A DNA stretch of 64,000 nt, from contig NZ_LBIP01000013.1 of the NCBI RefSeq assembly GCF_001280435.1, positions 248,001 through 312,000 on the forward strand. The letters are read 5' to 3'. Source of the stretch: Mangrovimonas xylaniphaga. Lineage in GTDB: Bacteria > Bacteroidota > Bacteroidia > Flavobacteriales > Flavobacteriaceae. Positions 1-64,000 of this stretch are shown piece by piece (the first letter of the stretch is position 1; each line of letters begins with the position of its first letter). The notes beneath the pieces are model-generated. The model was not told the origin of the DNA. It did not search any database and saw nothing but the letters and a program-made list of their open reading frames with translations. A program made the translations under genes and the position numbers.

Positions 1-149
1 CAAAGGAGATAGACGCATTTGTAAGCCAAAATCTAATCCCTGAAAAGGAATGGAAGACACTTAGTTTGAAAAACAAACTTTATGTGAAGTACGTACTACT
101 GAGCAAAACGCTAAAAAAAGGATTGGGGATTTATAAATTGAAAAAATAA
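1..149 (+). CDS. C-terminal end of an unidentified gene (partial)
   Basis: An open frame enters from the left edge (codons in phase with position 3) and stops at TAA 147-149, giving about 48 residues that end in a lysine-rich tail (GLGIYKLKK). The stop overlaps the next start as TAATG, so the two genes are probably co-transcribed and translationally coupled. Because the next two genes are a GT4 glycosyltransferase and an ATP-grasp protein, I infer that this is another member of a surface-glycan cluster, possibly a glycosyltransferase. The fragment has no diagnostic motif, so its function is not assigned. Confidence 0.6.
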   Translation, partial: KEIDAFVSQNLIPEKEWKTLSLKNKLYVKYVLLSKTLKKGLGIYKLKK

Positions 150-1255
150 TGAGATTAATACAGTTTACAGCATCGAACGGATGGAGAGGACATGAGCAAA
201 AAATTATTTATCTCTATGAAGCTTTCAAAAAATACGGATATGTAGAAGACCAGTGGATCATGTGCCCAGAAGATTCTGAGGTTTACAGAGTGGCTTCTAG
301 CAAAAACATGCAAATCATCCCCTATAACTACAAAAAGGAATATGATCTTGGCCTAGCCAAAGACATCAAACGTATTTGCGAAAAACATCACGTAGATGTC
401 ATGCTGATCCACAGCAGTAAGGCACACACTTTGGCGGTAATGTCTAAATTATTCTATAGGCTTGACACCTCTTTGGTGCTATGCAGAACCCTTATAAAAC
501 GTGTGGATACCAATGTTCTCAGAAAGTGGAAATACAATTATGATGGGATCGAAAAAATCATCTGCGTGTCGCAACCGGTGGTTGAATCCTTAAAACCGGC
601 TGTAAAAAACCACGACAAGTTTTGTGTTGTGGGCAGTATCACCGATATAGAGAAATTCCCAAAACAAGCGCCTACAGGTATTTTACATGAGGAGTTCAAT
701 ATTCCAAAAGACTTAAAAATTATTGGAAACATTGCTGAATTTACAGGCTTTAAAGACCACTACACTTGGGTTGATACGGTTGAAATTTTAGTGAACCGAA
801 ACAACATCAAAGCAAAATATATCTTAGTAGGAAAAGGAAGCTTAGAAGAAGATATTAGAAATTATGTCTCCCAAAAAGGACTGAGCGAACACATTATTTT
901 TGCCGGTTTTAGAAAGGACATCCCCAACATATTGCCAGAATTCAATTTATTCATGTTTACCTCCAACAACGAACCTACGGGTGGCGTCCTATTGGAATCC
1001 TATGCCTGCAAAGTACCGATTGTTGCCGCCAAGGCCGGGGGCATTCCAGAAGTTATTGTTGATGGCGAAACAGGGTTGTTGGCTGAAGTTGGCAACCCAA
1101 CCGATTTTGCCGATAAAGTAGAACAATTATTGGCGGACGAAGCGCTTCAAAAGAAATTGACCACCAACGGCTATCAGTTTTTGGTTGAAAATTTCACCAA
1201 GGAAATCATTGCCAAAAAGTTTTATGAAGAACTCAAAGCAACTATGAAGTCATAG
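149..1255 (+). CDS. Glycosyltransferase, GT4 family (GT-B fold)
   Basis: A 368-residue protein of usual GT4 length. It probably transfers a sugar from a nucleotide-sugar donor onto a polysaccharide or lipid-linked acceptor at the cytoplasmic face of the inner membrane. The C-terminal half carries the retaining-GT4 EX7E motif (Glu275 and Glu283, in the stretch EPTGGVLLESYA), followed by PIVAAKAGGIPEVI and DGETGLL, the nucleotide-sugar binding region. The N-terminal half (about 1-170) fits the acceptor-binding Rossmann domain. The ATG overlaps the stop of the upstream gene (TAATG). Its 3' end overlaps the convergent ATP-grasp gene by 14 nt. Donor and acceptor cannot be read from the sequence. 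Confidence 0.9.
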   Translation: MRLIQFTASNGWRGHEQKIIYLYEAFKKYGYVEDQWIMCPEDSEVYRVASSKNMQIIPYNYKKEYDLGLAKDIKRICEKHHVDVMLIHSSKAHTLAVMSKLFYRLDTSLVLCRTLIKRVDTNVLRKWKYNYDGIEKIICVSQPVVESLKPAVKNHDKFCVVGSITDIEKFPKQAPTGILHEEFNIPKDLKIIGNIAEFTGFKDHYTWVDTVEILVNRNNIKAKYILVGKGSLEEDIRNYVSQKGLSEHIIFAGFRKDIPNILPEFNLFMFTSNNEPTGGVLLESYACKVPIVAAKAGGIPEVIVDGETGLLAEVGNPTDFADKVEQLLADEALQKKLTTNGYQFLVENFTKEIIAKKFYEELKATMKS

Positions 1256-2132
1256 AATCTTCTGGAAGCTTTATTTTTTCGCCCAACTTATGGTTCAAGT
1301 GTTCAACGGTTAATCTTTTATATCCGCCCCAAGGGAAAAAAGTCAACTCCCCAAAATAGATTTTGTTCTTTACCGAGTATAAGTCCACTCTAATAAACAC
1401 AAATTCTTCCGATAGTTTTTCGGCCACCTCAATCATTTCCTCCAGATTGTCTGGACGTTTGACCTCTTTGGACAAATAGTTAGACGTATTGGTATCTGGA
1501 CTTATTTTCTTCCAATTCAAATCGTAGTAACAGTTACGGTACTTGCCATCCACAAAGGTTTTCACCCAAATGCATTCTACCTTTCCGTGAATACAGAAAA
1601 ACTTATAATCGATAATATTGTCACTGTCCAATTGGTCTAAATAGTGCTCTGCTACAATTCTAGGTTGCACATCTTTATAAACACGCTCAAAATACTTGTG
1701 GTAATAATTTTTGCTCAAAAAGCCCTGCAATTCCACTTTGGTCTTGTCCCAATCTACTTGTGATTTGTCCTTGACAATAATATTATACCCCGAACCGTGG
1801 GTGCCCTTCAAGACAAACTTCTCCGGCATGTCCTGTAAATCCTTGGTTTCCGGATTGTCATACACATCCACCAAATCTATCAAGTATTCCTTTCCAACTT
1901 TTTCCTCTACATACTTTCTAACCTCATATTTATCCACAAAATTCCCATAAGATTCGTCATAGAGGTTGAACTTTAACCACTGAAGTTTCTCAACAAATTC
2001 CTTAGGATTATGCAGGTCAAGCTCCTTATTGTTTTTCAACTTATAGGAGGCTTTTGCAAAGCCAACTTCATTTCCTGTTGACTTGTGATAATTAGTTAGT
2101 AGGCGATAGTATTTTTTTCTAAAAAAGTTCAT
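1242..2132 (-). CDS. TupA-like ATP-grasp family protein
   Basis: A 296-residue protein resembling the TupA-like ATP-grasp family, first named for teichuronopeptide synthesis and common in polysaccharide loci. The nucleotide-binding glycine loop is KGTHGSGYN at about 109-117. A later segment (about residues 170-185, DNIIDYKFFCIHGK) and VFIRVDLYSV match the metal/ATP-binding core of the family. It probably joins an amino acid or other acid to a glycan or sugar precursor, but the substrate is unknown. The gene is convergent with the GT4 gene, with a 14-nt tail overlap, and divergent from the threonylcarbamoyl-AMP synthase gene. A perfect TAnnTTTG box lies 21 bp upstream of its ATG. Confidence 0.85.
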   Translation of the reverse strand: MNFFRKKYYRLLTNYHKSTGNEVGFAKASYKLKNNKELDLHNPKEFVEKLQWLKFNLYDESYGNFVDKYEVRKYVEEKVGKEYLIDLVDVYDNPETKDLQDMPEKFVLKGTHGSGYNIIVKDKSQVDWDKTKVELQGFLSKNYYHKYFERVYKDVQPRIVAEHYLDQLDSDNIIDYKFFCIHGKVECIWVKTFVDGKYRNCYYDLNWKKISPDTNTSNYLSKEVKRPDNLEEMIEVAEKLSEEFVFIRVDLYSVKNKIYFGELTFFPWGGYKRLTVEHLNHKLGEKIKLPEDSMTS

Positions 2133-2152
2133 GTTTGAAATTTTAGGGCGGA

Positions 2153-2160
2153 CAAAAATA
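2153..2160 (-). promoter_or_regulatory. Bacteroidota -7 box for the ATP-grasp gene
   Basis: On the minus strand this reads TATTTTTG, a perfect match to the Bacteroidota -7 consensus TAnnTTTG, about 20 nt upstream of the ATG at 2132. No clear -33 TTG is present. It stands 16 bp from the oppositely directed -7 box at 2177-2184, so the two promoters are back to back. Confidence 0.55.
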
Positions 2161-2176
2161 GTAATTCAAATAGGAT

Positions 2177-2184
2177 TATCTTTG
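2177..2184 (+). promoter_or_regulatory. Bacteroidota -7 box for the threonylcarbamoyl-AMP synthase gene
   Basis: TATCTTTG matches TAnnTTTG exactly and lies 17 nt upstream of the ATG at 2202, leaving a leader of roughly 10-13 nt. It is divergent from the -7 box at 2153-2160. Confidence 0.6.
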
Positions 2185-2201
2185 CTTTTTAAGTTCTTAT
2201 T

Positions 2202-2771
2202 ATGAATAGTATAACAAAAGAAGCCATTGAAGCTTCCAAAATTCTTCAACAAGGCGGAACCATCCTCTACCCAACCGATACGGTTTGGGGCATTGGTTGT
2301 GACGCCTCCAACCCTGAGGCCGTCCAAAAAGTGTATGAGCTAAAACAACGCAGCGATTCCAAAGCCTTAATTTGCTTGGTCGCCGATGAGCGCATGCTCA
2401 AAAAATACGTCAAAGACATCCCTGCTGCGGCCTCTGACTTCTTTGACATTCCAGGGCAACCCATCACCATAATTTATGACGGACCACAAAATTTGGCACC
2501 TAATCTCGTGGGCAGCGACGACACCATTGCCATTAGGATTCCAGACAACGACTTCTGTTTTCAGTTACTGAGAAAGTTCAACGGTGCCATTGTATCCACC
2601 TCAGCCAATATCAGTGGGCAACCTACCCCAACTTCCTTCGAAGAAATCTCTGAAGAGATTTTAAAAGGTGTGGACTATGTTGTAAATTTGCCCAGCGAAA
2701 AATCAAAAACAAAACCGTCCTCCATTATTAAACTTGGTAAGGATGGTGAAGTTAAAATTATAAGGAAGTAA
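2202..2771 (+). CDS. tsaC: L-threonylcarbamoyladenylate synthase (TsaC/Sua5/YrdC family)
   Basis: A 189-residue single-domain YrdC protein. The family makes threonylcarbamoyl-AMP from threonine, bicarbonate and ATP, the first step of t6A37 formation on ANN-decoding tRNAs in the cytoplasm. Visible signatures are YPTDTVWGIGCDA (residues 23-35), KQRSDSKAL (48-56) and VSTSANISGQPTP near residue 130-145. The length fits the short TsaC type, without the C-terminal Sua5 domain. It is followed after about 70 bp by another tRNA-maturation gene, the CCA-type nucleotidyltransferase, a sensible functional pairing. It has its own -7 box. Confidence 0.92.
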   Translation: MNSITKEAIEASKILQQGGTILYPTDTVWGIGCDASNPEAVQKVYELKQRSDSKALICLVADERMLKKYVKDIPAAASDFFDIPGQPITIIYDGPQNLAPNLVGSDDTIAIRIPDNDFCFQLLRKFNGAIVSTSANISGQPTPTSFEEISEEILKGVDYVVNLPSEKSKTKPSSIIKLGKDGEVKIIRK

Positions 2772-2844
2772 TCTCCTAAATTTCAACCTATCAATTTCAA
2801 AATAAAACCTAGAAATTGAGGTTTTGAAAACTGGCATTTCATTG

Positions 2845-4290
2845 ATGAATTACAAAGAAGCACTCAAGCACCCTCTGTTCAAAATTGTATCTCAAGCGGC
2901 ACAAGAATTAAAAATTGACGCCTATGTTATTGGTGGCTTTGTAAGAGACTATATACTACAAAGAGACTCTAAAAAAGACATCGACATCGTAGCCGTTGGC
3001 AGCGGTATTGCATTGGCCAAACAAGTGTCCCAATTATTGCCCAACAAACCAAAGGTACAGGTGTTTAAAACCTACGGCACGGCCATGTTGCGTTATGAGG
3101 ATATTGAAGTTGAATTTGTTGGTGCCCGAAAAGAAAGCTACCGAGAGCACAGCCGCAACCCCATTGTGGAAGATGGTACTTTGGAAGATGATCAAAACCG
3201 AAGAGATTTCACCATTAATGCCTTGGCTCTAAATTTGTCTGAAGATGGTTTTGGAGATTTGTTAGACCCTTTTAATGGTCTGAAGGACATGGAAGCCAAA
3301 ATTATCCGCACACCTTTAGACCCAGACATCACCTATAGCGACGATCCGTTACGTATGATGCGCGCCATTAGGTTTGCATCGCAATTAGGCTTCATAATTG
3401 AAAAAGAGTCTTTGGAGGCCATTAGCCGAAACAATGAACGGATTAACATCATTACCAAAGAGCGCATTGTAACAGAACTGAATAAAATTCTAGAAAGCGA
3501 AAAACCTTCCATTGGATTTCTTCTTTTGGAAAAAACAGGGTTGCTTCACTATATCCTTCCAGAACTCACGGCCCTAAAGGGCATTGATGAAGTGGAAGGC
3601 CAAAGACACAAGGACAACTTTTACCACACCTTGGAAGTGGTCGACAACATTTCCTTAAACACAGATAATGTTTGGCTGCGTTGGGCGGCCTTGTTGCACG
3701 ATATAGGAAAAGCGCCTACCAAACGTTTTAGCAAAAAGGTAGGTTGGACCTTCCATGGGCACGAATTTGAAGGCTCCAAAATGGTGTTCCATTTGTTCAA
3801 AAGGCTCAAAATGCCAATGAATGATAAAATGAAATTTGTTCAAAAGATGGTGTTTATGAGCTCTCGCCCTATCATTTTGGCCAGCGATATGGTCACCGAT
3901 TCCGCGGTAAGACGCTTGGTGTTTGATGCAGGCGATTATGTGGAAGATTTGATGACGCTTTGTGAAGCCGACATCACCACCAAAAATCCAAAACGCTTTA
4001 AAAAATACCATAACAACTTTAAGATTGTAAGGCAAAAAATTGTGGAAGTTGAAGAACGCGACCATGTTAGGAACTTCCAACCACCCGTTTCGGGAGAAGA
4101 AATCATGGCAACCTTCAACCTAAAACCTTCTAAAGAAATTGGTATCATAAAGGAAACTATCAAGGAAGCTATTTTGGAAGGCGACATTCCAAATGAGCAC
4201 GAAGCAGCTTACCAATTGATGCTAAAAGAAGGGGAACGCTTGGGGCTTAAAGCAGTTGTTAGCAAAGACCAAATTTCGAAAAAACAGTAA
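2845..4290 (+). CDS. cca: CCA-adding-type tRNA nucleotidyltransferase with HD domain
   Basis: The protein has 481 residues from the ATG at 2845. An upstream in-frame TTG at 2824 is possible, but [10 protein letters not shown] is the more family-like start. It has an N-terminal class II polymerase-beta-type domain with GGFVRDY (30-36) and the metal-binding DIDIV (Asp45/Asp47), then [10 protein letters not shown], the RNA/neck helices, and an HD domain with LLHDIGK near residue 285. The family adds or repairs the 3' CCA of tRNA; the poly(A) polymerase branch looks similar and cannot be excluded by eye. It is followed 11 bp later by ctaA, so the two may share a transcript. Confidence 0.88.
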
Positions 4291-4301
4291 ACACTCATAC
4301 C

Positions 4302-5324
4302 GTGGCAAACGCAACTAAAGACAACAGAAAGGTCATCTATTGGTTACTCACAGGATGCTTTCTAATTTTCATCATGGTAATTGTTGGAGGTATCACCCGA
4401 CTTACAGACTCCGGACTTTCAATTTCAAACTATAAATTAATTACCGGAACTATTCCTCCCATTGGCGAAGCAGAATGGCAGGAAGCTTTTGAGCTCTACC
4501 AACAGCATCCTGAATTTAAACATTACAATTCGCATTTCACTTTAGACGATTTTAAAAGTATTTACTTCTGGGAATGGCTGCACCGCCTGATCGGTAGAGT
4601 GATCGGTTTGGTATTTTTCATCCCGTTTGTGTATTTTTTAGTGACCAAACAACTCACCAAATCCACGATAAAAAAGAGTATTGTCCTAATGGGACTAGGC
4701 GCTTTTCAAGGATTTTTGGGCTGGTACATGGTAAAAAGCGGATTGGTAGATATGCCGGATGTTAGCCATTTTAGATTGGCCGCTCACCTTACAACCGCAT
4801 TTTTAACTTTTGCAGCCACACTATGGGTGGCACTGGATTTAATTTACCCAGAACGCAAACCTGCCAACATTAAATTTAGAAATATCACTATTGTCGCATA
4901 CATCGCTTTAATAGTTCAAATAATTTACGGAGCCTTTGTTGCTGGACTAAAAGCTGGTTTAGTACATAATCACTGGCCTTTAATGAATGAAGGCAAATTT
5001 ATCCACCAGTCGGCTTATATCGTAGAACCCTTTTATAAAAACTGGATAGAAAACCCTAGCGGCATACAATTTATACACCGAACATTTGCCTATATCGTGG
5101 TTGTTTTAATTGTGATACTTTGGAACAAAGCCAGAAAAACTGCTCTAACAGTACAACAAAAACAAGGAGTTAATTTACTTGTAGTATTGGTTGGAGTGCA
5201 GTTTTTACTTGGAGTTTTAACCTTACTATTTTATGTCCCAATCTGGTTAGGAGTAGCCCACCAAGTAGGTGCTTTTTTCCTATTAAGCACCATGACTTTT
5301 ACACTTCACAGATTCACCAAATAA
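4302..5324 (+). CDS. ctaA: Heme A synthase (COX15/CtaA family)
   Basis: A 340-residue integral membrane protein that oxidises the C8 methyl of heme O to give heme A for aa3-type cytochrome oxidases. Two homologous four-helix halves are visible, each with paired conserved histidines: HRLIGR and HLTTAFL in the first half, IHRTFAYI and AHQVGAF in the second. The N-terminal GGITRLTDSGLSI motif is characteristic. The only plausible start is GTG at 4302, 11 bp after the preceding stop; the next in-frame ATG would cut into the first membrane helix. The extended loop between helices 1 and 2 (WQEAFELYQQHPEF) is typical of COX15-type proteins. Confidence 0.93.
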   Translation: MANATKDNRKVIYWLLTGCFLIFIMVIVGGITRLTDSGLSISNYKLITGTIPPIGEAEWQEAFELYQQHPEFKHYNSHFTLDDFKSIYFWEWLHRLIGRVIGLVFFIPFVYFLVTKQLTKSTIKKSIVLMGLGAFQGFLGWYMVKSGLVDMPDVSHFRLAAHLTTAFLTFAATLWVALDLIYPERKPANIKFRNITIVAYIALIVQIIYGAFVAGLKAGLVHNHWPLMNEGKFIHQSAYIVEPFYKNWIENPSGIQFIHRTFAYIVVVLIVILWNKARKTALTVQQKQGVNLLVVLVGVQFLLGVLTLLFYVPIWLGVAHQVGAFFLLSTMTFTLHRFTK

Positions 5325-5336
5325 CCGAAAATAGAT

Positions 5337-5344
5337 TACATTTG
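5337..5344 (+). promoter_or_regulatory. -7 box placed 4 nt from the next start codon
   Basis: TACATTTG is a perfect TAnnTTTG box in the 24-bp gap after ctaA. Its last base is only 4 nt before the ATG at 5349, which implies a transcript starting at or next to the initiation codon. A -33 TTG is not obvious at the usual 19-nt distance. Confidence 0.55.
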
Positions 5345-5348
5345 TAAC

Positions 5349-5867
5349 ATGATTTACAGATTTAGAATAATACTAGACAACGATACAGAAGATGATGTAT
5401 TTCGCGATTTGGAGATTCGCGAAACAGATACTTTAGAAGACCTTCACAATACCATTACCCAATCTTTTGGGTTTGATGGAAACGAAATGGCTTCCTTTTA
5501 TTTAAGTGATGATACTTGGGAACAAGGAGAAGAAATTTCATTGTTCGATATGAGTGATGGGATGAACTCCGTTCGCTTGATGAACGAAACCAGTATCAAC
5601 GATATTGCCAATGAAAAACAAACGAAATTGATCTACGTGTATGACTTTTTGAGCATGTGGACCTTTTTTGTGGAATTGGCCGAGATTGTTGAAGAAGCCG
5701 AAGGCATGGATTATCCTAATTTAATGTTCGTTCATGGACAAATCCCTGACCAAGCTCCTGAAAAAGCCTTTGAAGCCGATGACATGATGGACGACTTCAA
5801 TGAATTTGATGATGATCTGGATCTAGACGACTATGACAGTCTGGACTTCGACGAAAACTGGAACTAA
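5349..5867 (+). CDS. pRiA4b ORF-3-like protein
   Basis: A 172-residue acidic soluble protein. The start MIYRFRIILDNDTEDDVFRDLEI, the TLEDLHNTITQSFGFD segment and the later DEVTFVYDFLSMW-like YVYDFLSMWTFFVEL match the plasmid pRiA4b ORF-3 family (also called IS1096 passenger-like), whose biochemical role is unknown. The C-terminal third is very acidic (DDMMDDFNEFDDDLDLDDYD). There is no signal peptide or membrane helix. It sits right after ctaA but has its own promoter box; transcription may be leaderless. The gene is convergent with the unknown 353-aa gene, with only 6 bp between stops. Confidence 0.8.
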   Translation: MIYRFRIILDNDTEDDVFRDLEIRETDTLEDLHNTITQSFGFDGNEMASFYLSDDTWEQGEEISLFDMSDGMNSVRLMNETSINDIANEKQTKLIYVYDFLSMWTFFVELAEIVEEAEGMDYPNLMFVHGQIPDQAPEKAFEADDMMDDFNEFDDDLDLDDYDSLDFDENWN

Positions 5868-5873
5868 AAAACG

Positions 5874-6935
5874 CTAAAAGAAATTTTTCATATTCATGCC
5901 TTGGTAATTTCGCCTCACGAAATCCAAGGCATTTTTCATGATAGCCCCCATCGTTTCACTACGTCTAAATTCCACATCTAAGGTATATTTATAAATAGCT
6001 TCCCCCAATTGCTGGACGTGCGCAGGAATGGATATGGTGTCTGCCTCCATGCACTCCAAGAGCTCCGAAATCCTATCATGATAACTAATCATACGTCGAG
6101 CCACAATTGAGCGTTCTTCAACTTTGTACTGTTCTATAGATTCGTTTTGGATTTTCTCCCGTACCAATTCCACCATTTTAAAATTCTCCTTAAAAAACTG
6201 TGGTCTGTAAACATTAAATTTCCCTTCGTAACACTGTTGGTCAAAATCTATCGCCCGAATTCTGTACACTACATGGTCAAAATCGTGGGTGGGCACAATA
6301 ACATAATTGTAGGAACGCATATCTCCCAATAATCTAATCATACAGCGCTCATTGAACTTAACAAACTCTTTGGCTATCTGTGATTTTTCGGAATGGGAAC
6401 ACTCGGGCAACATATTTTTGATGAATTCGTCCCCAGGAATCCCCGCAATATGCTCTTCAATGAGAGTATTCTTGTACACCAAAAAATTCAGACTGTACGG
6501 CGATAGCATATGCTCAAACTCCAAACCGTACACTCTGGAAGCATCGGCCTTTTTCACATAGAAATGAGTGTAATTATCATTAAGTACATTTCTAACCTTC
6601 ACCCTAAATGGCTTGGAATTCCCGAACGTACAATAATCAATAGCATCTATGTTAAGGTACTTGAAGATGTTTTCATTTCCATCGGAAATAAGAATGGAAT
6701 ACACCCGCTTTAGGCTTAAATCAATTTCTTCACGCTCATAATCGTTGTAGTAAACACGTACCCAAAGAGTGTCTTCGCCATGGGCATCATACACCACTAT
6801 TGAACCTTGAAACCGAAGCAAATCCTCATAAAAAATAGGCAAACGTATATTGCGGTTATACTCTTGCAAATAATTGTGTAACTTACTGCCTATTGGGAAG
6901 GAAGGCTTTTTTTTGGATATTTTTAAATCGTCCAT
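5874..6935 (-). CDS. Conserved-looking hypothetical protein, 353 aa, possibly kinase-like
   Basis: I do not recognise this protein with certainty. It is cytosolic by appearance (no signal peptide or helices). An N-terminal part (1-150) is rich in beta-strand patterns (GSIVVYDAHGEDTLWVRVYYND). A middle part has MIRLLGDMRSYNYVIVPTHDFDHVVYRIRAIDFDQQCYEGK, in which IRAIDFDQQ resembles the metal-binding DFD of HipA- or APH-like kinase folds. A helical C-terminus follows. No clear P-loop or catalytic HxD can be seen, so the kinase idea is weak. It is convergent with the pRiA4b-like gene. A near-match -7 box (TACTTTTA on the minus strand) lies about 12 nt upstream. Confidence 0.75.
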   Translation of the reverse strand: MDDLKISKKKPSFPIGSKLHNYLQEYNRNIRLPIFYEDLLRFQGSIVVYDAHGEDTLWVRVYYNDYEREEIDLSLKRVYSILISDGNENIFKYLNIDAIDYCTFGNSKPFRVKVRNVLNDNYTHFYVKKADASRVYGLEFEHMLSPYSLNFLVYKNTLIEEHIAGIPGDEFIKNMLPECSHSEKSQIAKEFVKFNERCMIRLLGDMRSYNYVIVPTHDFDHVVYRIRAIDFDQQCYEGKFNVYRPQFFKENFKMVELVREKIQNESIEQYKVEERSIVARRMISYHDRISELLECMEADTISIPAHVQQLGEAIYKYTLDVEFRRSETMGAIMKNALDFVRRNYQGMNMKNFF

Positions 6936-7031
6936 AATGATAAAAGTAGTCTAATTTAAGGCTTTTATAAATACATTGTAACAAAAGCCAACAATGCTCG
7001 TCATATTTTTAACCATTCAATTTCAAAAACT

Positions 7032-7928
7032 TTGGAACCAATCCTTACGATCACCAATCTCACGAAAAAATTTGGCTATTTAACAGCTGTACAAGATTTA
7101 AGTTTTACTATCAATAAAGGAAATGTTTATGGCATTTTGGGCCCAAACGGAAGTGGAAAATCTACCACTTTGGGCATTGTTTTAAACGTAGTCAACAAAA
7201 CCTCGGGAAACTTTCATTGGTTTGACGGCAATATTAGTACACACAATGCCCTCAAAAAAGTGGGCGCCATCATTGAACGTCCAAATTTCTACCCTTATAT
7301 GACTGCTTACCAAAATTTGAAATTGGTCTGTAAAATAAAAGAGGTCCCTTTTGAAAAAATTGAGGAAAAACTGGAAATTGTAGGCTTGTTGGATAGAAAG
7401 GATCACAAGTTTCGCACCTATTCCTTAGGAATGAAACAGCGTTTGGCCATTGCCTCTGCCTTGTTGAACGATCCTGAAATTCTCATCTTGGACGAGCCAA
7501 CCAATGGTCTCGATCCACAGGGAATCCATCAAATTAGGGAAATCATCAAAAGTATTGCCGCTAATGGCACTACCATCTTATTGGCCTCCCACCTATTGGA
7601 TGAAGTTGAAAAAGTATGTTCCCATGTAGTTGTGCTTAGAAAAGGTGTCAAGCTATATTCCGGCCGTGTGGATGAGATGATCAATAGTTATGGTTTCTTT
7701 CAACTAAAAGCCACAGAGCAATCACAGCTATTGAACATTTTGGAAACCAATCCGACCTTCGGAAAAATTACCACCGAAAATGATCTAATCACGGCTTTTT
7801 TAAACGAGCCTATGGATGCCTCCACTCTCAATAAACTCATGTTTGAAAAAGGCATCACCCTATCGCATTTGGTAAAACGTAAGGAAAGCCTAGAAGAACA
7901 GTTCCTACAACTTACCGACAACAAATAA
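7032..7928 (+). CDS. ABC transporter ATP-binding protein
   Basis: A 298-residue nucleotide-binding subunit. Walker A is GPNGSGKST (37-45), the signature is YSLGMKQRLAIA, Walker B is ILILDEPTNGLDP, and the H-loop is ASHLLDEVEK. The C-terminal 80 residues are the usual extension of ABC-2 exporters. It starts at TTG 7032; the nearest upstream ATG (6994) is out of frame and the sequence MEPILTITNLTKKFG begins where family members begin. The permease gene follows 22 bp later, so together they form an exporter of unknown substrate (drug, lipid or peptide are possible). Confidence 0.9.
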   Translation: MEPILTITNLTKKFGYLTAVQDLSFTINKGNVYGILGPNGSGKSTTLGIVLNVVNKTSGNFHWFDGNISTHNALKKVGAIIERPNFYPYMTAYQNLKLVCKIKEVPFEKIEEKLEIVGLLDRKDHKFRTYSLGMKQRLAIASALLNDPEILILDEPTNGLDPQGIHQIREIIKSIAANGTTILLASHLLDEVEKVCSHVVVLRKGVKLYSGRVDEMINSYGFFQLKATEQSQLLNILETNPTFGKITTENDLITAFLNEPMDASTLNKLMFEKGITLSHLVKRKESLEEQFLQLTDNK

Positions 7929-7950
7929 ATCAGCAACCAATACCCTCCCT

Positions 7951-8775
7951 ATGTTACGTCTTTTAAATCTGGAACTACAAAAATTATTGTTGAACAACGT
8001 AAGTAAAGTTCTGATATTTATTTCCTTTATTTTACCCTTTACCGTATTGATTTTGTCATCGATTAAAATCAATTTTTTCAACTTGTTCACTTTGGAATTG
8101 GGAGAATTAGGTGTCTTCAACTTCCCTATCATATGGCATATCACTACTTTTTTTGCCTCACAGTTCAAGTTTTTCTTTGCCATAGTAGTGGTGAGTATGA
8201 TTGGGAATGAATACAGCAACAAAACGCTCAAACAAAACCTGATTGACGGATTGAGCAAAAAGGAGTTCATTCTATCCAAGTTTTATACCATTGTATTTTT
8301 CTCTTTGCTTGCAACTATTTTAATTGGGGTTGCAGCCTTTTGTATAGGAATGTATTACTCCAGTTACAAAGAAGCTTCCATAATTTTTAGAGAAACGAAC
8401 TTTTTATTGGCCTACTTTGTAAAATTGGTTGGCTTCTTTAGTTTATGTCTCTTATTTGGAATGCTTGTAAAACGATCCGCTTTCGCCCTGGCTTTTCTAT
8501 TCGTTCTATATATTCTAGAATGGATTGTGTTTGGTTTATTAGTATGGCAAACCAATATGGAACTAGCCGAAAAGATTCAAAATTTCTTTCCCTTAAAGTC
8601 CATGTACAAACTCATCGACCAGCCTTTTCAGCGCATCATGATGACCAAATTTCCAGAAAAAATGGATTTGGCCTATGACTATGCCGTTCACTGGTATGAA
8701 ATTGTTATTGTTTTAGTGTGGACAGCCATTTTTGTCATTTTATCCTACAAATTATTAAAAAATCGAGATTTATAA
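7951..8775 (+). CDS. ABC transporter permease (ABC-2 type)
   Basis: A 274-residue membrane protein with about six hydrophobic segments (for example VSKVLIFISFILPFTVLIL near 17-35, and VWTAIFVILSYKLL at the end). The cytoplasmic-type motif GNEYSNKTLKQNLIDGLSKKEF is characteristic of ABC-2 permeases that pair with the ATPase just upstream. The intergenic gap is 22 bp, consistent with an operon. Substrate is not predictable. Confidence 0.87.
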   Translation: MLRLLNLELQKLLLNNVSKVLIFISFILPFTVLILSSIKINFFNLFTLELGELGVFNFPIIWHITTFFASQFKFFFAIVVVSMIGNEYSNKTLKQNLIDGLSKKEFILSKFYTIVFFSLLATILIGVAAFCIGMYYSSYKEASIIFRETNFLLAYFVKLVGFFSLCLLFGMLVKRSAFALAFLFVLYILEWIVFGLLVWQTNMELAEKIQNFFPLKSMYKLIDQPFQRIMMTKFPEKMDLAYDYAVHWYEIVIVLVWTAIFVILSYKLLKNRDL

Positions 8776-8783
8776 TATATTTG
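8776..8783 (+). promoter_or_regulatory. -7 box of the first T9SS cargo gene
   Basis: TATATTTG matches TAnnTTTG exactly, in the 26-bp gap between the ABC permease and the 1133-aa T9SS protein. It suggests that the adhesin gene has its own promoter and is not only read through from the ABC operon. Confidence 0.5.
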
Positions 8784-8798
8784 ATAGCCAGTGCTATC
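8783..8798 (+). promoter_or_regulatory. 6-bp inverted repeat at the expected transcription start
   Basis: GATAGC-cagt-GCTATC is a perfect hexamer inverted repeat beginning at the last base of the -7 box and ending 3 nt before the ATG at 8802. It could be a repressor operator overlapping the start site, or a hairpin covering the ribosome-binding region. Chance occurrence is possible because the arms are short. Confidence 0.35.
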
Positions 8799-8801
8799 TA
8801 A

Positions 8802-11800
8802 ATGACATATAAATTAATTTTTCCAATACTTTCCCTCCTCTGTATTGTTCAAGTGTTCTCGCAAAACGAAGCTTCCAATTGGTATTTTGGACAGAATGCA
8901 GGCTTGCACTTTAATGGAGCTACGGGAGCCGTTACCCCTTTAACAAATGGGCAATTGAGCACTTTGGAAGGCTGTACTTCTATTTCAGATTCCGATGGCA
9001 ACCTTTTGTTTTATTCAGATGGAAGAACAATTTGGAATGCCATACACCAGCCTATGGGCAATGCCAATGAACTATTTGGAACAGGGCTAAAAGGGGATGC
9101 TTCCAGCACTTCTTCTGGATTAATTGTTCCTAAACCTCAAGATCCTAATTTCTATTATATTTTTACGGTAGATGAACCACATCATTTCAATTCCTCAGTT
9201 TTTCCAAACAATCAAGATGGAGATGGTGTTAATGATGGCTTTATGTACTCTCTAGTGGACATGTCCTTGAATGGAGGACTTGGAGATGTGAATCCTTCAG
9301 AAAAAAACATTCAATTGATTACTTATGACATTAATGATTCAGATGAAGTGGATTTTAAGTGCTCTGAAAAAATTACCGCTGTAAAAGCTGATGATTGTTT
9401 ATCATTTTGGGTAATTACCCATTTTACAGATAGCTTTTATGCTTTTAAAGTTGATGACAATGGTGTTAACACCAAACCCGTAATATCTGTTGTTGGACCA
9501 AACGTCCCAATATATGGGTATCGTAGAAATGCTATTGGTTACTTAAAAGCTTCTCCTGACGGAAGCAAGTTGGCTGTCGCCCACTTCGGTTTTGCAACTG
9601 AACTTGCAGGGGAGGCCGGCGGCGGGGTATATTTATTTGACTTCAACAATGAAACAGGGGAAGTAACCAACTCCATGGAGCTATACTCACCCACTAACAA
9701 CAACAGCCCTTATGGATTGGAATTCTCATCTCAAAACAAAAAGCTCTATGCTACTATTAGCAGAGGAGCAGATGGATCAGGTACCACCCAACTTATTCAA
9801 TGGAATTTGGAAGCAGCCAACATCCCTAATTCACAAATAGTTATCCACTCCTCCAATAAACTAACGTCTGGAGCCCTACAATTGGGAATTGACAAGAAGA
9901 TATATAGAGCCCAATTAAATTATGAAGACCAAAATTCATCTGCTCAATATCTAGGTATTATCCATAATCCAGATGCCAATGGTACAGCGGCCAATTATGA
10001 TGAAAAGGGAATCTTATTGGATATTAATGGTGGATTTAAAAATTTGAGCCGAATTGGCCTGCCCCCTTTTATACAATCCTTGTTCAACACAGAAATTGAT
10101 ATTATACAAAATGGAAAAAGTACCACCCAACTTTCTCTTTGCGAAGGAGATTCTTACCCTCTTACTTCACAGGATATTTCTGGAGCTACATATAATTGGA
10201 CAAAGGATGGGCAAGCATTAATAGAAAACACTTATCAATTATTGATAGACACCCCTGGATTTTATGAAGTGTATATTGAGCCAAACAATGGAGATTGTCC
10301 CATAATTGGAGAGGCTATTGTAAGCTATAATACCATGCCTGAAGCTCACCAACCTGAGGATATTGTTGCTTGTGACTTAAATATAATCTCAACATTTGAT
10401 TTTTCAGAATTAAACAGTGATGTCTTAGGCTCTCAAGATCCTACAAAATTCAGCGCTCACTATTTTACTACTCTTGAGGACGCTCAAAATAATTCAAATG
10501 AAATTGAATTTCCATTCAGCAACAAAACTAACCCTCAGGAGATTTTTATTAGAGTCCATAATAACAATAATCCTGATTGCTACGATACGACTTCTATTTT
10601 CGTTGAAGTAAATATCACGCCTACTATTGAGATTTTAAATGACATCACTATTTGCGATGAGGACTTCCAATCTAATCCATCAGATGGTATTGTCTCTATG
10701 GATTTATCTAGTCTCTATAATGGAATATATGGAAATCAAGATCCTTCATTGTATAATATCACATTTCATCCATCTCAACATGATGCTGACACCGATGCCT
10801 TTCCATTATCAATAAATTACTCTAATACAACACCCTTCATTCAAGAAATTTTTGTTAGAATTGAAAATAAACTCACTCCCCAATGCTACAATACTGACTC
10901 GTTTTTGCTAACAGTAAATCCAGCACCTAGTGCCTTTGACTCTTCTTTAACCCAATGTCAAGAGATTACCTCTCCAGAAGGCCTTACAACATTCAACTTA
11001 ACCGAAGCTGAAGCATCTATTACCGGTGGTGCTCCAAATAGAAATGTTGCATACTTTCTTTCTGAAGCCGATGCTGATTCTGACAATCCCATCCTTAACC
11101 CTAAGGAATTTTACAATTCTCTTAATCCTCAAAACCTCTTTGTTAAGGTCACGGATATCAATACAGGCTGCACTAATACTGCACACTTAACTTTGGAAGT
11201 CAGCACAACCATTGTTAACAATACAATTTTAGAAGCCTGTGATGACGATGGTACAGAAGATGGCTTTTACAGTTTTACACTAAGTGATGCTTTCGAAGGG
11301 ATTTTAAATGGGCTTTCTTCTAATTTAGATTTAAACTTTTATGGAACCTACAAAGACGCCTTTTTAGAAATAGATGAACTACCAAACAATTTTGTTAATA
11401 CATCACCTTATTCTCAAACTATCTTTGTGCGTGTAGAAAATAACAATGCTTGTTATGGAATATCTGAGGTTTTATTGAAAGTTTTAGAACTTCCGAAAGT
11501 AGAAACCCAGGCAGAAACCTATTATTGTGTTAATCTATATCCTGAAACAATAACCCTTAGCGGAGGGGCTATTGATGACTTGGCGAGTGACTACAATTAC
11601 AATTGGTCAACAGGAGAAACCACAGACTCCATCAAAGTAGACGCACCAGGCATTTACACCGTAAGAGTTACAAATTCCTTTGGCTGTTTTAAAGAACGTA
11701 GCATTACTGTATTCCCTTCCAATATAGCCTCTATTAAATCCATTGAAGTGATAGATGCGACAGAAAACAACCATATCACAGTATTTGTTAGCGGTAATGG

Positions 11801-12203
11801 CAATTATGAATATGCTTTAGATGACATTAACGGACCTTATCAGAATAGTCCAACTTTCACCAATGTGGAAGCAGGGATTCATACTGTTTATGTTAGGGAT
11901 AAAAACGGTTGCGGAATAAAAGAAAAAATAGTTTCAGTTATTGGGTTTCCAAAATTTTTCACTCCAAACGGGGACGGACACAATGATTTTTGGCAAGTTG
12001 AAGGTATTAGCCAACAATTTCAATCCAATAGCGTCATTTATATTTATAACCGTTATGGCAAACTACTGAAACAGCTTTCACCTCTTGGTTCCGGTTGGGA
12101 TGGAACCCTAAACGGTAAACCTCTACCTACAAGCGATTATTGGTTTTCTGTATCATTAGAAGATGGAAGAACTTATACCAGTCATTTTACTTTAAAACGA
12201 TAA
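8802..12203 (+). CDS. Secreted T9SS type B cargo protein with beta-propeller-like N-terminus
   Basis: A 1133-residue exported protein. It has a signal peptide ending about VFSQ (residue 21), then an N-terminal region (about 22-430) starting NEASNWYFGQNAGLHF and containing DSDGNLLFYSDG, typical of propeller-like domains in type B T9SS proteins. An Ig-like segment follows (LCEGDSYPLTS...), then four modules with the CD...DG...FDL pattern (VACDLN, TICDED, TQCQEI, EACDDD). Last is the gliding-motility-associated C-terminal domain (FPKFFTPNGDGHNDFW ... GWDGTLNGKPLPTSDYWF). Secreted by the type IX system and probably attached at, or released from, the cell surface. The last 429 residues are duplicated in the next gene. 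Confidence 0.92.
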   Translation: MTYKLIFPILSLLCIVQVFSQNEASNWYFGQNAGLHFNGATGAVTPLTNGQLSTLEGCTSISDSDGNLLFYSDGRTIWNAIHQPMGNANELFGTGLKGDASSTSSGLIVPKPQDPNFYYIFTVDEPHHFNSSVFPNNQDGDGVNDGFMYSLVDMSLNGGLGDVNPSEKNIQLITYDINDSDEVDFKCSEKITAVKADDCLSFWVITHFTDSFYAFKVDDNGVNTKPVISVVGPNVPIYGYRRNAIGYLKASPDGSKLAVAHFGFATELAGEAGGGVYLFDFNNETGEVTNSMELYSPTNNNSPYGLEFSSQNKKLYATISRGADGSGTTQLIQWNLEAANIPNSQIVIHSSNKLTSGALQLGIDKKIYRAQLNYEDQNSSAQYLGIIHNPDANGTAANYDEKGILLDINGGFKNLSRIGLPPFIQSLFNTEIDIIQNGKSTTQLSLCEGDSYPLTSQDISGATYNWTKDGQALIENTYQLLIDTPGFYEVYIEPNNGDCPIIGEAIVSYNTMPEAHQPEDIVACDLNIISTFDFSELNSDVLGSQDPTKFSAHYFTTLEDAQNNSNEIEFPFSNKTNPQEIFIRVHNNNNPDCYDTTSIFVEVNITPTIEILNDITICDEDFQSNPSDGIVSMDLSSLYNGIYGNQDPSLYNITFHPSQHDADTDAFPLSINYSNTTPFIQEIFVRIENKLTPQCYNTDSFLLTVNPAPSAFDSSLTQCQEITSPEGLTTFNLTEAEASITGGAPNRNVAYFLSEADADSDNPILNPKEFYNSLNPQNLFVKVTDINTGCTNTAHLTLEVSTTIVNNTILEACDDDGTEDGFYSFTLSDAFEGILNGLSSNLDLNFYGTYKDAFLEIDELPNNFVNTSPYSQTIFVRVENNNACYGISEVLLKVLELPKVETQAETYYCVNLYPETITLSGGAIDDLASDYNYNWSTGETTDSIKVDAPGIYTVRVTNSFGCFKERSITVFPSNIASIKSIEVIDATENNHITVFVSGNGNYEYALDDINGPYQNSPTFTNVEAGIHTVYVRDKNGCGIKEKIVSVIGFPKFFTPNGDGHNDFWQVEGISQQFQSNSVIYIYNRYGKLLKQLSPLGSGWDGTLNGKPLPTSDYWFSVSLEDGRTYTSHFTLKR
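10914..12203 (+). repeat. 1,290-bp duplicated 3' block, copy 1
   Basis: From V705 (codon GTA at 10914) to the stop, this gene aligns without any net length change to positions 13371-14660 of the next gene (both 1,290 bp, 429 residues plus stop). Both copies have the same order of two CD-modules, one EVLLxVLELP junction, a GETT Ig-like module and the sorting domain. Residue identity is high but not complete. Confidence 0.85.
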
Positions 12204-12212
12204 CTACACTTT

Positions 12213-14660
12213 ATGAATAATACCCCGAAACACTTACTGTTAACCTTAATATTACTACTATTTTTCAGAAATACTTTTTCACAAGAACCTACAGACTGTT
12301 TCGACTCGGTGACAATATGTGGCAACTCCAATCTCAATCTGAACGTAAATGGTGTGGGCATCCAAGAACTATTCAGCTCAAATAGTTGTAGTGGACAAGA
12401 GAACAATAGTATTTGGCTAAAAGTTACAGTAACAACGAATGGGACATTGGGCTTTACCTTAACTCCAAATAGCACAAATATTTCTGAGGATTATGATTTT
12501 TTTGTTTTTGGCCCCAATGTATCGTGTGACAACTTGGGACAAGCCATAAGGTGCTCTACCACAAATCCATCAAATGCCAACCTGAGTAGCAATACTACAG
12601 GTATGAATGCAACTGAATCAGACACTTCAGAAGGACCAGGCCCTGACGGGAACAGCTTTGTTAAACAATTAAATGTCAATACAGGAGACACCTACTATAT
12701 CGTAATAGATAGGCCTATAGGAGTTAGCCCATTTAGTTTGGAATGGACTGGAACAGCTGAATTTTATGAACCTCCTACCAACCAAGTAGTTTCAAATATT
12801 AATTTAAATATGGAGACCTGTGACGACCTCCTTCCTTTTGATGACGGACTTGCCACTTTTGATCTTGAAGCCAATTCAACCGCTATTATTGGAAAACAAA
12901 CTAATACAACCGTTAGTTATTACGAAAATGAAAGTGATGCCAATATTGGAGAAGCCTTTTCTTTAGGAGGCATTTATACCAACAAAAGGAATCCGCAAAC
13001 CATATATTTCAGAATCACCAATACTATCACAAATTGTTACACTTTGGGGGAATTCAATTTAAAAGTAAATCCCAGCCCTGACTTCAACCCTCCTTCAGAT
13101 TTGGAAAGTTGTGATAATATAGAAGATGGGGATGCTACCAATGGGCAAACAATTTTTGACCTGGGAATTATTACTAACGAAATCATTCAAGGGTTCGAAG
13201 AACAAAACTTAAAAGTTTCCTATCATGAAACACTCGATGATGCCGAAAGCGAAAATAAAAATCTATCTGCAGAATACTTTAATTCAGTTCCTGATTCCCA
13301 GGAAATTTTTATCAGGATTGAAGACCCTTTCAATCCTGATTGTAAGATAATAACTTCATGTTACCTTATTGTAAATCCAATTCCTGTAGCTAATGATACC
13401 TCTTTAATCCAATGTGATGAGAATTCTAAGACAGATGGATTAACCTTATTCAATTTAACCGAAGCTGAAGAAATTATTACCGGAGGTTCTCCAAATAGAA
13501 CAATTCAATACTTCCTATCCGAGTCTGACATTTCTTCAGACAACACTATCCTCAATCCAGAGGAATTCAATAATTCCCTTAATCCCCAAAACATCTTTGT
13601 TAAGATTACCGATACCAATACTGGATGTACCAATACCGCAATCTTAACGATAGAAGTCAGTACAACTTCTACCAACAGTACAATTCTGAAAGTCTGTGAT
13701 AATGATGGTACAGAAGATGGCTTTTATAATTTTATTCTCAGTGATGCTTCCGAAGCAATTTTAAATGGACTTCCTTCTAATTTGGATTTAAAATTTTACG
13801 AAACTTATCAAGATGCCCTCTTAAAAACAGATCCGCTACCAGACAACTTTACCAATTCAATACCTTATTCTCAAACTATCTTTGCGCGGGTGGAAATTAA
13901 TAATGGATGCTATGGTATTTCAGAGGTCTTACTTGAAGTCTTAGAACTCCCTAATCTTGAAACAGAATATGAAACCTTTTATTGCCTCAATTTACATCCA
14001 GAAACTTTAACCCTTACTAGCGGTGTTATTGATGGCTTACCTCTAAACTACAATTACACTTGGTCTACGGGTGAAACCACAGAATCCATTATTGTAGATT
14101 CCCCTGGCACATACACTGTAAGAGTTTCCAATACATTAGGATGCTTTAAGAAGCGTATTATTACAGTCTTACCCTCTAATACAGCCACAATAGAATCCAT
14201 TGAAGTAATTGATGCTTCTGAGAACAACCTTATTACTGTGTTTGTGACTGGTGATGGGGACTATGAATTTGCTTTAGAGGATATTGATGGACCTTACCAA
14301 GATAGTCCTACTTTTACCAACATAGAAGCAGGGCTTCATACCGCCTATGTCAGGGATAAAAACGGTTGTGGGATAACAGAAAAAACAGTTTCCGTTATTG
14401 GTTTTCCAAAATTCTTTACCCCAAATGGAGATGGGTATAATGATTTCTGGCAAGTGAAAGGTATTAGCCCACAATTTCAAGCTAATAGCACTATCTACAT
14501 TTTCGATAGGTATGGTCAACTAGTTAAAGAACTTACCCCTCTAAGTTCTGGTTGGGACGGCACATTTAATGGCAAACCATTGCCTTCTAACGATTATTGG
14601 TTTTCAGTAACATTGGAAGATGGCCGAACTTTCACTAGTCATTTTACTTTAAAACTATAG
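12213..14660 (+). CDS. Secreted T9SS type B cargo protein
   Basis: An 815-residue exported protein with a signal peptide ending about NTFSQ (residue 24). The N-terminal domain (25-190) has CFDSVTICGNSNLNLNVNG, NSIWLKVTVT and GDTYYIVIDRP, resembling the pre-peptidase or jelly-roll modules often found at the start of such proteins. Four CD...DG...FDL modules follow (ETCDDL, ESCDNI, IQCDEN, KVCDND), then an Ig-like GETT module and the type B sorting domain FTPNGDGYNDFWQV ... LPSNDYWFSV. It begins 9 bp after the preceding stop, so it is probably co-transcribed with it. Residues 387-815 duplicate the end of the upstream protein. Confidence 0.92.
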   Translation: MNNTPKHLLLTLILLLFFRNTFSQEPTDCFDSVTICGNSNLNLNVNGVGIQELFSSNSCSGQENNSIWLKVTVTTNGTLGFTLTPNSTNISEDYDFFVFGPNVSCDNLGQAIRCSTTNPSNANLSSNTTGMNATESDTSEGPGPDGNSFVKQLNVNTGDTYYIVIDRPIGVSPFSLEWTGTAEFYEPPTNQVVSNINLNMETCDDLLPFDDGLATFDLEANSTAIIGKQTNTTVSYYENESDANIGEAFSLGGIYTNKRNPQTIYFRITNTITNCYTLGEFNLKVNPSPDFNPPSDLESCDNIEDGDATNGQTIFDLGIITNEIIQGFEEQNLKVSYHETLDDAESENKNLSAEYFNSVPDSQEIFIRIEDPFNPDCKIITSCYLIVNPIPVANDTSLIQCDENSKTDGLTLFNLTEAEEIITGGSPNRTIQYFLSESDISSDNTILNPEEFNNSLNPQNIFVKITDTNTGCTNTAILTIEVSTTSTNSTILKVCDNDGTEDGFYNFILSDASEAILNGLPSNLDLKFYETYQDALLKTDPLPDNFTNSIPYSQTIFARVEINNGCYGISEVLLEVLELPNLETEYETFYCLNLHPETLTLTSGVIDGLPLNYNYTWSTGETTESIIVDSPGTYTVRVSNTLGCFKKRIITVLPSNTATIESIEVIDASENNLITVFVTGDGDYEFALEDIDGPYQDSPTFTNIEAGLHTAYVRDKNGCGITEKTVSVIGFPKFFTPNGDGYNDFWQVKGISPQFQANSTIYIFDRYGQLVKELTPLSSGWDGTFNGKPLPSNDYWFSVTLEDGRTFTSHFTLKL
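13371..14660 (+). repeat. 1,290-bp duplicated 3' block, copy 2
   Basis: Second copy of the block at 10914-12203, starting at codon GTA for V387 of the 815-aa protein. Shared landmarks include LNPQN-FVK-TD-NTGCTNTA, CD-DGTEDGFY, SNLDL-FY-TY-DA and the sorting domain. The absence of net indels over 1,290 bp suggests either a recent tandem duplication or ongoing gene conversion. Confidence 0.85.
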
Positions 14661-14704
14661 TATTTTAGTTAAATTTCACTAAATTAACAACTTAAAGCCG
14701 ACCT

Positions 14705-16495
14705 ATGAGAAGTAAACAATTACTAAATTGCCTCATACTTTTCTGCTATAACACCTACTGCTTTGGACAAGATATTTCATTATACAAGCAATTTAATGGA
14801 CGGTACGACTATACAGCCATTGGAAACACCCTTAATCTTGTAGAAAATGGTACTGATGACCCTTGTGAAATTTTAACCTCTTCTTCCGCATCTTTAAATT
14901 TAAATCCGAACCAAAATATTATTGCTGCCTATTTATATTGGGCTGGAAGTGGACCTGGAGATTTCGAGATTAAAGTTAATGATATAGATATTATAGCTGA
15001 ACGAAAATTTTCAAACATTTTTTCTAATAATGACTCTGAATTAGCCTTTTTTGCAGCTTTTACAGATGTCACTTCAATATTTCTGGAAAATGGTTCTGGA
15101 GAATATAATATATCAGACCTTGATGTTTCCAAAGAAATTCCATCATATTGTCCTACGGGCACAAACTTTGCGGGTTGGGCCATTGTAATCATATTTAAGG
15201 ATAACAATCTCCCTCTAAATCAACTAAACGTTTATGACGGCTTGCAAAGTGTTCCTGATATGCTAAGCATTAAGTTAGATAACTTAAATGTTCTGGACAA
15301 TGAAGGTTCAAAAATAGGATTCATTGCATGGGAAGGTGATGCTTCTTTAGCTGTCAGTGAACAGTTAACAATCAATGGAAAAGTTATAGGAAATCCTCCT
15401 TTAAACCCTCCCAACAATGCCTTCAATGGTACAAACAGCTTTACAGGTTCATCAAACTTGTACAACATGGATATTGATGTTTACAATCTTAAAAATAACA
15501 TCGCCATAGGAGATTCTTCCGCAATCATAGAGCTCACTTCAGGCCAAGACCTTGTAATAATCAATAATATCATCACAGTTTTAAACAATCAGCTTCCAGA
15601 TGCTAAAATTACCTTAGATAGCTACACTTTAGAATGTGATGATAGGGGTATTGAAATTACCTATACGGTTTTCAATACCAAATCAACAGACATCCTTCCT
15701 GCCAATACGCCAATAGCCTTATATGCCAATTCGGTTTTAGTAGGTCAAAGCTATACACTTAACAACATTCCTATTGATGGTTCAGAATCAAACACTATCA
15801 CAATACTTATACCCGAAAGCGTTGAAGATGATTTTATCCTAACTTTATCTGTTGATGACACCGGTGTAAACTCGGGAATTGTTACAGAACTGAATGAAGA
15901 AAACAATACGGAAAACACTTATATTGAACTGTTAATCGTTCCTCCTCCTGAAGTCTTACAGACAAACGTGGCCTGTGACGAAGGATTTGACACAGCCTAT
16001 TTCAACTTAGAAGAAATACTCGAAAGTTTACCTCTAAATTCTGAAACCTATTCATTTTATACTTCCTTGGAAGATCTAAAAAATAGGGAAAATGAAATTT
16101 TCAATACCAATAATTATTCCAATATCATTAACCCCCAAACAATTTTTGTTAAAGTTGAAAACGATTATTGCTACACCATTTACAGTTTTGATATTTTAGT
16201 TGAAAATTGCCCCCCTTTTATTCCAGAAGGGTTCTCTCCCAATTCAGATGGTTTGAATGATTGGTTTAATATTCAAGGCCTTTATGATATCTTTGAAAAA
16301 CATAAACTAAAAATCTTTAACAGAAACGGTGTCTTAATTTTTGAAGGCAACAATACAACTCCTTGGGAAGGTAGATCTAACAGAGGCTTAAATAATGTTG
16401 GCAATCTTATGCCTGTAGGAACCTACTATTACATTTTAGATTTAAATGATCCTAACTATAAAGACATCGCCGGATGGGTATATGTTAATTACTGA
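14705..16495 (+). CDS. Secreted protein with gliding-motility-associated C-terminal domain
   Basis: A 596-residue exported protein with a signal peptide to about CFGQ (residue 22). The N-terminal part (25-290) contains NQNIIAAYLYWAGSG, FFAAFTDVTSIFL and GWAIVIIFKDNNLPLNQLNVYDG, a surface-protein domain common in Bacteroidota. The middle (300-420) looks like a CARDB-type Ig fold (YTVFNTKSTDILPANTPIALY ... LNEENNTEN). One CD-module (VACDEGFDTAYFNLEEIL) precedes the sorting domain (FSPNSDGLNDWFNIQG ... PVGTYYYILDLN), which is more divergent than in the neighbours. It lies 44 bp after the preceding gene. Confidence 0.88.
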   Translation: MRSKQLLNCLILFCYNTYCFGQDISLYKQFNGRYDYTAIGNTLNLVENGTDDPCEILTSSSASLNLNPNQNIIAAYLYWAGSGPGDFEIKVNDIDIIAERKFSNIFSNNDSELAFFAAFTDVTSIFLENGSGEYNISDLDVSKEIPSYCPTGTNFAGWAIVIIFKDNNLPLNQLNVYDGLQSVPDMLSIKLDNLNVLDNEGSKIGFIAWEGDASLAVSEQLTINGKVIGNPPLNPPNNAFNGTNSFTGSSNLYNMDIDVYNLKNNIAIGDSSAIIELTSGQDLVIINNIITVLNNQLPDAKITLDSYTLECDDRGIEITYTVFNTKSTDILPANTPIALYANSVLVGQSYTLNNIPIDGSESNTITILIPESVEDDFILTLSVDDTGVNSGIVTELNEENNTENTYIELLIVPPPEVLQTNVACDEGFDTAYFNLEEILESLPLNSETYSFYTSLEDLKNRENEIFNTNNYSNIINPQTIFVKVENDYCYTIYSFDILVENCPPFIPEGFSPNSDGLNDWFNIQGLYDIFEKHKLKIFNRNGVLIFEGNNTTPWEGRSNRGLNNVGNLMPVGTYYYILDLNDPNYKDIAGWVYVNY

Positions 16496-16525
16496 TAATT
16501 ATATCCAGCATTTAGTCGCTTTTTT

Positions 16526-16555
16526 TTGCTGTTCATCTAATTTTCAGTACTTTTG
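16526..16555 (+). promoter_or_regulatory. Consensus Bacteroidota promoter (TTG-N19-TACTTTTG)
   Basis: TTG at 16526-16528, a 19-nt spacer and TACTTTTG at 16548-16555 match the Bacteroidota sigma-70-type consensus fully. The predicted start near 16560 leaves a leader of about 70 nt before the ATG at 16633. The leader has no obvious strong hairpin or terminator. Confidence 0.75.
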
Positions 16556-16632
16556 CGCCCTAAACAACTAGCTTCAATCGTTATACATGTCACTATCAGC
16601 ATGAGTCTCATGGAAAGCTATAACCCCTAGTC

Positions 16633-19600
16633 ATGAAAACATTCAAAACTTTCTTTCTAATCTTTGCCTGTTTTTTATGTAATCCCATATTTTCCCAGCA
16701 AATTTCTGTAGACAACTCATACTCTGCTCAAAAACTTATTGAAGATATATTAGTACAGGGGTGTGTTGAAATTTCCAACGTAACTTCTCAAATAAATGGG
16801 AGTGTTAATGGGTTTCAAAGTTTTGGATATTTTGAAAAATCCTCTTCAAATTTTCCATTCCAAAAAGGAATTATTTTGTCTACCGGCAATGCTACCTCAG
16901 CAGGAAATACTCCTAACTCTAATATTTTAAATGAAGGGGAGCCTAATTGGGGTGCAGACACAGATTTGGAAAACGCATTGAATATTAACGGTACTGTTAA
17001 TGCTACTTCCTTAGAATTTGATTTTGTATCTATTTCCAACCAAATACAATTCAATTATATTTTAGCATCCGAAGAATATATTGACCATTACCCATGTCAA
17101 AATTCTGATGGATTTGCATTTTTAATCAAAGAAACTGGCAGCACAGGACCTTATACAAATATAGCGGTAATCCCTGGAACTTCCACTCCTGTAAATACCA
17201 ATACCATTCACGATGAAATTTCAGGCTATGCAATGGGAAATAATTGTCCCTCCGAAAATGAGGAATACTTTGCAGGATACAGTATAGGAGATACTAATTT
17301 TAATGGCCGCACTACTGTTATGACAGCGACAGCCTCCATTACTCCCAATGTGCAATATCATGTTAAATTGGTTATTGCTGATCAAACCGATGAAAATTAC
17401 GATTCTGCAGTTTTTATAGAAGGAAATAGTTTCAATACGAATGTAGACTTGGGAGATGACCTTACCACCTGTGCCGCTTCGGAAATCTTAAATGGAGATA
17501 TTCACAATCCTATAGCTGTGTACTCTTGGTATTTGGATGACTCCCTTATTTCTGGAGAAAAACAACCTACACTTAACGTAACCGAATCAGGGACATATAA
17601 AGTAGTTATTGAAATCCCTATTTCCAATAGCACTTGTCTAATTGAAGACACTGTAATCATAAATCTGAGCTCTACCCAAACAGCTAGCCCCATAGGTGAT
17701 TTTGAAATTTGTGACGATCCTAGCAACAATGGAATCGAAACATTTGATTTAAATTCAATGAATAATGTCGTTTTAGAATCTGTGCCGCAATCAAACTATG
17801 CTATATCCTATCATTATTCACAGACAGATGCCGAAAACAATACAACTCCAATAACAGCTCCAATACAAAACACAACTAGCCCAGAAGCTATTTACGTAAG
17901 AATTGAAGATATTGATAATGGATGCTTGGCCTATAGCAGTTTTAATCTAGTAGTCAATCCACTTCCTGTAATTGTAGACCCTACAGATCTTTTGGTATGC
18001 GATGATAGTAATCCTGATGATTTGACAAGCATTGATCTAACAGAAAAAAACGAAGAAATAACCTCTGGACAAAGTAATTTGGAAGTAACTTACCATTACT
18101 CTCAAGCCGATGCAAATTCAGGAGATAATCCTTTACCTTCTCCTTACACTAACACAAATCCCATAGAGCAGCTCTTTGTTAGGGTAATTGATTCTCAAAC
18201 AGGTTGCGCCTCTACAACAACTCTTGACATTATAATAAAAAGCAATCCTGTTATTAATTCGGAAGATTTATATATCGATGCCTGTGATACAGAACACGAC
18301 GGTTACGCCACATTCGACCTAAATACCATTATTGATGAAGTCCTGAATGGTCTTACAGGAGTATCCTCCACATTTCACGAAACTTATGAAGATGCACTTT
18401 TAGGAGACAACCCTATTCCAAACCCTTCTAGTTACGACAACGAAGATTTTGAAGTACAAACTGTTTACATTCGGGTAGTAGATGATATCACCGGCTGCGC
18501 CTCAGTAACCTCTTTTGAAATCCACCCAAACCTGTTACTAACTGGAACTAATATCCAAGATATCTCAGTTTGTGATATCAGTAATGATGGTTATGAAGAT
18601 TTTGATTTAAGTAGTATAGCAATGGTCATTGCCAATAATATTCCAGACGTGACTATCGCTTTTTACCTATTCGAAAGTGATAGAGAAAATAAAATTGGTG
18701 AATTAAATCAAAATGAGCCTTTCACCCCAACAGAATATCCTCAAAAATTGTATCTGACTATTAGTAGCCCTACCTGCGAAGAATATGCAGAAATAGAACT
18801 ATTTATAACTGGCATCAATGAATTTGAATCTATTGGAAACAAAGAATATTGCGATGACGATCAAGATGGTTTCACTTTAATAGACCTAACTTCTTTTGAC
18901 AGCCTTGTAACAGCAGGACAATCGGAGTATACAGTAAGTTATTTTGCCACCAAAGCTGACGCTGAAGCCAACTTGCATGCACTTCCAAATGAGTACACCA
19001 ATACCTCGAACCCTCAAACTTTCTACACAAGGATTCGTTTTGATGAAACAGGTTGCACCTCTACTAACTCATTTCAAGTAACTGTATTACTAGCTCCTAC
19101 CACCAATACCCCTTCACCAATTAAAATTTGTGATGATGATGAGGATGGAATACACATAGTTAATCTTACTTCAAAAATTTCTGAGATAATTTCCGATACT
19201 TCAAACAAAACTATTACATTCCATAATAGCTTTGAAGATGCTGATACTGGAGCTGAACCTATTCTGGAACCAAACAATTATACTACAAATACTAAAACTT
19301 TATATGTAAGGGTTGAAAATGGAGACAGTTCATGTTTCTCTATAGAACCTTTAGATATCTACATTAATACTTTACCCCAAATATCAACAACAATTAGTGA
19401 CTATAAAATTTGTGAACAAGACAGTGATGACATCGGAGATTTTAGCTTTATAACAAAAGACGATGAAATTTTAAATGGACAGACAGGTAAACAAGTTCTG
19501 TATTTTACATCTCTATCTGATGCTGAAAACAGAAATGCCGCTATTGACAAAAATGCTCCTTACCAAAATACAAGCAATCCCCAGATTATCTATATAAGAA

Positions 19601-21477
19601 TGGAAAACATTACCGATCAAGATTGCTTCATCACTTCTTCTTTTTCCATAGAAATGGGCACTAACCCTCAGTTCAATAAGCCAATTGATTGGTTTGTGTG
19701 TGACGATATTGCCAATGATGGATTTGAAGAGTTCGACCTTAATGAAAAAATCATTGAAATTACCCAAGGTATAGATGAAACTATTGACGTTACTTTCCAT
19801 CTTACTTTAGCTGATGCCGAAAGCGGAAATAAACCTCTTCCCCGAAATTATACCAATACCACCAATCCACAAACAATTTTTGCAAACCTTAACAACGGAA
19901 CTTTCTGTAATTCAATAACAAGCTTTGAACTAAATGTCATACAAGCGCCAGAGGCAAACCCCGCCTTACCTCTAGTGCAATGTGATACAGACAATGATGG
20001 TATTGTTACTTTTGACTTAACACAAACAGAGGTAGATATTTTAGATGTAAGACAGGAAAACATTATCATTTCCTATTATGAAACTTTAGAAGACTTGGAC
20101 AATGAGGCCTACGAAATCCTTGACCCTACTTTTTATAACAATGTAACCACCCCGCAAACCGTCTATTTTAGAATCACCAATACAGTCTCTGGTTGTTATT
20201 TGGCCATCCCAATTGATCTTATAGTCAATCTACCTCCTCCTATAAATCAAATAGAAAATATTGAAATCTGTGAAAACGAAAACAACTACTATGATCTTAA
20301 TGAAACAAACAGTTTACTGCTGAACGACACCAATGGAGTTACTTTCAACTATTTTAAAACAGCAGAAGATGCCCAGAATAATATAAATCCTATTTCTACA
20401 GAGTACACTTATCAATCTTATAATGATACAATTCATGTTAGAGCTGAATATAATGAGACAGGTTGTGTCAGCACCTACTCCTTTATATTGAATGTAAATG
20501 AATTGCCCAATGTAAACACCCCTCCAGATTTGGAAGATTGCGATGATGATTATGATGGTTTTTTAACTTTTGATCTTTCCGGACAGGATACTACTATTTT
20601 AGGAGCTCAAGACCCTACAAAATTCTCAGTCACTTACTATTCAGATGAAGTATACGCCAGTGCTAGAAAAAATGCACTTAGCCAACCTTCCAATTTACAA
20701 GATCAACAGATAGTCTATTCCAGAGTAGAAAACAACGAAACAGGTTGTTTTAGCATTACTCAATTCAAGGTTTTTGTTAATCCAAAACCTATTGTTGAGA
20801 TCCCAAACCAAGCTATCTGTTTAGATAATTTACCATTAGTTATTGACGCCAACACCTCTGTGGAGGGAGATACTTACCTCTGGTCTACAGGAGACACAAC
20901 CGCCGAAATTGAAATTGACGAAATAGGTATTTACTCTGTTACTGTAACCACATTGGATGGATGTAGTACTACAAGTGAGTTTACAATCACCGAATCTGAG
21001 AAAGCTAATATAGAATTTACTGAAGTTTTGGACTTCTCAGATCCTAATAATGTGACTGTAACCGTAAGCGGAATTGGGGACTATCTTTATCAATGGGATG
21101 ATGAGGAACCTCAGGAATCCAATGTCTTTGAAAATGTCACCTATGGATACCATACTATCACCGTAATTGATTTGAATGGATGTTCTGAAGTTAGCAAAGA
21201 AATTGTGGTCGTGGATGCTCCAAAGTTCATGACACCAAATCACGATGGATATGCAGATACATGGCATATTGCAGGAGTGGAAACATTACCTGGCACTATC
21301 GTTTATATATATGACCGATTTGGAAAACTGCTCAAACAACTATCGTCAGACTCAGAAGGTTGGGACGGTACTTACAATGGCCATTTAATGCCCGCGTCAG
21401 ATTATTGGTTTGTGGCCAATGTAAAACGCGGAGATATTGAATTTGAAGTCCGTGGGCATTTTGCGCTTCGTCGATAG
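16633..21477 (+). CDS. Giant T9SS type B cargo protein with choice-of-anchor L-like N-terminus
   Basis: A 1614-residue exported protein with a signal peptide ending about PIFSQ (residue 22). The N-terminal domain (about 25-270) has GIILSTGNATSAGNTPNSN, FNYILASEEYIDHYPCQNSDGFAFLI-type wording and VIADQTDENYDSAVFIEG, matching the choice-of-anchor L domain. I count eleven CD...DG...FDL modules of roughly 85-105 residues, each carrying a Ca-binding-like DxDxDG near its start and a conserved GC before its end. An Ig-like GDTT module and the sorting domain (FMTPNHDGYADTWHIAG ... PASDYWFVAN) follow. It is probably a surface adhesin or fibre. It has its own full promoter. Confidence 0.93.
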   Translation: MKTFKTFFLIFACFLCNPIFSQQISVDNSYSAQKLIEDILVQGCVEISNVTSQINGSVNGFQSFGYFEKSSSNFPFQKGIILSTGNATSAGNTPNSNILNEGEPNWGADTDLENALNINGTVNATSLEFDFVSISNQIQFNYILASEEYIDHYPCQNSDGFAFLIKETGSTGPYTNIAVIPGTSTPVNTNTIHDEISGYAMGNNCPSENEEYFAGYSIGDTNFNGRTTVMTATASITPNVQYHVKLVIADQTDENYDSAVFIEGNSFNTNVDLGDDLTTCAASEILNGDIHNPIAVYSWYLDDSLISGEKQPTLNVTESGTYKVVIEIPISNSTCLIEDTVIINLSSTQTASPIGDFEICDDPSNNGIETFDLNSMNNVVLESVPQSNYAISYHYSQTDAENNTTPITAPIQNTTSPEAIYVRIEDIDNGCLAYSSFNLVVNPLPVIVDPTDLLVCDDSNPDDLTSIDLTEKNEEITSGQSNLEVTYHYSQADANSGDNPLPSPYTNTNPIEQLFVRVIDSQTGCASTTTLDIIIKSNPVINSEDLYIDACDTEHDGYATFDLNTIIDEVLNGLTGVSSTFHETYEDALLGDNPIPNPSSYDNEDFEVQTVYIRVVDDITGCASVTSFEIHPNLLLTGTNIQDISVCDISNDGYEDFDLSSIAMVIANNIPDVTIAFYLFESDRENKIGELNQNEPFTPTEYPQKLYLTISSPTCEEYAEIELFITGINEFESIGNKEYCDDDQDGFTLIDLTSFDSLVTAGQSEYTVSYFATKADAEANLHALPNEYTNTSNPQTFYTRIRFDETGCTSTNSFQVTVLLAPTTNTPSPIKICDDDEDGIHIVNLTSKISEIISDTSNKTITFHNSFEDADTGAEPILEPNNYTTNTKTLYVRVENGDSSCFSIEPLDIYINTLPQISTTISDYKICEQDSDDIGDFSFITKDDEILNGQTGKQVLYFTSLSDAENRNAAIDKNAPYQNTSNPQIIYIRMENITDQDCFITSSFSIEMGTNPQFNKPIDWFVCDDIANDGFEEFDLNEKIIEITQGIDETIDVTFHLTLADAESGNKPLPRNYTNTTNPQTIFANLNNGTFCNSITSFELNVIQAPEANPALPLVQCDTDNDGIVTFDLTQTEVDILDVRQENIIISYYETLEDLDNEAYEILDPTFYNNVTTPQTVYFRITNTVSGCYLAIPIDLIVNLPPPINQIENIEICENENNYYDLNETNSLLLNDTNGVTFNYFKTAEDAQNNINPISTEYTYQSYNDTIHVRAEYNETGCVSTYSFILNVNELPNVNTPPDLEDCDDDYDGFLTFDLSGQDTTILGAQDPTKFSVTYYSDEVYASARKNALSQPSNLQDQQIVYSRVENNETGCFSITQFKVFVNPKPIVEIPNQAICLDNLPLVIDANTSVEGDTYLWSTGDTTAEIEIDEIGIYSVTVTTLDGCSTTSEFTITESEKANIEFTEVLDFSDPNNVTVTVSGIGDYLYQWDDEEPQESNVFENVTYGYHTITVIDLNGCSEVSKEIVVVDAPKFMTPNHDGYADTWHIAGVETLPGTIVYIYDRFGKLLKQLSSDSEGWDGTYNGHLMPASDYWFVANVKRGDIEFEVRGHFALRR

Positions 21478-21540
21478 ATATTTCTTAAATACCACCTGTT
21501 AAATTTATGCCAATCATCGCTTTATAGCCCTCATTTCTTT

Positions 21541-21570
21541 TTGTTCACGCAATGCAAACGTGTAAATTTG
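21541..21570 (+). promoter_or_regulatory. Consensus promoter directly abutting uvrB
   Basis: TTG 21541-21543, a 19-nt spacer and TAAATTTG 21563-21570 form a full consensus promoter. Only 4 nt separate the box from the ATG at 21575, so the expected start site is on or next to the initiation codon, which points to a leaderless mRNA. Confidence 0.75.
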
Positions 21571-21574
21571 CGCT

Positions 21575-23578
21575 ATGCGTTTCAAAATAAAATCAGAATT
21601 TGGTCCTACCGGGGATCAACCTCAAGCCATTAAACAACTGGTTGCGGGTATTGAAGGAAGTGACAGATACCAAACTCTTTTGGGAGTAACGGGCTCTGGT
21701 AAAACTTTTACTGTTGCCAACGTTATTGAAGAAGTTCAACGACCTACCCTGGTGTTGGCCCATAACAAAACTTTGGCCGCTCAATTGTATTCGGAATTCA
21801 AGCAGTTTTTTCCTGACAATGCCGTAGAATATTTTGTTTCGTATTACGATTATTACCAACCTGAAGCTTATATCCCTGTAACGGGAGTTTATATAGAAAA
21901 GGATCTTTCCATTAACGAGGAAATCGAAAAAATGCGTTTGAGCGCGACCTCTTCCCTGCTTTCAGGAAGGCGAGACGTATTAGTGGTTGCCTCGGTTTCG
22001 TGTTTGTATGGTATTGGGAACCCTGTGGAGTTTCAAAAGAATGTCATTTCATTGGAAAGGGACCAAATAATTTCTCGAACCAAATTACTTCACATGTTGG
22101 TGCAAAGCTTGTACTCACGTACCGAAGCTGAATTCAACCATGGAAATTTCAGAATAAAAGGAGATACTGTTGATATCTTCCCTAGTTACGACGATCATGC
22201 TTTTAGAATCCATTTTTTTGGGGATGAAATTGAGGATATCGAAGCTTTTAATGTTCAGACCAACGAAGTGCTTGAAAGATACGACAGACTCAATATTTAC
22301 CCTGCCAATATGTTCGTGACATCACCAGATGTTTTGCAAGGGGCTATTAAAAATATCCAAGACGATTTGGTAAAACAGTATGATTATTTTACAGAAATTG
22401 GCAAACATTTAGAAGCAAAACGCCTTAAGGAACGTACGGAATTTGACCTTGAAATGATTAGGGAATTGGGCTATTGTTCTGGAATTGAAAACTATTCAAG
22501 GTATTTGGATGGTCGAGAGCCCGGAACACGTCCGTTCTGCCTTTTAGACTATTTCCCAGACGACTATTTGATGGTTGTGGATGAAAGCCACGTGACCATT
22601 TCCCAAGTACATGCCATGTATGGAGGTGACCGAAGCCGGAAAGAGAATTTGGTAGAATACGGATTTAGATTGCCCGCTGCCATGGACAACCGCCCTTTAA
22701 AGTTTGAAGAATTTGAAGCGCTTCAAAACCAAGTCATCTATGTAAGTGCTACGCCTGCAGACTATGAATTGGAAAAATCAGGAGGTGCTTATGTAGAACA
22801 GGTGATTCGTCCAACAGGATTGTTGGATCCTATTATCGAGGTTCGTCCAAGTTTAAATCAAATTGATGATTTGATAGAAGAAATACAACAACGGGTTGAA
22901 AAGGACGAACGTACTTTGGTAACGACCCTTACCAAACGTATGGCGGAAGAGTTGACCAAATATTTAGACCGTATCCAAATCCGTTGCCGTTATATCCATA
23001 GTGATGTAGACACCTTGGAACGAGTTGAAATCATGCAGGATTTAAGAAAGGGGTTATTTGATGTATTAGTGGGTGTCAATCTTCTTCGTGAGGGTCTTGA
23101 CCTTCCAGAAGTTTCCTTGGTAGCCATTTTGGATGCGGACAAGGAAGGTTTCCTAAGATCCAACCGCTCTCTAACCCAAACCGTTGGTAGAGCGGCAAGG
23201 AATGTAAATGGTAAAGCTATTATGTACGCCGATAAAATCACTGGAAGCATGCAAAAAACCATTGACGAAACCAACTATCGTCGCGAAAAGCAAATTGCCT
23301 ACAACACCAAACATAAGCTTACCCCAAAACCACTTAATAAAAGTTTAGACAATGTACTCACCAAAAATTCTGTGAGCACATACAGCTACGAGCTCAAAGC
23401 TGCCAAGGCTGCCGAACCTGAAAGCGAATACTTATCCAAAGCAGAATTGGAGAAGAAAATTCGAGATAAAAGAAAGCTTATGGAAGACGCTGCAAAAGCT
23501 TTAGACTTTATGCTAGCTGCGCAGTTTAGGGATGAAATTAAGGCCTATCAAACCAAATTGGACGCCTTAAAAGTATAA
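21575..23578 (+). CDS. uvrB: Excinuclease ABC subunit B
   Basis: A 667-residue UvrB of normal length, the damage-verifying helicase of nucleotide excision repair that is loaded by UvrA and then recruits UvrC. Visible features are Walker A GVTGSGKTF (about 38-46), the beta-hairpin region YYDYYQPEAYIP (about 92-103), DEEH-box-like VVDESHVT, motif VIYVSATPADYE, motif VI QTVGRAARN, and a C-terminal UVR motif (EKKIRDKRKLMEDAAKALDF...) that binds UvrC. The start MRFKIKSEFGPTGDQPQAI is canonical. The gene is convergent with the next small gene with 5 bp between stops. Confidence 0.98.
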   Translation: MRFKIKSEFGPTGDQPQAIKQLVAGIEGSDRYQTLLGVTGSGKTFTVANVIEEVQRPTLVLAHNKTLAAQLYSEFKQFFPDNAVEYFVSYYDYYQPEAYIPVTGVYIEKDLSINEEIEKMRLSATSSLLSGRRDVLVVASVSCLYGIGNPVEFQKNVISLERDQIISRTKLLHMLVQSLYSRTEAEFNHGNFRIKGDTVDIFPSYDDHAFRIHFFGDEIEDIEAFNVQTNEVLERYDRLNIYPANMFVTSPDVLQGAIKNIQDDLVKQYDYFTEIGKHLEAKRLKERTEFDLEMIRELGYCSGIENYSRYLDGREPGTRPFCLLDYFPDDYLMVVDESHVTISQVHAMYGGDRSRKENLVEYGFRLPAAMDNRPLKFEEFEALQNQVIYVSATPADYELEKSGGAYVEQVIRPTGLLDPIIEVRPSLNQIDDLIEEIQQRVEKDERTLVTTLTKRMAEELTKYLDRIQIRCRYIHSDVDTLERVEIMQDLRKGLFDVLVGVNLLREGLDLPEVSLVAILDADKEGFLRSNRSLTQTVGRAARNVNGKAIMYADKITGSMQKTIDETNYRREKQIAYNTKHKLTPKPLNKSLDNVLTKNSVSTYSYELKAAKAAEPESEYLSKAELEKKIRDKRKLMEDAAKALDFMLAAQFRDEIKAYQTKLDALKV

Positions 23579-23583
23579 TACCA

Positions 23584-23985
23584 TTAATTATACTGAATCT
23601 TAAATATATCTATTAAGAAATCTGGAGGAACAATTTTATTGGGAAAACTTTCCATCAAGTCCAACACTTTATTAATGGACTCATGACTTAAACCCATTCG
23701 TAATCCAAAATTGTGGAGTTTTCTCAATTCTTTTCTGGATATTTCATTGTCCAAATTCATCAAAAGTACCAATCGGTGGAATTGAACAATACGTTCGCTA
23801 TGCGACTTTAAATGTACATAGGTAACGGGGTGCTTAAAAAGATAATCGAAATCTTCCCTAGAAATATCCAATTGCTTGGCTACACCCAAAAGGAATTTAT
23901 ATTCAATAATCTTCATATTGTCATCTGCTTGAGCAAAAGCAATCATCTCCGAAAGTAAGCTCAATTTTTCAACACGGTTTATCAT
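23584..23985 (-). CDS. Small TerB-like hypothetical protein
   Basis: A 133-residue helical cytosolic protein. The start (KLSLLSEMIAFAQADDNMKIIEYKFLLGVAKQL) resembles TerB-type folds, in which an acidic patch after the first helix (here QADDNMKIIE) binds metal. The rest is helical with LLMNLDNEISRKELRKLHNFGLRMGL. Function is unknown; a stress or metal-related role is only suggested by the family. It has a near-match -7 box (TATCTTTC) upstream on the minus strand. Confidence 0.75.
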   Translation of the reverse strand: MINRVEKLSLLSEMIAFAQADDNMKIIEYKFLLGVAKQLDISREDFDYLFKHPVTYVHLKSHSERIVQFHRLVLLMNLDNEISRKELRKLHNFGLRMGLSHESINKVLDLMESFPNKIVPPDFLIDIFKIQYN

Positions 23986-24222
23986 ACCTAAGGGATCTAA
24001 TATTTTACTTCATTTAAAATTAGAAAGATATTATTTTTGATCATCGTTGATTTATAGTCTGTTATCGAAAAAAAAAATACCGTTCGTCCTCCTTTTTTTA
24101 CGTTGGTATGCTATCAATCATTTAATATGTTGGAAATCAGCAATTTACATAATTTATCCGGAAACGACGAATAATAAATTGTAAAAATCAAAGTTCGATA
24201 AACGGCACTGTAGTTATTTGCC

Positions 24223-24230
24223 TAAATTTG
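24223..24230 (+). promoter_or_regulatory. -7 box that decides the esterase start
   Basis: TAAATTTG is a perfect TAnnTTTG box. It lies downstream of the alternative TTG start at 24218 and upstream of ATG 24257, so translation should begin at 24257, which also gives a clean signal peptide. Confidence 0.6.
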
Positions 24231-24256
24231 TAAAGTTCTTTTTCCAGAAGTTTCTA

Positions 24257-25068
24257 ATGAAGGTCATTTTAGCCATCCATATTTATATTTTAATCGCCGT
24301 TTGCTCGTTAACTGTCAACGCACAGAGCACTGCTTCTAAAAATGTCTCGCATTTCACAATAGAAGCTCCGCAATTGAATATGACAAAAAAAATATGGATT
24401 TACCTTCCTAGCTCCTATAACAGCTCAAAAGAAACCTATCCAGTAATTTATATGGCTGATGGCCAAAATCTGTTTGATAATGAAACGTCTTATGTTGGCG
24501 AATGGGGTGTTGATGAATTTATGGATAGCCTTATAACCAAACAATCCATTGTTGTAGGAATTGAACATGGCAATGCCAAACGCCTCGACGAACTCACTCC
24601 TTATGCAAATTCAGAATACGGGGGAGGAAACGGAGACAACTACCTCGATTTTGTTATCAACACACTTAAGCCCTATATAGACCAACATTACAAAACAAAG
24701 TCCAATGCTCAATTTACTACCTTCTGGGGATCTTCCCTTGGAGGGCTTATGGCCTTTTACGCAGTAGTAAAGTATCCTGAGGTCTTTGGAAATGCAGGCG
24801 TTTTTCCCCTTCATTTTGGTATAGTGAAGAGATTTACGATTTTGCAAGAGCAGCACAAATTCCAAACAGCTCAAGGTTTTACTTTTTAATAGGAACCGAA
24901 GAAAGTGACACTGGGGTAACAGATCAAAACAAAATGATAACTCTCCTTAAATCACAGGGTGTTACAGAAGAAAACATAGTAAATAAAATAATTGATGGCG
25001 GCCAGCATAATGAAGCTTTTTGGAAATCACAATTTGCTGAAGCCTACAATTGGCTAATTAAAAATTAA
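24257..25068 (+). pseudogene. Secreted esterase (alpha/beta hydrolase) with a single-base frameshift
   Basis: From ATG 24257 the frame encodes a signal peptide (to about VNAQ) and a putative esterase domain (Fes/esterase D type) with VIYMADGQNLFDN and nucleophile elbow GSSLGG. It then breaks near 24799-24806, where the first frame runs to a stop at 24889. Adding one T to the T5 run at 24799-24803 restores GVFSPSFWYSEEIYDFA and carries on to TAA 25066-25068, including the likely catalytic His in DGGQHNEAFW. The whole gene would then be 270 residues. The lesion is in a homopolymer (T5C4), so it may be a real inactivation, a phase-variable tract or a sequencing error. Confidence 0.85.
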
Positions 25069-25074
25069 AGAATT

Positions 25075-25338
25075 ATGACTAATAACGATATATTCAAAAA
25101 ATTGAGAGTAGCCCTAAAATTAAGGGATGAAGAAATTGTAAAAATTCTGGATTTGGTAGACTTTAGAATTTCAAAAAGCGAATTGGGCGCTTTTTTCAGA
25201 AAAGAAGACCATCCTAAATACATGGAATGCGGCGATCAAATTCTTCGCAACTTTTTAAATGGATTGATTATTCATATGCGTGGACCGATGCCTGACAAAA
25301 CTAATAAGCAACAAAATAACCCTACAAAAAACTCCTAA
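25075..25338 (+). CDS. DUF1456 (YehS-like) family protein, single-repeat form
   Basis: An 87-residue basic cytosolic protein. MTNNDIFKKLRVALKLRDEEI, ILDLVDFRISKSELGAFFRKEDHPKY and CGDQILRNFLNGL match DUF1456. Proteobacterial members usually carry two copies of this motif in about 150 residues; this one has a single copy. Function unknown. It starts 6 bp after the restored esterase stop, so the two are probably one transcription unit, and it ends just before a strong terminator. Confidence 0.8.
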   Translation: MTNNDIFKKLRVALKLRDEEIVKILDLVDFRISKSELGAFFRKEDHPKYMECGDQILRNFLNGLIIHMRGPMPDKTNKQQNNPTKNS

Positions 25339-25361
25339 ACAAAAGTTGCTTAGGAGTTTTT
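25326..25361. terminator. Bidirectional rho-independent terminator
   Basis: A 12-bp perfect stem (AAAAACTCCTAA with TTAGGAGTTTTT) and an 11-nt loop, with A and T tracts on the two sides. It separates the convergent DUF1456 gene and the exported 118-aa gene. Confidence 0.85.
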
Positions 25362-25381
25362 CAAACATTCGGTAAAATTAT

Positions 25382-25738
25382 TTACTCTTCTACATCCAGT
25401 TTTATTGGGACCAAAAAGGTTTGTTTTTTGTTGTAGATATTAAAAGGTAACTTTTTATAATTTAAACGTTCCTTTACAAATTCTTCTACAGCCTCATTTG
25501 GGCTGTCTACAGAAAGTACGACAATTTCGTTATCATGGTTAAAAGTAATTGTAGCGTAAGCCATTACATCTTCTTCCAACACAAAATTTGGTTCTACCAA
25601 AAAATGGTTAATTTCATTTGAAATTGCAGTTGCTTCAGCACTTTTCGTTGTGGCAGTTGTTTTTGGCGATGTACTTGCCATAAGTACACTACTGGAGATA
25701 ATTGCTACCGCCAATAAAAGCCCTTTAATTGTTTTCAT
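25382..25738 (-). CDS. Small exported hypothetical protein
   Basis: A 118-residue protein with an N-terminal signal peptide (MKTIKGLLLAVAIISSSVLMAS, cleavage about residue 22). The mature part has a low-complexity Thr/Ala segment, followed by a compact domain with YATITFNHDNEIVVLSV, FVKERLNYKKLPF and TFLVPIKLDVEE. The shape recalls small TonB-C-like or energy-transducer-like periplasmic domains, but I cannot assign it to a named family. It is a single gene, flanked by a terminator on its 3' side. Confidence 0.8.
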   Translation of the reverse strand: MKTIKGLLLAVAIISSSVLMASTSPKTTATTKSAEATAISNEINHFLVEPNFVLEEDVMAYATITFNHDNEIVVLSVDSPNEAVEEFVKERLNYKKLPFNIYNKKQTFLVPIKLDVEE

Positions 25739-25846
25739 AAATGTTCGATTTTAAATGATTGATACTTAATAGACTATAAGTAAGCAAAAATGTTACACTT
25801 AAATCGAGTTATTAACGCCACCTTAACGACTTTTAACATTATTAAC

Positions 25847-25880
25847 AAAAAAAGACTGAAACCTATAAGGCTTCAGTCTT
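25847..25880 (-). terminator. Rho-independent terminator of sucC
   Basis: On the minus strand the stem AGACTGAA / TTCAGTCT is followed by a run of seven T. It starts about 32 nt after the sucC stop. Confidence 0.85.
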
Positions 25881-25911
25881 CTTCATATATAATATTATAA
25901 GCGGTTTTGCC

Positions 25912-27102
25912 TTACGACAAAACTTGTTGTACTTTATCGGCAGCTTCTTGGAATTCAGTTGCACTCAATACATCCAATCCTGAATTGTCAATCAATTCCT
26001 TGGCAATGTCTGCATTGGTTCCTTGAAGACGTACAATAATTGGCACATTGATAGTTCCCATGTTCTTGTAAGCATCAATAACTCCTTGAGCAACTCTATC
26101 ACAACGTACAATACCTCCAAAGATATTAATTAAGATAGCTTTAACATTAGGGTCTTTCAAGATAATTTTGAAAGCAGCTTCAACACGAGCAGCATCAGCA
26201 GTACCTCCTACGTCCAAGAAGTTTGCAGGCTCACCTCCAGCTTGCTTAATCAAATCCATAGTTGCCATGGCCAATCCAGCTCCATTTACCATACATCCCA
26301 CGTTTCCATCCAAATCAACGTAATTCAAACCAACTTCCTTAGCTTCAACTTCAATTGGGTTTTCCTCACGTAAGTCTCTTAAGTTTACATAATCCTTGTG
26401 TCTGTAAAGTGCATTGTCATCGATAGTCACCTTAGCATCTACAGCCATGATTTTGTCATCACTTGTTTTCAATACTGGGTTGATCTCAAATAAAGAAGCA
26501 TCAGATTTTACATAAGCAGTATACAAACTTGCAACGAACTTAGTCATTTCTTTAAAAGCGTTTCCAGACAATCCTAAGTTGAAAGCAATACGTCTTGCTT
26601 GGAATGGCATAAGTCCAACAGCTGGATCTACTTCTTCAGTAAAAATTAAGTGTGGAGTTTCTTCAGCAACAGTTTCAATATCCATACCTCCTTCGGTAGA
26701 ATACATGATCATGTTACGACCAGTACCACGGTTTAACAACACAGAAATGTAGAATTCTTCTGGCTCGCTAGCTCCTGGATAGTAAACATCCTCAGCAACC
26801 AATACTTGGTGTACTTTTTTCCCTTCGCCCGAAGTTTGTGGGGTGATCAAATTCATTCCAATGATTTGACCTGCCAACTGCTCAACTTCCTGAAGGTTTT
26901 TGGCCAACTTTACACCTCCTCCTTTTCCACGTCCACCCGCATGGATCTGTGCTTTAATCACATGCCATCCGGTTCCAGTCTCAGCGGTTAGTTGTTTTGC
27001 TGCAGCAACAGCCTCTTGAGCGTTTTGGGCTACGATACCTCTTTGGACACGCACTCCAAAACTGCTTAATATTTCTTTTCCTTGATACTCGTGTAAATTC
27101 AT
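25912..27102 (-). CDS. sucC: Succinate-CoA ligase (ADP-forming) subunit beta
   Basis: A 396-residue TCA-cycle enzyme subunit that, with SucD, couples succinyl-CoA hydrolysis to ATP formation. The N-terminal ATP-grasp domain begins MNLHEYQGKEILSSFGV and includes KAQIHAGGRGKGGGVKLA. The specificity helix and metal site (FEINPVLKT) and the C-terminal ligase domain (FLDVGGTADAARVEAAF, LINIFGGIVRCD) are intact. sucD is not adjacent, so the two subunits are encoded apart, as is frequent in Bacteroidota. It is monocistronic: own promoter at 27161-27191 and terminator at 25847-25880. Confidence 0.97.
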   Translation of the reverse strand: MNLHEYQGKEILSSFGVRVQRGIVAQNAQEAVAAAKQLTAETGTGWHVIKAQIHAGGRGKGGGVKLAKNLQEVEQLAGQIIGMNLITPQTSGEGKKVHQVLVAEDVYYPGASEPEEFYISVLLNRGTGRNMIMYSTEGGMDIETVAEETPHLIFTEEVDPAVGLMPFQARRIAFNLGLSGNAFKEMTKFVASLYTAYVKSDASLFEINPVLKTSDDKIMAVDAKVTIDDNALYRHKDYVNLRDLREENPIEVEAKEVGLNYVDLDGNVGCMVNGAGLAMATMDLIKQAGGEPANFLDVGGTADAARVEAAFKIILKDPNVKAILINIFGGIVRCDRVAQGVIDAYKNMGTINVPIIVRLQGTNADIAKELIDNSGLDVLSATEFQEAADKVQQVLS

Positions 27103-27160
27103 CTGTTATAATCTATTTGTTATCTCCTAAAAGAGAATCACTTTTTAAATTTATGGTGAA

Positions 27161-27191
27161 CAAAAGTAAACAACCTATAACTTTTTACCAA
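27161..27191 (-). promoter_or_regulatory. sucC promoter (TTG-N20-TACTTTTG)
   Basis: On the minus strand TTG (27191-27189), a 20-nt spacer and TACTTTTG (27168-27161) give a near-ideal promoter. The leader to the ATG at 27102 is about 55 nt and has AGGAG about 27 nt before the ATG, which is too far to serve as a normal ribosome-binding site. Confidence 0.7.
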
Positions 27192-27284
27192 TAATTTTTA
27201 AAGGAAGTATTCCTAGGTTAAAAAAGTTGCATAAAGAAGCGTTAATACGCCTTGGTTTATGGTCTTAATAAGAAATTCTTTTGT

Positions 27285-27292
27285 TAGTTTTG
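27285..27292 (+). promoter_or_regulatory. -7 box of lysA
   Basis: TAGTTTTG matches TAnnTTTG and lies 22 nt upstream of the lysA ATG at 27315. A -33 TTG at the expected distance is not evident. Confidence 0.55.
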
Positions 27293-27314
27293 CGGCGTCT
27301 TAAAAAATTTTAAA

Positions 27315-28520
27315 ATGAAAACAAACACCTTACTTGAAATCGCTCAGAATTTTGGGAGTCCAGTTTATGTTTATGATGCTGAAAAAATTGCTTCCCAGTA
27401 TAAACGTTTAACATCTGCGTTTAGTAAGGTGAAACAGTTGAAAATCAACTATGCTGCTAAAGCACTTTCCAACATTTCCGTTTTAAAGTTGTTGAACAGC
27501 TTAGGCTCTGGCTTGGATACTGTTTCCATTCAAGAGGTGAAATTAGGATTGGCCGCTGGATTTACTCCAGAGCGTATCATTTTCACTCCAAATGGTGTAT
27601 CCTTGGAAGAAATTGAGGAAGCTGCTAAATTGGGAGTACAAATCAATATTGACAACCTTTCAATTTTGGAGCAATTTGGGACCATTCACCCAAAGACGCC
27701 AGTTTGTATCAGAATCAATCCTCATGTGATGGCCGGTGGAAACACCAACATTTCTGTAGGGCATATTGATAGTAAATTTGGAATTTCAATTCATCAAATC
27801 CCGCACATCCTTCGCATTGTTGAAAATACCCAAATGACCATTAACGGTATCCACATGCATACAGGAAGTGACATTTTGGACATTGATGTATTCCTATATG
27901 CAAGTGAAATATTATTCGATACCGCTAAGCATTTTAAAAACTTGGATTTCATCGATTTTGGTTCAGGATTCAAGGTTCCTTACAAAGAGGGAGATATTGA
28001 AACCAATATAGAGGAGTTTGGTAAGAAATTGACCAAACGCTTTACTGAATTCTGTAAAGACTACGGAAAAGAATTAACCTTAGCCTTCGAACCTGGGAAG
28101 TTTCTGGTGAGCGAATCTGGATTTTTCCTAACCAAAGTAAACGCTATCAAGCAAACCACCTCTACAGTATTTGCTCAAGTAGATACAGGATTCAACCATT
28201 TGATTCGCCCAATGCTTTACGGGGCACAACACGAAATTGTCAACCTTTCCAACCCTAGAGGAAAAGAACGTTTTTATTCAGTTGTGGGTTACATCTGCGA
28301 AACAGATACTTTCGCTAGCAACAGACGTATCAAGGAAATTACCGAAGGTGATATCTTGGCATTTAAAAATGCTGGGGCCTACTGTTATTCGATGGCCTCT
28401 AACTACAATTCACGTTTCCGTCCGGCCGAAGTCCTTTGGTACAAGGACGCCGCCCATCTAATTAGAAAAAGGGAAACGTTTGAGGACATTATCAAAAATC
28501 AAATAGAGATTGAATTATAA
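27315..28520 (+). CDS. lysA: Diaminopimelate decarboxylase
   Basis: A 401-residue fold-III PLP enzyme that decarboxylates meso-diaminopimelate to lysine, the last step of lysine synthesis. PLP lysine is Lys49 in NYAAKALSN. Other family marks are HMHTGSDI, DFGSGFKVPY (phosphate binding), EPGKFLVSESG and the active-site Cys in GYICETDTF, followed by AGAYCYSMASNYNSR. Length is normal. It is a single gene between its own promoter box and a strong terminator. Confidence 0.95.
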   Translation: MKTNTLLEIAQNFGSPVYVYDAEKIASQYKRLTSAFSKVKQLKINYAAKALSNISVLKLLNSLGSGLDTVSIQEVKLGLAAGFTPERIIFTPNGVSLEEIEEAAKLGVQINIDNLSILEQFGTIHPKTPVCIRINPHVMAGGNTNISVGHIDSKFGISIHQIPHILRIVENTQMTINGIHMHTGSDILDIDVFLYASEILFDTAKHFKNLDFIDFGSGFKVPYKEGDIETNIEEFGKKLTKRFTEFCKDYGKELTLAFEPGKFLVSESGFFLTKVNAIKQTTSTVFAQVDTGFNHLIRPMLYGAQHEIVNLSNPRGKERFYSVVGYICETDTFASNRRIKEITEGDILAFKNAGAYCYSMASNYNSRFRPAEVLWYKDAAHLIRKRETFEDIIKNQIEIEL

Positions 28521-28524
28521 AAAC

Positions 28525-28558
28525 AAAAAGCGCTAATTAACAAATTAGCGCTTTTTTT
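28525..28558 (+). terminator. Rho-independent terminator of lysA
   Basis: A 14-bp perfect stem (AAAAAGCGCTAATT / AATTAGCGCTTTTT) with a 4-nt loop and a T tract, beginning 4 nt after the lysA stop. Confidence 0.9.
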
Positions 28559-28619
28559 ATATATTTATTGTACTCAAACTCATCTTATTGAGGTTAGTTT
28601 TTGCTTTTAAACCCTATTT

Positions 28620-29705
28620 ATGACGCACAAGTTTACTATCAATAAGAACATCCACGAGGCTGAAACCCTACCCGCACATTTTTACAGAAGTCAAGACGTT
28701 TTCGACAACATTAAAGAAGACATCTTTTTACGGTCGTGGCAATGGGTAGGCGATACACAACTATTGCCCTTTGCCGAAACGGTTTATCCGTTTTACCTTT
28801 TAGACAACTATCTTTCTGAACCGTTGGTGTTGGTAAGACCCTCCGACCAAAGCATCAAGTGCTTTAGCAATGTTTGCACCCATCGAGGAAACATTGTAGT
28901 CTTAAACCCAGGGAAACAAAAGACGTTACAGTGCATGTACCATGGCCGAAGGTTCAATCTGGATGGAACTTTCAAATCCATGCCCGAGTTCGATACTGCC
29001 GAAAATTTCCCTAGGCCTTGCGACAACCTTCATGAATTCCCTGTTGCCACTTTGGACCCCTTCATTTTTGTAAGTCTCAATCCTTTGTTTGACTTCAATT
29101 CTGTATTGAATACAATGAAAGAACGCATCGGTTTTTTACCATTGCACCAATTTAAATTGAGAAACGACCTCAGCAAGGACTACCTTGTCAATTGCCATTG
29201 GGCTTTGTATTGCGACAACTATTTGGAAGGCCTTCACATTCCTTTCGTACACGATGACTTAAACAGCATTTTGGACTATGGAGATTACACCACAATTTTA
29301 TATGACCACTGCAACCTCCAAATTGGATACACCAATGCAAGTGAAGAAGTTTTTGACCTTCCTAAAGAACATATAGATTTTGGCAAACAGGTCGCCGCCT
29401 ATTATTATTGGATATTTCCAAACATGATGTTCAATTTTTATCCTTGGGGCTTATCTATCAATATTGTAAAACCATTAGGTTTAAACAAAACCAAAGTATC
29501 CTTTATCACCTATGTCTATGACGAAACTAAATTGGATAAGGGTGCAGGCGCACTTTTGGACAAAGTAGAACGTGAAGATGAATTTGTAGTAGAACTTGTC
29601 AACAAAGGTGTGCAATCAAGATTTTATAACACAGGAAGATTTTCTCCCACAAGGGAGCAAGGGGTCCACCACTTCCATTCCCTACTCGCTAAATATTTAA
29701 ATTAA
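28620..29705 (+). CDS. Rieske-type ring-hydroxylating oxygenase, alpha subunit-like
   Basis: A 361-residue protein with an N-terminal Rieske [2Fe-2S] domain: Cys86-x-His88 in NVCTHRG and Cys105-x2-His108 in QCMYHGRRF. The catalytic domain has the mononuclear iron motif NYLEGLHIPFVH (Asn200, Glu203, His206, His211). The family hydroxylates or demethylates aromatic or quaternary-amine substrates with an external reductase. No reductase or ferredoxin gene is nearby, so the electron donor and substrate are unknown. The next gene begins 11 bp later, suggesting co-transcription with the AI-2E-type permease. Confidence 0.9.
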   Translation: MTHKFTINKNIHEAETLPAHFYRSQDVFDNIKEDIFLRSWQWVGDTQLLPFAETVYPFYLLDNYLSEPLVLVRPSDQSIKCFSNVCTHRGNIVVLNPGKQKTLQCMYHGRRFNLDGTFKSMPEFDTAENFPRPCDNLHEFPVATLDPFIFVSLNPLFDFNSVLNTMKERIGFLPLHQFKLRNDLSKDYLVNCHWALYCDNYLEGLHIPFVHDDLNSILDYGDYTTILYDHCNLQIGYTNASEEVFDLPKEHIDFGKQVAAYYYWIFPNMMFNFYPWGLSINIVKPLGLNKTKVSFITYVYDETKLDKGAGALLDKVEREDEFVVELVNKGVQSRFYNTGRFSPTREQGVHHFHSLLAKYLN

Positions 29706-29716
29706 TCCAACGCAAT

Positions 29717-30766
29717 ATGAAACAAATTCCGCCCTCCGTTATCCGACAGGTTTTTCTTCTTATCCTGATTACTTTTATAGCCTATCTCATTTGCTTGGAA
29801 ATGATTCCTTATCTAACCGGTGTGTTGGGAGCCATAACCATTTACTTTTTATTTCAAAAATGGATGACCTATTTGGTAAAAGTAAAACGATGGGGCGTAA
29901 ACGCGGCTGCTATATTCCTGATGTTCTTGTCATTTCTAATCATTCTGGTACCTGTAGCAGGTATTATTTGGATGCTGGGAAATAAGATAGGACATGCCGT
30001 GGACAACAGTACCGAAGTAATCAATGCCTTCAAGGAGCAATTTGGCAAGGTAGAAAGCTATGTGGGCTTTGATATCAACTCCCAAATAGATACGACAAAA
30101 ATAACTAGCTGGTTATCTGAAAATTTGCAGGCTTTTGCTGGAGGCACCTTTAATGCGGTCATTGCGGTTGGAATCATGTACTTTATGCTGTATTACATGC
30201 TCACCAACCGTAGAGAATTGGGAACTTCCTTGAACAAATATGTTCCAATGAATAAAGAAGGTTTGGTTGAAGTTGGCAAGGAAATAAAGGCCATGGTACG
30301 ATCTAACGCCTTGGGAATTCCTTTGGTAGCCATAGCCCAAGGTATTGTGGCCTTGATCGGCTTTCTCATCTTTGGAGTGGAATCGCCGTTTTTTTGGTTT
30401 GTCATTACAATTATAGGTTCCATGATTCCGTTTGTGGGGACTTTGGTTGGAATCCTCCCTGTATTTTTAATTACTCTATCCGCTGGCCATACCGTCCAAG
30501 CTTGGGGGATTCTTATTTATGGTTTTGTGATTGTTGGATCCACAGATAATATCATCCGTTTGTTTATTCTAAAAAAGCTGGATAATGTTCACCCTTTAAT
30601 AACTTTGGTCGGCGTGATTGTTGGTGTACCTTTATTTGGATTTATTGGATTAATATTTGGACCATTGCTCATCAGTTTGTTCTTAATTCTAATCAAAACC
30701 TACAAAGCGCAATACGGCGCGAAAGACCCCATGGAATGGCATCATTTGCATCAAGAAAACGAATAA
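29717..30766 (+). CDS. AI-2E family transporter (TqsA/PerM-like)
   Basis: A 349-residue multi-pass membrane protein with two N-terminal helices, a soluble segment at about 95-140, and five or six further helices. The family segments are GTFNAVIAVGIMYFMLYYML, LGIPLVAIAQGIVALIGFLIFGV, GSMIPFVGTLVGILPV and FGFIGLIFGPLLISLFL. Members export autoinducer-2 or other small molecules, or act in Na/H exchange; the substrate here is not predictable. It probably shares a transcript with the Rieske oxygenase gene 11 bp upstream. Confidence 0.88.
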   Translation: MKQIPPSVIRQVFLLILITFIAYLICLEMIPYLTGVLGAITIYFLFQKWMTYLVKVKRWGVNAAAIFLMFLSFLIILVPVAGIIWMLGNKIGHAVDNSTEVINAFKEQFGKVESYVGFDINSQIDTTKITSWLSENLQAFAGGTFNAVIAVGIMYFMLYYMLTNRRELGTSLNKYVPMNKEGLVEVGKEIKAMVRSNALGIPLVAIAQGIVALIGFLIFGVESPFFWFVITIIGSMIPFVGTLVGILPVFLITLSAGHTVQAWGILIYGFVIVGSTDNIIRLFILKKLDNVHPLITLVGVIVGVPLFGFIGLIFGPLLISLFLILIKTYKAQYGAKDPMEWHHLHQENE

Positions 30767-31287
30767 ATTATTTTTATCAATTTAACACTTCAACTCTTTT
30801 ATTCAAAACAAATAAGCCGATTCAATGAGGATATTATAATTTTCCTTACCTTTAAAATACCCTAAAGTCTTTTTAAACAATTAATTAAGGCTTGTATGAC
30901 TAAACGACCAGCAGCATTGTTCGCCCTTAAAGCAGGTATAAACACCTCGAAAAATCAGCATAATGTCAGTCAGACGCTGCTTATTGAAGAATTGCATGTA
31001 GCATCTTTATTTGCTTTTGACAACTTCCGAGAGCACTTACTCGCCTTTTCTTATTTAACAACACAAAGGGCTCCCCTTCCCTTCTTTATTTCCCAAGTCA
31101 TTAAATAAAAAGCACAGCCCTAATTCTGCTTAACAACACAGTCTTAACTCACTTATTTAAAGATTTTACCGCTCCAATTCACCCAATTTTTCAGTGCATT
31201 AGAACACTTACACTTGTTATGTTTTGCTAATTAATCCAAATAGATTAGGCTAACAACAGTCCTAGTCCATTGTAAATTCAATGAATT
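30767..31287. other. 521-bp intergenic region without a clear gene
   Basis: The largest gap in the window. It holds one 70-codon open frame (30896-31108, plus strand) that I do not accept as a gene: it has no recognisable family and no near consensus promoter. TTAACAACACA occurs twice (31055-31065, 31130-31140), with a related TAACAACAGT at 31251-31260. No strong terminator hairpin or perfect -7 box was found. It may contain the promoter of the following exported-protein gene or an undetected RNA. Confidence 0.4.
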
Positions 31288-32067
31288 ATGAAAACAAAGT
31301 ATCTGTACCCCAAAAGTTCCCTACAACTCCAAAAATTTACCATTATCCTACTTCTAGTTACATTTTGCCTACCACTGTCCTTGCTTTCACAATCTAACCG
31401 TCGAATGCTGAACTTAACAGAATTTACTGTAAAAATGGGCCACAACTCCCAGTTTAAGGAAGGTGTTAAGATGTGGAAAAAATGCTACAACGATAACAAC
31501 GGTACCTTTAAATGGAACATGTGGCAACGGTTTCAGGGAGAAGGCAACGTTTACGTGCTAACTAGTACCATGAATAATTGGGCTGAATTGGACAAAGACG
31601 ACGAGGATACGGCCAGCAACAATTGCCGCTCAAAAGCCATGGATTTTATTTGGCCACACGTTGAAAAAGTACAGTACAATCTGGCAGAATCCATTCCCGA
31701 AATTAGTAGACCAAGTCCTTTGGAAGGTACCAAGGTTGTTTGGACCTACAATGTGAAAATTTCAGATTATTCCGCCTTTAAAGAAGTAACCAAGGAAATA
31801 TCCTCTACAATGCGCAGTTCAGGTGGGGGCATTAGAGGGACTTGGTATAATGTTGTTGGTGGCGGCCCTGATGTTGCCGATTTCTTTATTGCGATTCCAT
31901 TTGTAAATTTTGCTGAATTGGACAAAGACACCGATGGAGTTTGGGAGGTTTATGAAAAAGCCCATGGCAAAAAGAAAGCCGACGAGTTAAGAGCAAAATT
32001 CAGATCTGCTTTAATTTCCGATTGGGCCTATCTGTACTCTTATATGGAAGACCTTTCATCCAACTAA
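31288..32067 (+). CDS. Exported protein with two NIPSNAP-like repeats
   Basis: A 259-residue protein with a signal peptide whose hydrophobic core is about residues 17-34 (IILLLVTFCLPLSLLSQ). The mature part has two similar halves, about 40-130 and 148-255. Each opens with a strand-helix unit (FTVKMGHNSQFKEGVKMW; NVKISDYSAFKEVTKEI) and has WAELDKDDED or FAELDKDTDG near its middle. The pattern suggests a dimeric alpha/beta-barrel (NIPSNAP- or ABM-like) pair. Function unknown. It starts a probable operon with the MFS transporter gene 9 bp downstream. Confidence 0.75.
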   Translation: MKTKYLYPKSSLQLQKFTIILLLVTFCLPLSLLSQSNRRMLNLTEFTVKMGHNSQFKEGVKMWKKCYNDNNGTFKWNMWQRFQGEGNVYVLTSTMNNWAELDKDDEDTASNNCRSKAMDFIWPHVEKVQYNLAESIPEISRPSPLEGTKVVWTYNVKISDYSAFKEVTKEISSTMRSSGGGIRGTWYNVVGGGPDVADFFIAIPFVNFAELDKDTDGVWEVYEKAHGKKKADELRAKFRSALISDWAYLYSYMEDLSSN

Positions 32068-32076
32068 GGGTTTCCC

Positions 32077-33438
32077 ATGTTTTCAAAAACCGAAAAAATT
32101 GCTTTGAAACCTTCTAAAAATAGATGGGTATTATCTGAAAGTGCACTGACAAGATATATCACCTTTTCTATTTTATATGCAGCTCAAGGAATTCCTGAAG
32201 GCATTACTTTTTTTGCAATACCCGCTTGGTTAGCCATGAATGGTAAATCACCAAGCTATATTGCAAGCTATGTGGCCGTAATAGGAATTCCATGGAGCTT
32301 CAAAATTCTTATTGCTCCAATTATGGATCGTTTTACATTTTTGCCCATGGGAAGAAAACGTCCCTGGGTTATTCTAGGCCAAATGGGACTTATTATTAGT
32401 TTTTTGTCCATCGGTTTTGTAAATAACCCACTTAACAATCTCCAAGGACTAATGATTGCCGGATTCTGCATCAGCTTCTTTGGAGCCTTTCAAGATGTTG
32501 CTACCGACGGTATGGCTGTAGATTTAGTTCCATCCAAACAACAAGCTAGGGCCAATGGCCTCATGTGGGGAACAAAAATTATTGGCACTTCTGCATCCTT
32601 AGCCATTGGCACTAGTTTGCTCAACAGTATTGGGTTCCATAAAACTATCAACTCGCTTGCTATAGTAGTGTTCTTGATCATGTTGGTTCCTATATATTGC
32701 AGAGAACGTCCTGGAGAAAAATGGATGCCATGGTCCTTAGGGGAGGCTAGTAAAGCTACTAAATCCATTCAGCTATCCAATTGGAAAACTATCTTTAAAA
32801 ACCTCTCAAAAGTTGTCATACTACCCTCCAGTCTAATCTTGAGTATTTCCTCTTTTATTATTGGAATCATGTACGGCTTGATAGACACACTACTTCCCAT
32901 ATTTACCGTTCAGGAATTGGGTTGGACCAACACGAAATTCTCTCAAGTTTTTTCTGTTATGACCATTCTAGGAGGCTTATTGGGAATGTTTGTTGGAGGT
33001 GCTATGGTAGATTTCTTTGGAAAACTTAAAATGATGTCTTTATATCTAATATTTCTTGCAATTTTAATAATAGGTTTTGGCTTATTTCCAAGCTTATGGC
33101 ATCATAAAGCAATGATTTACGGGTTTATTCTGAGCTATTATACTGGATATACGTTTTTATGTATTTCCATTTTTGCCACGGCCATGCATCTCTGTTGGAA
33201 AACAGTAGCCGCTACCCAATTTACCCTTTATATGGCGCTTAGCAATATGGGGCGCGCTTCTGGATCTGGACTATTGGGACCTTTAAAAAACAATTTGAGT
33301 TGGGAACAGGTATTTTTTGTAACCGCGCTAGCGCCTTTAATGATGCTATTCATGATTAGGTATATCAATTTTTTGAAACATAAAAAATCCATCAAAGCTT
33401 TTGTAAAAATATCCCCTGTAAAACTTGATTCCAATTAA
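32077..33438 (+). CDS. MFS transporter, AmpG/SLC33-like
   Basis: A 453-residue protein with about twelve membrane helices. FSILYAAQGIPEGITFFAIPAWLA and DRFTFLPMGRKRPWVILGQ (the loop 2-3 MFS motif) and FGAFQDVATDGMAVDLVP are typical of AmpG-type permeases, which import muropeptides in Proteobacteria, and of the related acetyl-CoA carriers. The real substrate is unknown. Its neighbours, two acyltransferase-like membrane proteins of the DUF418 and DUF1624 types, make an acyl-donor or cell-envelope sugar substrate thinkable, but this is inference only. Confidence 0.85.
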   Translation: MFSKTEKIALKPSKNRWVLSESALTRYITFSILYAAQGIPEGITFFAIPAWLAMNGKSPSYIASYVAVIGIPWSFKILIAPIMDRFTFLPMGRKRPWVILGQMGLIISFLSIGFVNNPLNNLQGLMIAGFCISFFGAFQDVATDGMAVDLVPSKQQARANGLMWGTKIIGTSASLAIGTSLLNSIGFHKTINSLAIVVFLIMLVPIYCRERPGEKWMPWSLGEASKATKSIQLSNWKTIFKNLSKVVILPSSLILSISSFIIGIMYGLIDTLLPIFTVQELGWTNTKFSQVFSVMTILGGLLGMFVGGAMVDFFGKLKMMSLYLIFLAILIIGFGLFPSLWHHKAMIYGFILSYYTGYTFLCISIFATAMHLCWKTVAATQFTLYMALSNMGRASGSGLLGPLKNNLSWEQVFFVTALAPLMMLFMIRYINFLKHKKSIKAFVKISPVKLDSN

Positions 33439-33647
33439 ACAATACTCACAAAACCATATGAAAACCAAACTAGACCTTCCTTACCAATCAATACTCCTCA
33501 ATAACAACTTTCAAAAAGGGTGTAATCCAATTTTAAAACTTTAATCCAAAAAATTTCTTCGAATAAACCATATCAATATTAAAATGTATATCTAAAGCCT
33601 ATCAGAGCGAGAAGCAATGACTGAACCCATCAAAAATCTCTAACACA

Positions 33648-34988
33648 ATGGAAACAACTAATCAAACAATATTACAGCCGACAAAATCCAAAGAGCGAAT
33701 CAATTCTTTGGATGTCATTCGAGGGGTTGCCCTTCTAGGGATTCTCTTAATGAATATCAATGGTATGGGGCTTCCCTTTGCCTATATGGACCCTACTATA
33801 TCCGGTGGAGCCGAAGGCTTAAACCTAAAAGCATGGATCATGACCAATATGTTATTTGAAGGGACCATGAGAGGCCTATTCACCTTACTTTTTGGAGCAG
33901 GAGTGATTTTACTAACCTCTCGTTTGGAACGCAGTGGTGCAGGAATAAAAACTGCCGATATTTATTATAGACGTCTTTTATGGCTATTAATTTTTGGAAT
34001 TATTAACGCCTACGTCTTTTTATGGCATGGAGATATTCTGTTCCATTATGCTGTGTTTGGACTTATGTTGTTTCCTTTTAGAAATACCCCGTCCAAAAAA
34101 TTAATCATAGGTGGTTTGGTATTGATAAGTTTAGGGGTGGTTTGGACTTACAGTGAATATAGGGACACTCTTAAAATCAAAAAAGAAGGGCTTGAAGCCG
34201 CGTCCTTAAAAAAAGCTAACGATTCCTTGACCTCGAAACAGACAGCCGCTTTGGGAAAATGGGAAAAATTGAACACCAAAATGCCTCAAGAAAAAATCGA
34301 CGAACAAATTGCAGAAATGCGCAATCCCAGTTACTGGTCCATTTTTAGTTACAAAGCTAAACACTATTCCGAACGCCAAGGCTGGTTTCTATATCGGTTT
34401 GACCTATGGGATGTTTTCAGTTATATGCTGCTGGGGATGGCATTTTTCAACCTAAGAATCTTTCACGGTGAAAAATCTTTTAAATATTATGGGGTTATGG
34501 CAATCATTGGTTATGGTATAGGGCTTTCTGTCAACTATTATGAAACTTCCCAACTTATCAAAAGCAGCTTTGACCCCATTGTAACTTCCAAAACCTTTAT
34601 CACCTATGATTTGGGAAGACTATTCACAACCTTGGGCCATGTGGGGTTTATCATGCTTTTCATTAAATCCGGAATATTGGGCTTCCTTCAAAAATCTTTA
34701 GCTGCGGTAGGAAGAATGGCCTTAACCAACTATTTAGTACACAGTATTATTGTGGCCTTTATTTTTCTAGGATTTGGATTTTCACTTTATGGACAATTGG
34801 AACGCCATCAACTATATTACATCGTTTTTGCCATTTGGATTGCCCAATTAATCTACAGTCCCATTTGGTTAAAATATTTTAGATATGGCCCATTTGAATG
34901 GCTATGGCGCTCCTTGACCTATAAACAAAAACAGCCTTTTAGAATTGAAGCCAAACAACCCTTAACAGTTAAAGCGACCGAATCTTGA
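33648..34988 (+). CDS. DUF418 family membrane protein (YeiB-like)
   Basis: A 446-residue multi-pass protein. It begins RINSLDVIRGVALLGILLMNI, the first-helix signature shared by DUF418 and acyltransferase-3-like families. A soluble linker at about 175-225 is charged (KKEGLEAASLKKANDSL). The C-terminal DUF418 region has AAVGRMALTNYLVHSII and ends FRYGPFEWLWRSLTY. The family is thought to be acyltransferase-like, but no activity is proven. The 210-bp gap upstream shows no clear promoter box. Confidence 0.88.
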   Translation: METTNQTILQPTKSKERINSLDVIRGVALLGILLMNINGMGLPFAYMDPTISGGAEGLNLKAWIMTNMLFEGTMRGLFTLLFGAGVILLTSRLERSGAGIKTADIYYRRLLWLLIFGIINAYVFLWHGDILFHYAVFGLMLFPFRNTPSKKLIIGGLVLISLGVVWTYSEYRDTLKIKKEGLEAASLKKANDSLTSKQTAALGKWEKLNTKMPQEKIDEQIAEMRNPSYWSIFSYKAKHYSERQGWFLYRFDLWDVFSYMLLGMAFFNLRIFHGEKSFKYYGVMAIIGYGIGLSVNYYETSQLIKSSFDPIVTSKTFITYDLGRLFTTLGHVGFIMLFIKSGILGFLQKSLAAVGRMALTNYLVHSIIVAFIFLGFGFSLYGQLERHQLYYIVFAIWIAQLIYSPIWLKYFRYGPFEWLWRSLTYKQKQPFRIEAKQPLTVKATES

Positions 34989-35078
34989 ATTTGCATTTTC
35001 GAATGTTTCTAACAATCAACGGATTATTATGCCTATATTTATTACAGTTCCTCAAGTCTTAGGTTTAATCTCTGATAG

Positions 35079-36266
35079 TTGCCTATGCTCATAAAAACCA
35101 ACCGAATTGAAACGATTGACCTCTTGCGGGGCGTGGTCATGGTACTCATGGCACTGGACCATACCAGGGATTATTTCCATATAGGAAATTCTATTAGCGA
35201 TCCAACCGATTTGGAAACCACTACTCCATTTCTATTCTTTACGAGATTCATAACGCACTATTGTGCGCCTGTTTTTATTTTTTTGGCGGGAACTTCAGCT
35301 TTTCTTTACGGAAGTAGAAAAACAAAACCTCAACTGTTCAAATTCCTTTTTACAAGAGGCTTATGGTTGATCTTCCTGGAAATTGTTCTGAACAATCTTA
35401 TCTGGCAATTCGATCCAGAATACAATTTGATTGTCCTCCAAGTTATTTGGGCCATTGGACTTTGTATGGTAGGCTTATCTTTTTTGATATTCCTCCCCAA
35501 AAAGATTCTCTTGGTTATTGGAGCTATATTGATAGCAGCCCATAATACTTTCGACAGCTTTACTTTTGAAGGGTCTAATATTCGCTCCATACTTTGGTAC
35601 ATATTCCATCAGCGTCAAGGCATTCCTCTTGGAGAAGACCACTTTATCATTTTTGCCTACCCTATTGCCCCATGGTTGGGCGTCATGGTTTTGGGTTATT
35701 GTTTTGGGGTGCTTTACAGTAAGGATTTTAATGCCGTTACTAGAAAAAAATGGTTACTACAATTTGGACTTTTTGCCATTGCGGCCTTTTTCATTATTCG
35801 AGGTATCAATATTTATGGTGATATGGTACCGTGGACCAAACAAAAGAACTTTGTATTTACGGTATTGTCCTTTTTCAATGTCACTAAATACCCACCATCC
35901 TTACTGTACGTACTGATCACCCTAGGGCCTGCTATGCTGTTTCTTTATGCATTTGAAGGTATCAAAACAAAAATCACGGACTTTTTTATTGTATTTGGAA
36001 GAGTGCCATTATTCTATTATTTCCTTCATGTACTGCTTATCCATGCTTTGGCCATTCTAGGCATCTTAATTTTGGGAGGCAGTTTGAGTGACCTAACAGC
36101 ATCAAGAGGTGGACTTTCTCCTTCCAGTATTGCTGCGTACGGGTACTCTTTATTTGTGGTTTATATAGTCTGGAATATCATTATAGCCATTCTTTACCCT
36201 ATCTGTAAAAAGTACATGAGGTACAAGGCGAAAAACAAAGCGAAATGGTGGCTCAGTTATCTATAA
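35079..36266 (+). CDS. DUF1624 / HGSNAT-like membrane acyltransferase homologue
   Basis: A 395-residue multi-pass protein starting RIETIDLLRGVVMVLMALDHTRDYF, the signature of the heparan-alpha-glucosaminide N-acetyltransferase-type catalytic domain; the His in ALDHTRDY corresponds to the conserved His of the family. About ten helices are visible (for example FGRVPLFYYFLHVLLIHALAIL). Members move acyl groups across membranes onto sugars. It follows the DUF418 gene at 90 bp, and the two could modify the same envelope glycan. The first Met of MPML is likely; the next possible one is MLI two codons later. Confidence 0.85.
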   Translation: MPMLIKTNRIETIDLLRGVVMVLMALDHTRDYFHIGNSISDPTDLETTTPFLFFTRFITHYCAPVFIFLAGTSAFLYGSRKTKPQLFKFLFTRGLWLIFLEIVLNNLIWQFDPEYNLIVLQVIWAIGLCMVGLSFLIFLPKKILLVIGAILIAAHNTFDSFTFEGSNIRSILWYIFHQRQGIPLGEDHFIIFAYPIAPWLGVMVLGYCFGVLYSKDFNAVTRKKWLLQFGLFAIAAFFIIRGINIYGDMVPWTKQKNFVFTVLSFFNVTKYPPSLLYVLITLGPAMLFLYAFEGIKTKITDFFIVFGRVPLFYYFLHVLLIHALAILGILILGGSLSDLTASRGGLSPSSIAAYGYSLFVVYIVWNIIIAILYPICKKYMRYKAKNKAKWWLSYL

Positions 36267-36468
36267 GGGCTTCAAATAAATGACTAAAAACAGGATAAAG
36301 AATAAAAAAACTGCAAGCTAAAACCCTTTTAAAACCTATAAAAAAAATTGAATTTCAAACATTTACACATTAATTAACCAATTCTTTAGTATATTTAATA
36401 CAGTATCGCAAACCAATTATTCTCCCCATTCATAAGAACATTTTTTGTGTAACTTAAAATTTGAAATT

Positions 36469-36804
36469 ATGAAACCCGAGGCAAACACTTGGACCAAAAC
36501 CGAATTGCAAGTCTATATTCTACTGCTTTGTGCCAATGCAGATTCTCATGAATCGGAGGCTGAAATCAACCTGATCAAGTCCAAATCTTCTCCTGAGATC
36601 TTCGAGAAAATGTACCAGGAATTTTCTAGTGACACAGAAGAACAGCGTTTTGAAAAAATTGATGACACGGTACAATTGCACCACTATTCCAACATAGAAT
36701 TGGCTCAGCTAAGAAGAGAAATGTACGAAGTATTTTTCTCCGACTGCAATTTTGCCATGATGGAACGCAATTTGGACAAGATTATGGATAACATTCTTTA
36801 TTAA
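36469..36804 (+). CDS. Small TerB-like hypothetical protein
   Basis: From ATG 36469 the protein has 111 residues; an in-frame TTG at 36445 would add eight residues but looks less likely. It is helical and acidic. TELQVYILLLCANADSHESEAEINLIKSK resembles the first metal-binding helix pair of TerB-like proteins (acidic cluster DSHESEAE). It has no signal peptide. Function unknown. A hairpin terminator begins at its stop codon, so it is probably transcribed apart from the channel operon that follows. Confidence 0.75.
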   Translation: MKPEANTWTKTELQVYILLLCANADSHESEAEINLIKSKSSPEIFEKMYQEFSSDTEEQRFEKIDDTVQLHHYSNIELAQLRREMYEVFFSDCNFAMMERNLDKIMDNILY

Positions 36805-36831
36805 ATATGGATGTTCAAGAAACATCCATAT
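36805..36831 (+). terminator. Hairpin after the TerB-like gene
   Basis: A perfect 11-bp stem (ATATGGATGTT / AACATCCATAT) with a 5-nt loop immediately after TAA 36802-36804. It is followed by ATTTC rather than a long T run, so termination may be partial. Confidence 0.6.
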
Positions 36832-37018
36832 ATTTCAGAAGCCTTGACATTTGGAAATCTCCCTACTTGAGTTACTGGCCACAAAATCCTTATGTCCTAT
36901 TGACAACTGCCTATTACAAACTTCCTTTTTCATCCAGGCTCCTTCTCGTTTCTCTCTCGCTATTTTCTCTCCATTATAAATTTCCTATTATAATTTCCTT
37001 TCAAATCCTCTACCTGAT

Positions 37019-38884
37019 ATGAAAACATTGACCAGCCTAGTTCTTTTTCTTTTGGTTTCTTGGTCTAGTTTATCTCAGGAAATGGAATTGAAACGCTATT
37101 CCTATTCCAAATTATTTCAAATGATTGAAGAGGAACAGGATACTATTTTTAGACTTAAAAATGCTGAAATTGTCTACAATGAAGCTACAGACTCTCTCTT
37201 TCAGGCAAAAGCAAATAATTCGATAGATTCTATTATTAGTACTCAGAAACAAAAAGTCATTAACAAAGTATTATTTTTAGATAATGTACAATTCTTAACT
37301 TCAAAAGATAAGGAAGATGAAACCGTTAATAACGGTGTACTACAACACATCACCTTCCTAAAAGAAGTAACATTTAGCCAATGTGCCTCCATCCCACTTT
37401 TTAACTGCCACTTTAAGGGAAGGCTATATTTATTCCTAGAAAACAGAGACAATCAAATAGACAATATAATTAACTATATCCAAAACACTTGGAATCAAGG
37501 TGAATTCCAAACAGCAACCTTTGGATTGACTATTCTGAATTGTCATTTTTATAATGAAACTGTCATTGCATCAAGCTTGATCCCACATAAACTTGACTAT
37601 CCATACAACTTGACCGTTATTATTGATCGTTGTACATTTTATGAATACCAACCCCTACACGAAAATTACAATAGTAACTTCTTTTTAATCTTTAGAAGCA
37701 TCAACAATCTGCACTTCGCTAACAATCGAATTATAGGTGAATCAACCCTCATAAATTTTGTTTCAGACAAGGTGGATTATACCGGGATAGAAGCAAATGA
37801 ATTTTTAGAGTCTTCTATTTTGCTTCGTGTTACGGAAATGCAAGGCATAAACCTTTTAAATATTTCAAAAAATTCTTTTGGAAATCATGTGGGACTTGCT
37901 ATTGATACTTTTGACCCAAAACATATTGTTGATTGGGAATCTCTAAAAGGAAAGCTCTTCTCCACCCAAACCTATGATAATTATTTTTATAAGACAAACC
38001 CTCCATACATTAACATATCAACTAAAGACTTAAAAAGTTATTTAGACCAAAGATTACAAGACAAAGACATTTTTAAAGGAGAATTAGCTCTTCGGGGCAA
38101 ATTGCTCAACCACTATAATGATATTCTGGACACCGAAAGTAAAAACTCAGTCTATATAGAATTAAAAGATTTAGAAACACAAAAGCTTGCCTACGAATAT
38201 AAAACAGCCCCATCCTTTGACACCTATTTTCAATGGAAAGTTAATCAATTTTTAAAGCTGTTTTCCAATTATGGCACTAAACCTTCCAAAGCCATCATCT
38301 TTTCACTGTATGTCATCATTTTCTTTGCGATCATCTATCTATTTTTTCCAAACAGTTGGGATTCTCATGGCAGAAAACGCATCATGGACCGTTTTACCTT
38401 TTTTATAAAATATATGAAAAAGGACGCGGGAATACATGAAGTGTACTTGGAAGATAAACAACCCGATTTAATGGAATATGAAGCTTTTAAAAACTTATTA
38501 ATCCAAGCTAGCCCGCAAGTCCCAAAATTTTTCATTATGACCGGCTTGCCCCTTTACAAATGGACTATTGCCAGAACCAATTTACACGCCTCAATTTTAA
38601 GCAAATTCGATATCATGAAAGGTACATGGCAAGATTTACCTTTAAAAAAACGGTTCTGGAAATCTATTTTATTGATAGGCGCTTTTTTGGTTGCCATTAT
38701 ATATGATCTTTTCATCAAAATACTGAATGCTTTAATGCTCTCCATAAACACCTTTACCACCCTTGGTTTCGGAGAAATCCCCATTAAAGGCTTCCCTCGT
38801 TACCTTGCTATTTTACAAGGATTTATTGGTTGGTTTATGTTGACCATTTTTAGTGTTTCACTTATATCTCAATTACTCAACTAG
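37019..38884 (+). CDS. Ion channel with a large exported N-terminal domain
   Basis: A 621-residue protein. It has an N-terminal signal peptide (MKTLTSLVLFLLVSWSSLSQ). A long exported region of about 400 residues follows, with repeated strand-turn units (LTILNCHFYNETV, LTVIIDRCTFYEY, LHFANNRIIGES, LNISKNSFGNH) that look like a right-handed beta-helix or pentapeptide-like solenoid. Then come a membrane helix (about 430-447), a cytoplasmic-type linker (450-550) and a pore unit with helix 553-572, filter-like TLGFGE (581-586) and a last helix to 618. The pore matches two-TM potassium-channel pore loops. The gene is 1 bp upstream of the first DUF6090 gene. Ion specificity and ligand are unknown. 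Confidence 0.8.
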   Translation: MKTLTSLVLFLLVSWSSLSQEMELKRYSYSKLFQMIEEEQDTIFRLKNAEIVYNEATDSLFQAKANNSIDSIISTQKQKVINKVLFLDNVQFLTSKDKEDETVNNGVLQHITFLKEVTFSQCASIPLFNCHFKGRLYLFLENRDNQIDNIINYIQNTWNQGEFQTATFGLTILNCHFYNETVIASSLIPHKLDYPYNLTVIIDRCTFYEYQPLHENYNSNFFLIFRSINNLHFANNRIIGESTLINFVSDKVDYTGIEANEFLESSILLRVTEMQGINLLNISKNSFGNHVGLAIDTFDPKHIVDWESLKGKLFSTQTYDNYFYKTNPPYINISTKDLKSYLDQRLQDKDIFKGELALRGKLLNHYNDILDTESKNSVYIELKDLETQKLAYEYKTAPSFDTYFQWKVNQFLKLFSNYGTKPSKAIIFSLYVIIFFAIIYLFFPNSWDSHGRKRIMDRFTFFIKYMKKDAGIHEVYLEDKQPDLMEYEAFKNLLIQASPQVPKFFIMTGLPLYKWTIARTNLHASILSKFDIMKGTWQDLPLKKRFWKSILLIGAFLVAIIYDLFIKILNALMLSINTFTTLGFGEIPIKGFPRYLAILQGFIGWFMLTIFSVSLISQLLN

Positions 38885-38885
38885 C

Positions 38886-39626
38886 ATGTACACCTTTTTC
38901 AGTTCCATCCGCAAACAACTAGCCACACAAAACAAAGCAGCCGCCTACATGCGCTATGCCATTGGGGAAATTGTGCTGGTGGTGATTGGAATTTTAATTG
39001 CACTTCAAATCAACAATTGGAATTCCTACAGGAAGGACAGACTTCTTGAAAAACAATATTTAGAGAACTTTTTACGAGACCTTAAAAGCGATTCCATTAG
39101 TTTAACCTATTTCTCAAATTCCTCTCCTAAAAAAATAGAAGTACTCCTCATGGCCAGAGATCATGTACTTCATCAAACACCTATAAAAGACACTCTAGAC
39201 TTCATCAATAAAATGGGATATGGAGGGGTTGGCAGTAGAGGAACCATGGTAGAATCCAAAAGCACCTATGATGACATTATAAGTACAGGAAATCTCCTTC
39301 TATTAAAGAATGAAAATCTCAAACAACATTTGCTTTTTTATTATCAATTCTCAGAACATACTAAACGGTATCTAGGAAACCTGCAAACAGAATACGCCAC
39401 ATTTATGAATTCCTACTTCCCTTTTGATAGCGAAGGAACTTTTAAAACAGTCCCTAAAGAGATCCCGCAAATTCTTGAGGCTCTGAAATCTGAAGAGTTT
39501 TTACGACTGGCGAATTCCGAATTAACCTATGCCTATGCCTTAAAAACTCGGGTAGAAATAATTTCCAAACTAAACGAAGCAACCAAGGCCCTCATTAAAA
39601 CCGAACTAAACCTCCACAGCAAATGA
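38886..39626 (+). CDS. DUF6090-type membrane protein, paralogue 1
   Basis: A 246-residue protein from ATG 38886, 1 bp after the channel stop; a GTG at 38853 inside the channel gene is less likely because MYTFFSSIRKQLA is the conserved start. A short amphipathic N-terminus is followed by RYAIGEIVLVVIGILIALQINNWN (about 25-48), a single membrane anchor. About 195 residues on the far side are helical. The family is common in Flavobacteriia and has no known function. Overlap with the next gene is ATGA, so translation is coupled. Confidence 0.82.
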   Translation: MYTFFSSIRKQLATQNKAAAYMRYAIGEIVLVVIGILIALQINNWNSYRKDRLLEKQYLENFLRDLKSDSISLTYFSNSSPKKIEVLLMARDHVLHQTPIKDTLDFINKMGYGGVGSRGTMVESKSTYDDIISTGNLLLLKNENLKQHLLFYYQFSEHTKRYLGNLQTEYATFMNSYFPFDSEGTFKTVPKEIPQILEALKSEEFLRLANSELTYAYALKTRVEIISKLNEATKALIKTELNLHSK

Positions 39627-40381
39627 TGCACTTCTTCTCAAAAATTCGCTACAAACTAGCTGCAGAAAATAAGGCTTCCAAATACATGCGTTATGCCATT
39701 GGAGAAATTGTCTTGGTGGTGATTGGTATTTTGATAGCGCTTCAAATCAATAATTGGAATGAAAACAGAAAGCTACAAGTTGAAGAACAGCAAATCTTAA
39801 GCAGTTTATTGGAAGATTTAAAAGCAGCAAAAAAACAATCAGAAGAATCCATAATCAAAGAAAAGTTGGCCATAGACGAAATGGAAGCAGCTTTGGGCAA
39901 CAAAGAAGAGCGAACAAACTTCTTTAACAAAGAAAACAACAACCCCCTTTACCATAATATCTTTTGGGGTTTTGAAATTGATATTCCGGTCATAAACGCC
40001 TACGAAGAAATTAAAACCTCAGGAAAAACAGACCTCATCAGTAATAAAACTATCCGAAGTCATTTTACCAATCTAGAACGTAGCATCAACAACCTCAACA
40101 ACCTCATGGACGACCGAATAAGAGTACATCAGTTGCGAATAGATGAAATTGTAGTAGAATACCTCAACTTTTTACCCCTCCTTAAAGCGGAATTTCCTAA
40201 ACTCTCCATTGAAACGGGACCTCCAATTGATTTTGAAGCTATTATGGAGCAACCTAAAATAAGGAATTTGATAGGCATAAAACTGGAGCTAAGTACCAGT
40301 GTTTACTATTACAGAAAACAACTATCCGATGAAATCCAACTGCTTATCGAACTCCTCGAGAAAGAAATTGAGAAACCATGA
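39623..40381 (+). CDS. DUF6090-type membrane protein, paralogue 2
   Basis: A 252-residue protein; the ATG at 39623 overlaps the preceding stop (ATGATG allows either of two Met starts). It has the same N-terminal plan: FFSKIRYKLAAENKASKYM, then the membrane block RYAIGEIVLVVIGILIALQ and INNWNENRK. The distal part has a strong coiled-coil-like stretch (KLQVEEQQILSSLLEDLKAAKKQSEES) and differs from paralogue 1 in sequence, so the anchor is much better conserved than the rest. Confidence 0.82.
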   Translation: MMHFFSKIRYKLAAENKASKYMRYAIGEIVLVVIGILIALQINNWNENRKLQVEEQQILSSLLEDLKAAKKQSEESIIKEKLAIDEMEAALGNKEERTNFFNKENNNPLYHNIFWGFEIDIPVINAYEEIKTSGKTDLISNKTIRSHFTNLERSINNLNNLMDDRIRVHQLRIDEIVVEYLNFLPLLKAEFPKLSIETGPPIDFEAIMEQPKIRNLIGIKLELSTSVYYYRKQLSDEIQLLIELLEKEIEKP

Positions 40382-41118
40382 TTAAATTCTTTAGAAACAT
40401 TCGCAAACAACTAGCAGCACAGAACAAAACTGCAGCCTATTTGCGCTATGCCATTGGCGAAATTATATTGGTGGTCATTGGCATATTGATTGCCTTACAA
40501 ATCAACAATTGGAATGAAAACAGACTTGAGAAACGTTCCGAAAATAAAATTCTTGGCAACCTCCATTCAGAATTTGCAGAAAACCTAAAGGACCTTGAAA
40601 ACATCAATGTACAACTTCAGGAAACCATCAATTCTATGGAAAAGGTCTTTGGACTATTCCGAACGGAAGATCTCCCATATACGTCTCATCAATTAGACAG
40701 TTTGCTTTCCCAATCCCTAAACAGTCCTACTTGGAAGCCTAGTGATTTTGTACTTAACGAGCTCAAAAATTCTGGAGGACTCTCTAAATTGGGTAATGAA
40801 GATTTAAAACGCTTATTGTTTGAATGGTCCCGCTCCTTTGCCGAATTACAGGAAATACAAACCCAAACAGAAAACACCAATATCGCATTGATTCATTACA
40901 TCAAGCAGCATGGGTCGCTTAGAAATATTGATCATCTGGGCAAGTATTTTACCTATCCGCCATCAAACATCCATCAAGGCAACCAAATCCTTTTAAAGGA
41001 GTTTCAATTTGAAAACTATATTGATGATAAATTATACATTTTAAGGCAACAAGTGGAGTTTTTCAAAACTACCAAAACTCTAATTTCTAAGATTTTGAAA
41101 CTCACAGAACCCACCTAA
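40378..41118 (+). CDS. DUF6090-type membrane protein, paralogue 3
   Basis: A 246-residue protein; ATG overlaps the preceding TGA. The N-terminus is FFRNIRKQLAAQNKTAAYL, then RYAIGEIILVVIGILIALQ and INNWNENRLEKRSENK. The exported part is helical (NLHSEFAENLKDLENINVQLQETINSMEK) and divergent from the other two. It completes a four-gene coupled operon with the channel. All three copies could assemble with each other or with the channel; nothing in the sequence proves this. Confidence 0.82.
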   Translation: MIKFFRNIRKQLAAQNKTAAYLRYAIGEIILVVIGILIALQINNWNENRLEKRSENKILGNLHSEFAENLKDLENINVQLQETINSMEKVFGLFRTEDLPYTSHQLDSLLSQSLNSPTWKPSDFVLNELKNSGGLSKLGNEDLKRLLFEWSRSFAELQEIQTQTENTNIALIHYIKQHGSLRNIDHLGKYFTYPPSNIHQGNQILLKEFQFENYIDDKLYILRQQVEFFKTTKTLISKILKLTEPT

Positions 41119-41179
41119 AACACTCATTTACAAAAGTTAAATTCAACATAAAGAGACCATAAGCCCTTACACAAAACAG

Positions 41180-41187
41180 TAACTTTG
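41180..41187 (+). promoter_or_regulatory. -7 box of the 39-codon gene
   Basis: TAACTTTG is a perfect TAnnTTTG box, 18 nt before ATG 41206 and after the DUF6090 operon. It argues that the small gene is transcribed on its own. Confidence 0.6.
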
Positions 41188-41205
41188 TAATATAATTAAT
41201 AGCAT

Positions 41206-41325
41206 ATGGACAATTTTAATATTGTTGTTTTATTTGCAGTACTCCTTTTTGCCCGTTTAGGAATTAGACTCTATACCAAATATCAGGAACTCAAAAAAGA
41301 AACAGACAAGGACACTTCCAAATAG
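41206..41325 (+). CDS. 39-aa single-helix membrane microprotein
   Basis: A short gene (ATG 41206 to TAG 41325). The product has a hydrophobic helix at residues 5-20 (NIVVLFAVLLFARLGI) and a charged C-terminal tail (YQELKKETDKDTSK), which suggests an inner-membrane protein with its tail in the cytoplasm. A perfect -7 box sits at 41180-41187. A weak 5-bp hairpin (CGGAA-ata-TTCCG, 41343-41355) with a T-rich flank follows the stop. I do not recognise a family. It is too short for composition alone to prove coding; the promoter and membrane pattern are the main support. Confidence 0.6.
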   Translation: MDNFNIVVLFAVLLFARLGIRLYTKYQELKKETDKDTSK

Positions 41326-41391
41326 AAAGCACTACATCCTTTCGGAAATATTCCGTTCTTTTTGAACTTTATTTTAGATATCTAAAAGAAT

Positions 41392-41967
41392 TTATTGTTT
41401 TACCGTTCCGTTGAATTGACTAATGCTGGAATTGATAGGATTCCCTGAACTCCTTCTAAAAGAAGCTATCTGCCCAGCATGCCAAATGGCATCTGCTAAC
41501 GGGCCATTGATGGCATTCCAAAATGGAAATTCACGCTCTCCAAACACGATTTTATAATCAGACAAACCATCACTGATACGTAGGGTATCCGCAATCTGTT
41601 TTAAATTCAAAAGGGTTTGTTTGCGCTTTTCTTCAAAACTTGAATTGGAAAAATCCCGTTTTGTATTGGGTTGCTTTAGAGTTGCATCCAAAACCACATA
41701 ACTCAAGTTCAAAATATGGTCAATAGTCTCACCTGTAGAACGCACTTCAGAGCTTGGGCTATATGCCAAATCGGTTTCGGTTAAACCTTCGGTTGCCCAA
41801 TAATACCGAAATCCCAATCCGTCTACCATTCTAGCCGCCACGGTTCCTGCCGTGTAGATTTCGGATGCTTGAGGCAATTCATAATAAGGTAGTGTCGTGT
41901 CCATATCCTTTTGGGCAAAAATAAGGGATGCCATCAATAGCATCCCTCCTGTTAAAATTATCTTCAT
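41392..41967 (-). CDS. Exported DinB-like protein
   Basis: A 191-residue protein with a signal peptide (MKIILTGGMLLMASLIFAQ). The mature part is helical and has histidines in DHILNLSYVV (about residue 85) and IWHAGQIASFRR (about 162), at positions where DinB-type four-helix proteins bind metal. The family spans bacillithiol- and mycothiol-linked transferases and many unknown proteins. It starts 3 bp after the M28 peptidase stop, so the two form an operon. Export of a DinB-like protein is characteristic of some Bacteroidota groups. Confidence 0.78.
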   Translation of the reverse strand: MKIILTGGMLLMASLIFAQKDMDTTLPYYELPQASEIYTAGTVAARMVDGLGFRYYWATEGLTETDLAYSPSSEVRSTGETIDHILNLSYVVLDATLKQPNTKRDFSNSSFEEKRKQTLLNLKQIADTLRISDGLSDYKIVFGEREFPFWNAINGPLADAIWHAGQIASFRRSSGNPINSSISQFNGTVKQ

Positions 41968-41970
41968 GTA

Positions 41971-43374
41971 CTAATCGTTTAATTCTGAAATATCCGAGAT
42001 GGTTCCTGTCCCATACTTATCAAACAAATACACTAAAGCCGTCATCGTAGCAGCTCCCAGTTCCAATTCGCGTTTGTTAACATGCTCGAAGGTATCGTTT
42101 GATGCATGGTGATGGTCAAAATAACGCTGTGAGTCTGGATGCAATCCAGCCAACACCATATCACCACCTTTCAACGGACCAATATCTGCGCCACTACCTC
42201 CTTTTTCAAAATAGTGAATTAAGTAGGGCTTGAACAAGGCCTGCCATTGCTGCACTTTATTAAACACAGCATCACTGCAATCAAATGAAAAACCTCTCGG
42301 TGTAAAACCTCCCGAATCACTTTCCAAAGCAAATACATGATGCTCGCCGTTGGCCTTGGCAACTTCGGCGTATTTTTTTCCGCCGCGCATTCCGTTTTCT
42401 TCATTCATAAACAACACCACTCTAATACTTCTCTTAGGTTGGATTCCACTCTCCTTCAACAAACGCAATACATCCATTGACTGAACAACGCCTGCTCCAT
42501 CGTCATGAGAACCGTCACCTAAATCCCAAGAATCCAAATGACCTCCAACCACAATATATTCATCAGGGAATTCACTTCCCGTAATTTCTCCAATCACATT
42601 ATAGGATTGCACATCCTTTAATTGCTTACAATTCTGACTGAAATAAAACTTTAACTGACTATTCAAGGCCAACATAGAACTCAACAATTCTGCATCATTA
42701 GTACTAATAGCCGCCGAAGGGATGCGTTGGTCATTTGGCAAATCGCCATAACTCATGGCTCCGGTATGTGGAAAATCGTCCAAGCGCAAGTTCACAGAAC
42801 GCACGATAACGCCCAAAGCTCCATACTTAGCTGCTTCCTTTGCCCCTGAATATCGCTGGTCTACACAGCCTCCATAAGCTTGGAATGTATTTATCAAATC
42901 GGCTTGCATTGGGCGATTGAAAAACACAATCTTCCCTTTGATTTTTTCACTTCCCAACTCTTTCAATTCATCAATACCCTTTACCTCCACAACTTCAGCC
43001 TTCAAGCCCCCATTTGGAGTTGCAATAGAGCCTCCCAAAGCACAAATATTTACATTGGTTGTAATTCCCGGAGAGGTTTCTACATAAGCAAATTCCGGGG
43101 CTCCCCTTACCCATCTTGGCACCATAACAGGTTGCAACCATACTTTATCCAAACCTAATTGCTCCAATTCTTCTTTGGTGTATTCTACCGCTCGTTCGGC
43201 ATTTAAGGAACCTGACAAGCGTCCACCAATTTGATTGGACAGATAGTCCAGCCATTCGTAGCTTTTGCCATTGGTTAAAGATGTAGTGTAAATGTTTTTG
43301 ATGACTTCGGCATCTTCTTGGGCTTGTATTTGAAAAGAAAACAAAACAACCAATAGGGCGATGATGTGCTTCAT
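41971..43374 (-). CDS. M28 family metallopeptidase (exported)
   Basis: A 467-residue exopeptidase-like protein with a signal peptide to about IQAQ (residue 19). It has a protease-associated-type insert (about 130-240, with SEKIKGKIVFFNRPM) and an M28 di-zinc catalytic domain. Metal ligands and catalytic residues are visible in GGHLDSWDLGDGSHDDGAG, FMNEENGMRGG and ALESDSGG, and a final His in DHHHASNDTFEH. It would act in the periplasm or outside the cell as an aminopeptidase or carboxypeptidase. Co-transcribed with the DinB-like gene. Confidence 0.9.
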   Translation of the reverse strand: MKHIIALLVVLFSFQIQAQEDAEVIKNIYTTSLTNGKSYEWLDYLSNQIGGRLSGSLNAERAVEYTKEELEQLGLDKVWLQPVMVPRWVRGAPEFAYVETSPGITTNVNICALGGSIATPNGGLKAEVVEVKGIDELKELGSEKIKGKIVFFNRPMQADLINTFQAYGGCVDQRYSGAKEAAKYGALGVIVRSVNLRLDDFPHTGAMSYGDLPNDQRIPSAAISTNDAELLSSMLALNSQLKFYFSQNCKQLKDVQSYNVIGEITGSEFPDEYIVVGGHLDSWDLGDGSHDDGAGVVQSMDVLRLLKESGIQPKRSIRVVLFMNEENGMRGGKKYAEVAKANGEHHVFALESDSGGFTPRGFSFDCSDAVFNKVQQWQALFKPYLIHYFEKGGSGADIGPLKGGDMVLAGLHPDSQRYFDHHHASNDTFEHVNKRELELGAATMTALVYLFDKYGTGTISDISELND

Positions 43375-43462
43375 AAAAAATAATTTTGGGCTCTAAAGAT
43401 AATAGTTCTTATAAGGCATCCTCTAAAAGAAACCTTAAAATTAATAACGGTATTTAATGTGA

Positions 43463-44341
43463 TTATTCATTTTCCAATTGTCGTTTGTAGGATTCCAAAT
43501 GAGCCTTGATTTCATCATCCAACTCCGGCTCCTCAATATCATGATAGGTTTGCAAGGTATCCAACAAAACCCGAGCTACAATATACCTAGCGGTTGCCTT
43601 ATCATCGGCAGGAATAATATACCAAGGTGCATGTGGTTTGCTGGTGTTGTTTATAGCATCCTCGTAACAATCTTGATATGCATCCCACAATTCACGCTCC
43701 TTAAGATCACCTGGAGAAAACTTCCAATTCTTCTCTTTTTTCTCCAAACGACGTAACAACCTATCTTTTTGCTCACTTTTGGAAAGGTGCAGAAAAAATT
43801 TAAATACAATGGTTCCATTATCTGCAATATGCTGTTCAAAATTGTTGATTTCCTTAAAGCGTCTCTCCCAAAACGTTTCATCGATATCTTCCAACGAGGT
43901 AACATTTGGCAAATTTTCACCCAAAACATATTGCGGATGCACACGGGTTACCAAAACATTTTCATAATGCGTACGGTTGAAAATCCCGAATTTTCCTCGA
44001 GCGGGAAGCCTTAGGTAATGACGCCATAAATAATCATGTTTCAATTCAAGTGGCGTGGGCGTTTTAAAACTGTGCACCACGATTCCACGAGTATTAAAAT
44101 CCTTGAACACTTCCCTGATCATGCTGTCCTTCCCAGCGGTATCCATGCCCTGAATACATACCAAAACGGCATATTTGCCATGCGCATACATGGTATCCTG
44201 CAGTTTTCCCAAAGTAACACGCACCTCTTCCAACTCTTTTTCAATCTTATCTTCGGAAGCATTTAAATCGTAAGTAGTTTTGTGTTCTTCCAAAACTACA
44301 GGTCCTGAGGCTTTAAAATGGTCAATTTTTATATTTTTCAT
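43463..44341 (-). CDS. Polyphosphate kinase 2 family protein
   Basis: A 292-residue protein from ATG at 44341; a TTG codon directly before it is a less likely start. PPK2 enzymes phosphorylate nucleotides using polyphosphate. The P-loop-like segment is QGMDTAGKD (64-72), followed by FNTRGIVVHSFKTPTPLELKHDYLWR and FNRTHYENVLVTRVHP, where the Asp usual in other branches (DRSHY) is replaced by Asn. The lid has RLLRRLEKKEKNWKF. The single-domain length matches class III-type PPK2 in which AMP or ADP is substrate, but the class cannot be settled by eye. Confidence 0.92.
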   Translation of the reverse strand: MKNIKIDHFKASGPVVLEEHKTTYDLNASEDKIEKELEEVRVTLGKLQDTMYAHGKYAVLVCIQGMDTAGKDSMIREVFKDFNTRGIVVHSFKTPTPLELKHDYLWRHYLRLPARGKFGIFNRTHYENVLVTRVHPQYVLGENLPNVTSLEDIDETFWERRFKEINNFEQHIADNGTIVFKFFLHLSKSEQKDRLLRRLEKKEKNWKFSPGDLKERELWDAYQDCYEDAINNTSKPHAPWYIIPADDKATARYIVARVLLDTLQTYHDIEEPELDDEIKAHLESYKRQLENE

Positions 44342-44471
44342 CAACTTGATATTTATGGTCTTACTTCCACTTAAATATAGGAAAATTATGATTTCACTAA
44401 AAAAAACATACGCTTTACCGATTTTTTGCTACTTTTATCGAGCCTACTTAAATTATTAAACCCAAATCACT

Positions 44472-45209
44472 ATGAAAAAAATCTACATTTTCTCATTAGT
44501 CTTATTAACCAGTGCCGTAACATTTGGGCAATCCTTATGCTCGGACGCACAACCAGATGCCGTGTATGCCTACTCTCATGTGAAGACGGCCTACGACTCT
44601 AACAATTTAACCCACCTGAAGCAATATTCCAAACGTTCTTTGGAAGCTTTTGAGCGTGTTAAAACAACCTTGGAAAATTGCGGAGGTTGCAAAACCGCCT
44701 ATAACAAAGCCTATGATGGTGCCGAGTTATTAGCTAAAGTGGCTTCGGCAGAGACCTTTGAAGACGGAAGATATTATGTGAAAAAAGCCAAAGAAATTGC
44801 ACAGGAAACCATCACAGAGTTAGACATGTGCACCAAAGGAACTGGTACTTCCGGTAATCAAGACCTAGCCGATTTGGAAAGCGCACAGTTTGAATTGGAA
44901 CAACAACAATTGGAATTACAACGCAAGCAAGAAGAAATCAAACAAAGACTTGTGGAGCAGCAACAAAAGGAAATAGCCATTAAAAAGGAACTGTTGATTA
45001 GCGAAGCTGGATCTTCTATTACTGAAAACATTAAATCCTACAACAAAGTTTTATCCTCTTGTGGCTGCCAATCAGAGAACATTAATTTTGCAGAAAACAA
45101 AACCGAATTGATGGATAAGTCCTTAGAAGAAATTAGATCTTTCTACATTAATACTATGGCCGCTATTACCAATACCTATCTAGAACGCTTAAACTCTTGT
45201 AAAATGTAA
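44472..45209 (+). CDS. Exported coiled-coil protein with paired cysteines
   Basis: A 245-residue protein with a signal peptide (to about TFGQ, residue 20). Residues 25-130 are helical with ENCGGCKTAYNKAYDGAELL. Residues about 135-180 form a Gln/Glu-rich coiled coil (LEQQQLELQRKQEEIKQRL). The C-terminal part has SSCGCQSEN and ends NSCKM. The seven or eight cysteines in pairs suggest disulfides in the periplasm. Function unknown. It is a single gene with a strong terminator. A near-match -7 box (TACTTTTA) is upstream. Confidence 0.8.
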   Translation: MKKIYIFSLVLLTSAVTFGQSLCSDAQPDAVYAYSHVKTAYDSNNLTHLKQYSKRSLEAFERVKTTLENCGGCKTAYNKAYDGAELLAKVASAETFEDGRYYVKKAKEIAQETITELDMCTKGTGTSGNQDLADLESAQFELEQQQLELQRKQEEIKQRLVEQQQKEIAIKKELLISEAGSSITENIKSYNKVLSSCGCQSENINFAENKTELMDKSLEEIRSFYINTMAAITNTYLERLNSCKM

Positions 45210-45227
45210 TTTTACAGGATCGCTTAT

Positions 45228-45261
45228 AAAAAAAGAGCAACCAAATGGTTGCTCTTTTTTT
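45228..45261. terminator. Bidirectional rho-independent terminator
   Basis: A stem of AAAAAAAGAGCAACC with GGTTGCTCTTTTTTT and a short AAAT loop. It lies between the convergent coiled-coil gene and the response-regulator gene (stop at 45280) and has T tracts in both directions. Confidence 0.85.
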
Positions 45262-45279
45262 ATCTAAATAGTCTGTTCT

Positions 45280-46443
45280 TTATTTCGCAGCAAAGAGCTT
45301 TACATCATCCTCACTCACTTCCTTACCTCCCAAAATAATCAAACGCTCCACAACATTTCGTAATTCACGGATATTCCCAGTCCAGTCATAATGCTGCAAC
45401 AATTTTACAGCATTATCTGAAAAGGACTTTACCCCTGTTCCTTGTTCAGATGCGATTTTTTTAGCAAAAAAGTCTATCAATAATGGGATATCGTCACGTC
45501 TGTCATTTAAAGAAGGGACTTTGATAAGAATCACCGCCAAACGGTGGTAAAGGTCTTCTCGGAATCTTCCCTCGTCAATTTCCTTTTTTAAATCCTTATT
45601 GGTCGCAGCCACGACACGAACATCTACTTTAATGTCCTTATCGCTTCCCACACGTTGGATTTTATTCTCCTGTAACGCCCTTAACACTTTTGCCTGAGCA
45701 GACAAACTCATGTCTCCAATTTCATCCAAGAAAATGGTTCCGGCATTAGCAGCTTCAAACTTACCGGCCCTGTCTTTTACCGCACTTGTAAAGGCTCCTT
45801 TGATATGTCCGAACAATTCACTCTCTATCAACTCCGACGGAATTGCAGCACAATTCACCTCAATTAACGGGCCTTTAGAACGTTCACTCTTTTCATGTAA
45901 CCAGTGCGCCACCAATTCCTTTCCTGTTCCATTGGGTCCAGTGATAAGCACTCTCGCATCTGTAGGGGCTACTTTTTCAATCATGTCCTTGATTTGCTCA
46001 ATAGCACCACTTTCACCCACCATTTCATAATTTCTGCTGACTTTCTTTTTCAACAGTTTATTTTGCACCACCAATTCCTTTCTGTCCAAGGCAATCCTAA
46101 CTGTGTTGAGCAAACGGTTTAAATCTGGCGGCTTGGAAATATAATCGAAAGCTCCAAGGCGCATGGTGTTTACTGCCGTATCCAAATCACCGTGACCGGA
46201 AATCATCACCATAGGAATTTCTGGTTTCAATTTTTTGACTGCTTCCAAAACTTCTACACCATCCATCTTTGGCATTTTGATATCGCAAAGGATTAAATCG
46301 TAATCGTCCTGTTTTACCTTTTCAACTCCAGCCAAGCCATCTTCGGCTTCTTCCACAACATAGGTATCATTTTCTTCGGAAAGGATTTTCACCAAAACTC
46401 TTCTAATGGCGGCTTCGTCTTCAATGACTAATATTTTTGGCAT
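45280..46443 (-). CDS. Sigma-54-type response regulator without DNA-binding domain
   Basis: A 387-residue protein: an N-terminal receiver domain (1-120) with phosphoacceptor Asp54 in LCDIKMPKMDG and Lys in YISKPPD, and then an AAA+ sigma-54 activator domain (about 138-385) with Walker A GPNGTGKE (169-176) and Walker B GTIFLDEIGD. Two oddities are visible. The sigma-54 contact loop is GAFTSA (216-221) rather than GAFTGA. The protein also ends at the AAA+ lid (EVSEDDVKLFAAK), with no Fis-type helix-turn-helix. It must therefore act from solution or through a partner. It follows mscS in a minus-strand operon; no sensor kinase gene is adjacent. Confidence 0.92.
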   Translation of the reverse strand: MPKILVIEDEAAIRRVLVKILSEENDTYVVEEAEDGLAGVEKVKQDDYDLILCDIKMPKMDGVEVLEAVKKLKPEIPMVMISGHGDLDTAVNTMRLGAFDYISKPPDLNRLLNTVRIALDRKELVVQNKLLKKKVSRNYEMVGESGAIEQIKDMIEKVAPTDARVLITGPNGTGKELVAHWLHEKSERSKGPLIEVNCAAIPSELIESELFGHIKGAFTSAVKDRAGKFEAANAGTIFLDEIGDMSLSAQAKVLRALQENKIQRVGSDKDIKVDVRVVAATNKDLKKEIDEGRFREDLYHRLAVILIKVPSLNDRRDDIPLLIDFFAKKIASEQGTGVKSFSDNAVKLLQHYDWTGNIRELRNVVERLIILGGKEVSEDDVKLFAAK

Positions 46444-46458
46444 AGTATTTTGTTTCGG

Positions 46459-47349
46459 TTATTGCTTTTTGGGTTCTATAATATGAATGTCCCTTTGAGG
46501 GAATGGGATAGAAATGTTGTTCTCCCTAAACAAACGATCTATTTCAAAACGAATATCACTCTTTGGAAAGGCAGCTTTAAAACTATCATTAAGGGTAAAA
46601 ATCAATTTAAAGTCCAACGAACTATCTCCAAAATTGATAAACTGTACCGCTGGCTCAGGATCCGGCAATACCTGTGGATGTGAACTAGCTGCTTCCAACA
46701 ATAATTTTTTCACCAATTGCACATCGCTTCCATAGGCCACGCCCACCTGAACACTTTCCCTGGTTGTAGTACCATTTTGCGTCCAGTTATACAAACTATT
46801 GGTAAGATATAAGTGATTAGGAATCACCAACACTTTATTATCGGCGGTTACGGCACGAGGGGGTTTTTATTTAATTTTTTCCACACGCCCTACTTTACCT
46901 TCAATTTCAATAATATCGTTAACAGACACTGTTTGATCTACCAGAATGAAGATTCCAGAGATGATATCCTGGAACAAGGTCTGCAAGGCCAAACCAACAC
47001 CAATCAATAAGGCGGCAGATGCCGCAAAAATGGCGGTGACATTCACTCCAACCGAATCGAATACTACAAGGAGCACGATAAGATAAATGAGCCATCTAGA
47101 GAATGAAAAGACCGTATCAAACTTCACCCTATTTTCTTCGGGCATGCGTTTGGACACTAATTTTTTGAGAAAAGTCAACACTACAGAAGTAATCCCATAG
47201 ATGATAAACACCAATAAGATCAATCCTATGGTGATTTTTATACTACTATCTTCGTTGGCATAAATAACCTTTCCCAAAAAACTGGTGATGGTATCCCAAA
47301 CACTACTTTCTGTAACGATGGTTTCAATTTTGTCAATAGGATCTTGCAT
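46459..47349 (-). pseudogene. Small-conductance mechanosensitive channel (MscS family) with in-frame stop
   Basis: Two open pieces lie in the same frame: 47349-46867 (160 codons: three membrane helices, pore helix ASAALLIGVGLALQTLFQDIISG, beta-domain start NDIIEIEGKVGRVEKI) and a second piece continuing to 46459 (AVTADNKVLVIPNHLYLTN and the C-terminal domain). They are separated by a TAA at 46867-46869, where family members have Leu-Arg/Lys-Thr-Thr. Restoring TTAAAAACCCC from the observed TAAAAACCCCC (one T lost, one C gained, both in homopolymers) would give IKLKTPRAVTAD, a normal sequence. The lesion may be real or a sequencing or assembly error. The operon is otherwise intact around it. 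Confidence 0.85.
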
Positions 47350-47352
47350 ACC

Positions 47353-48666
47353 TTAATATTTTAACCACTTATATAACTCTTTATAACTTGGCTTCTTTCC
47401 GTACATCAAGATACCTACGCGATAAATTTTGGCAGCAAACCAAACTGTAAACACAAAGGTACCTATCAATAATGCTAAAGATAATAATTGCTGCCAAATA
47501 GGAACTCCAAACGGAATTCTCATAAGCATTACTACTGGTGAAGTGAATGGAATAAATGAGAATACCGTAGATACCGTTCCATGTGGATCTTCTATAACTG
47601 TAAACACACCAACGTAAACTGCCAAAATAAGCGGCATCAAGATAGGCATCATGAATTGTTGCGTATCGGTTTCGTTGTCCACAGCAGCACCAATGGCCGC
47701 ATAAAGGGAACTATATAACAAATAACCACCAACAAAGAAGAACATAAAAGCCACAATTAGATTGGCAATCGGTAAATTTTGAAACGCCATAAAGCCCAAC
47801 TTCAACTTGGATTCAAATTCGGGCGATTGTACAGCCTGCTGCATAATTTCTTGCTGCGGGGTATGCATATCTATGATACTGATCCCGAAAATAGCAGACA
47901 CCACAGTCATAAGCACCCCTCCCAAAATAATCCAGATGATAAATTGGGTAATTCCCGCTAAGGAAGTTCCTATAATTTTCCCCATCATCAATTGGATAGG
48001 CTTAACGGAAGAAATGATGACTTCAATAATTCTACTGGTTTTTTCTTCAATAACGCTGCGCATGATCATGTTCCCGTAAATAATGATGAACATAAACAGC
48101 AAATATCCCGCCATACCGCCAAAAGCCAGCTTTAGAACATTGTCAATCTTGGAGGTCGTTTCTCCGGAAAATGTTTCTTGTGCTATGTCGATACTAATTC
48201 TTGAAGAATTAATCATGTCAAGATCAACGCCGTTACTCTCTAATTCTAAATCGGTCATTTTTTTCTCCAAACTTCTTTCCAGACTAGACATAACTGTTAA
48301 AGATGGGGACTCCTCTGAATAAAAAATAATCCCCTTTGAAGCCGAAGTAGAATCTACCTGCTTTGGAATATACAGCAATCCATAGTCTTCCTGCGCTTTG
48401 ACCAAAACCTTAGCTTCCTCCAAAGAAGAATTGGTTAAGTAATTATAGGTGGTATTATCGGTATTTTGGAACACCTCTTCCAACAGACCTGTTTGGTCCA
48501 ACACAGAAATACTGCGTTTTTTATTATTGTTCAGTTGGGTTAAATAAGCGACTACCGCAATAAGCGCTATCATGATCAACGGGCTCAAGACCGTCATGAT
48601 GATGAACGATTTATTTTTGACTTTCGTCAAATATTCTCGTTTTATGATAAGAGGTAAATGGTTCAT
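47353..48666 (-). CDS. ABC transporter permease (NatB/ABC-2 type)
   Basis: A 437-residue membrane protein with an N-terminal helix (about 20-43), a large external domain (about 45-190) and five more helices, the NatB-like plan. VIEEKTSRIIEVIISSVKPIQLMMGKIIG is the signature cytoplasmic motif. It pairs with the ATPase gene just upstream, whose stop is 2 bp away, and is followed by mscS after 3 bp. Sodium or small-peptide/drug export are the usual family roles; the substrate is not known. Confidence 0.9.
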   Translation of the reverse strand: MNHLPLIIKREYLTKVKNKSFIIMTVLSPLIMIALIAVVAYLTQLNNNKKRSISVLDQTGLLEEVFQNTDNTTYNYLTNSSLEEAKVLVKAQEDYGLLYIPKQVDSTSASKGIIFYSEESPSLTVMSSLERSLEKKMTDLELESNGVDLDMINSSRISIDIAQETFSGETTSKIDNVLKLAFGGMAGYLLFMFIIIYGNMIMRSVIEEKTSRIIEVIISSVKPIQLMMGKIIGTSLAGITQFIIWIILGGVLMTVVSAIFGISIIDMHTPQQEIMQQAVQSPEFESKLKLGFMAFQNLPIANLIVAFMFFFVGGYLLYSSLYAAIGAAVDNETDTQQFMMPILMPLILAVYVGVFTVIEDPHGTVSTVFSFIPFTSPVVMLMRIPFGVPIWQQLLSLALLIGTFVFTVWFAAKIYRVGILMYGKKPSYKELYKWLKY

Positions 48667-48668
48667 GC

Positions 48669-49595
48669 TTAATTATTTTTCACGGTTTCAATAAAAATAT
48701 CACTGGCACTTGGAATCACTTCCACAAAATGATGTACTTCTGCTTTAGAGGTCAAAAAGGTCAACAAATCGTTGGAAGTAGCACCCCCATTAAGCTTAAC
48801 ATTCAACTTCAAATCATCGTTTAGATTCTTAAAGGTTGCCGGCAGCACTTCAAACCTATCACGAATGGCTCTTGTTACCCCATCCACATCAGCTGTTTGC
48901 AAACCAACTTCAAACGTATTGGTTTTGTACTGTCGTTGGATATCTGTCAACTTACCATCCAAAATTTTATTGGATTTATTAATCAAGGCAATATGGTCAC
49001 ACAATTCCTCGACAGATTCCATACGGTGTGTAGAAAAAATAACCGTAGCTCCTTCGTCCCGTAACTGAAGGATTTCATCTTTGATCAAATTGGCATTGAT
49101 CGGGTCGAAACCTGAAAAAGGCTCGTCAAAAATCAACAACTTTGGACGGTGCAGTACCGTTACCACAAATTGGATTTTTTGGGCCTGCCCCTTACTTAGC
49201 TCTTGGATTTTTTTATTCCACCAATCACCTATTTCCAATTTATCGAACCAATATTTCAATCGTTGCTTGGCTTCTGCCTTACTCATCCCTTTCAACTGGG
49301 CCAAGTAGAGTGCCTGCTCTCCTACCTTCATCGATTTGTACAAACCTCGCTCTTCCGGCAAATAGCCAATGTCCTTGATATGCTCTTGATGTAGCGCCTT
49401 ACCGTCAAGCATCACGCGACCGGTATCGGGCATAGTAATTTGATTGATGATTCGGATTAAAGTGGTCTTTCCTGCACCGTTAGGTCCCAAAAGTCCAAAA
49501 ATACTTCCCTTGGGAACGGCTATTGAAACGTCATTTAGTGCTTTAAAGTCTCCAAACTTTTTGGAAACAGCCTCAGCCACTAATAAATTGTCCAT
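48669..49595 (-). CDS. ABC transporter ATP-binding protein (DUF4162-type)
   Basis: A 308-residue ATPase: Walker A GPNGAGKTT (37-45), signature LSKGQAQKIQF, Walker B LLIFDEPFSGFDP, H-loop STHRMESVEE, and the C-terminal DUF4162-like extension (about 215-305). It is the first gene of the minus-strand operon ATPase, permease, mscS, response regulator, with gaps of 2, 3 and 15 bp. A near-match -7 box (TATCTTTA, 49636-49629) lies about 35 nt upstream of its ATG. Confidence 0.92.
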   Translation of the reverse strand: MDNLLVAEAVSKKFGDFKALNDVSIAVPKGSIFGLLGPNGAGKTTLIRIINQITMPDTGRVMLDGKALHQEHIKDIGYLPEERGLYKSMKVGEQALYLAQLKGMSKAEAKQRLKYWFDKLEIGDWWNKKIQELSKGQAQKIQFVVTVLHRPKLLIFDEPFSGFDPINANLIKDEILQLRDEGATVIFSTHRMESVEELCDHIALINKSNKILDGKLTDIQRQYKTNTFEVGLQTADVDGVTRAIRDRFEVLPATFKNLNDDLKLNVKLNGGATSNDLLTFLTSKAEVHHFVEVIPSASDIFIETVKNN

Positions 49596-49822
49596 AGATT
49601 GATTTCTGCTAATATGTTGTTTGAGCTGTAAAGATATTAAATGTATACCAAGAACATCTAAAATGGCAAAAAAACTCGCCTTCCCAATCCTGAAAAAAAC
49701 ATGAATTTACTGTCAAAATATATGAGGGCACAAAAAATTTTAGAAAGAAAATTCAAACATTGAATGGACTTTAGAAAAAGAAGAGGCCTGATTGAACAAA
49801 TGACATAAAAAAGGCACTTCTA

Positions 49823-49861
49823 TAAAAAACAAAACCCACCCTTAAAAGAATTAAGGATGGG
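49823..49861 (-). terminator. Second hairpin after dnaJ (main terminator)
   Basis: On the minus strand CCCATCCTTAA pairs with TTAAGGGTGGG (one U-G wobble), followed by TTTTGTTTTTT. On the plus strand one pair is a mismatch, so it favours termination of the dnaJ transcript. Confidence 0.8.
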
Positions 49862-49890
49862 AAAAAATTGCTATGAAAAAGAAAAATTAC

Positions 49891-49909
49891 CACTAATATT
49901 TAATTAGTG
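49891..49909 (-). terminator. First hairpin after dnaJ
   Basis: A perfect 7-bp stem (CACTAAT / ATTAGTG) with a 5-nt loop, followed on the minus strand by GGTAATTTTTCTTTTTC. It is weaker than the hairpin at 49823-49861. Confidence 0.45.
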
Positions 49910-49948
49910 ACAATCAAATATAGTGTTTTTTATCAAATTAACAGATTA

Positions 49949-51073
49949 TTAAGAAAACATATCTTTTACTTTTTCAAAAAAAGATTTATCTCCACTCTCT
50001 GGCTTTGGTGAAAAATGGTCGTCATTTCTCATCTTTTCGAAGAATTCACGCTGTTGTTTGTTCAAGGTTTTTGGCGTCCAAACATTCACGTGAACCAATA
50101 AATCCCCAGTTCCGTAACCGTTAATACTTGGAATTCCCTTGCCTCTTAAGCGCAAAATCTTACCAGATTGTACCCCTGCTTCAATTTTGATCCTAACTTT
50201 TCCTGTTACCGTATCTATTTCTGTAGTATTACCCAAAACTGCATCTGGCATACTTACATACAAATCATAGTGCAGATTATCGCCTTCTCTTTTTAGGGTT
50301 GGATGATCTTCCTCTTGAATAGCTACCAATAAATCTCCAGCAATACCATTACCAGGTGCATCGTTACCTTTTCCGGTTACTTTAAGCTGCATGCCATCTA
50401 CAACACCTGCTGGAATTTTTACAGATACAGTTTCCTCTACAACCTTCATACCTTGCGCATCAGCATCAGATGGTTTTTGGTCGATAGTCTGTCCTGCACC
50501 ACCACAAGCCGTACAAGGCGAAGCCGTTTGCATACGTCCTAAAATAGTATTGGTTATCCTGGTTACCTGCCCGGTACCATTACAAGTACCACAAGTTTTA
50601 TAGGTAGTTCCTGGCGCTTGAACTTTACGCTTTACTTTGATTTTTTTCTCAACCCCATTGGCTACTTCTTCCAAGGTCAAGGTTACCCTAATACGCAGGT
50701 TACTTCCCTTAACACGTCTTTGGCCACCGCCAAATCCTCCGCCAAATCCTGAGAAGCCACCGCCACCAAAAGCACCGCCAAAAATGTCGCCAAACTGACT
50801 GAAGATGTCATCCATGTTCATGCCACCTCCGCCAAATCCGCCACTGCCATCAAAGGCTTGGTGACCAAATTGGTCGTAACGTGCACGTTTGTCTGGGTTA
50901 CTCAATACTTCATAAGCTTCTGCCGCTTCCTTAAACTTAGCCTCCGCTTCGTGGTCCCCTGGATTTTTATCAGGGTGGTACTTCAATGCCAGTTTTCGGT
51001 ATGATTTTTTAATTTCTGCTGCAGTAGCCGTTCTCTCTACCTCTAAAATCTCGTAATAATCAGTCTTTGCCAT
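49949..51073 (-). CDS. dnaJ: Chaperone DnaJ with reduced zinc finger
   Basis: A 374-residue Hsp40 that stimulates DnaK. The J domain (1-70) has the HPD motif in [11 protein letters not shown] Gly/Phe-rich linker (about 75-115) and two C-terminal beta domains are intact. The cysteine-rich region keeps only two CxxCxGxG motifs (CGTCNGTG and CTACGGAG), where the E. coli type has four, so it would bind one zinc rather than two. The residues between them ([15 protein letters not shown]) are uninterrupted, so this is not a recent deletion. It lies 9 bp after grpE in the same operon. Confidence 0.95.
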
Positions 51074-51082
51074 GTATTCAGT

Positions 51083-51634
51083 TTATTGTCCTATTACTAC
51101 TTTTGGGAAACGAATTACTTTATCGCCCAGTTTATAACCTTTTTCGATAACATCGATAATTTTCCCTTTTAAATCTTCGTTTGGTGCCGGAATTTGTGTC
51201 ACAGCTTCATGATCGTCGGCATTAAAAGCATCTCCTGCTGCAACCTCAATCTCGCTCAAGCCTTTTTGTTGCAGGGTCGATTTCAATTTTTGTCTGATCA
51301 ATTCCACACCTTTCAACAAATCTTCCGCATCGCTTTTGGAAATTTCTGAATAGGCTCTATCAAAATCGTCCAATACAGGCAACATCGCTTTCATGACATC
51401 CTCACTTGCCGTTTTAAACAATTCTACGCGCTCCTTAGAGGTTCGCCTTTTGTAATTTTCAAACTCTGCAAACAAGCGCATAAACTTGTCCTTTTCCTTG
51501 GCCAAGTCTTCATTAAGTTTGTCTTCAATAGATACTTCTGCTTCTGGAGTTCCTTCTGCTTGTGTATCTTCTGCCACAGGCTGCTCTACCTGTTGGTCTT
51601 CTATGGGTTGTTCGTTCTGTTCTTTTTTACTCAT
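51083..51634 (-). CDS. grpE: Nucleotide exchange factor GrpE
   Basis: A 183-residue GrpE from ATG 51634 (MSKKEQNEQ). An upstream ATG at 51682 would begin just beside the promoter and is not used. It releases ADP from DnaK. An acidic N-terminal tail is followed by a long coiled coil (about 45-90, KFMRLFAEFENYKRRTSKERVELF) and a beta domain ending LGDKVIRFPKVVIGQ. The HEAVTQIP segment is conserved. Its gene precedes dnaJ by 9 bp, under a consensus-like promoter. Confidence 0.95.
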   Translation of the reverse strand: MSKKEQNEQPIEDQQVEQPVAEDTQAEGTPEAEVSIEDKLNEDLAKEKDKFMRLFAEFENYKRRTSKERVELFKTASEDVMKAMLPVLDDFDRAYSEISKSDAEDLLKGVELIRQKLKSTLQQKGLSEIEVAAGDAFNADDHEAVTQIPAPNEDLKGKIIDVIEKGYKLGDKVIRFPKVVIGQ

Positions 51635-51667
51635 GCTAAACCTATTTTTAACTTCAATAACAGTTGG

Positions 51668-51699
51668 CAAAAGTACTGCCATTATTATTAAAATGTCAA
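51668..51699 (-). promoter_or_regulatory. grpE-dnaJ promoter (TTG-N21-TACTTTTG)
   Basis: On the minus strand TTG (51699-51697), a 21-nt spacer and TACTTTTG (51675-51668). It sits about 34 nt upstream of ATG 51634. No CIRCE-like inverted repeat (HrcA site) is seen here. Confidence 0.65.
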
Positions 51700-51749
51700 A
51701 ATGTCACCAAATAATTTTCACCCTAAATGCTATCTTCTGGAACATTTTA

Positions 51750-51757
51750 TATTTTTG
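51750..51757 (+). promoter_or_regulatory. -7 box of the YceI gene
   Basis: TATTTTTG is a perfect TAnnTTTG box, 33 nt before ATG 51791. It rules out the upstream TTG start at 51701, which lies before the promoter. Confidence 0.6.
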
Positions 51758-51790
51758 TTGCTTAACAATTCATTAAAAACACTAATTACC

Positions 51791-52465
51791 ATGAAAAAAA
51801 GAATTTTTAACGTATTTACGGTACTGGCTTTAACCATGGCGGTTGTTAGCTGTCAAGACAAAGGCAAAAAGGCTACAACTACAGAAGCGGAACCAGTTGC
51901 TGAAAGTACTACGGTTACTGAAAAATTTGTTATCGACTCTACAGAGTCTACTATTTACTGGAAGGGTTTTAAACCAACAGGTTCACATCACGGAACTGTA
52001 AAATTGGAAAAAGGAGTATTCAAAGCCAATGGAACTGATTTGGTAAGTGGTTCATTTTTAATTGACATGAGATCTCTTGTTGACATGGATATGGAGCCTG
52101 GGGACATGAAAGATAAATTGGAAGCCCACTTAAAAGGTACTGTTGAAGGAAAAGAAGGCGACTTCTTTGATATCACTAAATTCCCAACAGCAGCATTTGA
52201 AATAACTGGATCACAACCTACTACTGAAAACAAAAGTCTTATATCTGGAAACCTTACTATAAAAGGTATCAAGCAAAACATTACTTTCCCTATTTCGGTA
52301 ACTAATGAAGGTGAAACTATTTCTATTTTGAGTGACACTTTTACAATTGACAGAACCCAATGGGAAATCAACTTCCGCTCTAAGTCAATTTTTGATGATT
52401 TAGGAGACAACTTCATCAACGACGAAATCCAATTGAAGTTTGTATTGAAAGCTACAAAAGCTTAA
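51791..52465 (+). CDS. YceI family lipoprotein
   Basis: A 224-residue protein from ATG 51791. It has a lipoprotein signal peptide with Cys21 in TMAVVSCQDKG, a short linker and a YceI domain (about 50-222): STIYWKGFKPTGSHHGTVKL, FLIDMRSLVDMDM, FPTAAFEITG, LTIKGIKQNITFPI. YceI proteins are beta-barrels that bind isoprenoid-type lipids in the periplasm. The TTG at 51701 gives a longer frame but lies upstream of the promoter. It is divergent from grpE and has a terminator after it. Confidence 0.92.
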   Translation: MKKRIFNVFTVLALTMAVVSCQDKGKKATTTEAEPVAESTTVTEKFVIDSTESTIYWKGFKPTGSHHGTVKLEKGVFKANGTDLVSGSFLIDMRSLVDMDMEPGDMKDKLEAHLKGTVEGKEGDFFDITKFPTAAFEITGSQPTTENKSLISGNLTIKGIKQNITFPISVTNEGETISILSDTFTIDRTQWEINFRSKSIFDDLGDNFINDEIQLKFVLKATKA

Positions 52466-52484
52466 TCCAAAGTTTTGGAATCTT

Positions 52485-52521
52485 AAAAAAGGCCGTTCAA
52501 ATTGAACGGCCTTTCGTTTTT
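52485..52521. terminator. Bidirectional rho-independent terminator
   Basis: AAAGGCCGTTCAA pairs with TTGAACGGCCTTT around a very small loop, with A and T tracts on the flanks. It separates the convergent YceI and porin genes. Confidence 0.88.
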
Positions 52522-52537
52522 AATAAATATAGGTATA

Positions 52538-53899
52538 CTAGTTTAAAAGGTATTGAAACTGCAGGACAGCCATCCATTTATTGTCCGACTGAAATGTATT
52601 GCCATCTACTTCTGAAAATACAGGGCGATTTTGCCCATCTAAGGTAAATTTCATGCGCTGTCCATCCACATACCAATTAAGTCCAAATCGATAACAAAAG
52701 GCCGCCTCGTCCAAGGCTTCGTATTGCCCCCACTGGCCAGCAGTATACAACTGTAGATTATCCCATAATCTCTTACTTTCCTTATTCCCCAACATAAGCC
52801 CCGTTTGGTAATAAACCGCACTACCAGTTCCAACTGCAGGAAATCCATTTCCTTTTCCATTAATTTCTACAACATCATCTAAACTTCCAAAAGCAGGATT
52901 GTTAACGCCTAACATTCGCAAATAATCAGGTCCCATATCATAATTATAATAGGCCACATATCCCGTTAACGCTTTGGCAAAAGAAAGACTCACAGGCTCC
53001 TCATAAAATAAATCTACCGACCATAAATTTAAGTCGTGGTATTGTATGATGCCATTCTTAAGGGAAGCCATAGCCTCTTGCTGAAACTTAGCTCCTGCAC
53101 CCAAAGCCAAAATATGCTTCTTCCCCAAATAGGTTCCCTTAAAATTAGGCCCCAACACCGATTCCTTCTCCAGAAAATCATACTTAACATATCCCGTATA
53201 CTGTAATTGCAAATCGTCATATGAAAAGTCGGCAGTTCCTTCAACCAATTTTGGAACTGCGGCTCCGGTATGGGTATGATCATAAGGAATGATGACCCCA
53301 ATCCTGTAATTAAAGCGCTGCAAGTCCCCAAATAGAAAACAACCTAGATTACGGGTAATGTCATCTGTTCTATTCAGGGTTGGTTGTGCCATTAGGGGTA
53401 AATCAAGTGCAAGCATTTCCGTTGTGGAAGGAGCCGTATAACGCGAAAGCCCGTCCCAAGTGGATTTCCCCATTGCAATATGGAATTGATCAACAACCTT
53501 AAAGGAGCCATATAAATCCAAAAATTCAGGATCCGGCCAACCTTCACTCATATTATTATAGTTGTTCTGCCCTATAAGTGCATAAAACTTGAAACGCTCC
53601 CCAACCTTCCAACTCGTTCCTATTCGGTAACGTCGTAATGACATATCTATACTATAGGAACTAAGGTCTCCATTCTCCACTGTACTTCCAGGATTCCATT
53701 GTGTATAGCGCAGCCAAGTTTGGGCCGAGGCAGCAAATTTCAATTGCACATTGGGAGACTCTGCCAAAGTCCATTCTAAAGGAGTTGGTTTTCCTTGGGC
53801 AAAAATTTCCAAATTTGCCAAGACAATAAATAATAGTACGGTTAATCTTAAACCATTTTTTTGAAGAGATCCCGATGAGGCTTCTGTAAGAAATTTCAC
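52538..53899 (-). CDS. Outer-membrane porin-like protein
   Basis: A 453-residue outer-membrane barrel. The signal peptide has its hydrophobic core at about 17-34 (LRLTVLLFIVLANLEIFAQ). Alternating strand patterns run throughout (LRRYRIGTSWKVGERFKFYALIG, FRFGLNWYVDGQRMKFTLDG) and the last residue block WMAVLQFQYLLN ends with an aromatic-type barrel-closing strand. It resembles phosphate-selective-type porins of Bacteroidota. The substrate is unknown. It is the only gene in its unit. Confidence 0.8.
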   Translation of the reverse strand: MKFLTEASSGSLQKNGLRLTVLLFIVLANLEIFAQGKPTPLEWTLAESPNVQLKFAASAQTWLRYTQWNPGSTVENGDLSSYSIDMSLRRYRIGTSWKVGERFKFYALIGQNNYNNMSEGWPDPEFLDLYGSFKVVDQFHIAMGKSTWDGLSRYTAPSTTEMLALDLPLMAQPTLNRTDDITRNLGCFLFGDLQRFNYRIGVIIPYDHTHTGAAVPKLVEGTADFSYDDLQLQYTGYVKYDFLEKESVLGPNFKGTYLGKKHILALGAGAKFQQEAMASLKNGIIQYHDLNLWSVDLFYEEPVSLSFAKALTGYVAYYNYDMGPDYLRMLGVNNPAFGSLDDVVEINGKGNGFPAVGTGSAVYYQTGLMLGNKESKRLWDNLQLYTAGQWGQYEALDEAAFCYRFGLNWYVDGQRMKFTLDGQNRPVFSEVDGNTFQSDNKWMAVLQFQYLLN

Positions 53900-54085
53900 A
53901 GTAATGATGCTTTATAATTTTGAAGTTTTTACGAAATCGTTTGAAATACTTTTCCCAGACAAAACCCTGTGTTTCAAAACGAAAACTGCACGAAACTAAA
54001 TCATAAAATGTTCTTTTTTTATGATATTTCTCATAGTTTTTGAGGCTATTTGAATCTACATTTGAAATATCAAATTCCAAGAATC

Positions 54086-54874
54086 ATGAAAACTATTTCA
54101 ACAATTTTAGTCCCGTTCGATTTTTCCGAGGTTGCTCAAAATGCTCTGAAATATGCAACCCATTTTGTGGAAAACAATCCAAAGGCAAAAATTATACTTG
54201 CCCATGTGGTGGAGAACGAACAAACTGCTGAACTAGAGGCAAAGCTAAATGATATCGTTAAGCTGTTCGGCAAAAACCTTAAACATCCCATAACACCTAT
54301 AGTAGTAAAAGGCAAAATGATAGATGCTTTGTTAGATATTGAACATACAAACCCTATCGATTTGGTAATTATGGGGACCTGCCCTAAAGGAACCGACTGC
54401 AACTTACAGACCAAAACTTCCGAATTTGTCTTGGTATCAAAAAGCCCTGTAATTGTGATTCCTGACGGCTACAAAAAAATTACACCTAAAAAGATATCAC
54501 TTATTATTGATAAAGAGGAAATTCATAATAAAAAAATATTTGAAGTCCTCTTGGATGTGGCAAGACGCTTCAACGCCTCGGTGGATGTTTTAACCGTTGT
54601 CAATAAAGATGAGGAGCATTTTGGATATTCTGAAAACGATGAAAACAATGAGAATGCCATTATCTATTACCTGGAAAACTTCTATTCCCACCATGCTTTT
54701 ATAGAAGACGAAAACATTGTGGACGGCATCTTTTCCTATGTAGACCATAACAATATTGACCTCATCGCCATTTTGTCCAAAAACCATGCAATACAATCCA
54801 TAGCATCTGAAGGGAAATTAACCAAGGCTCTTAGCCAACAATCAAAAGTTCCTTTATTGGCTATCGATCTATAA
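54086..54874 (+). CDS. Universal stress protein (tandem UspA-like)
   Basis: A 262-residue protein from ATG 54086; the TTG at 54050 would add twelve residues and is unlikely. The first UspA-like domain (1-140) begins TISTILVPFDFSEVAQNALKYA and ends KSPVIVIPDG. The second half (145-262) is a divergent repeat (KKISLIIDKEEIHNKKIF ... SKVPLLAIDL). The usual ATP-binding G-x2-G-x9-G(S/T) motif is not clear in either half. It probably responds to stress or starvation. It precedes pckA by 79 bp. Confidence 0.88.
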   Translation: MKTISTILVPFDFSEVAQNALKYATHFVENNPKAKIILAHVVENEQTAELEAKLNDIVKLFGKNLKHPITPIVVKGKMIDALLDIEHTNPIDLVIMGTCPKGTDCNLQTKTSEFVLVSKSPVIVIPDGYKKITPKKISLIIDKEEIHNKKIFEVLLDVARRFNASVDVLTVVNKDEEHFGYSENDENNENAIIYYLENFYSHHAFIEDENIVDGIFSYVDHNNIDLIAILSKNHAIQSIASEGKLTKALSQQSKVPLLAIDL

Positions 54875-54953
54875 TAATTCAAAATCATACCCAAGGGTAT
54901 GGCCATTTCAAAAACATTTAACAAACAAAATTAACCTAAAACGTAAAAAAGTC

Positions 54954-56588
54954 ATGGAAGCAGTAGTAAATCAAGACCAAACCCTGGATTTAAGCCAATA
55001 TGGTTTAAAAGATGTTACAGCTCACTGGAACCTAGCTCCTGAAGAACTTCAGAGAATTACTCTTGAACAGGGAATGGGAACGGAAACCGAAAATGGAACA
55101 CTTTGTGTAAACACAGGTAAGTTTACCGGAAGATCTCCAAAAGATCGCTTTTTGGTAAAAGATGCCTACACCAAAGATAAAGTATGGTGGGGACGAATCA
55201 ATAAGCCTATTGAGCCGGAACAATTTGACGCTCTATATGACGAAGTGACCAATTACCTTTCTGGAAAAGACGTGTACGTGCGTGATGGCTATGTATGTGC
55301 TCACCCAGAATACCAAATGAACGTAAGAACCATTACAGAATACCCATGGTCCAACTACTTTGTAAAAAACATGTTCCTTCGTTTTAATGAAGAGGAGCTT
55401 GAAAATTTTGAAGAAGAATGGTTGGTAGTGTGTGCTCCTGGATATTCGGCTCCAAACCCAAAAGAAGTAGGCTTGCTTGACGGTAACTTCTCTATTTTGA
55501 ATTTCACCAAGAAAATTGCCTTGGTTGGAGGATCTGCCTATACAGGGGAAATGAAAAAAGGAATTTTCTCTGCCCTAAACCTTATTCTACCTATTGAAAA
55601 AGACGTATTGCCAATGCACTGTTCTGCCAATGTTGGAGAAGATGGAGACACTGCCATATTCTTTGGACTTTCCGGAACAGGAAAAACTACCCTATCTGCC
55701 GATCCTGATAGAAAATTAATTGGAGACGATGAACACGGATGGACAAAAGAAAATATCATTTTCAACTTTGAAGGAGGTTGCTACGCTAAAGTAATTGACC
55801 TTACCGAAGAAAAAGAACCAGACATCTTTAGAGCAATTCGTCCAGGTGCCTTGTTGGAAAACATAGTCTTTAAACCAGGTACTAAGGAAGTGGATTTTGC
55901 AGATAGCTCTATTACACAAAACACTCGTGTGAGCTACCCAATAGATCATATTGACAACATCCAACAACCGTCATATGCAACCAACCCTAAAAACATCTTT
56001 TTCTTAACCTGTGATGCCTTTGGTGTATTGCCTCCTGTATCCAAATTAACTCCGGGACAGGCTGCATACCACTTCATTTCCGGTTACACTGCAAAAGTTG
56101 CGGGAACAGAAGCAGGAATTACTGAGCCAGTACCATCCTTCTCTGCTTGTTTTGGTGAACCATTTATGCCATTACACCCAGCTGTATATGCCGAAATGTT
56201 GAGCGACAAAATGCAAGAAGCCGGCGTAAATGTTTGGTTGATCAACACAGGATGGAGCGGCGGCCCTTACGGTGTTGGTTCCAGAATAAAACTAAAATAT
56301 ACACGTGCTATGATTTCAGCCATCTTGAAAGGTGAATTGGAAAATGTACCTTTCAAACCACACCCAATCTTCGGATTGTTCATGCCAGAATATTGCCCAG
56401 GTGTGCCAACCGAAATTTTGGACCCAATCAATACTTGGCTACAAAAAGGCGTGTATATCAGTAAATCTATTCAATTAGCACATTCCTTCCATATTAACTT
56501 CGATAAGTTCGCTAACCAAGCTTCCGAAGAGATTATTCAAGGAGGACCACTAATTGATACTCATCACACTTTAGGTGATACTTTTTAA
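54954..56588 (+). CDS. pckA: Phosphoenolpyruvate carboxykinase (ATP)
   Basis: A 544-residue enzyme of normal length that turns oxaloacetate and ATP into phosphoenolpyruvate for gluconeogenesis. The P-loop GLSGTGKTTLS lies at about 240-250; the metal/ATP site is in LIGDDEHGW and FNFEGGCYAK. Other marks are FTGRSPKDRFLV (substrate site), HCSANVG and SGYTAKVAGTE. There is no clear -7 box; the preceding 79-bp gap has a small ATACCC-GGGTAT inverted repeat at about 54884-54897. Confidence 0.97.
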   Translation: MEAVVNQDQTLDLSQYGLKDVTAHWNLAPEELQRITLEQGMGTETENGTLCVNTGKFTGRSPKDRFLVKDAYTKDKVWWGRINKPIEPEQFDALYDEVTNYLSGKDVYVRDGYVCAHPEYQMNVRTITEYPWSNYFVKNMFLRFNEEELENFEEEWLVVCAPGYSAPNPKEVGLLDGNFSILNFTKKIALVGGSAYTGEMKKGIFSALNLILPIEKDVLPMHCSANVGEDGDTAIFFGLSGTGKTTLSADPDRKLIGDDEHGWTKENIIFNFEGGCYAKVIDLTEEKEPDIFRAIRPGALLENIVFKPGTKEVDFADSSITQNTRVSYPIDHIDNIQQPSYATNPKNIFFLTCDAFGVLPPVSKLTPGQAAYHFISGYTAKVAGTEAGITEPVPSFSACFGEPFMPLHPAVYAEMLSDKMQEAGVNVWLINTGWSGGPYGVGSRIKLKYTRAMISAILKGELENVPFKPHPIFGLFMPEYCPGVPTEILDPINTWLQKGVYISKSIQLAHSFHINFDKFANQASEEIIQGGPLIDTHHTLGDTF

Positions 56589-56610
56589 GTTTATTTGATT
56601 GTTTAACTTG

Positions 56611-56642
56611 AAAAAGGTTGTCTGTAACGGACAACCTTTTTT
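56611..56642. terminator. Bidirectional rho-independent terminator
   Basis: AAAAAGGTTGTC pairs with GACAACCTTTTT around TGTAACG; it lies 22 nt after the pckA stop. The convergent TIGR01777 gene ends on the other side. Confidence 0.85.
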
Positions 56643-56660
56643 GATTTTATGGGTAGAGAA

Positions 56661-57563
56661 TTATAACAAATCCCTTAAAGCCATCTCCAGTTTAGGGTAT
56701 TTAAATGAAAACCCCAGGGCTTCTACTTTTTTACTGCATACCAATTGGCTCTCAAACAACAGTTGGTGCATATCGCCCAGGACTAATTTCATAAAACTTT
56801 TAGGAATATTTGGCATGATTAAAGGCTTATGTAAATCTTTGGCGATAATGTGAAGCATTTCTTTATTGGTTACCGGATTAGGTGCCACACCATTAAAAAT
56901 ACCAGATTCCTTATTGATTAATACAAAAAGAAACAATCTGGCTAAATCCTTTACATGAATCCAAGATTGCCATTGACTGCCATCACCAAAGGTAGCCCCC
57001 ATTCCATAGCGAACAGGTTGCACCAATTTTGGTAGTGCCCCTTCATTATGACCCAAAACCAAACCAATTCTAATTTTGGTAACCTTCATTCCCAATTCTG
57101 AAAAGGCATCGGCTGCGGCTTCCCATTGCTCTGTCACCGTTCCTAAAAAAGAAGGAGATACTTCCTTTACATCTTCGTCATAATATCGGGTAAGGGAATC
57201 AGGGTAAATCCCAATCGCACTGGCGCTGATAAGGTGTTTGATGGTAAAATTATTTTCAGAAATACGCTCTCGCAATAAATTTAAAGAAGAAATTCGGCTC
57301 TTTAAAATGGTCTCTTTGTAACTTTTGGTCCAACGTTTGGAAATTGATGCTCCCGCCAAATTGATAATAGCATCGACACCTTCAAAACAAGCCATATCAA
57401 TCTCTCCCTTTGCGGGGTTCCAATAAAATCCTTTATAATGAGCTTGATTTTCGAGCTTGTTCTTGGAAGTCGTCAAATAATGTACTGCAATGTCCTTTTT
57501 AGCACACTGAGCAACAATTGCCTTCCCCACAAGTCCTGTAGCGCCTGTAATTAAAACTGTCAT
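56661..57563 (-). CDS. TIGR01777 family oxidoreductase (extended SDR)
   Basis: A 300-residue NAD(P)-binding protein of the TIGR01777 group (YfcH-like epimerase fold). The Rossmann glycine motif is TGATGLVGKAIV (6-17), followed by INLAGASIS, SASAIGIYPDS (active-site region) and a C-terminal DUF1731-like part (FMKLVLGDMHQLLFESQLV). Enzymatic substrate is unknown; in several bacteria the gene is linked to cell-division control. It is convergent with pckA. Confidence 0.9.
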   Translation of the reverse strand: MTVLITGATGLVGKAIVAQCAKKDIAVHYLTTSKNKLENQAHYKGFYWNPAKGEIDMACFEGVDAIINLAGASISKRWTKSYKETILKSRISSLNLLRERISENNFTIKHLISASAIGIYPDSLTRYYDEDVKEVSPSFLGTVTEQWEAAADAFSELGMKVTKIRIGLVLGHNEGALPKLVQPVRYGMGATFGDGSQWQSWIHVKDLARLFLFVLINKESGIFNGVAPNPVTNKEMLHIIAKDLHKPLIMPNIPKSFMKLVLGDMHQLLFESQLVCSKKVEALGFSFKYPKLEMALRDLL

Positions 57564-57682
57564 ATTGCCTTTTTTATAAAGTTAGGAAATGCCACTGGTA
57601 TTCAACCCTCTTTTAATTTAGGTTTAACAAAGATTTCTTACAAACAAATGATTTGTAACACATAGGAAAGTCCCATCCAAAC

Positions 57683-58369
57683 TTATTCAGGTTTGTAGGC
57701 GCGTAACATTTCACGCTTGCCAGGAGGTCCAGGAAGTTTATCTACCTTAAACCCTACGGCCAACATGGCTCGACGCACACTACCCTTTGCCGAATAGGTT
57801 ACCAAAACGCTATTTGGACTTAAGGCTTCATACATAATTTTAAAAATATCTTCAGTCCACAGCTCAGGTTGCACTCTGGCTCCAAAAGCATCAAAATAAA
57901 TGAGATCAAAGCAATTAACCTCATCAATATCCTTAAATTCCTTTTGTTGTTTTTGAAGTGTAAACAAAGAAGTTATTTCGTGAGCTGTCTGCCAATCCAC
58001 CTTGTGCAAAGCTTCAAACTGAGGTGTTCGATCTTCTATTGAAAGTTGTTCTGGGTAATTTAATAATTGAAGTTCTTTGGGCTTAACTGGAAAAGCCTCC
58101 ACTCCAACATAATAGATGGAACAATTCAATTTCTCGGCCTCTAATAAAGTTAAAAACGCATTCAACCCAGTTCCGAAGCCTATTTCCAAAATACTAAGCG
58201 GTTCCGATTGGGAACCTGAGAAATTTTCAACCTTATACTGAAGACCGTGTTTAATAAACACATGCTGCGCCTCTTGAATGGCACCGTGTTTAGAATGGTA
58301 CTGTTCATCCCAATCTTCAATTTGGATGGTCTTGGAACCATCTCCGGTAGTAATAATTTTACGCTTCAC
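57683..58369 (-). CDS. mnmD: tRNA mnm5s2U34 methyltransferase MnmD
   Basis: A 228-residue Rossmann methyltransferase equal to the methylase domain of MnmC but without the FAD oxidase domain, as usual in Bacteroidota. The SAM site is [12 protein letters not shown] (61-72) and [14 protein letters not shown] (about 155-168) is characteristic, followed by [10 protein letters not shown] and [10 protein letters not shown]. It completes mnm5U at wobble position 34 of tRNAs. It is the last gene in a three-gene operon, 4 bp after the cytochrome-like gene. Confidence 0.93.
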
Positions 58370-58373
58370 TAAA

Positions 58374-58820
58374 TTAGTTAATCAACAGTTTTTGAATTCT
58401 AGGAATTGGTCCTGTACACCCCATGTTGTGGCAAGAAATACAGAGATTCACGGTAGCATTGAAACGTGTTTCCAAAGACTGGGTAGAAGTAGAATCGTAT
58501 AAACGTTGCTCTGCTTCAATAAAGGCTTTGGACATCGCCTCAAAAGCTTCGGTGCGGTCTTTAAAATCGGAAAGTTCTGCCGAATGAATCTTTAAAAAAT
58601 GATTAGGAAATTCCGTTGGCATTGTCCCTGAAAGAATATCTTGCTTTAATTCAGCCTTGAAATTATACATCTCATTCATAAGGTTGGCCATTTCCGATGG
58701 CACATACATATCATATTTGACAGGTACTTCAGTTTCTACCATAGCCTCCTTAGGCTGTTGGCCACAACTGCAAAAAACAGCTAACAAAAGCAAAATTGCA
58801 ATATGCCTCATGCTACTCAT
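58374..58820 (-). CDS. Small lipoprotein with a c-type heme-binding motif
   Basis: A 148-residue lipoprotein. The signal peptide ends in a lipobox at about residue 17 or 19 (AVFCSCG). The mature part is helical and ends with CISCH (Cys127, Cys130, His131), a c-type heme attachment site at the C-terminus as in cytochrome c', with another Cys135. It may carry electrons or bind a gas ligand in the periplasm. Start is either ATG 58820 or ATG 58811. It overlaps the preceding DUF4920 gene by 8 nt and sits 4 bp before mnmD. Confidence 0.8.
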   Translation of the reverse strand: MSSMRHIAILLLLAVFCSCGQQPKEAMVETEVPVKYDMYVPSEMANLMNEMYNFKAELKQDILSGTMPTEFPNHFLKIHSAELSDFKDRTEAFEAMSKAFIEAEQRLYDSTSTQSLETRFNATVNLCISCHNMGCTGPIPRIQKLLIN

Positions 58821-59316
58821 CCTTTAGCAATACGCCATCCGCCAAAAACGCATACGTACGCTCAGGATCGGTTATTTTTGCGATATCTTCCTCACTTTCT
58901 CCTGCATCTTGTGCATAGTGACGCAATTCGGCTACAGAAGTTTCAGACACATATGCCATTCCGTTTATAATGACTTCTTTTCCGGCTATATTTTTCGGCA
59001 CAAAAAAACCATAATCTCTAAACTTTACCATCACTTGTTTCTCATCTCCTAAATCCAACTTCATCCAACATCCTTTGGCCTGGCATACTTCATCAACCTT
59101 GGCAACAACCTTAGTTGACAAACTGTCGCCTGCGCTAATGGATTCATACAAACTGGCTAAATCTGATGCTGCAATGGCATTATTGGCCCCTGTAGAATTT
59201 CCATAAGACACATAAGCTATTTCTTTTTTAGCTTCTTGATTTGCCAAATCCTTGGATTCATTTTTACAGGACACCAACAATAAAGCCACGGTAAATAAGG
59301 AGAAAAATGTTTTCAT
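58813..59316 (-). CDS. DUF4920 family lipoprotein
   Basis: A 167-residue protein from ATG 59316; an in-frame ATG at 59370 would put a non-signal stretch before the signal peptide. Lipobox Cys17 is in ALLLVSCKNE. The DUF4920 domain has VDEVCQAKGCWMKLDLG, with paired cysteines (CxxxxCW), and KFRDYGFFVPKNIAGKEV. Its cysteine pair suggests metal or redox activity; function is not known. It heads the operon with the heme lipoprotein and mnmD. Confidence 0.85.
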   Translation of the reverse strand: MKTFFSLFTVALLLVSCKNESKDLANQEAKKEIAYVSYGNSTGANNAIAASDLASLYESISAGDSLSTKVVAKVDEVCQAKGCWMKLDLGDEKQVMVKFRDYGFFVPKNIAGKEVIINGMAYVSETSVAELRHYAQDAGESEEDIAKITDPERTYAFLADGVLLKDE

Positions 59317-59400
59317 AGAATTTAGAATGTTTATGAATCTGGCTACTAAGATACTCCTTTTATTAGACAATTTAATGATTTCAATTCCCTATAAATTTCA

Positions 59401-59408
59401 TAGTTTTG
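59401..59408 (+). promoter_or_regulatory. -7 box of ilvE
   Basis: TAGTTTTG is a perfect TAnnTTTG box 22 nt upstream of ATG 59431. A -33 TTG at the usual distance is not visible. No leader peptide or attenuator is seen in the short leader. Confidence 0.55.
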
Positions 59409-59430
59409 TAAGCACACTAAAAACACTACG

Positions 59431-60501
59431 ATGCAGAATACAACACACACTCAAGATATAGAAATCACCAAATGTCAAGACAGCAAGATAAATGAGATTG
59501 ATTTTGACAATTTGGCTTTTGGAAAAGTATTTTCAGACCACATGTTGGTTTGTGATTATAAAAACGGTGCTTGGGAAGCTCCTAAAGTGATGCCTTACCA
59601 AAATATTAGTATGGCCCCTTCGGCTAAGATTTTCCACTATGGACAATCTGTTTTCGAAGGGATGAAAGCTTATAAAGATGCTAATAACGACACGTTTTTA
59701 TTTCGCCCACTAGACAATTGCAAACGCTTAAATATTTCAGCTAAACGATTGGCTATCCCAGAAGTGCCTGAAAACTATTTTATGGAAGGACTTAAGGCTT
59801 TATTGGAAATAGATGAGCAATGGATTCCTAAAGCTGACCAAGGTTCTTTGTACATTCGTCCATTTATTTTTGCTTCAGGAGAAGGTTTTCATGCATCTCC
59901 TGCAAATGAATACAAATTTATCATTGCAACAGCGCCTTCTGGGCCTTATTTCTCTGGTAAGGTAAGCGTACTGATTGAGCAAATCTATTCGCGCTCTGCC
60001 AATGGTGGAGTTGGATACGCCAAGGCGGGTGGCAACTATGCAGGACAATTCTACCCTACCCAATTAGCTATTGAAAAAGGATACAATCAGGTTATTTGGA
60101 CCGATGACAGCACCCATGAATTTATTGAAGAAGCAGGTGCCATGAATATTTTTATAAGAATAAAAGATACTTTAATCACTGCACCAACTAGCGATCGTAT
60201 TTTGGATGGAATTACCAGAAAAAGTATTATTGAAATTGCCAAAGCAGAAGGTATTAATGTAGAAGTACGTCCACTTTCTGTTCATGAAGTAGTAGACGCC
60301 GCAAAAAATGGTGACCTTATGGAAATGTTTGGATCGGGGACTGCTGCGGTTATTTCCCCTATTGCATCTTTTGGTTATAAAAACAATGATTACGATTTAC
60401 CTCAATTGGAAAACAGTTATGCTTCCATTTTGAAAAAACGCATTACAGATATTCAATATAACAGAACCGAAGATCCTTATGGATGGCGAGTTAAGATATA
60501 A
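59431..60501 (+). CDS. ilvE: Branched-chain amino acid aminotransferase
   Basis: A 356-residue fold-IV PLP enzyme that interconverts branched-chain amino acids and their 2-oxo acids. It is of the long (group II, eukaryote-like) type. The catalytic Lys is in GYAKAGGNYAGQ; other marks are FHYGQSVFEGMKAYK, LYIRPFIFASGEG, FIEEAGAMNIF and EMFGSGTAAVISP. It stands alone, away from the other ilv genes, with its own promoter box and terminator. Confidence 0.96.
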   Translation: MQNTTHTQDIEITKCQDSKINEIDFDNLAFGKVFSDHMLVCDYKNGAWEAPKVMPYQNISMAPSAKIFHYGQSVFEGMKAYKDANNDTFLFRPLDNCKRLNISAKRLAIPEVPENYFMEGLKALLEIDEQWIPKADQGSLYIRPFIFASGEGFHASPANEYKFIIATAPSGPYFSGKVSVLIEQIYSRSANGGVGYAKAGGNYAGQFYPTQLAIEKGYNQVIWTDDSTHEFIEEAGAMNIFIRIKDTLITAPTSDRILDGITRKSIIEIAKAEGINVEVRPLSVHEVVDAAKNGDLMEMFGSGTAAVISPIASFGYKNNDYDLPQLENSYASILKKRITDIQYNRTEDPYGWRVKI

Positions 60502-60514
60502 TGAACAAACACAA

Positions 60515-60549
60515 TAAAAAAAGAGAAGCATTTGGCTTCTCTTTTTTTT
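60515..60549. terminator. Bidirectional rho-independent terminator
   Basis: AAAAAAAGAGAAGCA pairs with GGCTTCTCTTTTTTT, with a TTT loop. It separates the convergent ilvE and MazG-like genes and reaches the stop codon of the latter. Confidence 0.85.
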
Positions 60550-60934
60550 ATTCCTCTAGAATACTTGCAATATCCGGTTTAAAATAGTTAGGGCCTTTCA
60601 ACACCTTTCCATCCTCTCTGTAAATGGGTTCTCCATCTTCTCCCAATTTACTCATATTGCTACGTTGGATTTCTTCGAATACGGCCTCGATTTTATGTTG
60701 CAATCCGTGTTCTATAATAGTCCCACATAAAATATAAAGCATGTCTCCCAAGGCATCAGCCACTTCTACCAAATCCCCATTATTGGCGGCTTCTAAATAT
60801 TCTTCATTTTCCTCTCGCATCAATTTATAACGCAACAGGTTTTTATCTTGACCTAGGTCGGCTTTAGGGGTTTCCAAATGACCAATCTTGAATGCAGTGT
60901 GAAAGGCTTTAACCGCCTCGATGTTTTTTTTCAT
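60548..60934 (-). CDS. MazG-like nucleoside triphosphate pyrophosphohydrolase
   Basis: A 128-residue all-helical protein. The metal-binding acidic motifs are REENEEYLEA (about 56-65) and VEVADALGDMLYI (about 75-87), the EExxE...ExxD layout of the MazG/HisE superfamily. It probably hydrolyses NTPs or a related nucleotide to the monophosphate and PPi; the exact substrate is unknown. The C-terminus has GEDGEPIYREDGKVLKGPNY, typical of this subgroup. It is divergent from the 61-aa membrane protein gene. Confidence 0.88.
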   Translation of the reverse strand: MKKNIEAVKAFHTAFKIGHLETPKADLGQDKNLLRYKLMREENEEYLEAANNGDLVEVADALGDMLYILCGTIIEHGLQHKIEAVFEEIQRSNMSKLGEDGEPIYREDGKVLKGPNYFKPDIASILEE

Positions 60935-60989
60935 TGCAGTAATCCTATTTTTTATGATGTCTTTTTGAATTGTTTATAAACTGATTCTG

Positions 60990-60997
60990 TATTTTTG
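60990..60997 (+). promoter_or_regulatory. -7 box of the 61-aa membrane protein gene
   Basis: TATTTTTG matches TAnnTTTG; a TTG at 60970-60972 lies 17 nt upstream. It contains the in-frame TTG (60995), so the ATG at 61013 is the real start. Confidence 0.65.
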
Positions 60998-61012
60998 CCT
61001 AAAAATAGATAT

Positions 61013-61198
61013 ATGTTTACAAAAGGTCAATGGATTTTCGGGATTTTATTTGCCATCGCATTTATTGCCATCATAACCTATACCTATAGAAAGGATTTAA
61101 AACTTCACCGCAAGTACTATAAGGGAACGGTTTGGATCTTAATCGGTTTTATAGCCTTTATACTATTTATTGCTGCTATCAAGTTTGTGCTTATGTAG
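61013..61198 (+). CDS. Small two-helix membrane protein
   Basis: A 61-residue protein with two membrane helices, WIFGILFAIAFIAIITYTY (about 7-25) and VWILIGFIAFILFIAAIKFVL (about 40-60), joined by a basic loop (RKDLKLHRKYYKGT). Both ends probably face the same side, with the loop in the cytoplasm. It resembles small conserved membrane proteins of Flavobacteriaceae, but I cannot name a family. Start ATG 61013 is set by the promoter box. Monocistronic. Confidence 0.75.
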   Translation: MFTKGQWIFGILFAIAFIAIITYTYRKDLKLHRKYYKGTVWILIGFIAFILFIAAIKFVLM

Positions 61199-61301
61199 TC
61201 AAACCTTATTTTTAATTTATTATTTTGAGTTCCTTCTACCAAATAAACTCCCTCTAATTTTCATTCATATATAAAAGAACCATTTTACGTTTTCAACTAT
61301 C

Positions 61302-61330
61302 AAAAAATCCCCTATAAAGGGGATTTTTTA
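61302..61330. terminator. Terminator-like hairpin 1
   Basis: AAAAAATCCCC pairs perfectly with GGGGATTTTTT around a 4- to 6-nt loop. It could stop transcription in either direction. It lies 104 nt after the 61-aa gene. Confidence 0.75.
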
Positions 61331-61481
61331 CTACAAAATGTACTCATATATTTACCTTTTCTTAAATGCTTAACGCTATAAGATCTTTGAAACAACCAAC
61401 CAAAGCTAAAAACCCCTTCTCCATTAGCCTATAGTATGGTAGCAGTATAAATTTTATACATTCAATTGTTTTTAGCTAATT

Positions 61482-61506
61482 AAATCCCCGTCATCGGGGA
61501 TTTTTT
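61482..61506 (+). terminator. Terminator-like hairpin 2
   Basis: AAATCCCCG pairs perfectly with CGGGGATTT around TCAT, followed by a T tract on the plus strand. No annotated gene on the plus strand ends just before it, which suggests a small transcript between the two hairpins. Confidence 0.75.
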
Positions 61507-61564
61507 GTATACAAAAACACCTACATTATTACTACGAACAAAATTAAATTTCTTCAAAATTGAT

Positions 61565-61572
61565 TACCTTTG
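61565..61572 (+). promoter_or_regulatory. -7 box of the SRPBCC/GyrI-like gene
   Basis: TACCTTTG is a perfect TAnnTTTG box, 21 nt before ATG 61594. It contains the in-frame TTG at 61570, so that codon is not the start. Confidence 0.65.
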
Positions 61573-61593
61573 ATTAACATCAATGCCTTCAAA

Positions 61594-62655
61594 ATGAAAT
61601 TTTTTAAATACTTTCTATTTCTTGTCCTTATAGCCTGTATCGCCTTAGCGATTTACATTGCCGTACAACCAAATTCTTATGAGGTTAAGCGTGAACTCAC
61701 CATAGAAGCCCCCGTCTCCGTAGCTTATGAAAACGTTGTTGACCTTAAAAATTGGGAAGCTTGGTCACCTTGGGTAGAAAAAGATCCCAATACCGACATA
61801 ACTTTGGGAGAAAACACTCTAGGAGTTGGTGGATCTTATTCTTGGACAGACTCCCACGGGAAAGGATCAATGAAAACTAAAGAAGTAGAAGATAATACAT
61901 CCATTGATCAGGAATTACGATTTGACAATTATGAGCCCTCCAATATCCATTGGAAATTTGAAGCCTTGGAACCAAATAAAACGAAAGTAACTTGGACCAT
62001 GTCCGCCGATAAACTCCCCTTTATGTATAAAGCCTATGCATTGGCTAATGGAGGATTCGACAATATGGTTGGCCCCGATTTTGAGCGCGGATTGGTTAAA
62101 TTGGACAGCGTGCTTCAAGAATCCATGAAAATTTACAACATCAAAGTCAATGGTGTAACTCAGCATAGTGGTGGTTTTTATCTTTACAATACCACATCTT
62201 GCAAAATTTCAGAAGTAAAAGCTAAAATGCAAGAAATGCTTCCCAAAGTCATTCAATATGCCTCAGCAAATAATATTTCCATCGCTGGAGCCCCCTATAT
62301 TAACTACATTAAATGGGATGAGGCCAATAACGCAACCATTTTTTTATGTTGTGTTCCTACGACAGCTCAAGTTATTACTGCTGATGGAAGTGACATTCTA
62401 ACAGGATATATGGATGCCTTTAGAGCTGTAGAAACTACGCTTACGGGTAACTACGACAATTTAAAAGAAGCTTGGGACATTGCCTTGAAATATGTCCCAG
62501 AACACGGATATGAATTTCAAGAAAATGGGCCTATGTTGGAAACCTACCTTACAGATCCTATTCAAACCCCAAACCCTGCAGAATGGGTGACCAAAATCTA
62601 TATTGCCATTAAAAACGATAGCAGCAACTCAACTCCAGAAACAAACAGCCTTTAA
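61594..62655 (+). CDS. Membrane-anchored SRPBCC plus GyrI-like (effector-binding) protein
   Basis: A 353-residue protein from ATG 61594. One N-terminal helix (FFKYFLFLVLIACIALAIYIA, about 3-23) anchors it. A SRPBCC/polyketide-cyclase-like domain follows (about 30-180: NSYEVKRELTIEAPVSVAYENVVDLKNWEAWSPW-type start). The C-terminal domain (about 190-350) resembles the GyrI-like effector-binding fold (FYLYNTTSCKISEVKAKMQEMLPKV ... WVTKIYIAIKND). Both are small-molecule-binding folds. The ligand is unknown. Its stop is 9 bp before crcB, so they probably share a transcript. Confidence 0.82.
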   Translation: MKFFKYFLFLVLIACIALAIYIAVQPNSYEVKRELTIEAPVSVAYENVVDLKNWEAWSPWVEKDPNTDITLGENTLGVGGSYSWTDSHGKGSMKTKEVEDNTSIDQELRFDNYEPSNIHWKFEALEPNKTKVTWTMSADKLPFMYKAYALANGGFDNMVGPDFERGLVKLDSVLQESMKIYNIKVNGVTQHSGGFYLYNTTSCKISEVKAKMQEMLPKVIQYASANNISIAGAPYINYIKWDEANNATIFLCCVPTTAQVITADGSDILTGYMDAFRAVETTLTGNYDNLKEAWDIALKYVPEHGYEFQENGPMLETYLTDPIQTPNPAEWVTKIYIAIKNDSSNSTPETNSL

Positions 62656-62664
62656 CTTACTTCC

Positions 62665-63030
62665 ATGAAACATTTATTACTTGTATTTCTGGGAGGAGGC
62701 TTTGGAAGTGTGCTTAGATTTGGGATTGGGAAGCTTTGGAACAGCCATGAAACCGGTATTCCATACGGCACTTTTGCCGCCAACATTTTAGGAAGTTTAC
62801 TTATCGGTATTATATTGGGATTGGCAGCAAAGAACGACACCCTTTCCCAAAGCCAAACCCTGTTTTTGGCAACTGGTTTCTGTGGCGGATTTACAACTTT
62901 CTCAACCTTTGCCTATGAAAACCATGTCTTTTTAAGAACTGGTGATTTTACAAGCTTTGCCATTTATACCATTGCAAGTTTTATCCTTGGCTTTTTGGCA
63001 GTGTTCTTGGGAATGTTTTTGGTGAAATAA
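62665..63030 (+). CDS. crcB: Fluoride efflux channel CrcB (Fluc)
   Basis: A 121-residue, four-helix protein that works as a dual-topology dimer to export fluoride. Visible marks are GGGFGSVLRFGIGKLW (N-terminus), NILGSLLIGIILG, TGFCGGFTTFSTFAYE (the Phe-box and central Na site) and FLGMFLVK. Only one copy is present here, which fits the homodimeric type. No fluoride riboswitch fits into the 9-bp gap upstream. It is convergent with the DUF1684 gene. Confidence 0.95.
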   Translation: MKHLLLVFLGGGFGSVLRFGIGKLWNSHETGIPYGTFAANILGSLLIGIILGLAAKNDTLSQSQTLFLATGFCGGFTTFSTFAYENHVFLRTGDFTSFAIYTIASFILGFLAVFLGMFLVK

Positions 63031-63044
63031 CTTTCAGCCAACAA

Positions 63045-63647
63045 CTATTTCTTTTCATAAGCCTTTACACCAGCCTTAATCTCTGCATTGAGATAGTTGT
63101 CTCTTGGCACGATAGGACACGAATAACGTGCATTATAAGCACAATAAGGATTGTATGCTTTATTAAAATCTATGGTGAGGCTATCACCTTCAGGAATTTT
63201 CAAATCTATATATCGGCCACCCCCATAACTTTCATCTCCATTGGTATTGTCCAAAAATGGCAAAAACAAATAGTCCTCAAATCCTTCTTGTGTCATCAAT
63301 TCCTCTCCTTGATAAACTTTAAGCTCATAGGAGATTCCTTTTAATTCAAACTTCAAAACGCCGTATACGCGCTCTTTAGACTCTCTATCCGTAGTTGTTT
63401 TCATTAAAAACCATGGCGAATCTGGAATTCGGTGTAATGTTGCAGAGACCACATAGGAAGAATCTACATCGAAAAACGACAGCCCCTTAAAACCCTTTCG
63501 GTCTTCATCGGTCAATGGGGACATTGTAGCATCCCTAAATTCTGCATTTAACTTTTTTTGAAAGGTTGTTTCACCTAAAATTGGCTGCTTATCTTGGGCA
63601 CATCCCAAAGCAAAAATTCCCAGAAATAAAAAAATTAAGAATCTCAT
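63045..63647 (-). CDS. DUF1684 family lipoprotein
   Basis: A 200-residue lipoprotein from ATG 63647 (or 63653). Lipobox Cys16 is in FLGIFALGCAQDK. The DUF1684 domain is visible in FKGLSFFDVDSSYVVSATL, GVLKFELKGISYELKVYQG, LFLPFLDNTNGDESYGGGRYIDL and FNKAYNPYCAYNARYSCPIVPRDN. Function unknown. The longer start at 63668 cannot be used if the -7 box at 63666-63673 is the promoter, because it would lie inside it. Confidence 0.88.
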   Translation of the reverse strand: MRFLIFLFLGIFALGCAQDKQPILGETTFQKKLNAEFRDATMSPLTDEDRKGFKGLSFFDVDSSYVVSATLHRIPDSPWFLMKTTTDRESKERVYGVLKFELKGISYELKVYQGEELMTQEGFEDYLFLPFLDNTNGDESYGGGRYIDLKIPEGDSLTIDFNKAYNPYCAYNARYSCPIVPRDNYLNAEIKAGVKAYEKK

Positions 63648-63665
63648 ACACATTTTTTTCGCCAT

Positions 63666-63673
63666 CAAAAATA
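63666..63673 (-). promoter_or_regulatory. -7 box that decides the DUF1684 start
   Basis: On the minus strand TATTTTTG is a perfect TAnnTTTG box. It is 12 to 18 nt upstream of ATG 63653/63647 and overlaps the longer start at 63668. Confidence 0.6.
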
Positions 63674-63693
63674 CAACTTAAAGTTATTTTCCA

Positions 63694-63701
63694 TAGCTTT
63701 G
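63694..63701 (+). promoter_or_regulatory. -7 box of a candidate small RNA or leader
   Basis: TAGCTTTG is a perfect TAnnTTTG box on the plus strand, in the divergent gap between the DUF1684 and MFS genes. About 150 nt downstream is a strong terminator (63828-63856), still upstream of the MFS ATG. No clear -33 TTG is present. Confidence 0.5.
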
Positions 63702-63707
63702 GATTTC

Positions 63708-63856
63708 AAACTTTTAAGAATATCATGTTTTCAGTCATCACAAAAAATAAGCAAACCTATTCCTCTTCGCCTAGAAGCTGGACGCTTATAAGATTGTGTT
63801 GATTGTTACCAAACAATATATCTGTAGAACGTCCGGCATATGTCGGACGTTTTTTT
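63708..63856 (+). ncRNA. Candidate small RNA or transcription attenuator leader
   Basis: The predicted transcript from the -7 box at 63694-63701 to the terminator at 63828-63856 is about 150 nt. It contains a 25-codon open frame (ATG 63725 to TGA 63802) that could be a leader peptide. No known riboswitch consensus was recognised. It may be an independent sRNA or a leader that controls read-through into the MFS gene. Confidence 0.4.
63828..63856 (+). terminator. Strong rho-independent terminator inside a divergent gap
   Basis: AACGTCCGGCAT pairs with ATGTCGGACGTT (one G-U wobble; the central CATATG forms the loop), followed by a T7 tract. It ends 27 nt before the MFS ATG at 63883, with no complete plus-strand gene before it. 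Confidence 0.85.
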
Positions 63857-63882
63857 ATGCATCAATTTTACATTAATCAAAC

Positions 63883-64000
63883 ATGGAACGAATTTTCAAC
63901 AATTATATAAGCTCCTTTAAGGGACTTTCCAAAGAAGTCTGGTGGTTGGCATTAATTACCCTCATTAACCGAGCAGGAACCATGGTGGTTCCCTTTCTAT
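63883..64000 (+). CDS. MFS transporter, N-terminal fragment (partial)
   Basis: An open frame from ATG 63883 runs off the right edge after 39 codons. EVWWLALITLINRAGTMVVPF is the first-helix pattern of a major-facilitator transporter common in Bacteroidota. Substrate cannot be predicted from the fragment. Its expression may be controlled by the terminator-bearing leader just upstream. Confidence 0.7.
   Translation, partial: MERIFNNYISSFKGLSKEVWWLALITLINRAGTMVVPFL

What the first reader, a model, noticed from the sequence alone, without database searches (positions are those of the whole stretch)
37019..41118. Coupled operon of an unusual ion channel and three DUF6090 paralogues
The channel gene is followed by three paralogous single-anchor proteins at +1, ATGA and ATGA spacing, so all four are likely made together. 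The three paralogues keep an almost identical anchor (RYAIGE-x-VVIGILIALQ) but have divergent exported parts. A shared anchor with variable outer parts, next to a pore, would fit a channel with interchangeable sensor subunits, or a surface-sensing or self-recognition system. This is inference; no function is known for DUF6090. Of everything in the window, this is my best candidate for an undescribed system.
Basis: partly seen in the sequence, partly recalled or inferred. Interest (0 to 1): 0.72.

Follow-up and report, generated by a model that had tools for sequence, protein, structure and literature searches.

The report
Potassium-type channel beside DUF6090 array
A marine bacterium carries a potassium-type channel gene with a large exported sensor-like domain directly in front of three related membrane-anchored proteins of unknown function; the pairing recurs in related bacteria more often than chance predicts, but each gene type also occurs without the other, so it is not a fixed machine.

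Summary
Window 37019-38884 encodes an Ion_trans_2 channel (filter TLGFGE), followed at 1 nt, ATGA and ATGA spacing by three proteins above Pfam's DUF6090 cut-off. The genome belongs with Mangrovimonas.

The channel belongs to a Bacteroidota family with a signal peptide, an exported part modelled as a right-handed beta-helix, an extra helix, a cytosolic loop and a pore that ends the protein. Across 11 homologues pore identity averages 88%, beta-helix identity 20%.

Association: channel and DUF6090 lie side by side in 6 of 11 channel-bearing genomes read in this family, in five of them 0-2 nt apart (chance of at least four: about 5e-7). In other families it is 0 of 15. From the DUF6090 side, 2 of 23 genomes have a channel neighbour. 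Genus-mate G002 keeps the orthologous triplet without the channel; genomes with 28-38 DUF6090 copies have no channel. Channel-adjacent DUF6090 copies come from scattered branches.

Best reading: two independent families, recurrently but not obligatorily linked; the channel is probably gated by its own exported domain. "Interchangeable sensor subunits" is not excluded. Fast-evolving self-recognition is unlikely: ectodomains are under purifying selection (dN/dS 0.04-0.17).

The parts
37019..38884 (+). Channel gene, 621 aa: signal peptide, exported beta-helix, extra TM, cytosolic loop, TM-P-TM pore that ends the protein
37019..37075 (+). Probable signal peptide (residues 1-19)
   Evidence: Read from the sequence; predicted helix 2-18; cleavage is inference
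37145..37903 (+). Exported part modelled as a right-handed beta-helix (about residues 43-295)
   Evidence: AF2 strands; VIA-align Z 10.6-12.6 to beta-helix proteins; Pfam Beta_helix E 2.3e-4, below cut-off, in a G391 homologue
38291..38347 (+). First hydrophobic helix, residues 425-443
   Evidence: hydropathy
38669..38881 (+). Pore module residues 551-621; mean pairwise identity 0.88 across 11 homologues
38759..38776 (+). Selectivity-filter-like TLGFGE (residues 581-586)
   Evidence: read; invariant in the 11 rows of A1; aligns to TVGYGE/TVGFGD of NaK-type channels (E 0.19)
38886..39626 (+). DUF6090 paralogue 1, 246 aa
   Evidence: all-helical model pLDDT 78.5
39623..40381 (+). DUF6090 paralogue 2, 252 aa
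40378..41118 (+). DUF6090 paralogue 3, 246 aa
38886..39023 (+). Constant anchor of paralogue 1 (residues 1-46); equivalents at 39623-39760 and 40378-40515
36469..36804 (+). Small protein (~111 aa, no Pfam family over cut-off) at the upstream edge; homologues lie 13 nt from a DUF6090 gene in G002 and 10 nt from one in G026

Best explanation
Two independent families share an operon here. (1) The channel is a member of a Bacteroidota family of P-loop, K+-type channels. A signal peptide exports a domain modelled as a right-handed beta-helix, which one extra helix and a cytosolic loop link to a TM-P-TM pore with a GFG filter. The protein ends directly after the last helix, with no cytosolic gating ring, so gating most likely comes from the exported domain (its ligand might be a glycan) or from the extra helix and loop, and opening would let K+ flow. 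(2) DUF6090 proteins are single-pass, N-in proteins with a constant anchor and a divergent helical exported part, kept in arrays of up to 84 copies per genome. The constant anchor probably docks on a constant membrane partner, and this channel cannot be that partner generally, because most DUF6090 genomes examined lack it. In some Flavobacteriaceae the channel has joined such arrays, coupled to whichever DUF6090 is next. This gives co-expression and perhaps a shared envelope-sensing role, but neither needs the other. Shown: architecture at sequence level, adjacency, non-obligacy, purifying selection. Inferred: K+ selectivity, gating by the ectodomain, topology, shared role.
For: Adjacency in G000, G001, G178, G234, G245, G391 (the DUF6090 neighbours are also Pfam matches), 0-2 nt in five genomes; chance of >=4 of 10 about 5e-7 and DUF6090 counts median 13 vs 1, p 0.0045. 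No DUF6090 beside the channel in G133, G141, G155, G277, G633 and in 15 of 15 genomes of other families. DUF6090 without channel: G002 with the orthologous triplet; G026, G027, G011, G017, G036. Channel-adjacent DUF6090 copies are scattered on the DUF6090 tree. Pore identity 0.88 vs residues 111-300 0.20. Channel dN/dS 0.127 overall, pore 0.012; DUF6090 outer parts 0.043-0.165. Beta-helix Z up to 12.6.
Against: The repeated 0-2 nt channel-DUF6090 junction in four genera, and a remnant of the channel inside a DUF6090 locus of G1135, point to a tighter link than loose co-residence. On the channel tree the DUF6090-adjacent label is clustered (5 changes, 6 of 500 shuffles as low; near-copies add to this), as a stable inherited pairing would give. 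The membrane half of the channel model has low confidence (pLDDT under 50 over most of 417-621), so gating is guesswork. K+ selectivity rests on a filter motif and a weak match (E 0.19). Foldseek gave no E <= 0.001 for the channel, and the tool warns that for repeat folds a Z under about 13 may reflect only a common arrangement.
Confidence: 0.5

Rival explanations
1. Interchangeable-subunit channel: the constant DUF6090 anchors dock on the constant pore, so any paralogue can tune one channel, and the divergent outer parts sense different cues.
For: 0-2 nt coupling in five genomes of four genera; constant membrane parts in both families; DUF6090 copies next to the channel come from different branches, as interchangeability would allow; co-occurrence p 0.0045.
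Against: 21 of 23 DUF6090 genomes among relatives show no intact channel of this kind; G002 keeps the triplet without the channel, and its paralogue 3 is constrained relative to G000; the channel family occurs in genomes where no DUF6090 was found (G141, G155 with a broken copy, G450, G530, G604; the last three are 77-81% complete).
Confidence: 0.2
2. Hitch-hiking: DUF6090 arrays are recombination-prone repeats that pick up and lose genes; the channel sits there without functional link.
For: Non-orthologous anchors still match at 77-83% over 117-155 nt in DNA. The G000-G002 identity profile changes inside paralogue 3 and is lower at the start of paralogue 1, with dS 0.15-0.20 in the outer parts of paralogues 1-2 against 0.5-1.7 in flanking genes. 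G1135 carries a fusion of a DUF6090 start with the last 35 channel residues. The genus-mate of G178 has no channel match, and among five genus-mates of G391 only the G1135 remnant was found.
Against: Apart from further DUF6090-type proteins, no other gene family adjoined arrays in three or more genera among 26 loci, whereas the channel did in five (seven of the 26 loci were fetched for the channel, which favours it). The gap to the next DUF6090 is 0-2 nt in four of the five genera.
Confidence: 0.25
3. Self-recognition or arms-race surface system with fast-evolving outer parts.
For: Up to 84 paralogues in one genome; outer parts only 23-34% identical between the window's paralogues.
Against: Orthologous outer parts between strains have dN/dS 0.043-0.165, i.e. 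constraint; closely related outer types pair up across genera in the tree, such as G026 with G036; no hit in the defence library.
Confidence: 0.05

Closest known systems
Ion_trans_2 / two-TM P-loop K+ channels (NaK, KcsA, MthK type)
   Same: TM-P-TM module at the C-terminus above Pfam's cut-off; filter motif aligns with NaK-type channels (E 0.19).
   Different: Large exported N-terminal domain, an extra helix and a cytosolic loop before the pore; nothing after the last helix, so no RCK ring as in MthK (MthK architecture recalled).
GluR0, prokaryotic ligand-gated K+ channel (PMC13099474 and PMC2950845: outlines with abstracts seen)
   Same: Works like: an extracytoplasmic domain joined to a K+-type pore.
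   Different: In these receptors the glutamate-binding domain is in two sections flanking two TM helices, and GluR0's topology is opposite to that of a canonical K+ channel (abstracts). Here the exported part is N-terminal and beta-helix-like, and the inferred orientation is canonical.
DUF6090 (PF19578)
   Same: All three proteins exceed the curated cut-off.
   Different: Nothing functional is known to compare with; no paper in the held library contains the word DUF6090.
Four-helix-bundle periplasmic sensor domains (chemoreceptor Tar, PcaY_PP; a histidine kinase sensor)
   Same: Helical exported bundle next to an N-terminal TM helix; Z 8-9.
   Different: Designed bundles score higher (Z 12.7), so this is generic; no second TM and no cytosolic signalling part.
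Right-handed beta-helix proteins (polysaccharide lyase RbmB, polygalacturonases, tailspikes)
   Same: Modelled fold of the exported part, Z 10.6-12.6 over 212-284 residues in the 50 rows listed.
   Different: Here it is fused to a channel; no catalytic family was matched in the window protein.

Membership tests
Ion_trans_2 channel (PF07885) | Match over the curated Pfam cut-off | tested here: met
   23.3 bits vs 22.5; of five other homologues scanned three are over it (G178, G277, one G391 copy) and two below (G234, G459)
Ion_trans_2 channel (PF07885) | K+ filter signature T-x-G-[YF]-G between two hydrophobic helices | tested here: met
   TLGFGE, invariant in 11 homologues; helices 550-568 and 598-616; signature itself recalled
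Ion_trans_2 channel (PF07885) | Tetramer and K+ conductance | not testable with these tools
   needs experiment
DUF6090 (PF19578) | Match over the curated Pfam cut-off | tested here: met
   37.5, 31.3 and 34.3 bits vs 23.5
GluR0-type glutamate receptor channel | Glutamate-binding domain in two sections around the pore helices | tested here: not met
   pore is at the extreme C-terminus and no such Pfam domain at E <= 1 in the protein; exported part modelled as a beta-helix
Type IV pilin (considered because of the GE-hydrophobic N-terminus) | A prepilin peptidase in the genome | tested here: not met
   no PF01478 match in G000 while the search rings in 12 of 14 control genomes
Chemoreceptor-like four-helix sensor domain | Four-helix-bundle ligand-binding fold | tested here: inconclusive
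   Z 8-9 to sensor domains, below designed bundles at 12.7
Known anti-phage defence system | Match in PADLOC-DB | tested here: not met
   0 families for 4 of 4 proteins at E <= 1

The most novel reading that the evidence does not exclude
A bacterial ligand-gated K+ channel with a beta-helix receptor domain whose modulators are drawn from a large paralogue array: the constant anchors of DUF6090 proteins dock on the constant pore, so a genome with dozens of ectodomain variants can feed many envelope signals into one conductance.
Probability: 0.13. Interest if true: 0.85.

Novelty: new variant of a known kind. Interest (0 to 1): 0.5.

Why it matters
Channels with an exported beta-helix, if confirmed, would add a different design of ectodomain-coupled K+ channel to the one known from GluR0. 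The DUF6090 arrays (up to 84 copies per genome) are a striking unexplained family expansion; the channel is the one recurrent foreign neighbour found beside them in three or more genera (with the sampling caveat given in the report), so it is a concrete first lead. Strains of one genus with and without the channel make the dependence directly testable.

Tried and rejected
Type IV pilin reading of the GE-hydrophobic anchor: rejected, no prepilin peptidase match. Defence system: no PADLOC match. Mobile cargo: no phage record matches the channel at E <= 0.1 and no plasmid record matches paralogue 1 at E <= 1e-3; the other pairings were not searched. phrog_15350 matched the channel pore (E 8.8e-7, residues 568-611); not pursued beyond. 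NCBIfam gave no family over its cut-off. PDB sequence search with the channel profile gave 13 sequences, best E 0.0025, of leucine-rich-repeat receptors and designs, taken as repeat-pattern noise; for DUF6090 one chance-level hit at E 0.65. Foldseek on both models gave no E <= 0.001. A Bacteroidota-type promoter pattern (recalled) gave two matches in 36001-41500, neither in the 214 nt upstream of the channel, with no chance estimate; sigma-70-like sites were 19 against 18.9 in shuffles and terminator-like sites 4 against 3.4. A shared ectodomain motif was found in 58-61 of 123 proteins against 20-31 in shuffles, weak. Literature: no paper for DUF6090, none for the channel/beta-helix term sets or the pentapeptide/Ion_trans_2 set; the listings gave nothing on this pairing. 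A DUF6090 motif of mine missed some DUF6090-type proteins, six of which surfaced, so the tree is not complete for its loci. Dropped rows: G203 (27% identity, five stops in frame) and G514 (N-terminal part only, E 5.7e-4) were read and not counted as channels. Of 21 matching genomes, three (G000, G155, G178) were already in hand and ten more were read; G799, G802, G876, G907, G914, G968, G1056 and G1106 (short or weak matches) were not. G767 was counted though only its pore matched (E 1.9e-5).
Full report
WHAT IS THERE. The four genes are as described. The channel runs 37019-38884; three DUF6090 proteins follow at a 1 nt gap and two ATGA overlaps. The genome lies in the genus of Mangrovimonas sp. 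TPBH4: the genus-mate G001 has the channel at 81% identity on a contig of 317,215 bases, which is the named record. G000 has nine DUF6090 copies, three of them here.

THE CHANNEL. It is more than a two-helix pore. The 621 residues comprise a probable signal peptide, an exported part of about 400 residues, and hydrophobic segments at 425-443, 550-568 and 598-616, with TLGFGE between the last two. Across 11 homologues the mean pairwise identity is 0.20 in residues 111-300 and 0.88 in residues 551-621 (alignment). The structure model is poor overall (pLDDT 58.6), with a strand-rich exported part. A second-look aligner gives Z 10.6-12.6 in 50 listed rows, which are mostly right-handed beta-helices such as polysaccharide lyase RbmB, polygalacturonases and tailspikes; the tool warns that for repeat folds Z under about 13 may mean only a common arrangement. 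Foldseek itself gave no E <= 0.001. Pfam's Beta_helix model hits one G391 homologue at E 2.3e-4, below its cut-off. The pore aligns with NaK-type channels at E 0.19. K+ selectivity and gating are therefore inferences. The gene is under constraint between G000 and G001: dN/dS 0.127 overall, 0.012 in the pore, 0.187 in residues 111-300.

THE DUF6090 PROTEINS. Each has one hydrophobic segment; paralogue 1 has an all-helical model (pLDDT 78.5). Structural matches are generic helical bundles; chemoreceptor and kinase sensor domains appear at Z 8-9 behind designed bundles at 12.7. Anchors are 67-72% identical among the three paralogues and outer parts 23-34%; most codon differences in the core anchor are synonymous. 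Between strains the outer parts are conserved: dN/dS 0.058, 0.043 and 0.091 for G000-G002 and 0.165 for paralogue 2 of G000-G001. So the divergence lies between paralogues, not between strains.

HOW OFTEN DO THEY GO TOGETHER? From the DUF6090 side: 23 of 60 relatives have DUF6090, with 159 matches by the per-genome table, of which the printed list was cut before its end. Comparing the listed places by eye with the Ion_trans_2 matches in the same 23 genomes, only G000 and G001 have a channel directly beside a DUF6090 gene. A broad channel profile finds no intact homologue in the other 21 genomes; three had weak matches at E <= 1, one of them (G010) a short piece with stops near a contig end. 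From the channel side: matches occur in 2 of 60, 11 of 397 (one dropped), 10 of 395 (one dropped) and 21 of 395 genomes; these samples overlap. I read the neighbourhoods of 26 genomes with a channel match. In the family of the window, 6 of 11 (G000, G001, G178, G234, G245, G391) have DUF6090 beside the channel and 5 do not (G133, G141, G155, G277, G633); in other families 0 of 15 do. Four of those 15 (G450, G603, G604, G775) lie near contig ends, but the downstream gene could be read in each; in G450 and G603 only pieces of the channel were seen. In G000, G001, G178, G391 and G245 the next DUF6090 starts 0-2 nt after the channel; in G234 the DUF6090 neighbours are 133 nt before and 231 nt after. 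In G391 four tandem channels precede the array, and in G178 the channel sits among 20 DUF6090 genes within 19 kb. These neighbours are also Pfam DUF6090 matches.

IS THAT CHANCE? With the next-gene probability set to DUF6090 copies per gene (genes taken as 900 per Mb), for 10 genomes (the genus-mate G001, the five genomes without DUF6090 and the ten class-level genomes left out), at least four immediate downstream neighbours has probability 5e-7. Channel-bearing genomes have more DUF6090 (median 13, n 10) than 35 channel-less relatives of the family (median 1), p 0.0045; the two samples were drawn differently and tree relatedness was not modelled. Apart from further DUF6090-type proteins, no other gene family adjoins DUF6090 in three or more genera among the 91 ORFs within 400 nt of DUF6090 genes in 26 loci, but seven of those loci were fetched because they, or a continuation of them, hold the channel. 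On a quick tree of 29 channels the DUF6090-adjacent label needs 5 changes (shuffled mean 7.9; 6 of 500 as low), helped by near-copies; the G234 channel lies apart from the rest.

IS IT OBLIGATE? No. G002 has the same locus, the same small upstream gene and the same three DUF6090 genes, without the channel. Whether this is loss in G002 or gain elsewhere depends on the branching: dS to G000 is lower in G002 than in G001 for two flanking genes (M28 0.505 vs 0.893; DinB 0.59 vs 0.768) and higher for a third (PPK2 1.67 vs 1.01), and flanking DNA identity is 87.0% vs 85.6% over 34001-36300. The channel's own dS to G001, 0.82, is like that of flanking genes. Loss in G002 is the simpler reading, not proven. 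Paralogue 3's outer part has dS 0.607 and dN/dS 0.091 between G000 and G002, so it stayed constrained. Conversely G141 carries the channel, and G155 a broken copy, with no DUF6090 found. In a tree of 123 DUF6090 proteins the seven channel-adjacent ones need seven changes, and 500 of 500 shuffles are as low (the careful tree did not finish, so this is the quick tree). There is no dedicated partner clade.

RECOMBINATION. Anchors of different paralogues still match in DNA. Identity between G000 and G002 is 94-100% in most 100-nt windows of paralogues 1-2 and the start of paralogue 3, lower at the start of paralogue 1 (87) and at the 1-2 junction (86), then 80-89% in four of the last five windows. 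In G1135, a genus-mate of G391, a short ORF joins the first 26 residues of a DUF6090 protein to the last 35 of the channel: a channel was there, in a DUF6090 locus, and was lost. The genus-mate of G178 has no channel match (1 of 2 genomes, G178 itself), and of six genomes in the genus of G391 only G391 has full copies.

VERDICT. The proposed machine of a channel with DUF6090 sensor subunits is one of several readings and is not the best supported, because each part is kept without the other. The more solid novelty is the channel family itself. Papers: of PMC13099474 and PMC2950845 the outline with abstract was seen; other papers only as search listings.

Noticed in passing
window 36469-36804: Small protein without a Pfam family over cut-off; its homologue lies inside the DUF6090 array of G026 and 13 nt before it in G002, so it is a neighbour of this locus also where the channel is absent.
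   Followed up: partly
L128 1182-1373 (G1135): Chimeric scar ORF: DUF6090 anchor start fused to the last 35 residues of the channel; evidence of array-mediated loss.
   Followed up: yes
window 38886-41118 against L039 9352-11584: Mosaic identity between strains of one genus, suggesting a recent exchange covering paralogues 1-2 and the start of 3.
   Followed up: partly
L030, L031: Genomes with 55-84 DUF6090 matches, an unexplained family expansion.
   Followed up: partly
L116, L117: Tandem channel genes without DUF6090 beside them outside the window's family (G817, G942).
   Followed up: partly
window 8802-21477: Row of large exported proteins with similar C-terminal ends of the 'FxTPNxDGxND' type, apparently tandem paralogues of secreted surface proteins (label recalled, not tested).
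   Followed up: no
L031 10355-14240: Two tandem channel ORFs of G391 share an almost identical N-terminal leader (ESVIASAARQS), perhaps a repeat element upstream of the true start.
   Followed up: no
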